64,000 bases of DNA from Cladorhizidae sp. MBARI D1340-BT2 (lineage: Eukaryota; Porifera; Demospongiae; Poecilosclerida; Cladorhizidae). The stretch spans positions 11,169,622 through 11,233,621 of the forward strand of contig JAQNBH010000015.1 in NCBI GenBank assembly GCA_028752905.1, read 5' to 3'. The translations under genes and the position numbers were made by a program. The notes below the pieces were generated by a model, which saw only the letters and a list, made by a program, of their open reading frames with translations, made no database searches and was not told the origin of the DNA. Shown one piece after another: positions 1 through 64,000 of the stretch (its first letter is position 1; each line of letters begins with the position of its first letter).

Positions 1-27
1 TTTTGTTGTTGTTGTTATTATTATTAT

Positions 28-59
<32 letters not shown>

Positions 60-254
60 TATACTACTATTCTTAACCTGCATGTGAAGGCTACTATTCC
101 TCATTACAGTTCTATAGTATGTACGTGGTTTTCTGAGTTTGAAGAGTTTTTGTGTCAAGTATATAAGACCTACTTATATATCATGTACTGGATGGTTCCA
201 ACCTTGCTCAGTTATTGTAAAAGTTATTGGAATTACCATTCAAATATGACAGTT
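1..254 (+). repeat. Trinucleotide microsatellite plus flank, copy of the palindrome-spacer sequence
   Basis: A TTG/TTA/CTA trinucleotide tract is followed by about 190 bp that closely matches 43,430-43,655 in the same orientation, through the landmarks CTTAACCTGCATGTGAAGG and GTTATTGGAATTACCATT. The spacer copy has an extra stretch of about 60 bp. This is therefore a dispersed repeat with a microsatellite head. The predicted poly-leucine reading frame across it is a microsatellite artefact, not a gene. Confidence 0.75.
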
Positions 255-290
255 AATTCTGTTATTGGTAAGGTGGTTAGTCCCTAGCCT

Positions 291-2400
291 TGTGGATAGC
301 TGAGGCTCTACTGCATAGTAGATAAAACACACGAATTGATTGGTGAGCTATATAGGAACTCATTCGATCCAAAATATTTTTCACCTTCTTATTTCCATAA
401 TATAGGTATTTTGTAATGGTGATAATTTACATCTTCAGCTAGTTTCAGGAACAAGTTTCAGTGCCATCACCGAGTCCTCACTGCTGTTCTTCAAATTTCT
501 TCATGAGGTGATGAGTGGCACAATCTTCTTCAATCAGATGTTGAGGATTCAACATTAACGGTGCTGTTTGACACCCACACCTCTTCGAATAACATTCCTT
601 CAATGCTGCTTATGTTAGCCACAGTGACCATTGCTGCATATATTTGCTCTTCAAATCTCCTCTGAGCTCAAATTGTTTCAATCTCTTGGGAATATCCATG
701 GCTGAACCTTGAATTGTGTTTGCCAGTGGCTCTGTATCCAAAAATTTGGCGGGTTCCCTTGAATGTTGCAGTAAAGGACGGAGATGTAAAGTTGGACAGG
801 AGACCACTTGCTTCTGCTGTGGTCTCTCTAGAATCCTATATAGACCATACATGCTCATGGTTACAAACAATGTCTTGCAAGCATTGTGGGTGAGAACAGG
901 ATATACTGCACCAAAGTCTTCCATATGAGGTAGTTATACTCCTCTAGCATCTAGTTTGATTTTGGTCTGGTGTAATTCTTGCTCTTTCAAACTTGGTTCT
1001 TATATTCAGAAATACTTCCTTCTATATAATACTGCTCCTAGGTGAATATTTGAACACTAGACCAAGTGATGTCAGTATGCTCAACGTAAAGTTAATGTCT
1101 AGCACTTACGCAATTTTTAACAGGACAAGATTTAGACAGGCACAATGATAGTAACTAAGTGGCCTGGGAAACTTTTTCTATAAAAAAGCAGCTATGAGCT
1201 TTATCAGAGTTAAGTCTTTAAAAAAACATTAAGGAAATGGATTATACTATCACAAAAACTTTTCCTGTAATAGCTTCACAGTCAATAAGTTATATCAACT
1301 TTTCTGCAGGACTACAAAATGTGATGTTATTCCCAACTACTTATGCTTGATGCATAAGTTATTTCACCTGCTGAATACCAAAGTAGTTCAAGAGAACTTC
1401 AGATTGCTGATGCCATAAACAATAGTGAAATCTTTTAAAAACACAGTTTAGTAGTTCTCTTTGTGTTGTTTTGGAAATATGTGTAGCACGATATTTCAGG
1501 TGATCATTTATCTCCAACATCAATGCTAAAATCAAGAAGAGCTTTAAAATTCTCAAAAAACTCTAAAATCAAGAAGAGCTTTAAAATTCTCAAAGAACTC
1601 TAAAATCAAGAAGATCAGTTGACACTATCTCCACATTTAGACTAAATGTTCTAGCCTTCATTGTAAAACTTTAATTAAGATTACCTTGATTAGGAGAATC
1701 AGAGGTTGAATCATCCCTATGCCCCCGAAGGGCAATACCTCGCCGACCACAAAATTCCTAGCATTTACGATACATTTCAGGAAAATGTGATTACGATGTG
1801 CTTTCTGCCGACTTGCTTACAGTGGGCTATATATGCAAATTTCTACCTCTTTTTCTTCTGTCTTTGCCTGATAAGCAAAAGTGCATCACATAGAGTGATG
1901 GTAGTCAAAAAGTGGATGCTTTTGAAAGGGCGCATGAGCATCTTTCCAATTTTGGAAGTGTAATGGTAATGTTCCCTAGGACATGGCTTTTGACCGGGGG
2001 AAAAGTACAGCTTTAAGTTTTAGAATCCATCATCTTGTACTGAATATGCTAGAAAGGGAAACTATTTCAGTCATTCATGATTAAGTATCTTTATTAAGAG
2101 CCTCCTTTAAACTACTTACTGTTGCATCGCCTCTATGGGTATTTGGAAATGCTTCTGAGATCCTGTTCTGGATTAGTATCATCCAAACTTTTGACTGACC
2201 AAATATCATTCAAAGTTGAACCTAACTGTTTCATCACATTTAACTTTTTTTTTAATTATTATTATTTTTTATATGTAAAAAATATTTTTATTTGGGATTA
2301 TTAACAATACAGCGAATATAATTATAATATATACACTACACAATAAAGTCACTGTCCATAGATAAACCTAACATATATATATATATACAAAAAAGAGACC
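291..2400. other. Region with no assignable gene; weak DNA polymerase A-like ORF
   Basis: No intact gene is recognised. A 104-codon minus-strand ORF (610-924) contains the string NTIQGSAMDI, which loosely resembles the NTxVQGSAAD signature of family-A DNA polymerases but is one residue short, with no other polymerase motif around it. A 38-bp unit is repeated about 2.4 times at 1,525-1,615. The part around 2,230-2,390 is very AT-rich. Confidence 0.4.
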
Positions 2401-2404
2401 TAAC

Positions 2405-2690
2405 CAAAATTCAAGCCCGCCCGTCTATCACAGGGAAGCATGAAGGGAGGCGACGGTGCCACATGCCGTGCCAAAGGCAAATTGCTAGATGCTGGAATAG
2501 ATGGCGTGTAGCATCAGCTGGAGGAATTCCAAGGCGCTGTCCCTGAAGCTGCCCAATTGCCCTGATGGTCTCCACACCTTCCTCACTCCAGCCCCCCAAT
2601 GCCTCCATTGCCACAGGGATAAAGTTGACACCCACTGAGTGGCAGGCACCTGAGTGGGCAGCCAACTTCCTTTTACTGGCAACTGTTAGG
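2405..2690 (-). pseudogene. Retroelement-associated C-terminal ORF fragment
   Basis: The minus-strand ORF of 84 codons includes ACHSVGVNFIPVAMEALGGW followed by SEEGVETIRAIGQLQGQRLG and DATRHLFQHLAICL. From memory of invertebrate proteomes, this FIP-LGGWSEE-IGxLQGQR-HLFQxL pattern is the usual C-terminal tail of highly repeated reverse-transcriptase-related proteins. It stands alone here with no reverse transcriptase upstream, so it is taken as a broken retroelement piece. No catalytic residues are present, and the exact element class cannot be named. Confidence 0.5.
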
Positions 2691-3202
2691 GCAACTTGGA
2701 GTGTGCTAGTAATCAGCTGAGGACTCCATTATGTGCCAGCCGGCTAGCAGTACGTGATGCAGCTGCTAATTTTTTAATGTGCTTAACACTAAAACCATCA
2801 ACTTTGATGAGGGGATCATCAAAGGCTGACAGTTACACAAAACTGCTACATTAGTGCATGATAAAGCTGAATTTGTCTCACACCTATGTTTTATGTGCGA
2901 CTATATGGGGAGGCTGCGCCATTTAAAAAAGTGAGTCAAACCAATATAGGTAAGGTGTTCTAAATGCTCTATTTGGAGCTAAAAGTGTAGGACCAGCCCT
3001 CCCCCCACCCTCCTCCCCCCCCTGGATCAGACTTTGAGATTGGTCTGGAGGTAGAGAGTTCCAGAGTCCGGAAGCCTTTTAAGGTAGAAGTAAGAGGAGC
3101 AACTATGTGATAACTTGTTGCCTGACCAATGCAAAAGTGCTTCCTCCACCTCTGAATTGGCTGACTTTTCCACAATACCCCGCCATCCTCTATTTTATAT
3201 TC

Positions 3203-3231
3203 CTGATGAAGGCTAGAACATCTAGTCAAAA
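3203..3231 (+). ncRNA. Degenerate hammerhead-ribozyme-like core
   Basis: CTGATGA (3,203-3,209) is followed by a short stem, GGCTAG (3,211-3,216) pairing with CTAGTC (3,222-3,227, one G-T pair), and then AAAA where an active hammerhead needs GAAA. Stems I and III are not evident. A related motif lies at 32,331 and, mirrored, near 44,628-44,668. Hammerhead motifs are known in Penelope-like and other retroelements. This one should be inactive if it is a relic at all. Confidence 0.25.
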
Positions 3232-3407
3232 TGTTGAGAGAGTAAAATTCAAGTTGATTATTGAGAAGGTCATTGTAATAATCATAACTGCTGCTCTGCT
3301 TAAAAAAAACACATCGAACTTTTATTATTACTTTTTCTATAAAATTCCTGAAAATACATTCGAAGTATACACAAATGGCATGTGCTGCTAGCATTAATTA
3401 AGGTAAC

Positions 3408-4308
3408 CCAGTTACGAGTTATGACGACAAGAACAATGGTGCAATGTATTGTTTGAGTGAATGGGTTTCTAGAGCTTCTTGAGGTAACTTGTTCCACAAG
3501 GAGATAGCCAGGCACAAAAGAAAATTTGAATGCCTGTGTCTTAGAATATGGGTGACCCTGCCCATTCAGTTTGATAATTGAGGAAATTGCAGCTGGCCTT
3601 TCATGATTTTGAATGCCATAACATAGTTTCAGAAACATTCTGTGAAACTCAAGAGATGGGCCATTTTAGGTTCTGATAGTTGCAGGCCCATTGTTTTGTA
3701 CACATTTTGAGAGCAAACTTTTGGACTTTTTCTAGTTTTGCAACATCTCCGATGAGGTATGAGTCCCAAGCAGGTGTAGCATATTCCAGAGGTGGGTAAA
3801 CTAGAACATTATATATCTCCAGCATGCAGGCAGCATCTACAAGATTATAGAAACTTCTATATATAGTTTCCTAGTTTTACTGTCTATATGTGCAGGCCAT
3901 ATAGTTCCGGAGAGAGCAGCACACCAAGGTATTTGAAAGAGTTAACTTGGTTCAGAGTTGTTACCATTTAGAACAAGTTTAGAAGGCTGTAACACTTTAT
4001 TTTCCTTGATATCATCATGGTTTTATATTTAAAGGATTATTACAGCAGGCCCAGTAGTTGATAAGTTCAATGTCCATTTGTAGATTCAAGAAGTCATTCT
4101 TTTAATAGGCAGTCAGCATAGAGATTTAAGGTGCTACCATCTGAGAGAATAATGTCATTACATCATCTATAGAGATTAAAAAGAGATGGACCCAATACCG
4201 AACCCTGTGGAACACCAGAGGGTATAAGGACATCTCATAAAGACACACCACCTATATACCACTGCATGTTGCTTTCTGTTACATAAGAAACTCCTTATAC
4301 AGGCTAGG
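3408..4308 (-). pseudogene. LINE reverse transcriptase remnant, C-terminal part (interrupted by Gypsy)
   Basis: Read on the minus strand, about 4,150-4,240 gives a GVPQGSVLGPSLF-like reverse transcriptase motif in broken frames. About 3,425-3,530 gives ISLWNKLPQEALETHSLKQY, the classic C-terminal LWNxLP motif of CR1/Jockey-type LINE polymerases. The frame is broken many times, so it is an old pseudogene. It continues beyond the LTR element at 9,820-9,970, where the upstream TKAFDSTHQSLLDKL motif lies. The LTR element therefore split one LINE into two pieces. Confidence 0.75.
4304..4308. repeat. 5-bp target site duplication, left copy (CTAGG)
   Basis: CTAGG stands directly before the 5' LTR and is repeated exactly at 9,820-9,824 directly after the 3' LTR. 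This fixes the LTR ends and shows a clean integrase-type insertion. Confidence 0.9.
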
Positions 4309-4491
4309 TAGACAATAACCACCCTTACATGTATAAACATTGCTACGTGCGGTCCTTTACCTCACACACGACTCCTTTACCTCGCGCATGCATACTAGCA
4401 CACATTCATTCGCTATACACATTTCCTACTGATAACTTGTTGAACTCGTCCAGTTGCATCAGCTAGGTGAATAGCTTACTGAGCTTAACTA
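4309..4491 (+). repeat. 5' LTR of element A
   Basis: 183 bp, starting TAGACAATAACC and ending GCTTAACTA. It is matched by 9,637-9,819 with two differences near its positions 38-43. The self-priming partner site ATTCGCTATACACA lies at 4,408-4,421. If this marks the start of the transcript, as in Tf1, U3 would be about 99 bp. Confidence 0.95.
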
Positions 4492-4505
4492 TGTGTATAG
4501 CGAAT
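4492..4505 (+). promoter_or_regulatory. Self-priming primer-binding site of element A
   Basis: TGTGTATAGCGAAT begins at the first base after the 5' LTR, where a tRNA primer site would normally be. It does not start with TGG, so it does not fit a tRNA CCA end. It is the exact reverse complement of ATTCGCTATACACA at 4,408-4,421 inside the LTR. In Tf1 of fission yeast the 5' end of the transcript folds back to prime at such a site. Element B has the same arrangement with a different sequence. Confidence 0.8.
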
Positions 4506-4596
4506 CTTCGATAGTGATTGGTAGTACCTAGCCCCGCCCGAAGAAGTTAGGAGGGGGACCGTTGTTCGATATTTCCAATTACCGCCCACCCGCCTA

Positions 4597-5562
4597 ATGG
4601 CTGTTGACTGCCCATACCCCGGCTGCGACTTCTCGACACCAGCAGAGTTGATCCCCGTGGTGACTGCGGCCGTGCTGAATGGACACATGCTGATCCACAG
4701 CCAGGCGACCCGGACTAAGCCCACCCCGGTCAAGCGCCCAGAGATAACGGCCGGGGGCACCACTGAAGCCTGGCACTACTTTGCCACCAGATGGAGGGCA
4801 TACTCCATGGCAGTAAGACTAACGGGCACTGATGTGGCCATCCAGCTGCTCGAGTGCCTCGAGCCGAAGCTAAGAAGGGACGTCACCCGCAATGCGGTGG
4901 GCCCTTTACCCATTGAAGATTTTTCGGAGACAGACCTCCTCGCTGCCATCAAGGCCCTTGCAGTGCGGGAGGAGAACCCGAAAGTGGCCAGGGTCGCCCT
5001 CTCCCGCATGGTGCAGGACCGGGGGGAACCCATTCGCTCGTTCGCTGTCCGCCTCCGAGGCCAATCTGAGGTGTGCAGGTTCACACAAAAGTGCTCTGGC
5101 TGTGAAGTCGTCAACAGCCAAGGGGAGCAAAGAGTTGCCGATCAACTCTGCATCGGCCTGGCAGATGCAGATATTCAGGAAGATCTCCTAAAAGACACAA
5201 ACCAAAACATGACTGTCGAGGAGACAATCAGGTTTGTCGAGGTGAGGGCCGCAGGCAGGCGGTCCGCGGTCACCATCACCACACCCACCTCGACAGACTC
5301 ATTGGGTGACGACCATGACCAAGGGGATGCTATCAATAGCGCGTACCGACGCCAACAGAGACAGCCAAACCCAGTCACACCAAGGACAACACAGACCTGG
5401 ACCCAACGCCGCTCACCCATCTCCCACACACACACCCAGAACCTGCCCCAACAGAACAGAGGGCAACCCAGCAACACCACCCGCCCCAAGATCAACCCGA
5501 AGGCAGTGTGTTGCTTCTGTGGCGGCAGTGTGTTGCTTCTGTGGCCACCAAGGCCACGGTGA
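4597..5562 (+). CDS. gag: Gag of element A
   Basis: 321 codons as read, starting MAVDCPYPGCDF with a C2H2-like Cys/His pattern in the first 35 residues. A helical capsid-like region follows (about residues 50-215), with WHYFATRWRAYSMAV, an AIKALAVREE segment, RLRGQSEVCRF and a QLCIGLADADIQEDLL segment. It matches the gag of element B residue by residue over this span. A charged and proline-rich linker leads to a zinc knuckle that starts CCFCG. The frame then breaks because a 22-bp segment (5,502-5,523) is repeated in tandem at 5,524-5,545. The tail after that point is out of frame. The knuckle continues in the next frame, so gag and pol were probably one long frame before the duplication. Confidence 0.85.
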   Translation: MAVDCPYPGCDFSTPAELIPVVTAAVLNGHMLIHSQATRTKPTPVKRPEITAGGTTEAWHYFATRWRAYSMAVRLTGTDVAIQLLECLEPKLRRDVTRNAVGPLPIEDFSETDLLAAIKALAVREENPKVARVALSRMVQDRGEPIRSFAVRLRGQSEVCRFTQKCSGCEVVNSQGEQRVADQLCIGLADADIQEDLLKDTNQNMTVEETIRFVEVRAAGRRSAVTITTPTSTDSLGDDHDQGDAINSAYRRQQRQPNPVTPRTTQTWTQRRSPISHTHTQNLPQQNRGQPSNTTRPKINPKAVCCFCGGSVLLLWPPRPR

Positions 5563-8131
5563 GAGGGAACGGACAGCGGTGCGAAGGCTCGAATGCCCCG
5601 CCTTTGGCTCCACTTGCTCCTCCTGTGGTAGACAACACCACTACGCACAGATGTGCTGGTCGAGACAGGCGGAGCAAGAGAGCGCGATCTCCGAGACAGT
5701 GGCAACCATGACCGAGGGATCGCTACCACACCAATCGTGGGACTCCAGCACCATGACCTGGACCCAACGCCGCTCCCCGCCCCAACCCAACATGGAGGTG
5801 AGAGTCTCGTCCCACCGAGAGGATTTCAGGGCCCACGGCCACACCCTCAGGGTAGAAAGGCACAATATCGCCACCACAGCCCTAGCTGACACGGGGTGCC
5901 AGAGCTGTCTGGCAGGCCCAGCCCTCATGAAGGAACTGCTCCTTACTGACCACGACCTGGTCCCGGCCACGCTCCTCATGAGCTCCGCCAGTGGCAACCC
6001 CCTCCCCATCAAGGGTGCCGCTCTCCTCAGAATATCCACCCACTCAGGCCGTGAAACGCGGCAGATGGTATACTTCAGCGACCTGGCCTCCAAACTATAT
6101 CTCAGCCTGGCCAGCTGCATCGATCTGGGACTGATTCACACGGAGTTTCCCCTCTGCAAGCAGACGCCACCTTCGAGAGACGGCACGGATGCATGGGCGA
6201 CCCCGAATCGGCCCCCACCCCCTGAAGTCGCGAACCTGCAGACCAGAACTATGGACAGCCCCTCGACACCTGTGGTGAGCAAACCTTCCCATAACCAACC
6301 CAGACCCTGCTCATGCCCCACCCGTGCCCCGCCCCCTGTCAGACCCACCTCCCTGCCATTCCCTGGCACTGAGGCCAACCGTCACAGGCTTGAACGTCAC
6401 TTGCTGGACTTATACTCAGCAAGTGCGTTCAATGTCTGTGAGCATCAACCCCTTCCCATGATGTCAGGACCCCCCCTCTCCCTCAACATTGACCCCAACG
6501 CCATCCCCAAACCCTGCCACAACCCCATTGATATCCCAATTCATTGGCAGGACGAGGTGAAGGCCGGCCTTGACCGGGACGTCCGCCTCGGCGTGCTGGA
6601 GAAGGTCCCCCTGGGTACGCCCGTCACTTGGTGCCACCGTATGGTCATCTGCACCAAGAAGGACGGGTCACTCAGGAGGACCATCAACCTTCAACCACTC
6701 AACCAGCACGCCACGCGCGAGACCCATCACTGCCCATCCCCATTCCATCAGGCAAGAGCCGTTCCAGGCAACACCAAAAAGACCATCTTCGACGCCTGGA
6801 ACGGCTACCACTCCGTGGCCCTCAAAGAAGCTGACCGCCATTACACCACCTTCATCACCCCCTGGGGAAGGTACCGCTACTGCTCGGCCCCCCAGGGGTA
6901 CATCGCCTCAGGTGATGCCTACACGGCCAGGTACGATGCCCTCGTCGCCAACGTGATGTCGAAGACCAAATGCATCGACGACGCTCTTCTTTGGTCGGAC
7001 GACATCACGGGAGCATTCCACCAGGCGACTGAGTGGCTCCACATCTGTGCCGTGAACGGCATCACCCTGAACCCGCGCAAATTCCGCTTTGCCCAGGACA
7101 GAGTGGAGTTTGCCGGGTTCGACATCACCCCCTCCGAAGTACGACCAGCTCCGAGGTTCCTCAACTCTATCACCGACTTCCCCACCCCAGCAAGCATCAC
7201 GGACATCCGCGCCTGGTTCGGCTTGGTGAACCAGGTCGCCTATGCATTTTCCCTCACCACCACCATGTTGCCATTCAGGGCCCTCCTGAAGCCCACCTCA
7301 CCATTCCTCTGGACACCAGCCCTGGACCACGCGTTCCAGGCATCCAAGTCGGAGATTGTAGAGAAGATTCGCGACGGGGTGGCCATATTCGACCGAAACC
7401 GCCCAACCTGCCTGGCAACAGACTGGAGCAAAGACGGGATAGGGTACTGGCTATTCCAGAAGCACTGCCAGTGCCCATCCCGGGAGATCCTCTGTTGTCG
7501 GGAGGGTTGGCGTGTCACCCTTGTGGGTTCCAGGTTTACCCACCCTGCCGAGTCCCGCTACGCCCCTGTGGAGGGCGAGGCTCTGGCAGTGGCGGATGCC
7601 TTAGACAAAGCCCGGCACTTCGTCCTCGGGTGCAGCGATCTAGTGGTAGCTGTAGACCACAAGCCCCTCCTCAAACTGTTCGGGGATCGCTGCCTCGAGG
7701 ACATACCTAACCCACGCCTCCGCAACATCAAGGAGAAGACCCTCCGGTACCGGTTCCGGATGGTGTACATTCCTGGCGTTAAGAACCTCACCAGCGATGC
7801 CCTCTCACGCCACCCATCCGGAACCCGGACGCCTCCCCAGCTCCACCTCCCCGATGATGTTGCGAACCCCAGCCCAGCCTGTCCGGGCAGCCCTGCCTCC
7901 ACACTCTGCGCCATCACCAATACCACCTCTGCGCATATAGACGAGTCCGGCCTCTCCACCGCCGTCTGCAAGGCAATCTCTTCAATCCCCATCAGCTGGG
8001 AGCACCTCCAGACAGCCTCCGACGCTACCCTTCAGGACCTGATGTTTTATATCGAGCAAGGCACACCCGACAACAGGCAGATGCTCCCAGCCCCCATCAG
8101 GGACTACTTCTCAATCCTCCCACATCTCCAT
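5525..8131 (+). CDS. pol: Pol of element A: zinc knuckle, protease, reverse transcriptase, RNase H
   Basis: A long open frame. The second half of a zinc knuckle (CPAFGSTCSSCGRQHHYAQMC pattern in pieces) opens it, then the aspartic protease motif ADTGCQSC near 5,885-5,908. The reverse transcriptase (about 6,550-7,150) shows TPVTWCHRMVICTKKDGSLR, FDAWNGYHSVAL, APQGYIASGD and KCIDDALLW. The catalytic box is therefore Cys-Ile-Asp-Asp (6,971-6,982) in place of the usual Tyr/Phe-x-Asp-Asp. The same Cys occurs in element B, so it is a family trait. RNase H (about 7,405-7,810) shows CLATDWSKDG, VEGEALAVADAL, AVDHKPLLKLF and NLTSDALSRHP. The integrase follows in another frame. Confidence 0.9.
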
Positions 8132-8132
8132 C

Positions 8133-9239
8133 GTAGACGGTGTGGTATGCTACGGGGAACGACTTATCATCCCCACATCCCTGAGACCAACTTGCCTATC
8201 CACCCTCCATGCAGCCCACCAGGGCACGAGCGGGATGACTGCCAGAGCCACCTCCTCCCTGTACTGGCCGGGCATGCCCGCAGACATCGCTGCAACCAGG
8301 AACAGGTGCCCAGCATGCAACGGCAACGCCCCCTCTCAACCTGCCATGCCGTCAGTCACCCCAGAAGAGCCAGAGTACCCCTTCCAGCACATCTGTGCGG
8401 ATTACTTCCACCACGAAGGATCCGCATACCTTGTGCTGGTAGACCGGTACTCTGGCTGGCCAATCACCAAACCGGCCACCAACGGCGCAGCAGGCCTCGC
8501 CACCATACTGAGAGAGACATTCAGCACCTATGGCATCCCCACCACTCTAACCTCGGACGGCGGCCCAGAATTTGCCGCTCATACCACCAGGGAGCTCCTC
8601 ACCTCTTGGGGCATCCACCACCGCACCTCCTCTGCCTATAACCCACACTCCAATAACCGAGCAGAGACCGCGGTCAAATCCATGAAGAGGCTCATTTCGG
8701 GGAACACAGGACCAGGAGGCACACTCACCACCAAATTCCACAAGGCCCTCCTGGTCTACCGCAACAGCCCGAACCCAGACACAAGGATGTCACCCGCCGA
8801 ATGCGTATTTGGTCGCCCCATCCGTGATGCACTACCCGGCCTCCCCACGCGGCTGCGACAAACCCATGCATCAGAATCACAACTCCACCAGAGGCAACAA
8901 GCCAGATCCCATCGCCAAACCCTCGGCAGAGCACGCTGGGACGAACACACCCCCGGCCTTTCCCCCCTTCGTTGCGGTGACAGAGTATTCATCCAAAATC
9001 AGACAGGCCGCCACCCAACGAAGTGGGACAAAACTGGATTGGTCGTGGAGGTGCTCCAGTACCACCAATATGCCGTGAGGATGGACGGATCGGGCCGCCT
9101 CACCACAAGGAACAGACGATTCCTACGTCGTCAGACGGAGACTCAACCAGCCCAGCCGACTCAGCCGTCCGCTGCCTGGCACTCCTCCCATTGCATACCC
9201 CCCTCCCATACCACCAACCTATATTCCACCCCCCATTGA
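8133..9239 (+). CDS. int: Integrase of element A
   Basis: Carries the N-terminal zinc-binding pattern (LHAAHQGTSGM and RCPACNG), then the catalytic core with Asp in FQHICADYFHH, Asp in TLTSDGGPEF and Glu in NNRAETAVKSM. The C-terminal GPY/F-like module reads GDRVFIQNQTGRHPTKWD followed by DGSGRLTTRNRRFLRR. It is one reading frame off from RNase H. The break is at about 8,125-8,132, where one base appears to be missing by comparison with element B. The frame stops in a run of CCCCCTCCCATACCACC-type repeats. No chromodomain is seen. Confidence 0.88.
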   Translation, partial: VDGVVCYGERLIIPTSLRPTCLSTLHAAHQGTSGMTARATSSLYWPGMPADIAATRNRCPACNGNAPSQPAMPSVTPEEPEYPFQHICADYFHHEGSAYLVLVDRYSGWPITKPATNGAAGLATILRETFSTYGIPTTLTSDGGPEFAAHTTRELLTSWGIHHRTSSAYNPHSNNRAETAVKSMKRLISGNTGPGGTLTTKFHKALLVYRNSPNPDTRMSPAECVFGRPIRDALPGLPTRLRQTHASESQLHQRQQARSHRQTLGRARWDEHTPGLSPLRCGDRVFIQNQTGRHPTKWDKTGLVVEVLQYHQYAVRMDGSGRLTTRNRRFLRRQTETQPAQPTQPSAAWHSSHCIPPSHTTNLYSTPH

Positions 9240-9279
9240 ATACCCCCCTCCCATACCACCACCATCTACTCCACCCCAG

Positions 9280-9618
9280 ATGGCCCCCCCACCGCTCCCG
9301 CCCCCTCAACCGATACCCCAGACCAAACTGCCCCCTACTACACCGAGGACACCTGTACATCCACCATCAACATCAACAAAGCCAACCGGACGCAAGCCCG
9401 CCCTGCTGGCTACCCCGGCAGACGGACGATCATACGCCTCCGTCGCCGGCACCGGAACCCCGCCTCATCGCCCCACCCAGACCGCCCAGAAAACCCTGGC
9501 CTTGACGCCCGCCATCAACCCCCCCAAGAACCCCAACCCAGCGGCCGTGCTGAGACGCAGCAAGAGAGGAGCAAAACCAGTCGTACGCTACGGACAGAGA
9601 ACTATCAGTCCCCCTTAA
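9280..9618 (+). pseudogene. Proline-rich C-terminal tail of Pol, out of frame
   Basis: 112 codons rich in Pro and Thr that end AVLRRSKRGAKPVVRYGQR. Element B ends its integrase frame with the similar GLRRSKRTHRKPDYYYSG, so this is the original Pol terminus, displaced by a frameshift in the low-complexity tract around 9,200-9,280. Confidence 0.7.
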
Positions 9619-9627
9619 GACGGACTT

Positions 9628-9636
9628 GGGGGGAGA
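9628..9636 (+). promoter_or_regulatory. Polypurine tract of element A
   Basis: GGGGGGAGA directly before the 3' LTR. Element B has the identical nine bases directly before its own 3' LTR. This is the expected primer for plus-strand DNA synthesis. Confidence 0.85.
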
Positions 9637-9819
9637 TAGACAATAACCACCCTTACATGTATAAACATTGCTACGTACGGCCCTTTACCTCACACACGAC
9701 TCCTTTACCTCGCGCATGCATACTAGCACACATTCATTCGCTATACACATTTCCTACTGATAACTTGTTGAACTCGTCCAGTTGCATCAGCTAGGTGAAT
9801 AGCTTACTGAGCTTAACTA
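9637..9819 (+). repeat. 3' LTR of element A
   Basis: 183 bp, near-identical to 4,309-4,491. It is followed by CTAGG, the second target-site copy, and then by the continuation of the interrupted LINE. Confidence 0.95.
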
Positions 9820-9975
9820 CTAGGGTGAGACTGTCTGAACCACAGTCTGTCAGCTTGTCCAGGAGTGACTGATGAGTCGAGTCAAATGCCTTTGTTAAGA
9901 TGGTGCATAACTTCTGACCATATTCCAACACCTTAAGGGGGTGCTTTAGGTCAAACCACAAAAAACATGCCACAA
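9820..9975 (-). pseudogene. LINE reverse transcriptase remnant, upstream part
   Basis: The minus strand reads TKAFDSTHQSLLDKLTDCGS, the block A-type motif (DFSKAFDSVDH in relatives) of LINE reverse transcriptases. It joins in order and strand with the remnant at 3,408-4,308 once the LTR element is ignored. Confidence 0.75.
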
Positions 9976-10720
9976 AGTAAAAACCATCATAACTTTTAGG
10001 TTTCTAGGCCTACAAATATAATTTTTGTGTCAAAAGATAGCTCTTTCTATGTGCTTTCAAGTGATATGTATAATGATATATTTACAGGTGTTTTTCTATC
10101 TAGATACCTGCAGCCATCAGGCCTCCTCAAAATTACCAGTCACAGCTTCCCATCTTGGATTTAGATAATTTGTTATCAAGGATCAGATTTTTTTTTTTAA
10201 TATTCCCACTGTTTGCTGGGTTCATATATATGCCACGCCCACTAAGCAACATAACTTTTTATTATTATGAATTCAAAAAAAATTGATCGTTGAACACAAA
10301 GAGCAAAGAAAGAGCTTCAAAATGATATACAAGGTTTGGGCAAAAAAAATTGTTTTACCTAGTTATGCTGTGAATGGCGATTGGAAACCAGAATTTGACA
10401 AAAATCTGTTACAGCCGTCCAAAGGGGGACCGAGGGTATTTTTTACATTTTATTTTATTACTTGTGGTTACAACTTTAGAGCTCCGTAGATTCTGCAAAC
10501 TTCGTGGTATGGACTTGATATATAGCTCGAAAGATGGTCTCTCTGTGTGCTCTCTTTTGATACTAAAATATGTTTCATAGGTATAACTATAGGCAAGTTA
10601 CTAGACCAAAAGTAGAGGGACCTCAAAAACCTGCATCCCCAAAACCTCACCCAGAATAACCTAAGTGCAAAAAAATTGAATTTGGTACTAGTACCTTTTT
10701 GATTAGGCGTTAAAATTTTA
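9976..10720. other. Unassigned AT-rich intergenic DNA
   Basis: Short chance ORFs only. Nothing is recognised in either strand. Confidence 0.4.
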
Positions 10721-10721
10721 G

Positions 10722-10806
10722 TACGTGATCAAGCGCGCGCGCGGGTGGAAAATTGAAGGCGTTGATTTTCAACGCCCTCAATTTTGCACCCGCGCGCTTG
10801 ACCACG
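10722..10806. repeat. GC-rich foldback (hairpin) element
   Basis: GATCAAGCGCGCGCG with GGTGGAAAATTGAAGGCGTTGA is mirrored by AACGCCCTCAATTTTGCACC and CGCGCGCTTGACCACG, giving a stem of about 38 bp with few mismatches and a very short loop. It may be a small MITE or cruciform-forming sequence. No target duplication was identified. Confidence 0.6.
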
Positions 10807-10817
10807 TCATAAATTGC

Positions 10818-10903
10818 CCACACTCACCCACCTCCTCCATCACTGCATCACTTACTCCCTCCACACCTTTCCTTTTCCCAACAGCAATGTCACCTTCCAA
10901 TCC
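10818..10903 (-). mobile_element. Short LINE fragment at the outer edge of the palindrome
   Basis: About 86 bp that closely match 32,712-32,800 (the C-terminal coding part of the minus-strand LINE copy), including CACCTCCTCCATCACTGCAT. It abuts the start of the 43-bp array, so it sits exactly at the palindrome boundary. Confidence 0.7.
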
Positions 10904-10904
10904 T

Positions 10905-11345
10905 TGATGATATGGCAACTATAGCACGTGCATTGTGTGGGGAATAGTTTATGGCAACTATAGCACGTGCATTGTAGAGGGAATAGTTGATGATATGGCA
11001 ACTATAGCACGTGCATTGTGAGGGAATAGTTGATGATATGACAACTATAGCACGTGCATTGTGTGGGAATAGTTTATGGCAACTATAGCACGTGCATTGT
11101 GAGGGAATAGTTGATGATATGGCAACTATAGCACGTGCATTGTGTCGGAATAGTTGATGATATGGCAACTATAGCACGTGCATTGTGAGGGAATAGTTGA
11201 TGATATGGCAACTATAGCACGTGCATTGTGTGGGAATAGTTGATGATATGGCACATGCATTGTGAGGGAATAGTTGATGATATGGCAACTATAGCACGTA
11301 CATTGTGTGGGAATAGTCGATGATATGGCAACTATTGCATGGCAT
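10905..11345. repeat. 43-bp minisatellite, left copy
   Basis: About 11 units of a 43-bp sequence containing the perfect palindrome GCACGTGC (an E-box-like CACGTG) and GGGAATAGTTGATGATATGG. Some units are shortened. The mirrored array at 60,340-61,219 is about twice as long. ORFs called through it are artefacts of the periodic sequence. Confidence 0.9.
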
Positions 11346-11507
11346 TGTGCAATTAGAAGCATGTAAGCTGGTTATTCTAATTCAATTGATTAATACCATA
11401 TTGCATATAGTGTTGGTAAGTTTATCTCTCAACGTGGCTATATATATATATATTGATTACATTCTGTGAATAGTTTCTGGACCAAGTGTTGCTGTTTCAC
11501 TATACCT

Positions 11508-14500
11508 GGCACCAGATACTGACTGACTCACTCACTACACCAGGCACAAGATACTGACCAATGACTGACCACTGACTCACTCACTATACCTGGCACCAGA
11601 TAATGACCAACGCTATACCTGGCACCAGATACTGACCAATGACTCACTCACTATACCTGGCACCAGATACTGACGAATGACACTCACTATACCTGGCACC
11701 AGATACTGACCAATGACTCACTCACTATACCTGGCACCAGATACTGACCAATGACTCACTCACTATACCTGGCACCAGATACTGACCAATGACCCACTCA
11801 CTATACCTGGCACCAGATACTGACCACTGACTCACTCACTATACCTGGCGCCAGATACTGACCAATGACTCACTCACTATACCTGGCACCAGATACTGAC
11901 CAATGACTCACTCACTATACCTGGCACCAGATACTGACCAATGACTCACTCACTATACCTGGCACCAGATACTGACCACTGACTCACTCACTATACCTGG
12001 CACCAGATACTGACCAATGACTCACTATACCTGGCACCAGATACTGACCAATGACTCACTCACTATACCTGCACCAGATACTGACCAATGACTCACTCAC
12101 TATACCTGGCACCAGATACTGACCACTGACTCACTCAATATACCTGGCACCAGATACTGACCAACGCTATACCTGGCACCAGATACTGACCAATGACTCA
12201 CTCACTATACCTCGCACCAGATACTGACCAATAACTCACTCACTATACCTGGCACCAGATACTGACCACTGACCAACTCACTATACCTGGCACCAGATAC
12301 TGACCACTGACTCACTCACTATACTGGCACCAGATACTGACCACTGACTCACTCACTATACCTGGCACCAGATACTGACCACTGACTCACTCACTACACC
12401 AGGCACAAGATACTGACCAATGACTGACCACTGACTCACTCACTATACCTGGCACCAGATAATGACCAACGCTATACCTGGCACCAGATACTGACCAATG
12501 ACTCACTCACTATACCTGGCACCAGATACTGACGAATGACACTCACTATACCTGGCACCAGATACTGACCAATGACTCACTCACTATACCTGGCACCAGA
12601 TACTGACCAATGACTCACTCACTATACCTGGCACCAGATACTGACCAATGACCCACTCACTATACCTGGCACCAGATACTGACCAATGACTCACTCACTA
12701 TACCTGCACCAGATACTGACCACTGACTCACTCACTATACCTGGCACCAGATACTGACCACTGACTCACTCAATATACCTGGCACCAGATACTGACCAAC
12801 GCTATACCTGGCACCAGATACTGACCAATGACTCACTCACTATACCTCGCACCAGATACTGACCAATAACTCACTCACTATACCTGGCACCAGATACTGA
12901 CCACTGACCAACTCACTATACCTGGCACCAGATACTGACCACTGACTCACTCACTATACTGGCACCAGATACTGACCACTGACTCACTCACTATACCTGG
13001 CACCAGATACTGACCACTGACTCACTCACTACACCAGGCACAAGATACTGACCAATGACTGACCACTGACTCACTCACTATACCTGGCACCAGATAATGA
13101 CCAACGCTATACCTGGCACCAGATACTGACCAATGACTCACTCACTATACCTGGCACCAGATACTGACGAATGACACTCACTATACCTGGCACCAGATAC
13201 TGACCAATGACTCACTCACTATACCTGGCACCAGATACTGACCAATGACTCACTCACTATACCTGGCACCAGATACTGACCAATGACCCACTCACTATAC
13301 CTGGCACCAGATACTGACCACTGACTCACTCACTATACCTGCACCAGATACTGACCAATGACTCACTCACTATACCTGGCACCAGATACTGACCACTGAC
13401 TCACTCAATATACCTGGCACCAGATACTGACCAACGCTATACCTGGCACCAGATACTGACCAATGACTCACTCACTATACCTCGCACCAGATACTGACCA
13501 ATAACTCACTCACTATACCTGGCACCAGATACTGACCACTGACCAACTCACTATACCTGGCACCAGATACTGACCACTGACTCACTCACTATACTGGCAC
13601 CAGATACTGACCACTGACTCACTCACTATACCTGGCACCAGATACTGACCACTGACTCACTCGCTATACCTGGCACCAGATACTGACCAATGACTCGCTC
13701 ACTATACCTGGCACCAGATACTGACCGATGACACTCACTATACCTGGCACCAGATACTGACCAATGACTCACTCACTATACCTGGCACCAGATACTGACC
13801 AATGACTCACTCACTATACCTGGCACCAGATACTGACCAATGACCAATGACTCACTCACTATACCTGGCACCAGATACTGACCACTGACTCACTCACTAT
13901 ACCTGGCACCAGATACTGACCACTGACTCACTCGGCACCAGATACTGACCAATGACTGACCACTGACTCACTCACTATACCTGGCACCAGATAATGACCA
14001 ACGCTATACCTGGCACCAGATACTGACCAATGACTCACTCACTATACCTGGCACCAGATACTGACCAATGATCACTCACTATACCTGGCACCAGATACTG
14101 ACCAATGACTCACTCACTATACCTGGCACCAGATACTTACCACTGACCAACTCACTATACCTGGCACTAGATACTGACCACTGACTCACTCACTATACCT
14201 GGCACCAGATACTGACCACTGACTCACTCACTATACCTGGCACCAGATACTGACCACTGACTCACTCACTATACCTGGCACCAGATACTGACCACTGACT
14301 CACTCACTATACCTGGCACCAGATACTGACCAATGACTCACTCACTATACCTGGCACCAGATACTGACCACTGACTCACTCACTATACCTGGCACCAGAT
14401 ACTGACCACTGACTCACTCACTATACCTGGCACCAGATACTGACCACTGACCCACTCACTATACCTGGCACCAGATAATGACCAACGCTATACCTGGCAC

Positions 14501-17500
14501 CAGATACTGACCAATGACACTCACTATACCTGGCACCAGATACTGACCAATGACTCACTCACTATACCTGGCACCAGATACTGACCAATGACTCACTCAC
14601 TATACCTGGCACCAGATACTGACCAATGACTCACTCACTATACCTGGCACCAGATACTGACCACTGACTCACTCACTATACCTGGCACCAGATACTGACC
14701 AATGACTCACTCACTATACCTGGCACCAGATACTGACCAATGACTCACTCACTATACCTGGCACCAGATACTGACCACTGACTCACTCACTATACCTGGC
14801 ACCAGATACTGACCAATGACTCACTCACTATACCTGGCACCAGATACTGACCAATGACTCACTCACTATACCTGGCACCAGATACTGACCACTGACTCAC
14901 TCACTATACCTGGCACCAGATACTGACCAATGACTCACTCACTATACCTGGCACCAGATACTGACCAATGACTCACTCACTATACCTGGCACCAGATACT
15001 GACCACTGACTCACTCACTCACTCGGCACAAGATACTGACCAATGACTGACCACTGACTCACTCACTATACCTGGCACCAGATACTGACCAATGACTCAC
15101 TCACTATACCTGGCACCAGATACTGACCAATGACTCACTCACTATACCTGGCACCAGATACTGACCACTGACTCACTGGCACCAGATACTGACCAATGAC
15201 TCACTCACTATACCTGGCACCAGATACTGACCAATGACTCACTCACTATACCTGGCACCAGATACTGACCAATGACTCACTCACTATACCTGGCACCAGA
15301 TACTGACCAATGACTCACTCACTATACCTGGTACCAGATACTGACCACTGACTCACTCACTATACCTGGCACCAGATACTGACCATTGACTCACTCACTA
15401 CACCTGGCACCAGATACTGACCACTGACTCACTCACTATACCTGGCACCAGATACTGACCAATGACTCACTCACTATACCTGGCACCAGATACTGGCCAA
15501 TGACTCACTCACTATACCTGGCACCAGATACTGACCACTGACTCACTCACTATACCTGGCACCAGATACTGACCAATGACTCACTCACTATACCTGGCAC
15601 CAGATACTGACCAATGACTCACTCACTATACCTGGCACCAGATACTGACCAATGACTCACTCACTATACCTGGCACCAGATACTGACCACTGACTCACTC
15701 ACTATACCTGCACCAGATACTGACCAATGACTCACTCACTATACCTGGCACCAGATACTGACCACTGACTCACTCACTATACCTGGCACCAGATACTGAC
15801 CACTGACTCACTCACTATACCTGGCACCAGATACTGACCACTGACTCACTCACTATACCTGGCACCAGATACTGACCAATGACTCACTCACTATACCTGG
15901 CACCAGATACTGACCACTGACTCACTCACTATACCTGGCACCAGATACTGACCACTGACTCACTCACTACACCTGGCACAAGATACTGACCAATGACTGA
16001 CCACTGACTCACTCACTATACCTGGCACCAGATAATGACCACTGACTCACTCACTATACCTGGCACCAGATACTGACCACTGACTCACTCACTATACCTG
16101 GCACCAGATACTGACCACTGACCAACTCACTATACCTGGCACTAGATAATGACCACTGACTCACTCACTATACCTGGCACCAGATACTGACCAATGACTC
16201 ACTCACTATACCTGGCACCAGATACTGACCACTGACTCACTCACTATACCTGGCACCAGATACTGACCAATGACTCACTCACTATACCTGGCACCAGATA
16301 CTGACCAATGACTCACTCACTATACCTGGCACCAGATACTGACCAATGACTCACTCACTATACCTGGCACCAGATACTTACCACTGACCAACTCACTATA
16401 CCTGGCACCAGATACTGACCACTGACTCACTAACTATAACTGGCACCAGATACTGACCACTGACTCACTCACTATACCTGGCACCAGATACTGACCAATG
16501 ACTCACTCACTATACCTGGCACCAGATACTGACCACTGACTCACTCACTATACCTGGCACCAGATACTGACCAATGACTCACTCACTATACCTGGCACCA
16601 GATACTGACCAATGACTCACTCACTATACCTGGCACCAGATACTGACCAATGACTCACTCACTATACCTGGCACCAGATACTGACCACTGACTCACTCAC
16701 TATACCTGCACCAGATACTGACCAATGACTCACTCACTATACCTGGCACCAGATACTGACCACTGACTCACTCACTATACCTGCACCAGATACTGACCAA
16801 TGACTCACTCACTATACCTGGCACCAGATACTGACCAATGACTCACTCACTATACCTGGCACCAGATACTGACCACTGACTCACTCACTATACCTGGCAC
16901 CAGATACTGACCAATGACTCACTCACTATACCTGGCACCAGATACTGACCAATGACTCACTCACTATACCTGGCACCAGATACTGACCACTGACTCACTC
17001 ACTATACCTGGCACCAGATACTGACCAATGACTCACTCACTATACCTGGCACCAGATACTGACCAATGACTCACTCACTATACCTGGCACCAGATACTGA
17101 CCACTGACTCACTCACTATACCTGGCACCAGATACTGACCAATGACTCACTCACTATACCTGGCACCAGATACTGACCAATGACTCGCTCACTATACCTG
17201 GCACCAGATACTGACCAATGACTCACTCACTATACCTGGCACCAGATACTGACCACTGACTCACTCACTATACCTGGCACCAGATACTGACCAATGACTC
17301 ACTCACTATACCTGGCACCAGATACTGACCACTGACTCACTCACTATACCTGGCACCAGATACTGACCACTGACTCACTCACTATACCTGGCACCAGATA
17401 CTGACCACTGACTCACTCACTATACCTGGCACCAGATACTGACCAATGACTCACTCACTATACCTGGCACCAGATACTGACCAATGACTCACTCACTATA

Positions 17501-20500
17501 CCTGGCACCAGATAATGACCAATGACTCACTCACTATACCTGGCACCAGATACTGACCACTGACTCACTCACTATACCTGGCACCAGATACTGACCAATG
17601 ACCCACTCACCATACCTGGCACCAGATACTGACCACTGATGACTCACTATACCTGGCACCAGATACTGACCAATGACTCACTCACTATACCTGGCATCAG
17701 ATACTGACCAATGACTCATTCACTATACCTGGCACCAGATACTGACCACTGACTCACTCAATATACTTGGCACCAGATACTGACCAATGACTCACTCACT
17801 ATACCAGGCACCAGATACTGACCAATGACTCACTCACTATATATACCTGGCACCAGATACTGACCAATGACTCACTCACTATACCTGGCACCAGATACTG
17901 ACCACTGACTCACTCACTATACCTGGCACCAGATACTGACCAATGACTCACTCACTATACTTGGCACCAGATACTGACCAATGACTCACTCACTATACCT
18001 GGCCCAGATATACTGACCAATGACACTCACTATACCTGGCACCAGATATACTGACCACTGACTCACTCACTATACCTGGCACCAGATACTGCCCAATGAC
18101 TCACTCACTATACCTGGCACCAGATACTGACCACTGACTCACTCACTATACCTGGCACCAGATACTGACCACTGATGACTCACTATACCTGGCACCAGAT
18201 ACTGACCACTGACTCGCTCGCACCAGATACTGACCAATGACTCACTCACTATACCTGGCACCAGATACTGACCACTGACTCACTCACTATACCTGGCACC
18301 AGATACTGACCAATGACTCACTCACTATACCCGGCACCAGATACTGACCACTGACTCACTCACTATACCTGGCACCAGATACTGACCACTGACTCACTCA
18401 CTATACCTGGCACCAGATACTGACCACTGACTCACTCACTATACCTGGCACCAGATACTGACCAATGACTCACTCACTATACCTGGCACCAGATACTGAC
18501 CAATGACTCACTCACTATACCTGGCACCAGATACTGACCACTGACTCACTCACTATACCTGGCACCAGATACTGACCACTGACTCACTCACTATACCTGG
18601 CACCAGATACTGACCAATGACTCACTCACTATACCTGGCACCAGATACTGACCACTGACTCGCTCACTATACCTGGCACCAGATACTGACCACTTACTCG
18701 CTCGCACCAGATACTGACCACTGACTGACTCACTATACCTGGCACCAGATACTGACCACTGACTCCCTCGCACCAGATACTGACCACTGACTCACTCACT
18801 ATACCTGGCACCAGATACTGACCACTGACTCACTCACTATACCTGGCACCAGATACTGACCAATGACTCACTCACTATACTTGGCACCAGATACTGACCA
18901 ATCACTCACTCACTATACCTGGCACCAGATACTGACCAATGACTCACTCACTATACCTGGCACCAGATACTGACCACTGACTCACTCACTATACCTGGCA
19001 CCAGATACTGACCACTGACTCACTCACTATACCTGGCACCAGATACTGACCACTGACTCACTCACTATACCTGGCACCAGATACTGACCAATGACTCACT
19101 CACTATACCTGGCACCAGATACTGACCACTGACTCACTCACTATACCTGGCACCAGATACTGACCACTGACTCACTCACTATACCTGGCACCAGATACTG
19201 ACCACTGACTCACTCACTATACCTGGCACCAGATACTGACCAATGACTCACTCACTATACCTGGCACCAGATACTGACCACTGACTCACTCACTATACCT
19301 GGCACCAGATACTGACCAATGACTCACTCACTATACCTGGCACCAGATACTGACCAATGACTCACTCACTATACTGGCACCAGATACTGACCAATGACTC
19401 ACTCACTATACCTGGCACCAGATACTGACCACTGACTCACTCACTATACTTGGCACCAGATACTGACCAATCACTCACTCACTATACCTGGCACCAGATA
19501 CTGACCAATGACTCACTCACTATACCTGGCACCAGATACTGACCACTGACTCACTCACTATACCTGGCACCAGATACTGACCAATGAGACTCACTCACTA
19601 TACCTGGCACCAGATACTGACCAATGACTCACTCACTATACCTGGCACCAGATACTGACCACTGACCCACTCACTATACCTGGCACCAGATACTGACCAC
19701 TGACTCACTCACTATACCTGGCACCAGATACTGACCAATGACTCACTCACTATACCTGGCACCAGATACTGACCAATGACTCACTCACTATACCTGGCAC
19801 CAGATACTGACCACTGACTCACTCACTATACCTGGCACCAGATACTGACCACTGACTCACTCACTATACCTGGCACCAGATACTGACCAATGACTCACTC
19901 ACTATACCTGGCACCAGATACTGACCACTGACTCACTCACTATACCTGGCACCAGATACTGACCACTGACTCACTCACTATACCTGGCACCAGATACTGA
20001 CCACTGACTCACTCACTATACCTGGCACCAGATACTGACCACTGACTCACTCACTATACCTGGCACCAGATACTGACCAATGACTCACTCACTATACCTG
20101 GCACCAGATACTGACCACTGACTCACTCACTATACCTGGCACCAGATACTGACCAATGACTCACTCACTATACCTGGCACCAGATACTGACCACTGACCC
20201 ACTCACTATACCTGGCACCAGATACTGACCAATGACTCACTCACTATACCTGGCACCAGATACTGACCTGACTCACTCACTATACCTGGCACCAGATACT
20301 GACCACTGACTCACTCACTATACCTGGCACCAGATACTGACCACTGACTCACTCACTATACCTGGCACCAGATACTGACCAATGACTCACTCACTATACC
20401 TGGCACCAGATACTGACCACTGACTCACTCACTATACCTGGCACCAGAAACTGACCAATGACTCACTCACTATACCTGGCACCAGATACTGACCAATGAC

Positions 20501-20855
20501 CCACTCACTATACCTGGCACCAGATATTGACCACTGACCCACTCACTATACCTGGCACCAGATACTGACCACTGACCCACTCACTATACCTGGCACCAGA
20601 TACTGACCAATGACTCACTCATGGCAATAGATACTGACCAATGACTCACTCACTATACCTGGCACCAGATACTGACCAATGACTCACTCACTATACCTGG
20701 CACCAGATACTGACCACTGACTCACTCACTATACCTGGCACCAGATACTGACCAATGACTCACTCACTATACCTGGCACCAGATACTGACCAATGACTCA
20801 CTCACTATACCTGGCACCAGATACTGACTGGCACCAGATACTGACCACTGACGGA
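11508..20855. repeat. 38-bp satellite, left array (about 245 units)
   Basis: The unit contains CTATACCTGGCACCAGATAC and TGACCAATGACTCACT. The main variants alternate between CCAATGA and CCACTGA. Near the left end a higher-order pattern repeats: the marker CTACACCAGGCACAAG occurs at 11,535, 12,394 and 13,029, with the same run of variants after each, giving higher-order units of about 859 and 635 bp. No gene is contained. Confidence 0.95.
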
Positions 20856-20869
20856 TGACTTGGTAATAA

Positions 20870-22124
20870 TAATAATAGTTATAATATAGTCATGACTTCT
20901 TTTGTGCATGGGTGTATTGAAAGGCAAGATTTTGGGTTGTTGCCAAGCATCAACTATTAACAATGACACTTAACTTCAACCAATGCAATCTTCCGTGTCC
21001 CACATACATGATCCCATCTAGTGATGCTCTAAAAAGTGTTAATCTGTACTTAGAAAGATAACATACATGTCCACTTCAGCATTGTCATGATGACACCCCC
21101 TATGGATTGCAGTCAAATTTGGATGACCAGCACAAAGCAAGGTTTTCTTCAGAGAAGGTGGGTATAATGCTCGGAACTTTACTATCCAAAATTACTTGCT
21201 GTAAAAAACTGCTGTCTTGCATTCATCCATAGCAGGTTACTTTTGTGACAAAGTAATCCGTCTTTGGCAGTGACATCCAAAGCTTGAACAAGATCAACTA
21301 GCTAAAATGAGTAAAACCTCTTGCAACTGCCTCTTGTAGCCAGAAACCCCAGGCTTAGAACTAGCAGCTTCCAGGTCATCTACAGAAAGTTGTGGTCCAT
21401 TGCATGAAACTTTCCTCCTGAAAATGTCTAACTCCTTTGCAAGGGACACTCTTCCCCCTAAAGATGGCCTTGACCAAACGCATCACACATACATAAAGCA
21501 TGTGTCTGGTGTAACCTCAACCATGCACACAAGTCTTTCACCTGCTGGACAAAAAAAAAAAAAAAAGAAACGGTTTCCTCCAAGGGGCCTTCCATGTCAA
21601 AAACAATGCAATACAGAAAGAGTCTTTCTCATTGTCAGTCTGCACTTGCACGAACACATACACCATGTACAGCTTGGGCTATCTTTATGTCACACAAATG
21701 TCCACACTGACACAGCGCACCAGTCCTATCATTCTTTATTCCCACTCGGTTATTTAAATAGTAAACAGATAGTCGATTTTTTTCTATGGGCCTCGAGGAA
21801 CTGGAATAGCACAATATCGTCTTAAACTCTTGAGCCGTAGTACTCTCTTCCATCTTCTTCACAAGCTCTGACTTAGTACCCTGTTGTGGAAGCTGATGCT
21901 TTCTACAATCTTTCCACCAGCCTGTTCACAGATATGTTTCACCGCTCCATAGCACGGCTTTGCGGTGACCTGTGATTGATCCCTTGACACGCGCCTATCT
22001 AATCGGCGCTTCAAAGTTTACAACCCGACAACTTTCAATAGTGAACGTGCCGGAGCTAAACGTTACCAGAGTTGAACCTGTTGTGGAATCTCTCTCTATT
22101 ACTACAGAAGAAGTAACCTTCAGA
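20870..22124. other. Region upstream of selenoprotein W with weak minus-strand coding traces
   Basis: Conserved in the other arm at about 55,268-56,555. A minus-strand ORF (21,635-21,862) reads MKKMEESTTAQEFKTILCYS and could be an exon of a divergent gene sharing a promoter of about 270 bp with selenoprotein W. The mirrored copy carries small insertions that break the frame, and the family is not recognised. It may equally be a retro-pseudogene or non-coding. Confidence 0.35.
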
Positions 22125-25100
22125 ATGACTGTTGATGTCAAGGTAGTATTTTGGTGAGGACCTAAATACAGAAGCGTAGATAAATTTTAAGGAAACTCAG
22201 CCTATACCTTCCCCTTTTTTAATTATTCACAGAGGCGTTGATTCTGGGCTAGAGGGTGAGCCCTTTACAGGTCACAGGAGTAAACTAGGGCACAGGAGTA
22301 AGCTAGATAGATCGCTTGCTGCTTGGATGTAGATTCCTTGATGGTGTTGCCAGAATGTGTTAAATTTTTAATTTATTTATAGGTATGTCACCAAAAGTGG
22401 CCAGAACCACTCTATAGCAAGTTGTGCCACAAAATTATCTTTATAAATTCGTATTTGTATTAGATGTTAATACAACCCATCAATCACCAGCTTATGGTCA
22501 GCCCTGCTAGTTAATTAATTTCAGTTTCAGCTAATGTTGCTTGAATGGCTAGTTGAGGTGCTCAATTATGGCCACTAAAAATTATCAGAGTGGGCTAATC
22601 AACCCTGCAATGGTATAGGTGGTATACAAGTGTTGAGGTGGTCAAGTAACTGTTTAAACCCAGCCTATAGTATCTGTACTGTAAGCAAAGAAAGGACTGA
22701 CCACCATTAATCAGACCTCTGTTTAAATCACTCCAGTTACATGTACACATGTAGTATTGATGTAGTATTGTATAAATTATTACAACTGCAGTACAGTTTG
22801 AGTAAATTCACCAATCCAACACCCCAAGGTACAGTTTGCTCTGTAACACCTTTGCATACACATGTCCAGTTTACATGGACAAGATTCCACATTGGGATAA
22901 GCCCTTGGAATATTCCACCTTTGAAGTGTGTCTGACAGTACCACACTTCAGTATCTAGTTCCCTATTGGGTGTATGTTTATGTAATTGCCCACATACCAC
23001 ACATGTCTGGTGGAATTCCTGTCTTTTCCACTTGACATCTGAATATTAACTCGATTATGTCAGGATTTTATAATAATCTGGTCCCATATGAACTATAAAA
23101 CGACATACTAATTCACAGAATCACTGAACTCCAAAGCAACTGTGTCCTATCACTATGTTCTTGGACTGGTTTAGACACTGGTATACTTTGGTTGTCATGG
23201 AAACTACATTATAATAATATGGTTATGTAGCATGATAACTAGGATGTTGCACATTTTTCAACCTAGCTTCAGTTTGGAGGACCAAGTGGGAGTATGCCAG
23301 AGATTACCACAGCGTACTTGACTCGGATAATCATACTTGCTTTACCAGCCAACCAAATGTATTTGTATATTACACAGCCCACCAACTACCTGGAAGAAAT
23401 AGCTAAACTGCTGGTGTACTTTGTAGTCTGCTAACATTTTTTTAAAGCTAGCTAAGACTACACTTGCCGCCAGAGCTTTCTTCCTCACTGGTATCCTCCT
23501 CACTGTTCATAAAATTGGAGAGAATGGCAATCTTTGCTTTTGCTAAAGGTGCCTAGGTCTGGCACTGCAACTCTGCCCATTGACAGGCTTGTGTTCGGGT
23601 TGACCCTGCTGTTCCCATGGATGAAGAGATGCCTTCTCCTTTCTCATTACCTGCTCCTCCCACAGACAGGACGAAGTCCAACACTCGCAAAATAACTTCA
23701 TTCAAAGCAAACAGGCCATACTGAACCTCCTTAATTAAGAAAACTCAAGGAGCACTGTTGTGAATGCCACCACAGGTGGCCCAGGGTAACCACACCTTTA
23801 TTATTGACCATGTGGCTGTATTTTCATTGGTCGTCGACAATCTTGCACACAAAAATTCCCCCTTCAAAGGAGAATGTATTACTTATAAGGTTACTACATT
23901 TTGGATATATTCTGCATGTACACTGCACATGTAGACAGACTTGGTTATGAGAAACTTGTAGATGAATCATGGTTCCAAATTGTAAGGTTTGGCATAGGAA
24001 CAAGTACAAGTCTTGGGTTTCACATACCAGTGACTTGGGTGTGGATGACAATTGTGTACACATAGGCAGTGGGGTGCAAACACCGAATCTACACATAGGC
24101 AGTGGGGTGCAAACACCGAATCTCTGTGTTTAGTCATAATCATTGTCTCTTGTTCTATTCATGTTTAGTGGTGGATGAGGGTACCAAAGCCTAGTAAGTT
24201 CATAGCTATAGAGCTTGTTGGTCACTTGGAGATGAGCAATGCTATTTATATTTTTTCTAGTTTCAACGGCTGAAAAAGGAGTTGGACGACGAGTTTGGAG
24301 ATCAAGTTAATGTGGTGAGGAGTTGTCCATCAAATGTTACAAAAATATATATACTCCCTCCAGACGGCAGCCTGAGTATGGGAGGATGTTTTGCTGGTTG
24401 GTAGCATGTAGCTGTCGTAAGCACCTAGTTTTTATTAAGTGTTTATTTCTGCCGGTTCTACGCAAGTGCTAGTTATGTCTCCTCCTGCTTGAGAGTTGGT
24501 GTTTCTTCGGAGTAGACTAATTATAAATGTAACATCCACATATAAAGCTTCAACATGATGCTATGTGACCATTTGATTGCCTCTTGTCCTTCTCCAGCTA
24601 GACTGGTATATGTAGACTCATTGATCCATGCCTATAGGAAATTGGACGATGCCTACGATAAGCACCTGCTTGGTGTCTCATGCTGAATGATGCTATAAAT
24701 GCCCTGCTTGGTAATTGTTTTGACAGTATTCTTGGTTTCTACTGCATGCAAAGAATTAGAGCTGTCCAAAATTGAGAACTTACTTGACAGTTCTCACCAC
24801 TTGAAGTTCTCAATTTTGGACAGCTCTAATTCTTTGCATGCAGTAGAAACCAAGAACCTTTTTCTGGACCTTCCTTTCAAATACAGGGCATGGGGGGAAT
24901 GCCCCCCCCCCCCCCCCCACGTTGTGGCACCAGAGATTGAATGATAGTGCTACTGCAGTGATACACAAAGTGTTTGTTGTTGTGGGCTTTGGGTGGGTGG
25001 GGGCTGATACCTACATAAACATACACTTCTGATGTCCTTCCCTATATTGCCACTTTTTAAGTGGCCATCTGCAACCAATCCCTCCAGCAACAACAACGAA

Positions 25101-28100
25101 AAAGGCCTCACATCTCTGCTAAAACACATCTCTGCTAAAACACATCTCTGCTAAAACACATCTCTGCTAAAACACATCTCTGCTAAAACATATCTGCTAA
25201 AACTGACATTAACAGCTTCTTGGCAGCCTAAACAGTGGTGGCTATGGCCACTGCTAGCTCCGAAAAATAAACAAAACTTCGAATATGCCTTAGATCCTTC
25301 TAAGATAGTAAACTGGCAACCCCTGAAAACTGTAAACCCCTTGAAAAGTTGAAATTCATCTTCATAGATCTATCTAATGTTCCATAATAATTATAGTCAT
25401 TTCTGGATGTGTAAAAATGGACTCGGCAAGGATCATCAGGCAGGTACAAGCAAGCTAGCTTACATGCTGTATTATAAGCTGAAGTTTGGTTTGTGTTTAC
25501 TCCAAACGTAGCTGATGCTCTACCAAAATATCTGCAGTTTGGTTGGTGGAGTTCTCCTGTGCAACTGTTACCAAGTCTTTGAAGGAGGCTGTAGCTGACC
25601 CTACATGGGTAGTCAACAATAGCAACAAGACATGGCATGTGCTGATATGTATAGTGGACAACAAGAAGAAACAAAATGTTGGAGCCTGTTCCAGAAGTTC
25701 CAGACTTAGACAGTGGGCTGCCTCTCAACTCTCACTTAGCATATATAGAAACAACAACAAATATAACAACAAAAGACAGCCTGCCAGTTTACTACCAGTG
25801 AAGGATCCAAGGCACACTGGGATTCGTTTTGGAGTTAGTAACAGCCGAGAGCACCACTTAGGCAGTTAAATAGCTACCAATGTGAGTTCTGAGTTGGTCA
25901 GACCAATACAGGGAGTGCTAGTACACTCCCTGGTGCCACTTGTATAATGATTGGTGTACATGTAAAGGGGCGTGCTTACTGCGTAGTGCATAATGAAGTA
26001 TGCCACTGTGTGTTTACCCTCACTTATCCTTGGACTGATTGATGGTTAGTACAAATTAGTACCCAGTGCCAAGCAGGGTGAAGCAATTGAGGCTGCCCGT
26101 ATAGTAGGTCTGTTTGTGCAGGACACCAGATATTGAAATATCTACTTAATGCTGTCTTATGGGCGGATCTCAATGTTAAAACAAATCGAATTTGTCTTCG
26201 CGGCCTAAAACTTATTCCCCATACAAATAGTGCCCATACGGATGGTGCCCATACAGATGGTACCTATACGGATGGTGCCCACACGGATGGTACCCACACA
26301 GATGGTGCCCACACGGATGGTGCCCACACAGATGGTGCCCACACGGATGGTACCTATACGGATGGTGCCCACACGGATGGTGCCCACACAGATGGCGCCA
26401 CACAGATGGTGCCTACACAGATGGTGCCCACACAGATGGTGCCCACACAGATGGTGCCCACACAGATGGTGCCCACACGGATGGTACCTATACGGATGGT
26501 GCCCACACGGACGGATGGTGCCCACACGGATGGTGCCACACAGATGGTGCCCACACGGATGGTGCCCACACGGATGGTGCCCACACGGATGGTGCCCACA
26601 CGGATGGTGCCCACACGGATGGTGCCCACACGGATGGTGCCCACACGGATGGTGCCCACACGGATGGTGCCCACACGGATGGTGCCCACACGGATGGTGC
26701 CCACACGGATGGTGCCCACATGGATGGTGCCCACATGCAGTGAATGCTGTCATCATGTGACCCATGTGTCCCGACTAAAATGTCGCAACTTTTGAAGGAT
26801 TTATCAGGTGTGACAGGTGGCCAAACTTTCTTCACCCACTCCAGACAGTATTTTCTCTGGAGCTTTCACACTTCGGTCTAATTGGGGGTGCATTCTATTT
26901 CTTTCAAGTAAATAGTGTGCGTTGTATTCGAAGGTGCATTATAATCTAGGAAATCGGTAACCGTTGATTTGATCATGAGGTTAGAACAGAAATGTTCAAC
27001 AGACAAAAGAAAATTCAAAAATGGAAATTATCGACGTCGTCCAAGATGCATCATTAAAAATTGAGAAATAGATTTTGACACATAATTTTTTTGTTGATTA
27101 GAACGAAGCATATTTGGAGTAGATATATCCTGTGGTCCTACCCTCTGCATTGTAAAGTCATATCTGGTTACTACGGGACTATGCATGTGCGAGTCGTCTG
27201 GTTGTCATGTAAACATTAGGTGTCACTTTGTCGGCCCACTTTGCCACAGCCTGGCATGTATTTTATATTTTACTTGGGTGTGATTAGATTCATTAGTAGG
27301 CTCGGTTGAGGGTGAGACATGTATCTCGAGTCAAGGAGCTTATACGTGTGAGACATTTGCACGCCTTGCTGAGGTATGGTCTTTGAGACTAGAGAGAATC
27401 TGTATCCTACCCAAAATCTCCTAATAACTAATCCACGTTCTCGTAAAAATGATAAAAATATTCTGTGTTGGGTAAGGGATCTCCTTTGGTAGTTGAGACT
27501 CTTCTAAATATTCTATAGCAGGACCAACCCAACTGGTGGTAACTTACACCTGTGGTTTTGTGATCACTATGACGCTGATCTAAAGACATTGGGTCAAGTT
27601 GGGAGCAGTCATTTTACACTGCCATGGTCAATATTGATTATGGGCTGTCCCTGGATATACTGCTGGATAATAATACCTCCATGTTTGCATGTCTCTGACC
27701 CGGCATATTATGGGCAGGGTCACTCAATGCACTGCAATTGGCATTATAATTTCTATTGTTGTTTTATTTCAGGTTGGTGAGAAGACTCCAGGAGTAACTG
27801 GGCATTTTGAGGTGACTGTGGCAGGGAGTCTTGTCCATTCTAAGAAGGTTAGTGTGATAGTTAAGGCTAGTCTTATCAGGGTTTCAATATTTGAGGGGTG
27901 GGGTCATCCTGGGACAAGGCTGAAGGTGCTGCAACGACATGAACAGCTTTGGCCCCTTTTAGCAGTGGATGGGGTTTAATGATAAAGGGTGTGGTCAAAT
28001 ATTATGCATGTGCATGCATGTGCATAAGGTGTAGTGCCAAATCCCATGTGGATCAGGTCAAAGGTCAATTATACCTATTGGTCATGGCTAGAAGTTCAGG

Positions 28101-28726
28101 CAGATGATGTTCTTTAGTTGATCTGCCCAAGATTTCTGAACATCTCTCCCAACCTGCGGATATTGTAAGAGGCCTTTTGGAAAGACAAAGATTGTCCACT
28201 GCTCTTTTCAGAACATGTGGTACAAGTGGTGGGGGTGGTTCATATAATTATATACAATGCTGCAGCAACTAAGCTTGTCGCTGTATGTGTGGGCTATGCC
28301 TGGGTTCATCCACCCTACAAGATGTCAGTCATTGTAGCAATTGTGGCTGATGCCATTGAAGTGGACATGAATTAAAGAACATTAGGTAGGAGTGTGGATA
28401 GTGTGATGGACATGGTTTTGTTGGTCATTCAGGTTCCCTGCAAGCCTAAGTTGTAGTCCCACTCCTCTCGGATAAATTCTAGCCATGTAACATGCATAGC
28501 CATGTAACATGCATAGCAAGGCGTGAATATGATAAAGGACAAACAATTGGGGAGGGGGACATGCATGTATTATAACCCTCACACCACAACCCTTGAGCGA
28601 CTGTCCCATATGCATCCTTGTTGTGACTTCTTTATGCATCTTTTCCCATAGGATGGTGATGGGTATGTTGACAGCAAAGCTAAGACGGACAAAATCATTG
28701 ACGCTGTCCGTGCGGCTTGTAAATAA
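22125..28726 (+). CDS. SELENOW: Selenoprotein W, left copy (five exons, selenocysteine at TGA)
   Basis: Exons: 22,125-22,153; 24,169-24,193; 24,261-24,314; 27,773-27,847; 28,652-28,726. All introns are GT-AG and the joined product is 85 residues (human SELENOW has 87). It starts MTVDVKVVF. Exon junction 1/2 makes Cys10, followed by Gly-Gly-Sec13-Gly-Tyr, with Sec encoded by TGA at 24,176-24,178. Later exons give FQRLKKELDDEFGDQVNV, then VGEKTPGVTGHFEV, VTVAGSLVHSKK and DGDGYVDSKAKTDKIIDAVR, ending ACK-stop. These match SelW through the LxDEFP-like helix, GFFEVxVxGxLIHSKK and GDGYVD. SelW is a small thioredoxin-fold redox protein (Rdx family) thought to act with glutathione or 14-3-3 partners in the cytosol. 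A SECIS lies 147 bp after the stop. Intron 3 holds a hairpin, a 16-bp array and a 15-bp minisatellite. A convergent second copy lies at 47,337-55,267. Confidence 0.93.
24058..24122. repeat. 33-bp tandem duplication in intron 1
   Basis: ACACATAGGCAGTGGGGTGC plus AAACACCGAATCT occurs twice in tandem. The right-arm copy of this intron has it once, so the duplication is specific to the left arm. Confidence 0.8.
24176..24178 (+). other. Selenocysteine TGA codon, left copy
   Basis: In-frame TGA inside the Cys-Gly-Gly-Sec motif. It is at residue 13, exactly where vertebrate SelW has Sec in CxxU. The frame remains open to the natural TAA stop in exon 5, and a SECIS is present, so recoding rather than termination is expected. 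Confidence 0.92.
24731..24854. repeat. 124-bp hairpin with a perfect 51-bp stem
   Basis: 51 bases (24,731-24,781), starting CTTGGTTTCTACTGC, are perfectly reverse-complemented at 24,804-24,854 around a 22-base loop. It lies in intron 3 of selenoprotein W and is mirrored at 52,415-52,538, where the stem has one mismatch. It could be a MITE-like foldback or a small-RNA precursor. Neither is proven. Confidence 0.85.
25104..25203. repeat. 16-bp tandem repeat, left copy
   Basis: About six copies of CACATCTCTGCTAAAA in intron 3. The right-arm array at 51,985-52,172 has about eleven copies with a T-to-G type variant. Confidence 0.9.
26212..26745. repeat. 15-bp minisatellite in intron 3, left copy
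   Basis: About 35 units of ATGGTGCCCACACGG with variants ending CAG, TACG and CTATACGG. The unit length is a multiple of three and lacks stops, so all frames stay open and give spurious repetitive proteins. It lies in an intron of selenoprotein W and is mirrored at 49,326-49,872. Confidence 0.95.
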
Positions 28727-28863
28727 ACAGAACATGCAGAACAAGGTGTGTGATGATAGGCTCAAGTAGCAGCTTTAATATCTCTGTCTCCCACTTAATC
28801 ACTGCCCCACCCCTTTCTGTTATTTTTCTCTCCACAGTGTCTTGAGGTTCTCAAGTTCAAGGT

Positions 28864-28930
28864 GTAACTTTCATGATGAGATTTGCTTAAAGGCTTTTGC
28901 CTGGCATTTCTTTGATGTAATATTGAGTTA
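28864..28930 (+). promoter_or_regulatory. SECIS element (form 2) of the left selenoprotein W
   Basis: ATGA at 28,873-28,876 faces TTTGAT at 28,911-28,916, giving the sheared quartet. The stem TGAGATTTGC pairs with GCATTTCTTT through G-U and two U-U pairs. The apical AA is at 28,889-28,890, twelve bases after ATGA. A mini-helix AGGC-TTTT-GCCT caps it, which defines form 2. The lower helix can form from TAACT and AGTTA. All core positions are conserved in the mirrored copy. It recruits SBP2 and the Sec-specific elongation factor. Confidence 0.85.
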
Positions 28931-29399
28931 TTTCCTGTTTTTGTCTCCTCAACTCCAGTTCTGTGTATTAAGATGTAGAAATAGACTGTGTATATAGTTA
29001 CAGTATAGTTTTGTATGTGGGCAACATAAACCAAGTGTATTGATAGTCCAAGAATATACTCTTTTTGTTGAATCTTTGAAATAACTTCCACAGGTGTGAA
29101 GGGTACAGTAAATCATAAGCTCTGCGTCATGGATTTTGAATTCCAGTGCATGAAGCATTCACTTATGGAGGGAAACATGCTGAATAGGTAGAGGTTTAAA
29201 GTCCCCTTCCACTCCTGTAGAAGTGTACCCCTGTTTCAGCCTCATCTTGCATCATGCTCATCTTGCATCATGGCAGTGTTTCACTTCCATATACAATACC
29301 ACCTCCTCGAGGGAGGGGGGGAGGGGGATCATAGCATCATTCTATCTGGACAAGACATGCTTTGCCTATGCCATGCTTGTGCTTTTGTCATGTGACTTG

Positions 29400-30235
29400 A
29401 TGACATCCTTTAGTGGTGGAGTGTTGCAGGTCAGGACTCGAGGTGGAGATGGTGCACAAGTGTGTGATACCTTGAAGCGTAATGAAAAGAAGAATAAGGT
29501 ACAGGTCCTGAGTTGGGTGGCTGATCAGCTGCTAAGACAACTGCTCTAAGATGTGTTTGTTTTCACCCACTTGCTGATCTCTCTCCATCCGTTTTGCATC
29601 TACCTTCTTATTGAGATTTCTTAGAAAAAGGTCTGCTCTCTCAGCTGCATGAAATGCATCAAAGTTTTCTCATGGCCCACATCCTTGCCAAGTGCTTTGG
29701 AGTATGGCTTCTGGTAGGGATAATACCTCATCTATTACAATTCCAAAACACTACCTTTGACTAATGCCTACCAATCTCTCCTTAAGAGACACATGGAAAT
29801 TGTTCTAGCCATCTAAGTTGGAATGAAACATTCCAGGTTTTGCCTAGCTTTGTGACTTGATCAGAGTGAAGATTTTTAGAAGAAGCCGGTTTGAAAGTGT
29901 AAGATGTTGCTTTTTCCGATCATTGGTGACTTCAATTACCAATGCCCTCAACCTGTCCCAGGACACATGCAGCCTAGTACATGTATAGTAGAGTTCCTAG
30001 GTCAATCTGTCCATGTGGGGGGGTGGTGAATCAGCATTGATTACCATTTCGGCATTTGGTGACGTAGAAGGAGCAGTCGAAGCAGTCACTGCCATTGATG
30101 AGGAAGGGGTTGGTGATGTCGATAATGTAGCATTAACAATTGCAGTGGCAGTTATCAAGTGAATTGGCTGCTGCTGATATACTCGGAAAATCAGCAAGTA
30201 GCTTATGCTAAACCAAGACCCGACTATTTTTGTTT
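29400..30235. other. Arm sequence conserved in both copies, no identified gene
   Basis: A plus-strand ORF part reading GGVLQVRTRGGDGAQVCDTL then KRNEKKNKVQVLSWVADQ (29,409-29,530) keeps its frame in the mirrored copy (46,520-46,670). It is followed by GTACAG, so it could be an exon. The family is not recognised. A Ser/Thr/Pro-rich minus-strand ORF at 29,997-30,197 has a mirrored partner too, but low-complexity content makes it weak evidence. Confidence 0.35.
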
Positions 30236-30239
30236 GACA

Positions 30240-30560
30240 TTAGTACTATGATGAACCTCCTCCGCCCCCCCTAGATCCGCCCATGAGAAGACGGGTAGCT
30301 ATACCATGAGTTGCTTTTATGATATAGCCAGGGCAGTAGTAACAGAGGAAAGAAGAAGCTCGTATGAAGAAGTTTTTTTTGACGATGGTTTCATCAAAGG
30401 TAGCTGCATCTAAATGCAGGAAGGAAGATAAGGACACCGATACCGACTATCACAATCAGGAGTCTGAGAAAGATCCTATGCCATTAATTCCTTATGTAGC
30501 AGGAATGAGTGGGAGGGTCTGCAGCCAGTATATAATTCCTTATGTATGTAGCAGGAATGA
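30240..30560 (+). pseudogene. Penelope-like retroelement remnant, left copy
   Basis: The plus strand reads VAASKCRKEDKDTDTDYHNQ, then MPLIPYVAGMS and, with the mirrored copy as guide, SEDIRRVCSQ. The pattern IPYVxGxSExIxRv is typical of the linker after the reverse transcriptase of Penelope-like elements. The GIY-YIG nuclease that should follow is absent. In its place is a tandem array made from this same motif. The call rests on a short motif. Confidence 0.5.
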
Positions 30561-30901
30561 GTGAAGACATCAGGAGGGTCTGCAGCCAGTAATTCCTTAT
30601 GTAGCAGGAATGAGTGAAGACATCAGGAGGGTCTGCAGCCAGTAATTCCTTATGTATGTAGCAGGAATGAGTGACGACATCAGGAGGGTCTGCAGCAAGT
30701 AATTCCTTATGTAGCAGGAATGAGAAGACATCAGGAGGGTCTGCAGCCAGTAATTCCTTATGTAGCAGGAATGAGTGAAGACATCTGGAGGGTCTGCAGC
30801 AAGTCATTCCTTATGTATGTAGCAAGAATGAGTGAAGATATCAGGAGGGTCTACAGCCAGTAATTCCTTGTGTAGCAGGAATGAATCGGGAGGGTCTGCA
30901 G
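30475..30901. repeat. About 53-bp tandem repeat derived from the Penelope-like segment, left copy
   Basis: About eight units containing GTAGCAGGAATGAGTGAAGA, CATCAGGAGGGTCTGCAGCC and AGTAATTCCTTAT. The unit encodes the PYVAGMSEDIRRVCSQ motif of the preceding remnant, so a piece of the element was amplified in tandem. The mirrored array is at 44,668-45,200. Confidence 0.88.
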
Positions 30902-31628
30902 GAAGTACAACATCTGAATAGCTTTCAGATCAGTAAAGACTCTAAGGGCACAATTTAATAGAGTGAAGGAAACTATTAACTATTATGCACTTATGTGATA
31001 AGGGAGATCAGCAGACAACTGGAGACCATAATGAAAGAACACTAAAATGTCTGGAAAAGTGTTGCTAAAGAAAAATCTGAACATCTTGTGTGAGGAAGGT
31101 ACCATCTTAGATCTTAGACCAGGCCAGGAAGTAGAAGGAGCTGAACATTACCCTAGCACTGGAGTGTGAGCAGTTCAATAGACATTGTGGAATGAACTTA
31201 CCTGGCTGAACTTACCTGGCTGTTGGGTGGCCACTCTCAAGAACCTAATTGATGCCACTACTACCATAATTATTTTTTTAATTGCTTATTTATTTTTGTT
31301 CAGTTATTACTATATAATTATGTTGTTGTTGTTATTATTACAATTGTTGTTATTTGACTGTGACTGGTTTTACGACGATAATTATTGTTATTATTATTTT
31401 ATATATAATTTTTTTAAGCTTATACTTATATCTATATTTATACTACATTACGTCATCTGTGGCTAATCTGATTGGTTAATAACTGTAGGTTCATAGATAC
31501 ACTTTTAACCGGATGTAGTTTAGCGCGTGCGCAATGTAGTATAAGCCTACGCGCCAGTGTAACCTACTCGTTTGCGCTATTAATGTTCACTGTTCATGAC
31601 GCTTTAATGTCATGATAATATTCACTTG

Positions 31629-31835
31629 TTACAATTTATATAGATGTTCTGTGCTGCAGTGTAACCTACTCGTTTGCGCGTAACACTGCAAAATATCTGG
31701 GCTCATAAATCCCTGAAGTTGAAGGAGTTTTTGATTATCAGTTGAAGGAAGTTGTTTCAACTCAGCTGCGTATTTATCTAGCAGTACTTTGTCAATAGCT
31801 GGGGCGCCTTGGCCAATAGTAAAAAATTCTTCCAT
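31629..31835 (-). CDS. Unidentified small ORF
   Basis: 68 codons starting MEEFFTIGQGAPAIDKVLLD with KYAAELKQLPSTDN. It has balanced composition, unlike the simple-sequence ORFs of this window. It lies in the left-only segment, downstream on the same strand of another unassigned ORF (31,998-32,291). The two could be pieces of one captured gene or element. The family is not recognised. Confidence 0.3.
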   Translation of the reverse strand: MEEFFTIGQGAPAIDKVLLDKYAAELKQLPSTDNQKLLQLQGFMSPDILQCYAQTSRLHCSTEHLYKL

Positions 31836-31997
31836 TTCTGTAGTTTAGCGCATGCGCAATAGTAAGATAGCCTACAGTTATGCGCCAGTATAACCTACTC
31901 GTTTGCTGTTACATTCCTCGGCTTCGCCTCGGGGTAACCGCAAACTCGGAGGCGCATAACCGACTCTTTTGACTTGTATAGGCTATCCTATACGTAT

Positions 31998-32315
31998 TTA
32001 GCTCAGAGAGCCCAGCACTGAAGCAGAATTGCCATGTTTGCACAGTGACCGAAAGGTACTGGTAAGCTCACGTATAGAAGAAGCCTTGCGTTTTTGGCCC
32101 GAAGTCGCACATGTCTCTACCACCACTGGAGTATGTAAAAATTCATTATATTTCCTTCTTAGTTTGTCTGTGGCACTACAGAGGGGATATGCGGCATTGG
32201 GGAGCCTGGATCCATCTCCACCTCCATGAATCCAGTTATATAGAGCGACTATAGTAGCATTATTTTTCCACTGCTGCCACATCCTGCAGCTAACTATAAT
32301 ATATATTAACCTCAC
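31998..32315 (-). CDS. Unidentified ORF
   Basis: Up to 105 codons. A likely start is MWQQWKNNATIVALYNWIHG at about 32,285. It continues with SATDKLRRKYNEFLHTPVVV and GQKRKASSIRELTSTF and ends at a stop. The composition is protein-like, with a basic GQKRKAS patch. It is present only in the left arm. No known family is recognised. Confidence 0.35.
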   Translation of the reverse strand: MRLIYIIVSCRMWQQWKNNATIVALYNWIHGGGDGSRLPNAAYPLCSATDKLRRKYNEFLHTPVVVETCATSGQKRKASSIRELTSTFRSLCKHGNSASVLGSLS

Positions 32316-32330
32316 TTGAGTCTTAGCATC

Positions 32331-32365
32331 CAGATGAAGGCTACAGCATCTAAATAGCCAAAATG
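32331..32365 (+). ncRNA. Degenerate hammerhead-like core, left copy
   Basis: CAGATGA, then GGCTA and TAGCC forming a 5-bp stem around CAGCATCTAAA, then AAAATG. Two core bases differ from the active consensus (CTGATGA and GAAA). It is mirrored at 44,628-44,668, where it directly follows the Penelope-derived array. It fits a decayed retroelement ribozyme. Confidence 0.3.
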
Positions 32366-32465
32366 TTGAGGAAAAGTTTGATATTGAGTCATTATATGTG
32401 TCCTAATTGCAGATCCTTGAAGATGAATTTCGAGATTATGATTATATGATTTAATGTTGCTATTG

Positions 32466-33501
32466 CTGAGCCTGTTAAGGCCATCACATATATAATACAG
32501 CACAGTGTGAAACTATTTAGTAACTAACCTAATAACAATCTATATTTTAAAAAGAAGTCAACAGTACTTAATTAATACAATTATCCACAATATTAAGTTA
32601 CGAGTGTCCCGCTGCTCAGGAAGGGGGGGACAGGAGTGGACCAAAGATCATTCCTCAGCTGACCATACAACAATTCCTTTCTCCTCTGCCACCACTTCCC
32701 TACCCAAAACATAACACACTCGCCCACCTCCTCCATCACTGCATCACTTACTCCCTCCACATCTTTCCCCAAAAGCAATGCCACCTTTCCATCCTTACTC
32801 ACTCTTCTTAATTCATCCAGCCACTGTCTTGCCCCTGCAATTCTGCGTACCTCATCTATCAGAACCAGCCGATCCCTCTCAAATTCCCCGCATGTCACCA
32901 AGAAATGTTCCACATCCTCCCCTGCTCCACTATCACACATTATACACCTCTCATCCCTAACTATCCCACATCTCTTCTTATCCTCTAACAACCCAGCTGA
33001 TGCAGTCCTCAGTCGAAATTGCAGCCGCACACCTTACTGACCATGCATGGCCCTCACATACCTCTCCACCCCTGCACCATTCTTTGCCAATTTATAATAA
33101 TTCAGCGTACTTTTCCCGTCTACTTCCTCCTCCCAGTCCTTCTCATTTCTCACCTTCACTTTCCCCTTCCACTTGCGCACTGACCCAGCCTCGTTGTTTA
33201 TCTTGTACTTTCTCCTCAAGATATCATATTCTTCCCACCATCCAATTCCTCCATCCTCTCGTAGTTTATTTACAACAACTTTAACCAATCTGCTCTGTTC
33301 CAACACCTCTAATCTCTTGCCAAACAAAACCTTCATCTCTTCCCTCCTCTCCTCTAGCTTCCTCCACCCCATATCTCCCCGTATTGCCACTCCTGCTACT
33401 GTATCACTTGCCCCCAACAGTCTCCTACCCACTCTCATCTGTGCTGACTCCAACTTCTTGCGAGCATTCCGTCCTCCTGTCCACCACACTTCGGCTGCAT
33501 G
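32466..33501 (-). mobile_element. LINE copy 2, 5'-truncated, minus strand
   Basis: Contains the C-terminal part of the LINE polyprotein in two frames (33,516-33,034 and 33,030-32,593) with one frameshift near 33,032. The C-terminal zinc motif reads CIMCDSGAGEDVEHFLVTC. Over about 0.9 kb it is almost identical to the end of LINE copy 1 on the other strand. The right arm holds an uninterrupted target at about 44,553-44,562, so it inserted in the left arm after the arms separated. Confidence 0.85.
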
Positions 33502-33575
33502 TATGATGGCTTTCAAATGACTTTATAAAAATAATAATAATAATAAGTGGATTTTTTTTAAATGATTGAAAAGTA
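33502..33575. repeat. Palindrome-arm sequence between the two LINE copies
   Basis: ATGATGGCTTTCAAATGACT, an ATA/AAT tract and AAATGATTGAAAAGTA match 44,505-44,560 in reverse complement. This is the original arm sequence left between two independent LINE insertions. Confidence 0.8.
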
Positions 33576-33581
33576 GATGGA

Positions 33582-34271
33582 TTGTTTGAGGTATTGCAGG
33601 AGGATGTGGTAAAGTATGAAGAGAAAGGTTTCGATGTTGTTATGATGGGAGACTTCAATGCAAAGATTGGACTAGGAGTGGAGGACAACCCAAACAGTAA
33701 TGGAAGGCGGTTGTTGGAGTTGGTTAGGGCTGGAGGTCTGGTTGTGGGGAACGAGTTGCAGTGCTGTGAGGGCAGGTGGATGTGGGAATATGGGGAGAGA
33801 AAGTCTGTCATAGACTATATGTTGTTTAGTAAGGACGTAGATGTAGCTAGGGTAGTTGTTGAGGACTCAGGAAAGCTGGATGTGGGGTCGGACCATAACA
33901 TTATTTGGGGAGAAATTACGTGGGGTAGGAGAGAATTACAAGTGAGAAGAGAGCGACATAAATGGAGAGTTGATGACAATAGGCTAGACTGGGTGGAGTA
34001 TCAGGAGGTAGTGGAAGAAATGTTCATGGGGTGGGAAGAGGAGGTGAGAGAGCTTGAGCAAGAGCTGGGAGGAAACATAGTTGAAGAGGTGTGGGGTAGG
34101 TGGAAGGAGAAAGTTTTGGCTGAAGCAGAGAAAGGAATTGGAAGGAAGAAGATTACAGACAGGTCAGAGGGATGGTGGTCAGAGGATGTGGAGTGGTTAA
34201 TTGGTGTCAGGAAGGAGAAATGTAAGAGGCTAAGGGAAGCCAGGAAGAGAGGGGAGAGAGAGGCTACATAA
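33582..34271 (+). pseudogene. LINE endonuclease domain (C-terminal part)
   Basis: 229 codons open. MMGDFNAKIGLG is the catalytic Asp-containing motif and VGSDHNIIWGEI the terminal SDH motif of the exonuclease-endonuclease-phosphatase fold. The first half of the domain is missing through 5' truncation. It nicks target DNA in target-primed reverse transcription. Beyond the fold the frame continues as a charged, Glu/Arg-rich linker and then breaks at the TAA near 34,269. Confidence 0.85.
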
Positions 34272-34315
34272 CATTAAGACAACTATGGGATGACTATAGA
34301 GAAGCAAGAAAGGAA

Positions 34316-35149
34316 GTGAAAAAGACTATTAGGATAGAGAAGAAGGAATTGAGGAAGAGAACTATAAAGAAGATTAGAGAGCAGGATGGGACTAGTTGTA
34401 AGCTGTTTTGGAATGATTTAAGAGCAAAGAGGAAGGAGAGAAGGAGAAAAGGAGTGAAAGATGATGAGGGAAGGATGGTGGAGGAGGAAGTCGAGGTGTT
34501 GGAGGTGATGGCAAAACACTGGGAAGAGCAGGAAAAAAGAGGATGCCACAGTACAAGAATTAGAGATAGGAGAAGTGGGTGGGCATGAGCTGGGTATGTG
34601 TGAAGAAGTAAGTTGGGAAGAAGTAGTAGAGGTAATGAAGTGTTTAAAGAGAGGAAAGGCTCCAGGCCCTGATGGAATGTTGAATGAGATGCTGATGTAT
34701 GGAGGTAGAAAGTTGGTGGAGGTGATGGTGCAGGTGATGAATGTGGTGATGAGGATTGAGTGCTGCCCAGTGGTCTGGAAGAGGAGTTTACTAGTACCTC
34801 TCCACAAGGATGGTGACGAGGACGAAGTAGGGAATTATAGGGGAATTTCATTGTGTTGTAGTGTGGTGAAGGTGTTTGCGAGAGTGTTGGCAAGGAGGTT
34901 GGGAGTGTTCGCTGAGGATAGGATTTTGACAGAAGCACAAGGAGGATTTAGGAGACAGAGGAGATGTTCAGACCAGTGGTTGGTGTTAAGAGGAGTTTGT
35001 GAAGTGAGGAAGACCTGGACATAAGTAAGGCATATGACAGTGTGTGGAGGGAGGGACTGTGGCAGAAGTTGAGGCAGTATGTAGTGGAGGATAAACTTGT
35101 GAGGACATGTGTAGGATTGTATAGTGGGGTGGAGACGACGGTGATATTG
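34316..35149 (+). pseudogene. LINE reverse transcriptase, first part
   Basis: After a Lys/Arg-rich linker (34,316-34,588), the frame 34,575-35,024 shows GKAPGPDGMLNEMLMYGG, NYRGISLCCSVVKVFARVLA and ILTEAQGGFRRQRRCSDQWL, the fingers and palm blocks of a LINE polymerase. A frameshift near 35,010-35,020 moves the next block, ISKAYDSVWREGLWQKLR, to another frame. The domain is then cut by the Gypsy insertion after TTGAATGG. Confidence 0.85.
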
Positions 35150-35154
35150 AATGG
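35150..35154. repeat. 5-bp target site duplication of element B, left copy (AATGG)
   Basis: AATGG is repeated at 40,518-40,522. Removing one copy and the element restores an uninterrupted LINE reverse transcriptase reading frame across the junction, which confirms the boundaries. Confidence 0.9.
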
Positions 35155-35322
35155 TAGATAATAAGGGGATCGCCCGCGATGCCACTGAATCAGAATTGGT
35201 AATTCACAAATAACAATGTGTATACAGACTGGCTAGTAATGTGATGCGCATGCGTACATGTAAGACAATGATAATAGGTACGGATCGATTGTGTGTGAGT
35301 GTATGTAGTATAGTATTGTCTA
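35155..35322 (-). repeat. 3' LTR of element B
   Basis: On the minus strand it begins TAGACAATACTA and ends TTATTATCTA. It is preceded on that strand by the polypurine tract GGGGGGAGA (35,323-35,331). The internal self-priming partner site is preserved. Confidence 0.9.
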
Positions 35323-35365
35323 TCTCCCCCCAAGTCTTTGGCCAGTATGGTTGGAGACTGAGTAG

Positions 35366-36809
35366 TTAGTATGTTCCAGAGTAGTAGTAGTCTGGTTTCC
35401 GATGGGTTCTCTTTGATCTTCTAAGTCCAGGGTCTGGGGTGGCTGTCTGGGTGTAGTGGAGTCTCCTAGGCTGGGAAACCGTTGCTTCTTTGGGGGTTGG
35501 TTCCTGGTTCAGGGTCCGGTTTGTTCCAGGGGTGGCGATGGTGGGCGTGGTGTCCATGAGTGTGATAGGTGTTGGGAGGTTTCCTGTCGGGATGTGGTCC
35601 GAGTGGGTTTGGTCTTTGGTTTTAGTGGGTGTTGGCATCATCGGTGTGGTTTTGGGGTTTCCTGTCGGGTTGTGGTCCGAGTGGGTTCGGTCTTCGGTTT
35701 TAGTGGGTGTTGGTGTTGTTTTGGTGATTGGTGGTGGAGCTTGGGTGGTGGTCTTGGTTCTGTGAAGGCTTTGTGCGATATCTTGGGTGATGGTTAGTTT
35801 GGCTGCGGGTTGTTGGTGTGGGGTGTATCTTCTCAAGAATTTCCTGTTCCTGAAGGAGACTCTCCCTGAGCCGTCCATCTTCACCAGGTACTGGTGGTAC
35901 TGCCTCACTTCGATCACCATGCCGGTGCGATCCCATTTGTTGGGGTGGTGACCGGTCTGGTTTTGTACCCTGACAGTGTCTCCTGTCTGTAGTTGAGTGA
36001 GGGGTTTAGTATGTTCGCTCCAGCGTTCTGGTTGATGTGATGTCGGTTTCGGAGTGCCTGTTCTCTTAGGTTTAGTGTGTTGCTCCAGGTCTGGTGTGGT
36101 ATGTATTTCCCTTGGAGGACTGGTATCATGTTGGTCGTCCGAATACGCATTCAGCAGGTGACTGTTTTGTGGAGGGGTCTGGGCTGTTCCGGTATTGGAG
36201 CATAGCCTTCTGAAATGTGTCAATTGAGAGGTCTCCGTCTGTGCCTGTGTTCCCGGATATTAGTCTCTTGATGGTTTTTACTCCGATTTCCGCCCTGCAG
36301 TTACTGTGAGGGTAGGCAACTGAGCTCAGCCTGTGGTTTACCCCCCATATCTTCAAGAAGTTTGAGGTGATGTGTGACGTGAACTCAGGGCCACCGTCTG
36401 TGGCTAGCTCATCGGGGATGCCATACGTTGAGAAGGTCTTTCTCAGGACATCGGTGAGGCCCTTTGCACAGTCTCTTGATCTCTCCACAATAGGCCAGTT
36501 GGAGTATCGGTCAATCACCACTAAGTAGTTTTTCCCTAGGTGGTGGAAAAAGTCAGCACATATGTACTGGAAGGGGTACACTGGTAGGGCTGGTGGGGTG
36601 GGGGGCATGGCTGCCTGGGATGGGGCCATCCCATTGCAGATCCTGCAGTCCGTTCTGGTAGCTGCAATGTCGGCAGTGATCCCTGGCCAGAATATGGATG
36701 ACTCTGCCTTGGATATCATTGCGGATGTACCTTGGTGAGCTGCATGGAGGGCTGCTAGGCATGTTGGTCGAAGTGCTGGCGGGATGATTAGTCGGTCTTT
36801 GTACACCAC
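35366..36809 (-). pseudogene. Integrase and C-terminal tail of element B
   Basis: From 36,809: LHAAHQGTSAM, a CRICNG zinc pattern, then CADFFHH, LATDGGPEF and NCRAEIGVKTIKRL with the Asp-Asp-Glu residues in place. After CVFGRPT (about 36,126) the sequence continues in two other frames: TNMIPVLQGKYIPHQ, then TVRVQNQTGHHPNKWDRTG and DGSGRVSFRNRKFLRRY, ending GLRRSKRTHRKPDYYYSG. At least two frameshifts break it. Confidence 0.85.
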
Positions 36810-36922
36810 AACGCCATCGATGGAGTAGAGGTGGTCCCGATGGGTGTGTTAGTCTCTGATCGCTGGTTGTACTAGGTGGCGTCTGTCCGGGAAGCCGTCT
36901 TCGATGGTGTTAAGGAGAAGCA

Positions 36923-38479
36923 TCATGTCGTCATCTGAAGATGTAGCTGATAGGCTGTATGGAGTCCATGGTCGATGTGAGTGATTCTTGGATTGTGGTG
37001 TCCAAGTGGTCGGATGTGTGACTCATCTGTGGAGATGCCGGCGATGAGGTTCGTTGGGATCGTGGTTGTGGGTCTCAGGGTTTGGTCCGAGGCAGAGTGT
37101 GCATCGTCTGTTAGGGTCATCTTGTCTGGGTCCTGTGTGCCGGTGGGGTACCTTGAGAGGGCGTCTGGTGTTTTGTTCTTGACGCCTGGGACGTGGATCA
37201 TTTTGAATTTGTAAGGCAGGATTTTTTCTTTCAGATTGCGGAGTCTTGTGTTGGTTATCTGCTCCAGGGATCTGTCTCCGAATATCTTGACGAGGGGTTT
37301 GTGGTCGACCGCAATGCAGCCTAGGACGAAGTGGCGAGCCTTGTCCAGGGCGTCTGCCACGGCGAGGGCCTCTCCCTCAATTGGAGCATAACGAGACTCT
37401 GCAGCGTGTGTGAATCGTGACCAGACTAGGGTGACCTTCCATCTGGTTTGGCAGCAAAACACATCGTTGGATGGGCACTGGCAGTGCTTCTGGAATAGCC
37501 ACTACCCTATTCCGTTCTTTGACCAGTCGGTTGCTAGACAAGTTGGTTTGGTTTTGTCGTAGATCTTCACCCCTTCTTGAATTTCCCTGACGATGGCTAA
37601 CTTGGAGTTGTTGAATGCCGATTGGTGTGATTCCTTCCAGGCCGAGGGTTTCAGTAGGTCCCTGAATGGTTCCATGGCCGATGTCATGCTAAATGTATAG
37701 GAGACTTGGTTTACCAGTCCGAACCAGGATCTTACATCTGTAAGGTTTTTAGTGGTCGGGAAGTCAGTGATGGCACGGATGTATTTTCTGCATGGCTTGA
37801 CCGTTGTAGGGGTGATCTCGAATCTGGCGAACTCCACACTGTCCTCCGCGAAATGGAATTTCTCGGGGTTGAGGGTGACACTGTTGGTGGCACAGATGTG
37901 GAGCCATTCCACTGCCTGGGAGTATGCATCGGAGATGGTGTCGGACCATAATAGAGTGTCGTCTATGCACTTTGTCTTCTTGTTGATGTGGGACACTATG
38001 CCGTCATACCTGCTGGTGTACCCATCCCCTGAGGCGATGTAGCCCTGGGGGGCGGTGCAGTAGCGGTATCACCCCCATGGTGTAATGAAGGAGGTGAAGT
38101 GTCTGTCGTCCTCATGGAGTGGTACGGAGTGGTAGCCATTCCAGGCGTCAAATATAGTCTTCTTTGTTTTCATTGGTACTGATCTTGCCTGGTGGAATGG
38201 GGATTGGGTGTGGTGTGTCTCCCTTGTGGCGTGTTGATTGAGGGCCTGGAAGTCAATGGTTCGACGAAGGGAGCCATTCTTTTTTGGGCAGATTACCATC
38301 CTGTGGCACCATGTAACTGGGGTTCCAATGGGGACTTTTTCGAGGACGCCAAGCCTGACGTCCCTGTCCAGTCCAGCCTTCACTTCGTCTTGCCAGTGGA
38401 GGGGGACCGGGATTGGGTTGTGGTGGGCAGTTGGTGTTGCGAGGGGGTCGATCCTTAGCCGCAGGGGTGGGCCAGTCAT
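36923..38479 (-). pseudogene. Reverse transcriptase and RNase H of element B
   Basis: One frame with two stops. It has TPVTWCHRMVICPKKNGSLR, FDAWNGYHSVPL, then a TGA after TPWG (about 38,069), then KCIDDTLLW (Cys-Ile-Asp-Asp, as in element A), DVRSWFGLVNQVSY, CLATDWSKNGIG followed by TAG (about 37,507), and RNase H with EGEALAVADAL and AVDHKPLVKIFGD. The stops are single-base changes when compared with element A. Confidence 0.88.
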
Positions 38480-39219
38480 GAGAGGGAGTGGCTGGTGTTA
38501 AACACACTTGAGTGATACAAGATTCTCAGGGATTCCGCTAGTTTGCCTCTGTTTTCTTCCATAGCCGGAAGTGGTGGTGAGGTCGGGATGGGTGGTGGGG
38601 ATGATCTTCTCGGGAACTGGCATGGTCGGTTGGGTGGGGTCGTCCAGTGGATGGGTGGCATGGCCCCTGCCTTTGTTGTGGTGCCTGAATCAGAGATCCT
38701 TGCGATGCCTGTTTGGGGGAAAGACTGGTTGATGATCCCTAGGTCGGTGCATGCTTCCTGGCTGAGGAAGACCTTGCTCACGTTGTGGGTCACGTATACC
38801 ATTTGTCTTGTGGTCCTCCCTGATATGGTGTCGGATAGTCTCAGGATTGTGGCTCCTAGGATTCGCAGGTTGCTGTTGTTGGCAGTATGCATGCGTGGGT
38901 TCACTGGTATGAGGTCCTCTGTGGTCAGGCCGAACTTGTGGAGGATGTTTGTGCCAGCAAGGCAGCTATGGCATCCTGTGTCGGCCATTGCCTCTATGGA
39001 GGTCTTTTTGTTGCCCGTCCTTAGGGTGTGTCCTAGGTGGCAGTAGTCGTCCTTGTTGAGGTCGATGTTGAGCCGGATGTACGTCTGAGGCTTTGATCTC
39101 CTCTTTATCCATGACTTCGTGGACTGGTTGTATACATGGTGGTCCAGGGTATTGGCTTTGTTGGGGTCGGATGTTGTTAGGTTGCATACCTCGTCGAACA
39201 GGGCACTCTCGAACTGCAT
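38476..39219 (-). pseudogene. Protease region of element B
   Basis: 247 codons. MADTGCHSCLAGTNILHKFG holds the Asp-Thr-Gly protease motif. Upstream, in a partly overlapping frame, lies the zinc knuckle with CPAFGSKCTGCGRNHHTERIC spacing in pieces. A frameshift near 38,480-38,510 separates this from the RT frame. Confidence 0.82.
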
Positions 39220-39317
39220 GGTGTGTTGTTTGCTATCGCTCCTGCAAATCCTCTCAGTGTGGTGGTTTCTTCCACAACCAGTGCATTTTGACCCGAATGC
39301 TGGGCACTCCGATCGCC

Positions 39318-40124
39318 TTATTCGGGTTGGGGCGCTCCTGCCATGGCCTTTTCCTCCACAATAAGAGCAGATGTCCTCCTTTGGTGGGGGTACCTTCGTG
39401 TTCTGCTGTCACTTGTATGTGCTTTGGCTGATTGTGAGATGCACAGTCTCGATGCCGACCTCTTCCCAGCCTCCTTGGCTTCTACGAAACGTAGGGCTTG
39501 TTCCACTGTCATCTCCTGGTTGGCGTCCCCGAGGAGGTCAATTTGTATCTCTGTGTCAGCAAGCCCCCTGCATAGTACGTCTGCCACGTTCTCCTCGGAG
39601 TAATCTACAATGTGCCCACATCCACTGCATGGTTTCATGAATTTGCATACACTTGCCTGTCCTCTCAGTCGTGCGCCGAATGCCCGTATCGGCTCATCGC
39701 GATCCTGTTTCATGTTATGGAGGGAGACTCGGGCGACCATGGCATTCTCTTCCCTCACTGCCAGTGCCTTCATGGAGGCGAATACCTCGTCCTCAGTCTT
39801 TCCGGCCAGGGTGCCACCCGCGTTATGGGTGAGGTCCTTGCGCAGCTGATCGTTGTAGCACTCTAGCAGTTGCATGACCAGGTCCGGTCTGACTAGCTTG
39901 GTGGCCCTGACGTAGTCACCCCACCTTGATCTGAAATATGTCCAGTCTTCTGAGGTGCCTGCTGATGTGATGCCTGGCCTTTTCACCTTTTCTACCCTGG
40001 CCGTCTGCGGAGGCCCAGTCCTGTGGGTCATCTAGTGTGCTGACAGGAATGCAGCTGCCAGTACTGGGTCAACGTCGGGTATGACATAGTCGAAATCGTC
40101 GAAGGGGCATCTCATCTCTGCCAT
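39318..40124 (-). pseudogene. gag: Gag of element B
   Basis: Best start is ATG at 40,122-40,124 (MAEMRCPFDDFDYVIPDV), which aligns with the element A start. A TAG at 40,032-40,034 then interrupts it, and the frame reopens at MTHRTGPPQTARVEKVKRPG. It has the same capsid-like blocks as element A (MKALAVREENAMVARVSL, RLRGQASVCKFMKPCSGC, DVLCRGLADTEIQIDLLG). It ends before the zinc knuckle through a frameshift. Confidence 0.82.
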
Positions 40125-40165
40125 CCTACATAGTGGTGTGCTCCAATTGGGGTATTTCGATCTCC

Positions 40166-40349
40166 TCTCATAGTCGCCTCTTTCTGATAGGTGGGGGACC
40201 TCCTGGGGCTCTTCAACGTGTTGCCCTTGGAGTCTGTATACACATAGGTAATAAGGGGATCGCCCTCTCCTCTCTTGGTCGCCTCTTTCTGATAGGTGGG
40301 GGACCTCCTGGGGCTCTTCAACGTGTTGCCCTTGGAGTCTGTATACACA
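40166..40349. repeat. 105-bp tandem duplication beside the 5' LTR of element B
   Basis: The GTCGCCTCTTTCTGATAGG block occurs at 40,173 and again at 40,278, with a copy of the primer site and a truncated LTR end (GGTAATAAGGGGATCGCCC) between them. The duplication therefore includes the LTR/leader junction. Confidence 0.85.
40336..40349 (-). promoter_or_regulatory. Self-priming primer-binding site of element B
   Basis: On the minus strand TGTGTATACAGACT starts at the first base after the 5' LTR. It is the exact reverse complement of AGTCTGTATACACA inside the same LTR (plus coordinates 40,412-40,425). The first eight bases equal those of element A and the last six differ, and in each element the LTR partner differs in step. 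Confidence 0.8.
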
Positions 40350-40517
40350 TAGATAATAAGGGGATCACCCTCTTTGATCGCGATGCCACTGAATCAGAAT
40401 TGGTAATTCAATGTGTATACAGACTGGCTAGTAATGTGATGCGCATGCATACATGTAAGACAATGATAATAGGTACGGATCGATTGTGTATGAGTGTATG
40501 TAGTATAGTATTGTCTA
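40350..40517 (-). repeat. 5' LTR of element B
   Basis: 168 bp on the minus strand. Compared with the 3' LTR, it has one gained block (about 9 bases near CTCTTTGAT) and one lost block (CAAATAACA), plus scattered substitutions. Confidence 0.9.
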
Positions 40518-40522
40518 AATGG

Positions 40523-40957
40523 AAGGAGGTCAAGGTGGTTCACTGTGGAGAATGGACTTAGGCAGGGATGTCCTTTGTCTCCACTTTTTTTCAATATATA
40601 TTTGATGGGAATGGCAGAGGAATTGGAGAGAGCTGAGATGGAGTCAAAGTGGAAGGCTGTTGGTATGGGGCACTTATGTATGCAGATGATGTTGTTCTTC
40701 TGGCTGACTCAGGGGTGGAACTGCAAGCTATGTTGGATGAGGTACAGGCGTATGTGTTAAGGTGGAAGATGAAATTTAATAGCAGGAAGAGCAAGGTCAT
40801 GGTAGTAGGGAAGAAGGAAGCAGAAGTGCATTGGAGGATTGGTGAGGAGATATTGGAAGACGTCAAAGAATTCAAGTACTTAGGAATATGGTTGGATAGG
40901 AAGCTAAGGGGTAATGTTCAGTGGCAAAGAAGGCAGAAGAGTGAGTTGGAAAGGTAA
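40523..40957 (+). pseudogene. LINE reverse transcriptase, second part
   Basis: Resumes after the Gypsy element with FTVENGLRQGCPLSPLFFNI, then in a shifted frame GALMYADDVVLLADSGVEL with the catalytic YADD, and NSRKSKVMVVGKKEAEVHW and FKYLGIWLDRKL. A frameshift lies near 40,650-40,670. Confidence 0.87.
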
Positions 40958-41041
40958 TATGGATGAGTAGAGTGAATGGGCAGGTGGAAGTAGACAGAGG
41001 AAGAATGGTGTGGGAGCTTCTAGCGAGACCTAGTATGGAGC

Positions 41042-41893
41042 ATGCAGCCGAAGTGTGTTGGACAGGAGGACGGAATGCTTGCAAGAAGTTGGAAGTCAGC
41101 ACATATGAGAGTGGGTAGGAGACTGTTGGGGGCAAGTAACACAGTAGCAGGAGTTGCAATACGGGGAGATATGTGGTGGAGGAAGCTAGAGGAGAGGAGG
41201 GAAGAGATGAAGGTTTTGTTTGGCAAGAGATTAGAGGTGTTGGAACAGAGCAGATTGGTAAAAGTTGTTGTAAATAAACTATGAGAGGATGGAGGAATTG
41301 GATGGTGGGAAGAATATGAGATCTTGAGGAGAAAGTATGAGATAAACAATGAGGTTGGGTCAGTGCGCAAGTGGAAGGAGAAAGTGAAGGTGAGAAATGA
41401 GAAGGAGGAAGTAGACGGAAAGAGTACGCTGAATTATTATAAATCGGCAAAGAATCGTGCAGGAGTGGAGAGGTATGTGAGGTCCATGCATGGTCAGGAA
41501 GGTGTGCGGCTGCAATTTCGACTGAGGACTGCATCAGCTGGGTTGTTAGAGGATAAGAAGAGATGTTGGATAGTTAGGGATGAGAGGTGTATAATGTGTG
41601 ACAGTGGAGCAGGGGAGGATGTGGAACATTTCTTGGTGACATGCGGGGAATTTGAGAGGGATCGGCTGGTACTGATGGATGAGGTACGCAGAATTGTAGG
41701 GGCAAGACAGTGGCTGGATAAATTAAGAAGAGTGAGTAAGGATGGAAAGGTGGCATTGCTTTTGGGGAAAGATGTGGAGGGAGTAAATGATGCAGTGATG
41801 GAGGAGGTGGGCGAGTTTGTTATGTATTGGGTAGGGAAGTGGTGGCAGAGGAGAAAGGAACTGTTGTCTGGTGAGCTGAGGAATGATCTTTAG
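41042..41893 (+). pseudogene. LINE C-terminal region with CCHC-like motif
   Basis: Continues with RVGRRLLGASNTVAGVAIRG, then (41,324-41,893) a frame ending with CIMCDSGAGEDVEHFLVTCG, a Cys-x2-Cys...His-x4-Cys pattern common near the end of LINE proteins. A stop at 41,282-41,284 interrupts the frame. It is nearly identical to LINE copy 2. Confidence 0.85.
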
Positions 41894-42049
41894 TCCACTC
41901 CCGTCTCCCCCTCCTTGAGCAGCGGGACACTCGTAACTTAATATTGTGGATAATTTTATTAATTAAGTACTGTTGACTTCTTTTTTAAAATATAGATTGT
42001 TATTAGGTTAGTTACTACACAGTGCTGTAATATATTAAATCATTGATTG

Positions 42050-42998
42050 TTGTTGTGTTGTTTGTTTCTTTGTTTGTTTTCAGATTTTTCACTTGCTTTG
42101 TTGGCTTACTATTTTAGTGGAAGTTGTAAGTGCCTTTTTGGTGCTAATATCATTTAGGCATTCAGGAAGCTGCTGATGTGAGTAGATCTTGTAACACCAG
42201 AAAGTTTTAGCTGAATGCAAGTTTTTGTTCGAGTTTTTTTTTGTTTGTTTTTTCAGCTGGCGAGTGGGAGGTTGCCACCATTCCGCTAAATGACTGTCAA
42301 GTTCTGGCTAGCTAGCTAATTAAGACTAGCAATACTTTTACAAAACTCCAGGTCAGTTCTGACAGATGATGTGATGCAGGTGCTATTGCCTGTTTTTGCA
42401 GCTGTGTGGTCCGGTACATTAATAGTACGTAGGTAAAGTAACTGGTTAATTTTCAGGCATATATAGATAGCTCTAAGTTCCTCGAGCTCTGCTAGCAATA
42501 GCCTTCTGTAACAGTGTCGACCAAGAAGTAACTTCAAGTTTCCTAATACTAGAAGTCTTACAAAGACCCATGAGTGATTGTAGCTATTCCTCAGATTGGA
42601 CAAAATCAAGTCATATTGACCATGTTGTATCAAGGGAAGAGGACTCTCTACTTGTCCTTGGTCTGTTCACAAGTTCTTTACTGCTCTGAAATATGGTGTC
42701 CATGCCTGATTAAGGACATAAAAAGATTAGAAAAGGTTCAGCATTGGGCAGCAAAGTTTATACTGATGACTATAAGATGGACTACCGAGTGAACATGCTT
42801 CCTCTTATGAATCCGAGAGTGCTTAAAAATCCTTCTGCTCGCTTTAACACTTATGACTTGGTGTCCTTCAGCAACTGCTCCAAAAGTTCTAAATCATTCA
42901 TGAAGGTGAGCATACTCCAAGACAAATACAAGGAAACTAATAGGAGAGCTAAGCTTGGGAATTCCTGCCTACAATTGACTTGGAAGAATCCATGCATG
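42050..42998 (+). pseudogene. Older LINE remnant in the palindrome arm, left copy
   Basis: SQVLYCSEIWCPCLIKDIKR followed by LEKVQHWAAKFI (about 42,660-42,770) is the thumb-side motif (YASxVWxPxLxKDIxxLExVQRRATK) of CR1/Jockey-like LINEs. YRVNMLPLMNPRVL and the C-terminal blocks follow in broken frames. It is mirrored at 43,662-44,500, so it predates the arms. It is unrelated to LINE copies 1 and 2 in detail. Confidence 0.72.
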
Positions 42999-43153
42999 CT
43001 TGCCATTAAGAAACACATTGGTTTGACTCAAATCATACATGTACTTTAATTTCATGTGTCCCTCCTGTGCTAGATGTTCAACCGGGAAGTTCAGTCACTC
43101 TCTTAATTAAATATTGTTATTATTAATTGTTATTGTTGTTGTTGTTGTTGTTG

Positions 43154-43197
<44 letters not shown>

Positions 43198-43217
43198 GTT
43201 ATTACTACTACTACTAC

Positions 43218-43277
<60 letters not shown>

Positions 43278-43364
43278 TACTATATGTACTACTAAATACT
43301 ATTATTAACATTATCATCACCACCTTTATTATTATTATTGTTGTTGTTATTATTATTATTGCTG

Positions 43365-43412
<48 letters not shown>

Positions 43413-43661
43413 TTATAATATTTTCTTAACCTGCATGTGAAGGCTGCTATTCCTCATTACAGTTCTATAGTATGTACCTGGTTTTCTAAGTTTGAAGAGT
43501 TTTTATGTCAAGCGAGACCTACTTATATATTATATATATCAGCCAACTAAGTTTGAGCCATCAAATAATAAGGTCCAGCATGTACCAACCTGAGGTTTCT
43601 TGCTCAGTTATTGTAAAAAGTTATTGGAATTACCATTAAAATATGACAGTTAATGACATGC
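42999..43661. repeat. Central spacer of the palindrome with microsatellites
   Basis: Non-mirrored DNA between the arms. TTG, TTA and TAC/ACT trinucleotide tracts cover about 43,110-43,420. The part after it matches the start of this window (1-254) in direct orientation. The leucine- and asparagine-only reading frames here are microsatellite artefacts. Confidence 0.85.
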
Positions 43662-44500
43662 GCATGGATTCTTCCAAGTCAATTGTAGGCAGAGAATTCC
43701 AAAGCTTAGCTCTCCTATTAAAAAAGAAGAGTTTCCTTGTATTTGTCTTGGAGTATGCTCACCTTCATGAATGATTTAGAACTTTTGGAGCAGTTGCTGA
43801 AGGACACCAAGTCATAAGTGTTAAAGTGAGCAGAAGGATTTTTAAGTGCTCTCGGATTCATAAGAGGAAGCATGTTCACTCTGTAGTCCATCTTATAGTC
43901 ATCAGTGTAAACTTTGCTGCCCAATGCTGAACCTATTCTAATCTTTTTATGTCCTTAATCAGGCATGGACACCATATTTTAGAGCAGTAAAGAACTACCA
44001 AGGACAAGTAGAGAGTCCTCTTCCCTTGATACAACATGGTCAATATGACTTGATTTTGTCCAATCTGAGGAATAGCTCATGGGTCTTTGTGAGAAGACTG
44101 CATTAGAACTCCAGTATTAGGAAACCTGAAGTTACTTCTTGGTCGACACTGTTATGGAAGGCTAGTGCTAGCAGAGCTCGAGGAACTTAGAGCTATCTAT
44201 ATATGCCTGAAAATAGTCATGCGCTCACATCATCAATATTAGTAATAGTTCTGTCAGAACTGACCTGGAGTTTATATGCTAGTCTTAATCAGCTATATAG
44301 CTAGCCAGAACTTGACAGTCATTTAGCAATGGTGGCAACCTCCCACTTGCCCGCTAAAAAAAAAATGGTGTTACAAGATCTTCTACTCATGTCAGCAGGC
44401 ACTTACAACTTCCACTAAAATAGTAAGCCAACAAAGCAAAAAAAAATAGTGAAAAATCTGAAAACAAACAAAGAAACAAACAACACAACAACATTATTAC
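43662..44500 (-). pseudogene. Older LINE remnant in the palindrome arm, right copy
   Basis: Mirror of 42,050-42,998, including MDYRVNMLPLMNPRALKNPS on the minus strand and a NRRAKLWNSLP-like segment split by a short insertion (AGAAGAGTTTCC area). Several indels separate it from the left copy. Confidence 0.7.
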
Positions 44501-44667
44501 TTTTCAATCATTTCACTTATTATTATTATTATTTTTAAAGTCATTTGAAAGCCATCATATAATCTCGAAATTCAGATCTGCAATTAGGACACATATAGCT
44601 AATGACTCTCAATATCAAACTTTTCCTCAACATTTTGGCTATTTAAATGCTGTAGCCTTCATCTGGC

Positions 44668-45200
44668 TGCAGACCCCCCTGATGTCTTCACTCATTCCTG
44701 CTATATATATGCATACATAAGGAATTACTGGCTGCAGACCCTCCAGATGTCTTCACTCATTCCTGCTACATACATAAGGAATTACTGGCTGCAGACCCTC
44801 CTGATGTCTTCACTCATTCCTGCTACATAACGAATTACTGGCTGCAGACCCCCCTGATGTCTTCCCTCATTCTGCTACAATACATAAGGAATTATATACT
44901 GGCTGCAGACCCTCCTGATGTCTTCACTCATTCCTGCTACATAAGGAATTATATACTGGCTGCAGACCCTCCTGATGTCTTCACTCATTCCTGCTACATA
45001 CATAAGGAATTATATACTGGCTGCAGACCTTCCTGATGTCTTCACTCATTCCTGCTACATAAGGAATTATATACTGGCTGCAGACCCTCCTGATGTCTTC
45101 ACTCATTCCTGCTATATATATACATACTTAAGGAATTATATACTGGCTGCAGACCCTCCTGATGTCTTCACTCATTCCTGCTACATAAGGAATTACTGGC
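44668..45200. repeat. About 53-bp tandem repeat derived from the Penelope-like segment, right copy
   Basis: Nine to ten units with CTGGCTGCAGACCCTCCTGA and TGTCTTCACTCATTCCTGCT. Mirror of 30,475-30,901 with more units. It directly meets the hammerhead-like motif at 44,628-44,668, the arrangement expected before the left arm gained its 1.4-kb segment. Confidence 0.88.
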
Positions 45201-45420
45201 ATAGGATCCTTCTCAGACTCCTGATTGTGATAGTCGGTATCGGTGTCCTTATCTTCCTTCCTGCATTTAGATGCAGCTACCTGCAGAGAAAAGGTTGATG
45301 AAACCATTGTCAAAAAAACTTCTTCATACAAGCTTCTTCTTTCCTCTGTTACTACTGCCCTGGCTATATCACAAAAGCAACTCATGGTATAGCTACCCGT
45401 CTTCTCATGGGCGGATCTAG
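45128..45420 (-). pseudogene. Penelope-like retroelement remnant, right copy
   Basis: Better preserved than the left copy: DIARAVVTEERRSLYEEVFL, then VAASKCRKEDKDTDTDYHNQ and IPYVAGMSEDIRRVCSQYII in one frame on the minus strand. No nuclease domain follows. Confidence 0.5.
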
Positions 45421-47122
45421 GGGGGTCAGAGGGGGTTCTGTGTTTGCAAACCGCCCCCCCCCCCTCCCAATCAATCCTACAACCACATGCATTGAAAATG
45501 CATATATATTATAGCAAGCAAGAGCAATAACAAGCATCTTGGAATGGGTTTTTAGAACACTCACAAGATGTTCTGTAGAGTTCTTCAAAAGTAAGCACTA
45601 CCCTTGTTCTGTGTGTGGTCTTGCTCATCATCACTGATTCATCAGTTACACTCATCATGATGCAATTCATAGTGCAAGTCCTAGTTGTGTGCTAGGCAGC
45701 TGATTCTGTGCAATATAATATATAGCATGCATGAGAAAGGATCATGCAGGAATCAGAGGCCGAAGAAAGCAACCTAGAGACTGCATCTGCAAAGGGATTA
45801 CTTTTTGCAGACAGGCCAATTGTCATCATAGTATTAATGTCAAACAAAAATAGCCGGGTCTTGGTTCAGCATTAGCTACTTGCTGATTTTCCGAGTATAT
45901 CAGCAGCAGCCAATTCACTTGACAACTGCCATTGTTAATGCTACGTTATCGACATCACTAACCCCTTCCTCATCAATGGCAGTGACTGCTTCGACTGCTC
46001 CTTCTACGTCACCAAATGCCAAAATGGTAATCAATGCTGATTCACCACCCACATGGGCAGATTGACCTAGGAACTCTACTACAGGCTGCATGTGTCCTAG
46101 GACAGGTTGAGGGCATTGGTAAATGAAGTCACCAATGATCGGAAAAGCAACATCTTACACTTTCAAACCGGCTTCTTCTAAAAATCTTCACTCTTCAAGT
46201 CACAAAGCTAGGCAAAACCTGGAATGTTTCATTCCAACTTAGATGGCTAGAACAATTTCCATGTGTCTCTTCAGGAGAGATTGGTAGGCATTAGTCAAAG
46301 TAGTATTTTGGAATTGTAATAGATGAGGTATTATCCCTACCAGAAGCCATACTCCAAAGCACTTGGCAAGGATGTGGGCCATGAGAAAACTTTGATGCAT
46401 TTCATGCAGCTGAGAGAGCAGACCTTTTTCTAAGAAATCTCAATAAGAAGGTAGATGCAAAACGGATGGAGAGAGATCAGCAAGTGGGTGAAAACAAACA
46501 CATCTTAGAGCAGTTGTCTTAGCAGTCAAATTTTGCTGATCAGCCACCCAACTCAGGACCTGTACCTTATTCTTCTTTTCATTACGCTTCAAGGTATCAC
46601 ACACTTGTGCACCATCTCCACCTCGAGTCCTGACCTGCAACACTCCACCACTAAAGGATGTCATCATCACATGACAAAAGCACAAGCATGGCATAGGCAA
46701 AGCATGTCTTGTCCAGATAGAATGATGCTATGATCCCCCTCCCCCCCTCGAGGAGGTGGTATTGTATATGGAAGTGAAACACTGCCATTATGCAAGATGA
46801 GCATGATGCAAGATGAGGCTGAAACAGGAGTACACTTCTACAGGAGTGGAAGGGGACTTTAAACCTCTACCTATTCAGCATGTTTCCCTCCATAAGTGAA
46901 TGCTTCATGTACTGGAATTCAAAATCCATGACGCAGAGCTTATGATTTACTGTACCCTTCACACCTGTGGAAGTTATTTCAAAGATTCAACAAAAAGAGT
47001 ATATTCTTGGACTATCAATACACTTGGTTTATGTTGCCCACATACAAAACTATACTGTAACTATATACAGTCTATTTCTACATCTTAATACACAGAACTG
47101 GAGTTGAGGAGACAAAAACAGG

Positions 47123-47200
47123 AAATAACTCAATATAACATCAAAGAAATGCCAGGCAAAAGCCTTTAAGCAAATCTCATCATGAAAGTTATATCTTGAA
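47123..47200 (-). promoter_or_regulatory. SECIS element (form 2) of the right selenoprotein W
   Basis: On the minus strand ATGA (47,183-47,180), stem TGAGATTTGC, apical AA, mini-helix AGGC-TTTT-GCCT and closing TTTGAT (ending 47,140) are all identical to the left copy. Flanking bases differ slightly (ATATAAC in place of GTGTAAC), which suggests the core is kept by selection. Confidence 0.85.
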
Positions 47201-47336
47201 CTTGAGAACCTCAAGACACTGTGGAGAGAAAAATAACAGAAAGGGGAGGGGCAGGTGAGAGTGATTAAGTGGGAGACAGAGATATTAAAGCTGCTACTTG
47301 AGCCTATCATCACACACCTTGTTCTGCATGCTCTGT

Positions 47337-50300
47337 TTATTTACAAGCCGCACGGACAGCGTCAATGATTTTGTCCGTCTTAGCTTTGCTGTCAACATAC
47401 CCATCACCATCCTATGGGAAAAGATGCATAAAGAAGTCACAACAAGGATGCATATGGGACAGTCGCTCAAGGGTTGTGGTGTGAGGGTTATAATACATGC
47501 ATGTCCCCCTCCCCAATTGTTTGTCCTTTATCATATTCACGCCTTGCTATGCGCATGTTACATGGCTATGCATGTTACATGGCTAGAATTGATCCGAGAG
47601 GAGTGGGACTACAACTTAGGCCTGCAGGGAACCTGAATGACCAACAAAACCATGTCCATCACACTATCCACACTCCTACCTAATGTTCTTTAATTCATGT
47701 CCACTTCAATGGCATCAGCCACAATTGCTACAATGACTGACATCTTGTAGGGTGGATGAACCCAGGCATAGCCCACACATACAGCGACAAGCTTAGTTGC
47801 TGCAGCATTGTATATAATTATATGAACCACCCCCACCACTTGTACCACATGTTCTGAAAAGAGCAGTGGACAATCTTTGTCTTTCCAAAAGGCCTCTTAC
47901 AATATCCGCAGGTTGGGAGAGATGTTCAGAAATCTTGGGCAGATCAACTAAAGAACATCATCTGCCTGAACTTCTAGCCATGACCAATAGGTATAATTGA
48001 CCTTTGACCTGATCCACATGGGATTTGGCACTACACCTTATGCACATGCATGCACATGCATAATATTTGACCACACCCTTTATCATTAAACCCCATCCAC
48101 TGCTAAAAGGGGCCAAAGCTGTTCAGGTCGTTGCAGCACCTTCAGCCTTGTCCCAGGATGACCCCACCCCTCAAATATTGAAACCCTGATAAGACTAGCC
48201 TTAACTATCACACTAACCTTCTTAGAATGGACAAGACTCCCTGCCACAGTCACCTCAAAATGCCCAGTTACTCCTGGAGTCTTCTCACCAACCTGAAATA
48301 AAACAACAATAGAAATTATAATGTCAATTGCAGTGCATTGAGTGACCCTGCCCAAGTAATATGCCGGGTCAGAGACATGCAAACATGGAGGTATTATTAT
48401 CCAGCAGTATATCCAGGGACAGCCCATAATCAATAGTGACCATGGCAGTGTAAAATGACTGCTCCCAACTTGACCCAATGTCTTTAGATCAGCGTCATAG
48501 TGATCACAAAACCACAGGTGTGAGTTACCACCAGTTGGGTTGGTCCTGCTATAGAATATTTGGAAGAGTCTCAACTACCAAAGGAGATCCCTTACCCAAC
48601 ACAGAATATTTTTATCATTTTTACGAGAACGTGGATTAGTTATTAGGAGATTTTGGGTAGGATACAGATTCTCTCTAGTCTCAAAGACCATACCTCAGCA
48701 AGGCGTGCAAATGTCTCACACGTATAAGCTCCTTGACTAGAGATACATGTCTCACCCTCAACCGAGCCTACTAATGAATCTAATCACACCCAAGTAAAAT
48801 ATAAAATACATGCCAGGCTGTGGCAAAGTGGGCCGACAAAGTGACACCACATGTTTACATGACAACCAGACGACTCGCACATGCATAGTCCCATACTAAC
48901 CAGATATGACTTTACAATGCAGAGGACCACAGGATATATCTACTCCAAATATGCTTCGTTCTAATCAACAAAAAAATTATGTGTCAAAACCCATTTCTCA
49001 ATTTTTAATGATGCATCTTGGACGACGTCGATAATTTCCATTTTTGAATTTCCTTTTGTCTGTTGAACATTTCTGTTCTAACCTCATGATCAAATCAACG
49101 GTTACCGATTTCCTCGATTATAATGCACCTTCGAATACAACGCACACTATTTACTTGAAAGAAATAGAATGCACCCCCAATTAGACCGAAGTGTGAAAGC
49201 TCCAGAGAAAATACTGTCTGGAGTGGGCGAAGAAAGTTTGGCCACCTGTCACACCTGATAAATCCTTCAAAAGTTGCGACATTTTAGTCGGGACACATGG
49301 GTCACATGATGACAGCATTCACTGCGTGTGGGTACCATCCGTGTGGGCACCATCCGTGTGGGCACCATCCGTGTGGGCACCATCCGTGTGGGCACCATCC
49401 GTGTGGGCACCATCCGTATGGGCACCATCCGTGTAGGCACCATCTGTGTGGGCACCATCCGTGTGGGCACCATCCGTGTGGGCACCATCCGTGTGGGCAC
49501 CATCCATGTGGGCACCATCCGTGTGGGCACCATCTGTGTGGGCACCATCTGTGTGGGCACCATCTGTGTGGCACCATCCGTGTGGGCACCATCCGTCCGT
49601 GTGGGCACCATCCGTGTGGGCACCATCTGTGTGGGCACCATCCGTGTGGGCACCATCTGTGTGGGCACCATCTGTGTAGGCACCATCTGTGTGGCGCCAT
49701 CCGTGTGGGCACCATCCGTGTGGGCACCATCCGTATAGGTACCATCCGTGTGGGCACCATCTGTGTGGGCACCATCCGTGTGGGCACCATCTGTGTGGGT
49801 ACCATCCGTGTGGGCACCATCCGTATAGGTACCATCTGTATGGGCACCATCCGTATGGGCACTATTTGTATGGGGAATAAGTTTTAGGCCGCGAAGACAA
49901 ATTCGATTTGTTTTAACATTGAGGTCCGCCCATAAGACAGCATTAAGTAGATATTTCAATATCTGGTGTCCTGCACAAACAGACCTACTATACGGGAAGC
50001 CTCAATTGCTTCACCCTGCTTGGCACTGGGTACTAATTTGTACTAACCATCAATCAGTCCAAGGATAAGTGAGGGTAAACACACAGTGGCATACTTCATT
50101 ATGCACTACGCAGTAAGCACGCCCCTTTACATGTACACCAATCATTATACAAGTAGTATCAGGGAGTGTACTAGCACTCGCTGTATTGGTCTGACCAACT
50201 CAGAACTCACATTGGTAGCTATTTAACTGCCTAAGTGGTGCTCTCGGCTGTTACTAACTCCAAAACGAATCCCAGTGTGCCTTGGATCCTTCACTAAGGT

Positions 50301-53300
50301 AGTAAACTGGCAGGCTGTCTTTTGTTATATTTGTTGTTGTTTCTATATATGCTAAGTGAGAGTTGAGAGCCAGCCCACTGTCTAAAGGCCTGTCCACACT
50401 GCACACTGGAGTCGACTTAAGTCGTTTCATAAGTGTTTCTGCGCGTCCACACTGCAAAAAAAAAGTCGACTTGAACTTCGAGTCGACTTTAAACGGCTAC
50501 GTTTTGAGCCAACGAAATAGGTGACTTGAGACGGATGTAAACGTTTTCAAAAACGTAGAAATTGAGGAATGTAATAAATATTGCGCATCATATAGAACAC
50601 TTTTTATTGCTCGAGCTCGCAAGATGGCTGGAGGCTGGGAGGTTGATCAAACTAAGGCTCTGGTCAGTATCTGGGCGCAGGAGGGCGTGCAGAAGGAATT
50701 GGACGGGGCGAAACGCAATAGGACGGTATATGAGCGCGTTGCTCAGCAGTTGGCAGTACTTGGGATCGAAAGGATGTGGCAGCAGTTTCGGTCGAAGATT
50801 AAGAACCTAACCTTCAAGTATAGAAAGGCTATCTAGCTACTGTCGCTATTTGTAAGCCTGCCTTTTTTTATATTTTGAATGGTAGCTTCATATCCAGTCA
50901 AGCTGTAGAAAAATCTCTATGGCATGCAGCTATTAAACTAGCTAGCTATGTAGCTTTTACTGCTTTTACATTTTTGGTAGCTATAGCTAGCAAGGTGTAC
51001 AAGTAGCTGCTAGCTATAGCTGACCCTTGTAGCCTCTGCCTGTGTATCTCAAATAAAACTGATCTTGCATGGGCCTTCCTTGCCATTAATACTCTCCTTC
51101 TCCTTCTCTGAACAGCATGAGACTTCATCAGCCGTAGATAGGCCATCATCCACACGAAAAAAAGAACTCGATACGCATTCGAACAGTTAGGTTTGGCGCA
51201 TGCGTGACATTTTTGACGGCAGTGGGCGGTCCCGTGCAGGTGACTTCGCTGTTCATTTCTGTAGTGTGGACGCGCGCAAAACGACTTAAGTCATTTTGCA
51301 ACGGAAACGACTCAGAAAACGATTTGAAACGTTTCCATTTTTGTGTAGTGTGGACAGGCCTTAAGTCTGGAACTTCTGGAACTCCAACATTTTGTTTCTT
51401 CTTGTTGTCCACTATACATATCAGCACATGCCATGTCTTGTTGCTATTGTTGACTACCCAGGCCTTAAGTCTGGAACTTCTGGAACTCCAACATTTTGTT
51501 TCTTCTTGTTGTCCACTATACATATCAGCACATGCCATGTCTTGTTGCTATTGTTGACTACCCATGTAGGGTCAGCTATAGCCTCCTTCAACGACTTGGT
51601 ACAGTTGCACGAGAACTCCACCAACCAAACTGTAGATATTTTGGTAGAGCATCAGCTACGGCTCCTTTGGAGTAACTACACAAACCAAAATGGCTGATCT
51701 GAGCGTGGGTCATTTCTTCAGCTTATAATACAGCATGTGAGCTAGCTTGCTTGTACCTGCCTGATGATCCTTGCCGAGTCCATTTTTACACATCCAGAAA
51801 TGACTGTATTATGGAACATTAGATAGATCTTGAAGATGAATTTCAAGGGGGTTACAGTTTTCAGGGGTTGCCAGTTTACTATCTTAGAAGGATCTAAGGC
51901 ATATTCGAAGTTTTGTTTATTTTTCGGAGCTAGCAGTGGCCATAGCCACCACTGTTTAGGCTGCCAAGAAGCTGTTAATGTCAGTTTTAGCAGATATGTT
52001 TCAGCAGAGATATGTTTTAGCAGAGATGCGTTTTAGCAGAGATGCGTTTTAGCAGAGATGCGTTTTAGCAGAGATGCGTTTTAGCAGAGATGCGTTTTAG
52101 CAGAGATGCGTTTTAGCAGAGATGCGTTTTAGCAGAGATGCGTTTTAGCAGAGATGCGTTTTAGCAGAGATGTGAGGCCTTTTCGTTGTTGTTGCTGGAG
52201 GAGTTGGTTGCAGATGGCCACTTAGGGAAGGATCTCATAAGATGTTTATGTAGGTATCAGCCCCCACCCACCCAAAGCCCACCCACCCAAAGCACACAAC
52301 AACAAACACTTTGTGTATCACTGCAGTAGCACTATCATTCAATCTCTGGTGCCACAACGTGGGGAAGCATCCCGCCCATACCCTGTATTTGAAAGGAAGG
52401 TCCAGAAAAAGGTTCTTGGTTTCTACTGCATGCAAAGAATTAGAGCTGTCCAAAATTGAGAACTTCAAGTGGTGAGAACTGTCAAGTAAGTTCTCAATTT
52501 TGGACAGCTCTAACTCTTTGCATGCAGTAGAAACCAAGAATTGTCAAAACAATTACCAAGCCGGGCATTTATAGCATCATTCAGCATGAGACACCGAGCA
52601 GGTGCTAGACACTGAGCAAGTGCTTGCATCACAGACGTAGTCAATTTCCTATAGGCATGGATCAATGAGTCTACATATACCAGTCTAGCTGGAGAAGGAC
52701 ATGAAGCAATCAACACATTGCATCATGTTGAAGCTTTACATGTGGACATCACATTTATAATTAGTCTACTCCGAAGAAACACCAACTCTCAAGCAGGCGG
52801 AGACATAACTAGCACTTGCGTAGAACCAGCAGAAATAAACACTTAATAAAAACTAGGTGCTTACGACAGCTACATGCTACCAACCAGCGTCACATCCTCC
52901 CATACTCAGGCTGCCGTCTGGAGGGGGAATTTTATTTTGCAACATTTGATGGACAACTCCTCACCACATTAACTTCATCTCCAAACTCGTCCTCCAACTC
53001 ATCTTTCAGCCGTTGAAACTAGAAAAAATATAAATAGCATTGCTCATCTCCAAGTGACCAACAAGCTCTATAGCTATGAACTTACTTTGCTGGTGTACCC
53101 TCATCCACCACTAAACATGAATAGAACAAGAGACAATGATTATAACTAAACACAGAGATTCGTTGTTTGCACCCCACTGCCTATGTGTACACAATTGTCA
53201 TCCACACCCAAGTCACTGGTATGTGAAACCCAAGACTTGTACTTGTTCCTATGCCAAACCTTACAATTTGGAACCATGATTCATCTACAAGTTTCTCATA

Positions 53301-55267
53301 ACCAAGTCTGTCTACATGTGCAGTGTACATGCAGAATATATCCAAAATGCAGTACTACCTTATAAGTAATAAATTCTCCTTTGTAGGGGAATTTTTTTGG
53401 TGCAAGATTGTCGACCAATGAAAATACAGCCACATGGTCAATAAATAAAGGTGTGGTTACCCTGGGCCACCTGTGGTGGCATTCACAACAGTGCTCCTTG
53501 AGTTTTCTTAATTAAGGAGGTTCAGTCGTCCTGTCTGTGGGAGGAGCAGGTAATGAGAAAGTAGAAGGCATCTATTCGTTGGGAACAGCGGGGTCAACCC
53601 GAACACAAGCCTGTCAATGGGCAGAGTTGCAGTGCCAGACCTAGGCACCTTTAGCAAAAGCAAAGAGTGTCAATTTTATGAACAGTGAGGAGGATACCAG
53701 CGAGGAAGAAAGCTCTGGCGGCAAGTATAGTGGTAGCTAGCTTTAAAAAAATGTTAGCAGACTACAAACTATACCAGCAGTTTTAGCAGGTAGTTGGTGG
53801 GCTGTGTAATATTATCAATAAATTTGGTTGGCTGGTAATCAGAATCAAGTACGCTGGTAATCAGAATCAAGTACGCTGTAGTAATCTCTGGCATACTCCC
53901 ACTTGGTCCTCCAAACTGAAGCTAGGTTGAAAAATGTACAACATCCTAGTTATCATGCTACATAACCATATTATAATGTAGTTTCCATGACAACCAAAGT
54001 ATACCACAAAATGTGTGTCTAAACCAGTCCAAGATGATAGGATACAGTTGCTTTGGAGTTCAGTGATTCTGTGAATTAGTATGTCTTTTTATAGTTCATG
54101 TAATTGCCCACATACCCCACATGTCATAGAATTCTCCATGACAGCCAGGTAACAGGGGAAGTCTCTACTCCACACAGGACACGTAGATTACCTCTGGTGG
54201 AATTCCTGTCTTTTCCACTTGACATCTGAATATTAACTCTATTATGTCTGGATTTTATAATAATCTGGTCCCATATAAACATACACCCAATAGGGAACTA
54301 GATAACTGAAGTGTGGTACTGTCAGACACACTTCAAAGAGGTGGAATATTCCAAGGGCTTATCCCAATGTGGAATCTTGTCCCTGTGCTAAACTGGACAT
54401 GTGTATGCAAATTGGTGTTACAGTGCAGGCCTGTACCTTGGGGTGTTGGATTGGTGAATTTAATCAGTAATAATTTATACAATACTACATGTGTACATGT
54501 AACTGAAGTGATTTAAAAGTGATTTAAACAGAGGTTAGCTTCTTCTGAGTAATGGTGGTCAGTCCTTTCTTTGCTTACAGTACAGATACTATAGGCTGGG
54601 TTTAAACAGTTACTTGACCACCTCAACACTTTTGTATACCACAAACAACTGTTTGGGTTACAAACCTATTTGGTGATAGAACCACTTGGAACAGGCAAGC
54701 CACCTATACAATTGCTAATTTGCAGGGTTGATTAGCCCACTCTGATAATTTCTAGTGGCCATAATTGAGCACCTCAACTAGCCATTCAAGCAACATTAGC
54801 TGAAACTGAAATTAATTAACTAGCAGGGCTGACCATAAGCTGGTGATTGATGGGTTGTCTAATACAAATACGAATTTATAAAGAGAATTTTGTGGCACAA
54901 CTTGTGACACTGCATTGCTTTAGAGTGCTTTAGAGTGCTTTAGAGTGGTGCCAGACACTTTTGGTGACATAACCACTCCCTATAAAATAAAATAAAATTT
55001 TAACACATTCTGGCAACACCAAGGCCAGGTCAAGGAATCTACATCCAAGCAGCAAGGGATCTATCTAGCTTACTCCTGTGACCTAGCTTACTCCTGTGAC
55101 CTAGCTTACTCCTGTGACCTGTAAAAGGGCTCACCCTCTAGCCAAGAATCAACGCCTCTGTGAATAATTAAAAAAGGGGAAGGTCTAGTTTATCTATATC
55201 CTTAAAATTTATCTACGCTTCTGTACTTAGGTCCTCACCAATATACTACCTTGACATCAACAATCAT
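47337..55267 (-). CDS. SELENOW: Selenoprotein W, right copy (five exons, selenocysteine at TGA)
   Basis: Exons on the minus strand: 55,267-55,239; 53,110-53,086; 53,018-52,965; 48,292-48,218; 47,411-47,337. Splice phases and exon lengths are identical to the left copy (29, 25, 54, 75, 75 nt). It starts MIVDVKVVY, then Cys10-Gly-Gly-Sec13-Gly-Tyr-Thr-Ser-Lys, then FQRLKDELEDEFGDEVNV; exons 4 and 5 encode the same residues as the left copy. Seven of 85 residues differ between copies (positions 2, 9, 16, 18, 24, 27, 33). GYTSK here is closer to the vertebrate GYKSK than the left GYQSL. Intron 3 is longer because of a 976-bp DNA transposon. The gene converges on the left copy. It may be a paralog or the second allele if the palindrome is an assembly join. 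Confidence 0.92.
49326..49872. repeat. 15-bp minisatellite in intron 3, right copy
   Basis: Mirror of 26,212-26,745, with CCGTGTGGGCACCAT units and a similar number of copies but a different order of variants. Spurious six-frame ORFs result. Confidence 0.95.
50386..51361 (+). mobile_element. PIF/Harbinger-like non-autonomous DNA transposon
   Basis: 976 bp with perfect 15-bp terminal inverted repeats AGGCCTGTCCACACT and longer imperfect sub-terminal repeats (GACTTAAGTCGTTT and CGCGTCCACACT). It is flanked by the trinucleotide TAA (50,383-50,385 and 51,362-51,364). The left arm has the same site uninterrupted with one TAA (TTA at 25,706-25,708 on the plus strand), a direct proof of insertion and of the 3-bp target duplication. 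A TWA target and an encoded Myb/SANT protein fit PIF/Harbinger. No complete DDE transposase is present. Confidence 0.88.
50624..50836 (+). CDS. Myb/SANT-like (trihelix) DNA-binding protein of the transposon
   Basis: 70 codons, MAGGWEVDQTKALVSIWAQE with RNRTVYERVAQQLAVLGIER and MWQQFRSKIKNLTFKYRKAI. This has the Trp-led three-helix pattern of trihelix/MSANTD domains, with W, L/W, the VYERVAQQL helix and the QFRSKIKNLxxKY recognition helix. In Harbinger transposons a partner protein of this type binds the terminal repeats and helps import the transposase. The product ends directly after the domain, so it may be a truncated form. A weak arginine-rich minus-strand ORF (50,946-51,155) could be a transposase relic. 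Confidence 0.65.
   Translation: MAGGWEVDQTKALVSIWAQEGVQKELDGAKRNRTVYERVAQQLAVLGIERMWQQFRSKIKNLTFKYRKAI
51357..51564. repeat. 104-bp tandem duplication starting in the transposon end
   Basis: GGCCTTAAGTCTGGAACTTC starts at 51,357 and again at 51,461, and the following 100 bp are repeated. The left arm has one copy. The unit includes the last bases of the transposon repeat, so the duplication happened after the insertion. Confidence 0.85.
51985..52172. repeat. 16-bp tandem repeat, right copy
   Basis: About eleven units of TTTTAGCAGAGATGCG in intron 3. Mirror of 25,104-25,203, expanded and homogenised for a different variant. Confidence 0.9.
52415..52538. repeat. 124-bp hairpin, right copy
   Basis: Mirror of 24,731-24,854, with one mismatch in the 51-bp stem (CTAACTC against CTAATTC). 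The length is unchanged between arms. Confidence 0.85.
53101..53103 (-). other. Selenocysteine TGA codon, right copy
   Basis: TGA on the minus strand, in frame at residue 13 in Cys-Gly-Gly-Sec. Same position and context as the left copy. Confidence 0.92.
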
Positions 55268-56555
55268 TCTGAAGGTTACTTCTTCTGGGAGAATGGGTAG
55301 TAATAGAGAGAGATTCCACAACAGGTTCAAATCAGGCAACGTTTAGCGTTCACTATTGAAAGTTGCGGGTCTTTGAAGCGCCGATTAGATAGGCGCGTGT
55401 CAAGGGATCAATCACAGGTCACCGCAAAGCCGTACTATGGAGTGGTGAAACATAATTATCTGTGAACAGGCCGGTGCAAAGATTGTAGAAAGCATCAGCT
55501 TCCACAACAGGGTACTAAGTCAGAGCTTGTGAAGAAGATGGAAGAGAGTACTACGGCTCAAGAGTTTAAGACGATATTGTGCTATTCCAGTTCCTCGAGG
55601 CCCATAGAAAAAAATCGACTATCTAGTTGCTGATTACTATTTAAATAACAGAGTGGGAATAACGAATGATAGGACTGGTGCGCAGGGCTGTGTCAGTGTG
55701 GACATTTGTGTGACATAAAGATAGCCCAAGCTGTACATGGTGTATGTGTTGTGCAAGTGCAGACTGACAATGAGAAAGACTCTTTCTGTATTGCATTGTT
55801 TTTGACATGGAAGGCCCCTTGGAGGAAACGTTTGTTTTTGTCCAGCAGGTGAAAGACTTGTGTGCATGGTTGAGGTTACACCAGACGCATGCTTTATGTA
55901 TGTGTGATGCATTTGGTCAAGGCCATCTTTAGGGGGAAGAGTGTCCCTTGCAAAGGAGTTAGACTTGGATAAGACATTTTCAGAGGAAAGTTTCATGCAA
56001 TGGACCACAACTTTCTGTAGATGACATGGAAGCTGCTAGTTCTAAGCCTGGGGTTTCTGGCTACAAGGGGCAGTAGCAAGAGGTTTTACTCATTTTAGCT
56101 TGTATTGCTGGAGTACGTGAGGGGAGTCTAGTTGATCTTGTTCAAGCTTTGGATGTCACTGCCAAAGACGGATTACTTTGTCACAAAAGTAACCTGCTAT
56201 GGATGAATGCAAGACAGCAGTTGTTTACAGCAAGTAATTTTGGATAGTAAAGTTCCGAGCATTATACCCACCTTCTCTGAAGAAAACTTTGCTTTGTGCT
56301 GGTCATCCAAATTTGCCTGCAATCCATTGGGGGTGTCATCATGACAATGCTGAAGTGGACATGTATGTTATCTTTCTAAGTACAGATTAACACTTTTTAG
56401 AGCATCACCAGATGGGATCATGTATGTGGACACGGAAGATTGCATTGGTTGAAGTTAAGTGTCATTGTTAATAGTTGATGCTTGGCAACAACCCAAAATC
56501 TTGCCTTTCAATACACCCATGCACAAAACTATATTATTACCAAGTCATCCGTCAG
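55268..56555. other. Region upstream of the right selenoprotein W
   Basis: Mirror of 20,870-22,124. The ORF reading MEESTTAQEFKTILCYS on the plus strand (from 55,540) is broken by a stop-creating insertion (CTAGTTGCTGATT area) in this arm. This argues against a conserved divergent gene here. Confidence 0.4.
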
Positions 56556-59500
56556 TGGTCAGTATCTGGTGCCAGTCAGTACCTGGTGCAGGTATAGTGA
56601 GTGAGTCATTCATTGGTCAGTATCTGGTGCCAGGTATAGTGAGTGAGTCAGTGGTCAGTATCTGGTGCCAGGTATAGTGAGTGGGTCATTGGTCAGTATA
56701 TCTGGTGCCAGGTATAGTGAGTGAGTCATTGGTCAGTATCTGGTGCCAGGTATAGTGAGTGAGTCAGTGGTCAGTATCTGGTGCCAGGTATAGTGAGTGA
56801 GTCATTGGTCAGTATCTGGTGCCAGGTATAGTGAGTGAGTCAGTGGTCAGTATCTGGTGCCAGGTATAGTGAGTGAGTCAGTGGTCAGTATCTGGTGCCA
56901 GGTATAGTGAGTGAGTCATTGGTCAGTATCTGGTGCCAGGTATAGTGAGTGAGTCATTGGTCAGTATCTGGTGCCAGGTATAGTGAGTGAGTCAGTGGTC
57001 AGTATCTGGTGCCAGGTATAGTGAGTGAGTCAGTGGTCAGTATCTGGTGCCAGGTATAGTGAGTGAGTCAGTGGTCAGTATCTGGTGCCAGGTATAGTGA
57101 GTGAGTCATTGGTCAGTATCTGGTGCCAGGTATAGTGAGTGAGTCATTGGTCAGTATCTGGTGCCAGGTATAGTGAGTGAGTCAGTGGTCAGTATCTGGT
57201 GCCAGGTATAGTGAGTGAGTCAGTGGTCAGTATCTGGTGCCAGGTATAGTGAGTGAGTCATTGGTCAGTATCTGGTGCCAGGTATAGTGAGTGAGTCATT
57301 GGTCAGTATCTGGTGCCAGGTATAGTGAGTGAGTCATTGGTCAGTATCTGGTGCCAGGTATAGTGAGTGAGTCAGTGGTCAGTATCTGGTGCCAGGTATA
57401 GTTAGTGAGTCAGTGGTCAGTATCTGGTGCCAGGTATAGTGAGTGAGTCATTGGTCAGTATCTGGTGCCAGGTATAGTGAGTGAGTCAGTGGTCAGTATC
57501 TGGTGCCAGGTATAGTGAGTGAGTCATTGGTCAGTATCTGGTGCCAGGTATAGTGAGTGAGTCATTGGTCAGTATCTGGTGCCAGGTATAGTGAGTGAGT
57601 CAGTGGTCAGTATCTGGTGCCAGGTATAGTGAGTGAGTCATTGGTCAGTATCTGGTGCCAGGTATAGTGAGTGAGTCATTGGTCAGTATCTGGTGCCAGG
57701 TATAGTGAGTGAGTCAGTGGTCAGTATCTGGTGCCAGGTATAGTGAGTGAGTCAGTGGTCAGTATCTGGTGCCAGGTATAGTGAGTGAGTCATTGGTCAG
57801 TATCTGGTGCCAGGTATAGTGAGTGAGTCAGTGGTCAGTATCTGGTGCCAGGTATAGTGAGTGAGTCAGTGGTCAGTATCTGGTGCAGGTATAGTGAGTG
57901 AGTCATTGGTCAGTATCTGGTGCCAGGTATAGTGAGTGAGTCATTGGTCAGTATCTGGTGCCAGGTATAGTGAGTGAGTCATTGGTCAGTATCTGGTGCC
58001 AGGTATAGTGAGTGAGTCAGTGGTCAGTATCTGGTGCCAGGTATAGTGAGTGAGTCAGTGGTCAGTATCTGGTGCCAGGTATAGTGAGTGAGTCATTGGT
58101 CAGTATCTGGTGCCAGGTATAGTGAGTGAGTCATTGGTCAGTATCTGGTGCCAGGTATAGAGTGAGTCATTGGTCAGTATCTGGTGCCAGGTATAGTGAG
58201 TGAGTCAGTGGTCAGTATCTGGTGCCAGGTATAGTGAGTGAGTCAGTGGTCAGTATCTGGTGCCAGGTATAGTGAGTGAGTCAGTGGTCAGTATCTGGTG
58301 CCAGGTATAGTGAGTGAGTCATTGGTCAGTATCTGGTGCCAGGTATAGTGAGTGAGTCATTGGTCAGTATCTGGTGCCAGGTATAGTGAGTGAGTCAGTG
58401 GTCAGTATCTGGTGCCAGGTATAGTGAGTGAGTCATTGGTCAGTATCTGGTGCCAGGTATAGTGAGTGAGTCAGTGGTCAGTATCTGGTGCCAGGTATAG
58501 TGAGTGAGTCATTGGTCAGTATCTGGTGCCAGGTATAGTGAGTGAGTCATTGGTCAGTATCTGGTGCCAGGTATAGTGAGTGAGTCATTGGTCAGTATCT
58601 GGTGCCAGGTATAGTGAGTGAGTCATTGGTCAGTATCTGGTGCCAGGTATAGTGAGTGAGTCATTGGTCAGTATCTGGTGCCAGGTATAGTGAGTGGGTC
58701 AGTGGTCAGTATCTGGTGCCAGGTATAGTGAGTGAGTCATTGGTCAGTATCTGGTGCCAGGTATAGTGAGTGAGTCAGTGGTCAGTATCTGGTGCCAGGT
58801 ATAGTGAGTGACACAGTGGTCAGTATCTGGTGCCAGGTATAGTGAGTGAGTCATTGGTCAGTATCTGGTGCCAGGTATAGTGAGTGAGTCATTGGTCAGT
58901 ATCTGGTGCCAGGTATAGTGAGTGAGTCAGTGGTCAGTATCTGGTGCCTGGTATAGTGAGTGAGTCATTGGTCAGTATCTGGTGCCAGGTATAGTGAGTG
59001 AGTCATTGGTCAGTATCTGGTGCCAGGTATAGTGAGTGGGTCATTGGTCAGTATCTGGTGCCAGGTATAGTGAGCGAGTCATTGGTCAGTATCTGGTGCC
59101 AGGTATAGTGAGTGAGTCATTGGTCAGTATCTGGTGCCAGGTATAGTGAGTGAGTCATTGGTCAGTATCTGGTGCCAGGTATAGTGAGTGAGTCAGTGGT
59201 CAGTATCTGGTGCCAGGTATAGTGAGTGAGTCATCGGTCAGTATCTGGTGCCAGGTATAGTGAGTGGGTCATCGGTCAGTATCTGGTGCCAGGTATAGTG
59301 AGTGAGTCATCAGTGGTCAGTATCTGGTGCCAGGTATAGTGAGTGAGTCATTGGTCAGTATCTGGTGCCAGGTATAGTGAGTGAGTCATTGGTCAGTATC
59401 TGGTGCCAGGTATAGTGAGTGAGTCATTGGTCAGTATCTGGTGCCAGGTATAGTGAGTGAGTCAGTGGTCAGTATCTGGTGCCAGGTATAGTGAGTGAGT

Positions 59501-60108
59501 CATCAGTGGTCAGTATCTGGTGCCAGGTATAGTGAGTGAGTCATTGGTCAGTATCTGGTGCCAGGTATAGTGAGTGAGTCATTGGTCAGTATCTGGTGCC
59601 AGGTATAGTGAGTGAGTCAGTGGTCAGTATCTGGTGCCAGGTATAGTGAGTGAGTCATTGGTCAGTATCTGGTGCCAGGTATAGTGAGTGAGTCAGTGGT
59701 CAGTATCTGGTGCCAGGTATAGTGAGTGAGTCAGTGGTCAGTATCTGGTGCCAGGTATAGTGAGTGAGTCATCAGTGGTCAGTATCTGGTGCCATATAGT
59801 GAGTGAGTCATTGGTCAGTATCTGGTGCCAGGTATAGTGAGTGAGTCAGTGGTCAGTATCTGGTGCCAGGTATAGTGAGTGAGTCATTGGTCAGTATCTG
59901 GTGCCAGGTATAGTGAGTGAGTCATTGGTCAGTATCTGGTGCCAGGTATAGTGAGTGAGTCATTGGTCAGTATCTGGTGCCAGGTATAGTGAGTGAGTCA
60001 TTGGTCAGTATCTGGTGCCAGGTATAGTGAGTGGGTCATCGGTCAGTATCTGGTGCCAGGTATAGTGAGTGGGTCATCGGTCAGAGTCAGTATTTGGTGC
60101 CAGGTATA
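56556..60108. repeat. 38-bp satellite, right array (about 93 units)
   Basis: Reverse-complement units with GGTCAGTATCTGGTGCCAGG and TATAGTGAGTGAGTCA. It has the same two main variants (CATTGG and CAGTGG) as the left array but about 5.8 kb less length, and lacks the long higher-order blocks seen near the outer end of the left array. Confidence 0.95.
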
Positions 60109-60339
60109 CCGACTATTGTCAATATGAATATTGAAAACATATACATAGATGAGCAGTTATAGCAAGAAATGATTGAGAAACTGAAACAGCAACACTTGGT
60201 CCAGAAACCATTCACAGAATGTGATCAAAATATGCCACGTTGAGAGATAAACTTACCAACACTACATGTATATGCAATATGGTATTGTTAATCAATCGGA
60301 TCAGCTTACATTCTTCTAATTACACAATGCCATGAGTAG

Positions 60340-61219
60340 TTGCCATTCATCAACTATTCCCACACAATGCACGTGCTATAGTTGCCATGTCATCAACTAT
60401 TCCCACACAATGCACGTGCTATAGTTGCCATATCACCAGCACGTGCTGTAGTTGCCATATCATCAACTATTCCCACACAATGCACGTGCTATAGTTGCCA
60501 TATCATCAACTATTCCCTCACAGTGCACGTGCTATAGTTGCCATATCATCAACTATTCCCACACAGTGCACGTGCTATAGTTGCCATATCATCAACTATT
60601 CCCACACAATGCACGTGCTATAGTTGCCATATCATCAACTATTCCCACACAATGCACGTGCTATAGTTGCCATATCATCAACTATTCCCACACAGTGCAC
60701 GTGCTATAGTTGCCATATCATCAACTATTCCCACACAATGGACGTGCTATAGTTGCCATATCATCAACTATTCCCACACAATGCACGTGCTATAGTTGCC
60801 ATATCATCAACTATTCCCACACAATGCACGTGCTATAGTTGCCATATCAACTATTCCCACACAATGCACGTGCTATAGTTGCCATGTCATCAACTATTCC
60901 CACATAATGCACGTGCAATAGTTGCCATATCATCAAATATTCCCACACAATGCACGTGCTATAGTTGCCATGTCATCAACTATTCCCACCCAATGCACGT
61001 GCTATAGTTGCCATGTCATCAACTATTCCCACACAATGCACGTGCTATAGTTGCCACACATCAACTATTCCCTCACAATGCACGTGCTATAGTTGCCATA
61101 TCATCAACTATTCATCAACTATTCCCTCACAATGCATGTGCCATATCATCAACTATTATCACACAATGCACGTGCTATAGTTGCCATATCATCAAATATT
61201 CCTACACAATGCACGTGCA
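60340..61219. repeat. 43-bp minisatellite, right copy
   Basis: About 21 units with CTATTCCCACACAATGCACG and TGCTATAGTTGCCATATCAT. It is mirrored by 10,905-11,345 and forms the outer edge of the right arm. Confidence 0.92.
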
Positions 61220-61233
61220 ATCAAAGTAAAGTG

Positions 61234-61296
61234 TCAGTAAATATTTTTTAATTCCTTTAGTCTTCTGATGGCATTCTCAACTTCTTGTCCACTCTG
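61234..61296 (-). CDS. Possible terminal exon of an unidentified gene
   Basis: After a good acceptor (pyrimidine-rich, CTTCATTCCTTAG) the minus strand reads QSGQEVENAIRRLKELKNIY then TGA, a helix-like C-terminus. It lies just outside the palindrome. A minus-strand ORF at 61,448-61,663 could be an upstream exon but ends in its own stop and is not recognised. Evidence is limited to a splice site and composition. Confidence 0.3.
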   Translation of the reverse strand, partial: QSGQEVENAIRRLKELKNIY

Positions 61297-61299
61297 CTA

Positions 61300-62840
61300 A
61301 GGAATGAAGAAAAAGCATTAATTAATTACACCTGGGTCTCTGGCTGTGGGCAGCCTTCGTGTGCTAAAATATGCTGACCAGCTTTACAATTAGCAAGTTT
61401 AGCAAATGTTAAGGAGGAGTATCTGTTGACCTCTTTGACCCCTTGTCCTACTTCATATCGTCGCCCTCAAGAGTTAGGGGTGAGTTTGAAAAGTCAGCTC
61501 GATAGCACTCTCGTTTTGAATGGAGGGACAGCAAACCTTTCACCCCCAAAGACAACAACAGCATGCGGCCCTTTATGTGGCACGTTAGTCTACTCTGCTG
61601 GTCTATTGGTTCTGGTTCAATCGCCACATTCAACACATGACCACCACCCACCAGAAGGACCAAGTGGGATGTTTGGCCACCTTATAGGTGGCCAAACCCA
61701 CTTACAGCAATTATCCATATTAAGTGTCCAGTCTGGGTAGCTACACATTCATAGCCATCAACTTCTCATTACATCGTGACTAATTCTAAGTTTGTACTAA
61801 TTAACTGTTCGTTTGATGTTCAGTTGGCTGGATGTCTGGGAGCTCTAGAGCCCTATGTTGGTGGCTGCAAGATTGGAGCTCCCTGATACTCCTTCCTCCT
61901 CCTGGAGCAAATACATCGCCTCATCCCATGCCTTCTGGGAGAGGCCATTTGTGTTGTTGTGAGCAGTCCCAGGTGTGTGGATGACTGTGAATCAGTAGGA
62001 CTATAGGGCTAGGGACCATCTCATTAGCCTGCCATTGTGATTGATGTCTTTCATCCTGTCCAAATACACCAGACAGCAGTGATCAGTCTGGCTGCACGGC
62101 CACTAACTACACACTGTAATAAAAGCATGGCAACCACAAGCTGCATACAATTCACTCACGAAATACAAAATATAAAATATTAGCAGGTCAATCATCTCAC
62201 CAGCACATTGTAAATTCCTCCAGTAGATTAATGGCTCCAAGCTTTCTTCTACCAACCTGCTCAAAGGTTGCAAACTGCCAAAATCTCAGAGAGATCTATG
62301 GCTTCTGACCATGACTGCCTCTTGTCACAGATAACCAACAGGGGCAGCCTCTAGAGAGTATGGCTTCAGAGCATTACCTCAGTTCTTAGAGTTTGTTCAG
62401 CGACAACGTTTCTTGCGCACTCTGCAACTTTATGTTCTCAACGTATAACCTTCTGGCATTTCACTTCAGGGAAGACTGTCTTGGGGGAATGACTACACAC
62501 ACACACATCCACCCCCACCACCATCAGATGTCCATTGCTTCCATCCGCTAATAACTTCACACAACATGCGTATTGGATAGCCATATAACTGTAGAGCATT
62601 TCCTTTGTTTTTATTTATTTTTGAATGATTAGTGCATCTTTCACATCTTTCAAACATAAATTCACGAATAAAGTACCTGAGAGATGATTTCCATGGAATC
62701 CACCTGCTCCCCCCAACTAAATTTTGATCCAGTTCTCAAAATGTTCTGCTGGCCATCAGAGGCAGCCTCTAGAGAGTATGGCAAAGGTTGGTTGAGACTG
62801 ATGGTGTCATGAGCAGTAATCTCAGCAGCAAGAGTGCATT
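61300..62840. other. Right flank without assignable genes
   Basis: Unique-looking DNA. A small inverted repeat (GTTTGGCCACC and GGTGGCCAAAC, about 61,663-61,701) and two copies of GGCAGCCTCTAGAGAGTATG (62,343 and 62,761) are the only structures noticed. Confidence 0.4.
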
Positions 62841-62842
62841 GG

Positions 62843-64000
62843 CTATTGAACAGAGAGAAGCATGAAGTTGATGTTTAGGTAGAGGGCATGGTCACAGGAC
62901 AGAGAGAGGCATGTGGTTGATGTTCAGGTAGAGGGCATAGTCACAAGACAGAGAGAGGCATGAGGTTGATGTTCAGGTAGAGGGCATAGTCACAGGACAG
63001 AGAGAGGCATGAGGTTGATGTTCAGGCAGAGGGCATAGTCACAGGACAGAGAGAGGCACGAGGTTGATGTTCAGGTAGAGGGCATAGTCACAGGACAGAG
63101 AGAGGCATGAGGTTGATGTTCAGTCAGAGGGCATAGTCACAGGACAGAGAGAGGCATGAGGTTGATGTTTAGGTAGAGGGCATAGTCACAGGACAGAGAG
63201 AGGCATGAGGTTGATGTTCAGGCAGAGGGCATAGTCACAGGACAGAGAGAGGCATGTGGTTGATGTTCAGGCAGAGGGCATAGTCACAGGACAGAGAGAG
63301 GCATGAGGTTGATGTTTAGGTAGAGGGCATAGTCACAGGACAGAGAGAGGCATGAGGTTGATGTTCAGGTAGAGGGCATAGTCACAGGACAGAGAGAGGC
63401 ATGAGGTTGATGTTCAGGCAGAGGGCATAGTCACAGGACAGAGAGAGGCATGAGGTTGATGTTCAGGTAGAGGGCATAGTCACAGGACAGAGAGAGGCAT
63501 GAGGTTGATGTTCAGGCAGAGGGCATAGTCACAGGACAGAGAGAGGCATGAGGTTGATGTTCAGGTAGAGGGCATAGTCACAGGACAGAGAGAGGCATGA
63601 GGTTGATGTTTAGGTAGAGGGCAGGGTCACAGGACAGAGAGAGGCATGAGGTTGATGTTCAGGTAGAGGGCAGGGTCACAGGACAGAGAGAGGCATGAGG
63701 TTGATGTTCAGGTAGAGGGCATAGTCACAGGACAGAGAGAGGCATGAGGTTGATGTTCAGTCAGAGGGCATAGTCACAGGACAGAGAGAGGCATGAGGTT
63801 GATGTTCAGGCAGAGGGCATAGTCACAGGACAGAGAGAGGCATGAGGTTGATGTTCAGGCAGAGGGCATAGTCACAGGACAGAGAGAGGCATGAGGTTGA
63901 TGTTCAGGTAGAGGGCATGGTCACAGGACAGAGAGAGGCGAGGTTGATGTTCAGGTAGAGGGCACGGTCACAGGACAGAGAGAGGCATGAGGTTGATGTT
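62843..64000. repeat. 49-bp minisatellite running off the window
   Basis: About 23 units of 49 bp with GGACAGAGAGAGGCATGAGG, TTGATGTTCAGGTAGAGGGC and ATAGTCACA. Variants alternate between GGTAG, GGCAG and GTCAG. It is unrelated to the palindrome arrays and continues past the last base. Confidence 0.95.

Follow-up and report, generated by a model that had tools for sequence, protein, structure and literature searches.

Self-priming of reverse transcription has been described in fungal and vertebrate Tf1/sushi elements, in other fungal elements, and in the Tcn1 and TAR elements (PMC6934838, PMC12440569, PMC3601003, PMC6317226, PMC4600332, PMC7175516, PMC10085805). In Tf1 of Schizosaccharomyces pombe, pairing involves the first 11 bases of the RNA, and RNase H cleavage falls between bases 11 and 12 (PMC7175516); related fission-yeast elements have their own primer and binding site, and the LTRs of Tf1-type elements shown in the same paper end in CA (PMC10085805). 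Plant elements with predicted self-primers are Tcn1 (Gypsy) and TAR (Copia), in which the 5′ LTR holds a complement to a stretch 0–5 bases after the LTR (PMC6317226). One Tcn1 element, however, reportedly showed no sign of either tRNA priming or self-priming (PMC2864245), and dictyostelid Skipper elements are described as being without such complements (PMC5006619). For self-priming in a chromodomain-less animal Gypsy lineage, we found no description in the full-text literature, outside which subscription papers mostly lie, and this does not prove absence.

The window, i.e., the whole analyzed stretch of 64,000 nucleotides of sponge DNA, contains two elements, A and B, that very probably are Ty3/Gypsy LTR retrotransposons self-priming their reverse transcription from their own RNA in the manner of Tf1; judging by their sequences, copying in these elements probably starts without a tRNA borrowed from the cell. 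As in Tf1/sushi, the site abutting the 5′ LTR is complementary to the start of the RNA, here a presumed start; unlike in Tf1, the helix comprises 14–15 bases plus one reaching into the LTR, as against 11, and, unlike in Tf1/sushi, the LTRs end in TA, not CA, and no chromodomain is detected. The pairs also resemble those of Tcn1 and TAR, being of the kind sought in the plant survey, that is, at least 10 bases long and starting within 0–5 bases of the LTR (PMC6317226). Tcn1 elements, however, belong to the chromoviruses, as relatives of Tf1/sushi, and TAR is a Copia lineage, whereas the elements described here are Gypsy with no detected chromodomain.

Structure of the Elements

The features of element A are as follows.

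4304..4308, + strand, target-site duplication CTAGG, 5′ side
4309..4491, + strand, 5′ LTR, 183 bp, TAGACAAT...TTAACTA
4408..4421, + strand, LTR partner ATTCGCTATACACA, copy in the 5′ LTR
4492..4505, + strand, putative primer binding site TGTGTATAGCGAAT
6506..7705, + strand, reverse transcriptase (RT) / RNase H region (RVT_1 and RNase H models)
8142..9239, + strand, integrase (H2C2 and rve), in a frame different from that of RT
9628..9636, + strand, polypurine tract GGGGGGAGA, before the 3′ LTR
9637..9819, + strand, 3′ LTR
9736..9749, + strand, LTR partner, copy in the 3′ LTR
9820..9824, + strand, target-site duplication CTAGG, 3′ side

Element B has the following features.

40518..40522, − strand, target-site duplication CCATT, 5′ side
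40350..40517, − strand, 5′ LTR, 168 bp, TAGACAAT...TTATCTA
40412..40425, − strand, LTR partner, putative self-primer and start of R, copy in the 5′ LTR
40336..40349, − strand, putative primer binding site TGTGTATACAGACT, abutting the 5′ LTR
40161..40373, − strand, tandem duplication, 105 bp, covering the LTR end, binding site, and leader
37256..38434, − strand, RT / RNase H region (tblastn)
36126..36809, − strand, integrase (H2C2 and rve; domain models)
35323..35331, − strand, polypurine tract GGGGGGAGA, before the 3′ LTR
35155..35322, − strand, 3′ LTR
35217..35230, − strand, LTR partner, copy in the 3′ LTR, identical to the 5′ copy
35150..35154, − strand, target-site duplication CCATT, 3′ side

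The two LTRs of A differ by 2 substitutions in 183 positions; those of B, aligned over 159 positions with 18 further gap columns, differ by 3 substitutions. The RT proteins of A and B share 70.5% amino acid identity over 400 positions (tblastn). Between A and B, a 23-base match runs from the purine tract into the start of the LTR; beyond it, a search of the window reveals no cross-match between the LTRs, hence, A and B are different families. Both share with a third family (L001, see below) the LTR ends TAG...CTA, not TG...CA, and the GACTTGGGGGG tract before the 3′ LTR.

The two units of the 105-bp duplication in B, aligned over 105 positions, show 4 substitutions. The LTR contributes its last 24 bases to the duplication (91.7% identical), which also holds a second intact copy of the 14-base binding site at 40231–40244; our guess is that the duplication arose by a template switch during priming.

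Ty3/Gypsy elements are characterized by the pol order RT–RNase H–integrase and by target-site duplications of 4–6 bp. The complete order is seen in A, and in B and L001 RT is followed by integrase, in the same order as in A; the duplications of A and B are 5 bp each, while the contig of L001 is one in which no target-site duplication is visible.

Complementarity and Covariation of the Putative Priming Pair

In element B, the 14 bases following the 5′ LTR are perfectly complementary to sites in both its LTRs. The preliminary description had reported the pairing with the LTR site at 40,412–40,425; these coordinates are exact, and the 3′ LTR matches as well. Element A has its own perfect 14-base pair, of another sequence, also with partners in both LTRs. 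In all three families with a visible junction of LTR and interior, the pair lies at offset 0 after the LTR, with lengths of 14 (A), 14 (B), and 15 (L001) bases, and all five LTR partner copies pair perfectly, without a G–U pair or a mismatch.

Between A and B, the binding site changes at positions 9, 10, and 13 (3 of 14) only, and not in all of the last six bases, as had been thought; all three changes are compensated, which bears out the earlier observation that the LTR partner had changed in step in each element. Within the first 14 positions, L001 differs from A at 9 and from B at 11, and again every change is compensated. Over the three families together, variation affects 11 of these 14 positions, and complementarity is never broken: the two sites change together. 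The RNA duplex energies are −19.5, −20.3, and −22.5 kcal/mol for cognate pairs, and −1.8 to −10.1 kcal/mol for non-cognate ones.

A chance match is rejected for each of the three elements, as none of 5000 dinucleotide shuffles of the respective LTR reaches the observed match length; the best shuffled matches are 11, 12, and 10 bases for A, B, and L001, against the observed 14, 14, and 15. As a control over the window, we counted positions having a 14-base complement within the preceding 183 bases (71 on the + strand and 73 on the − strand) or 168 bases (71 on either strand). The first 20 positions listed on the + strand comprise the site of A and the run 24804–24821; the first 20 on the − strand comprise the runs 52432–52438 and 52453–52465, the site of B not being among them, and the listed positions are mostly neighbours of each other. 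Since 14-base hairpins thus occur elsewhere in this repeat-rich window, the case rests on the position of the pair and its repetition across families.

A Third Family and Further Relatives

A scan of prokaryote genome contigs yielded L001, a contig of 5200 bases with 69% RT identity to A, deposited under a bacterial symbiont of Escarpia laminata, a tubeworm (assembly QGON01); we infer that it is host DNA inside the symbiont assembly. Its ends overlap by 77 bases, as would be expected of a repeated element collapsed to a single LTR, or of a circle. The LTR is placed, by analogy with the ends in A and B, at 3218–3341 (TAGAGGGT...TTATCTA), and the sequence directly after it, TGATCGCAACTCAAT, is a perfect 15-base complement of LTR positions 3275–3289; this LTR–interior junction is an assembled one, L001 being a short-read contig with overlapping ends. 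By coordinates, the reading frame stays open from upstream of the binding site, through the overlap, as far as the end of pol. The collection of further family members had been proposed initially as a check, and L001 passes it, retaining complementarity together with an open frame, as one family and not a survey.

The same scan gave a more distant contig, L002, with 27% RT identity; it has no internal repeat and so no LTR–interior junction, and is therefore outside the count of three families. Both contigs are of the animal retrotransposon type within a bacterial symbiont assembly, QGON01, and apparently are host DNA.

In the related tubeworm literature, Gypsy families, five of them called novel, are reported from Lamellibrachia luymesi; L001 is likened to them by host and class, as these are vestimentiferan Ty3/Gypsy elements, and the accessible text names the binding site merely as a general part of such elements (PMC8220671).

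Among viral contigs, protein scans and an exact 20-base pattern gave no relative, and a gapped pattern with 15 fixed bases gave 26 stretches, with an RT or integrase relative in none of the 26 (tblastn). The RT of A has no match among plasmids and phages (tblastn). Protein searches produced 1913 RT matches and 738 integrase matches, 120 of each being listed; named relatives among the matches listed come from Mytilus, Elysia, Petrolisthes, an eel, scallops, Haliotis, and sea urchins. Alignment A1 (RT) includes 16 relatives taken from the 120 listed of 1913, and alignment A2 (integrase) includes 39 from the 120 listed of 738, plus L001 and A. The RT catalytic motif, usually YxDD in Gypsy, is CVDD in the consensus of the 17 sequences aligned in A1; L001 has CIDD.

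Helix Borders and Proposed Mechanism

In all three families, the helix extends by one base into the terminal A of the LTR. Its LTR-side end coincides with a C/A step (TTC/ATT, GCC/AGT, and CTC/ATT in the three families, the slash marking the border), as expected if the RNA begins with this A; the C/A step could be the transcription start. The distance from the first base of the partner to the LTR end is 84, 76, and 67 bases in A, B, and L001, respectively. The likeness to an initiator is partial: of two initiator consensus sequences, TCAKTY at the first base of the partner fits A only, and YYANWYY fits B only, as one of four such sites in the LTR of B; L001 fits neither. When RNAs extending from the partner to past the binding site are folded, with the ends chosen by us so that the RNA starts at the LTR partner, the primer helix closes the fold, with z-scores of −3.18, −3.41, and −4.55.

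The binding sites of the three families start with TGT, TGT, and TGA, not with TGG. Where the 3′ end of a tRNA serves as the primer, a binding site starting with TGG is expected.

Self-priming is supported by the perfect match and its precise placement, the covariation, the helix borders, and the lack of a TGG start, seen in three families. The RNA would start at the LTR site, which would then be the start of R; its first 14–15 bases would fold back onto the site abutting the 5′ LTR and form the duplex; RNase H would cleave the RNA at the end of the duplex; and the freed 5′ piece of RNA would prime minus-strand DNA synthesis into U5. RT and RNase H domains are present.

Selection, Copying, and Alternatives to Self-Priming

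The preliminary description read the pairs as self-priming and as strong evidence for selection on base pairing. Self-priming is well supported; for selection, “strong evidence” is too much to claim from two elements and three compensated pairs. A rival to selection, though not to self-priming, and one that stands even when the third family is added, is that the pair is kept matched by copying; we regard this as about evenly balanced. The primer would stay joined to the minus strand and be copied into the plus strand; a new binding site, being copied from a primer complementary to it and identical to the RNA start, would track every LTR mutation. Retroviral binding sites are likewise copied from their tRNA. 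The absence of any imperfect pair in the three families and five LTR partner copies agrees with copying, as does the coincidence of the helix borders with the presumed primer ends. Copying also fits Tf1, whose self primer of reverse transcription is reportedly, by the title of a paper, not removed. The covariation supports pairing and fits selection and copying alike, and both may act together.

A hairpin whose role lies not in priming but in RNA packaging, dimerisation, translation, or poly(A) control is improbable. Leader hairpins often have such roles, and the folded leader is stable; however, a role of this kind leaves unexplained why one arm directly follows the LTR in all three families, exactly where minus-strand synthesis must begin, and it does not account for the missing TGG either. 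Still less probable, at the margin of what we would consider, is use of the binding site by a host tRNA (its 3′ end or an internal cut) with an incidental LTR match: most Ty3/Gypsy elements do prime from tRNA, but the 3′-end motif TGG, by which tRNA use was judged, is absent from the start in 3 of 3 families, and each has a 14–15 base match to its own LTR.

Relation to Tf1/sushi and Other Elements

A mark of Tf1/sushi, complementarity between an element’s own LTR and the site that follows its 5′ LTR, is present in A, B, and L001. Membership of the three in Tf1/sushi is nevertheless not supported, since no chromodomain is detected and the LTRs end in CTA. The two further duplexes that flank the primer duplex in the “pretzel” of Tf1 did not stand out in a crude two-strand test, in which 135 to 481 of 500 shuffles were as good for U5:leader and U5:U5 duplexes. 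A domain search for the chromodomain (Chromo, PF00385) gave none in A 8142–9239 or B 35366–36223 (E up to 0.01), nor in L001 2201–3118 (E up to 0.1), and a Chromo domain was found in 0 of the 240 relatives listed of the 1913 and 738 matches, many of these being too short to show one; a strongly diverged chromodomain in these elements is possible.

In the structure model of the L001 integrase, the C-terminus shows strands at 205–254, which in this model may be read as SH3-like, followed by a low-confidence tail (pTM 0.45). The 50 Foldseek matches listed for the model are retroviral integrases except for one Ty3 integrase. The A2 profile has 37 matches among PDB sequences, namely retroviral integrases, Ty3, and one DNA-binding protein 7d, and none of the 37 is named Tf1.

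LTR ends other than TG...CA are also known from Troyka of aquatic animals, with CG...CG ends and 3-bp target duplications (PMC12440569); identity with Troyka is rejected, as the elements here have TAG...CTA ends and a 5 bp duplication. LTRs beginning with TA are likewise not unique to these elements, since TARE1 of tomato has them (PMC3701649); unlike the elements here, it is a plant Copia-like element.

Tentatively, and with slightly less than even confidence, we consider A, B, and L001 as part of a separate chromodomain-less Ty3/Gypsy lineage spread across marine invertebrates, with TAG...CTA ends, in which Tf1-like self-priming has arisen or persisted outside Tf1/sushi, and the primer serves to rewrite the binding site at every round of replication, so that the pair stays matched while its sequence drifts freely. 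If so, the range of self-priming would widen to animal elements in which no chromodomain is detected; such elements would be independent of tRNA primers, which would account for the failure of searches for tRNA-complementary sites in them, and they would offer many natural pairs for testing selection against rewriting of priming sites.

Surroundings in the Window

The window contains a large diverged inverted duplication (17307–33501 and 41041–60108), with aligned pieces about 84–97% identical; its centre is near 37–39 kb, and element B sits in its spacer. Arrays of a 38-bp satellite occur in opposite orientation at 11613–20828 (about 245 copies) and 56575–60084 (about 92 copies). Arrays of 43-bp and 15-bp units are mirrored in the same way, at 10904–11349 and 60439–61218, and at 26230–26735 and 49325–49862, respectively.
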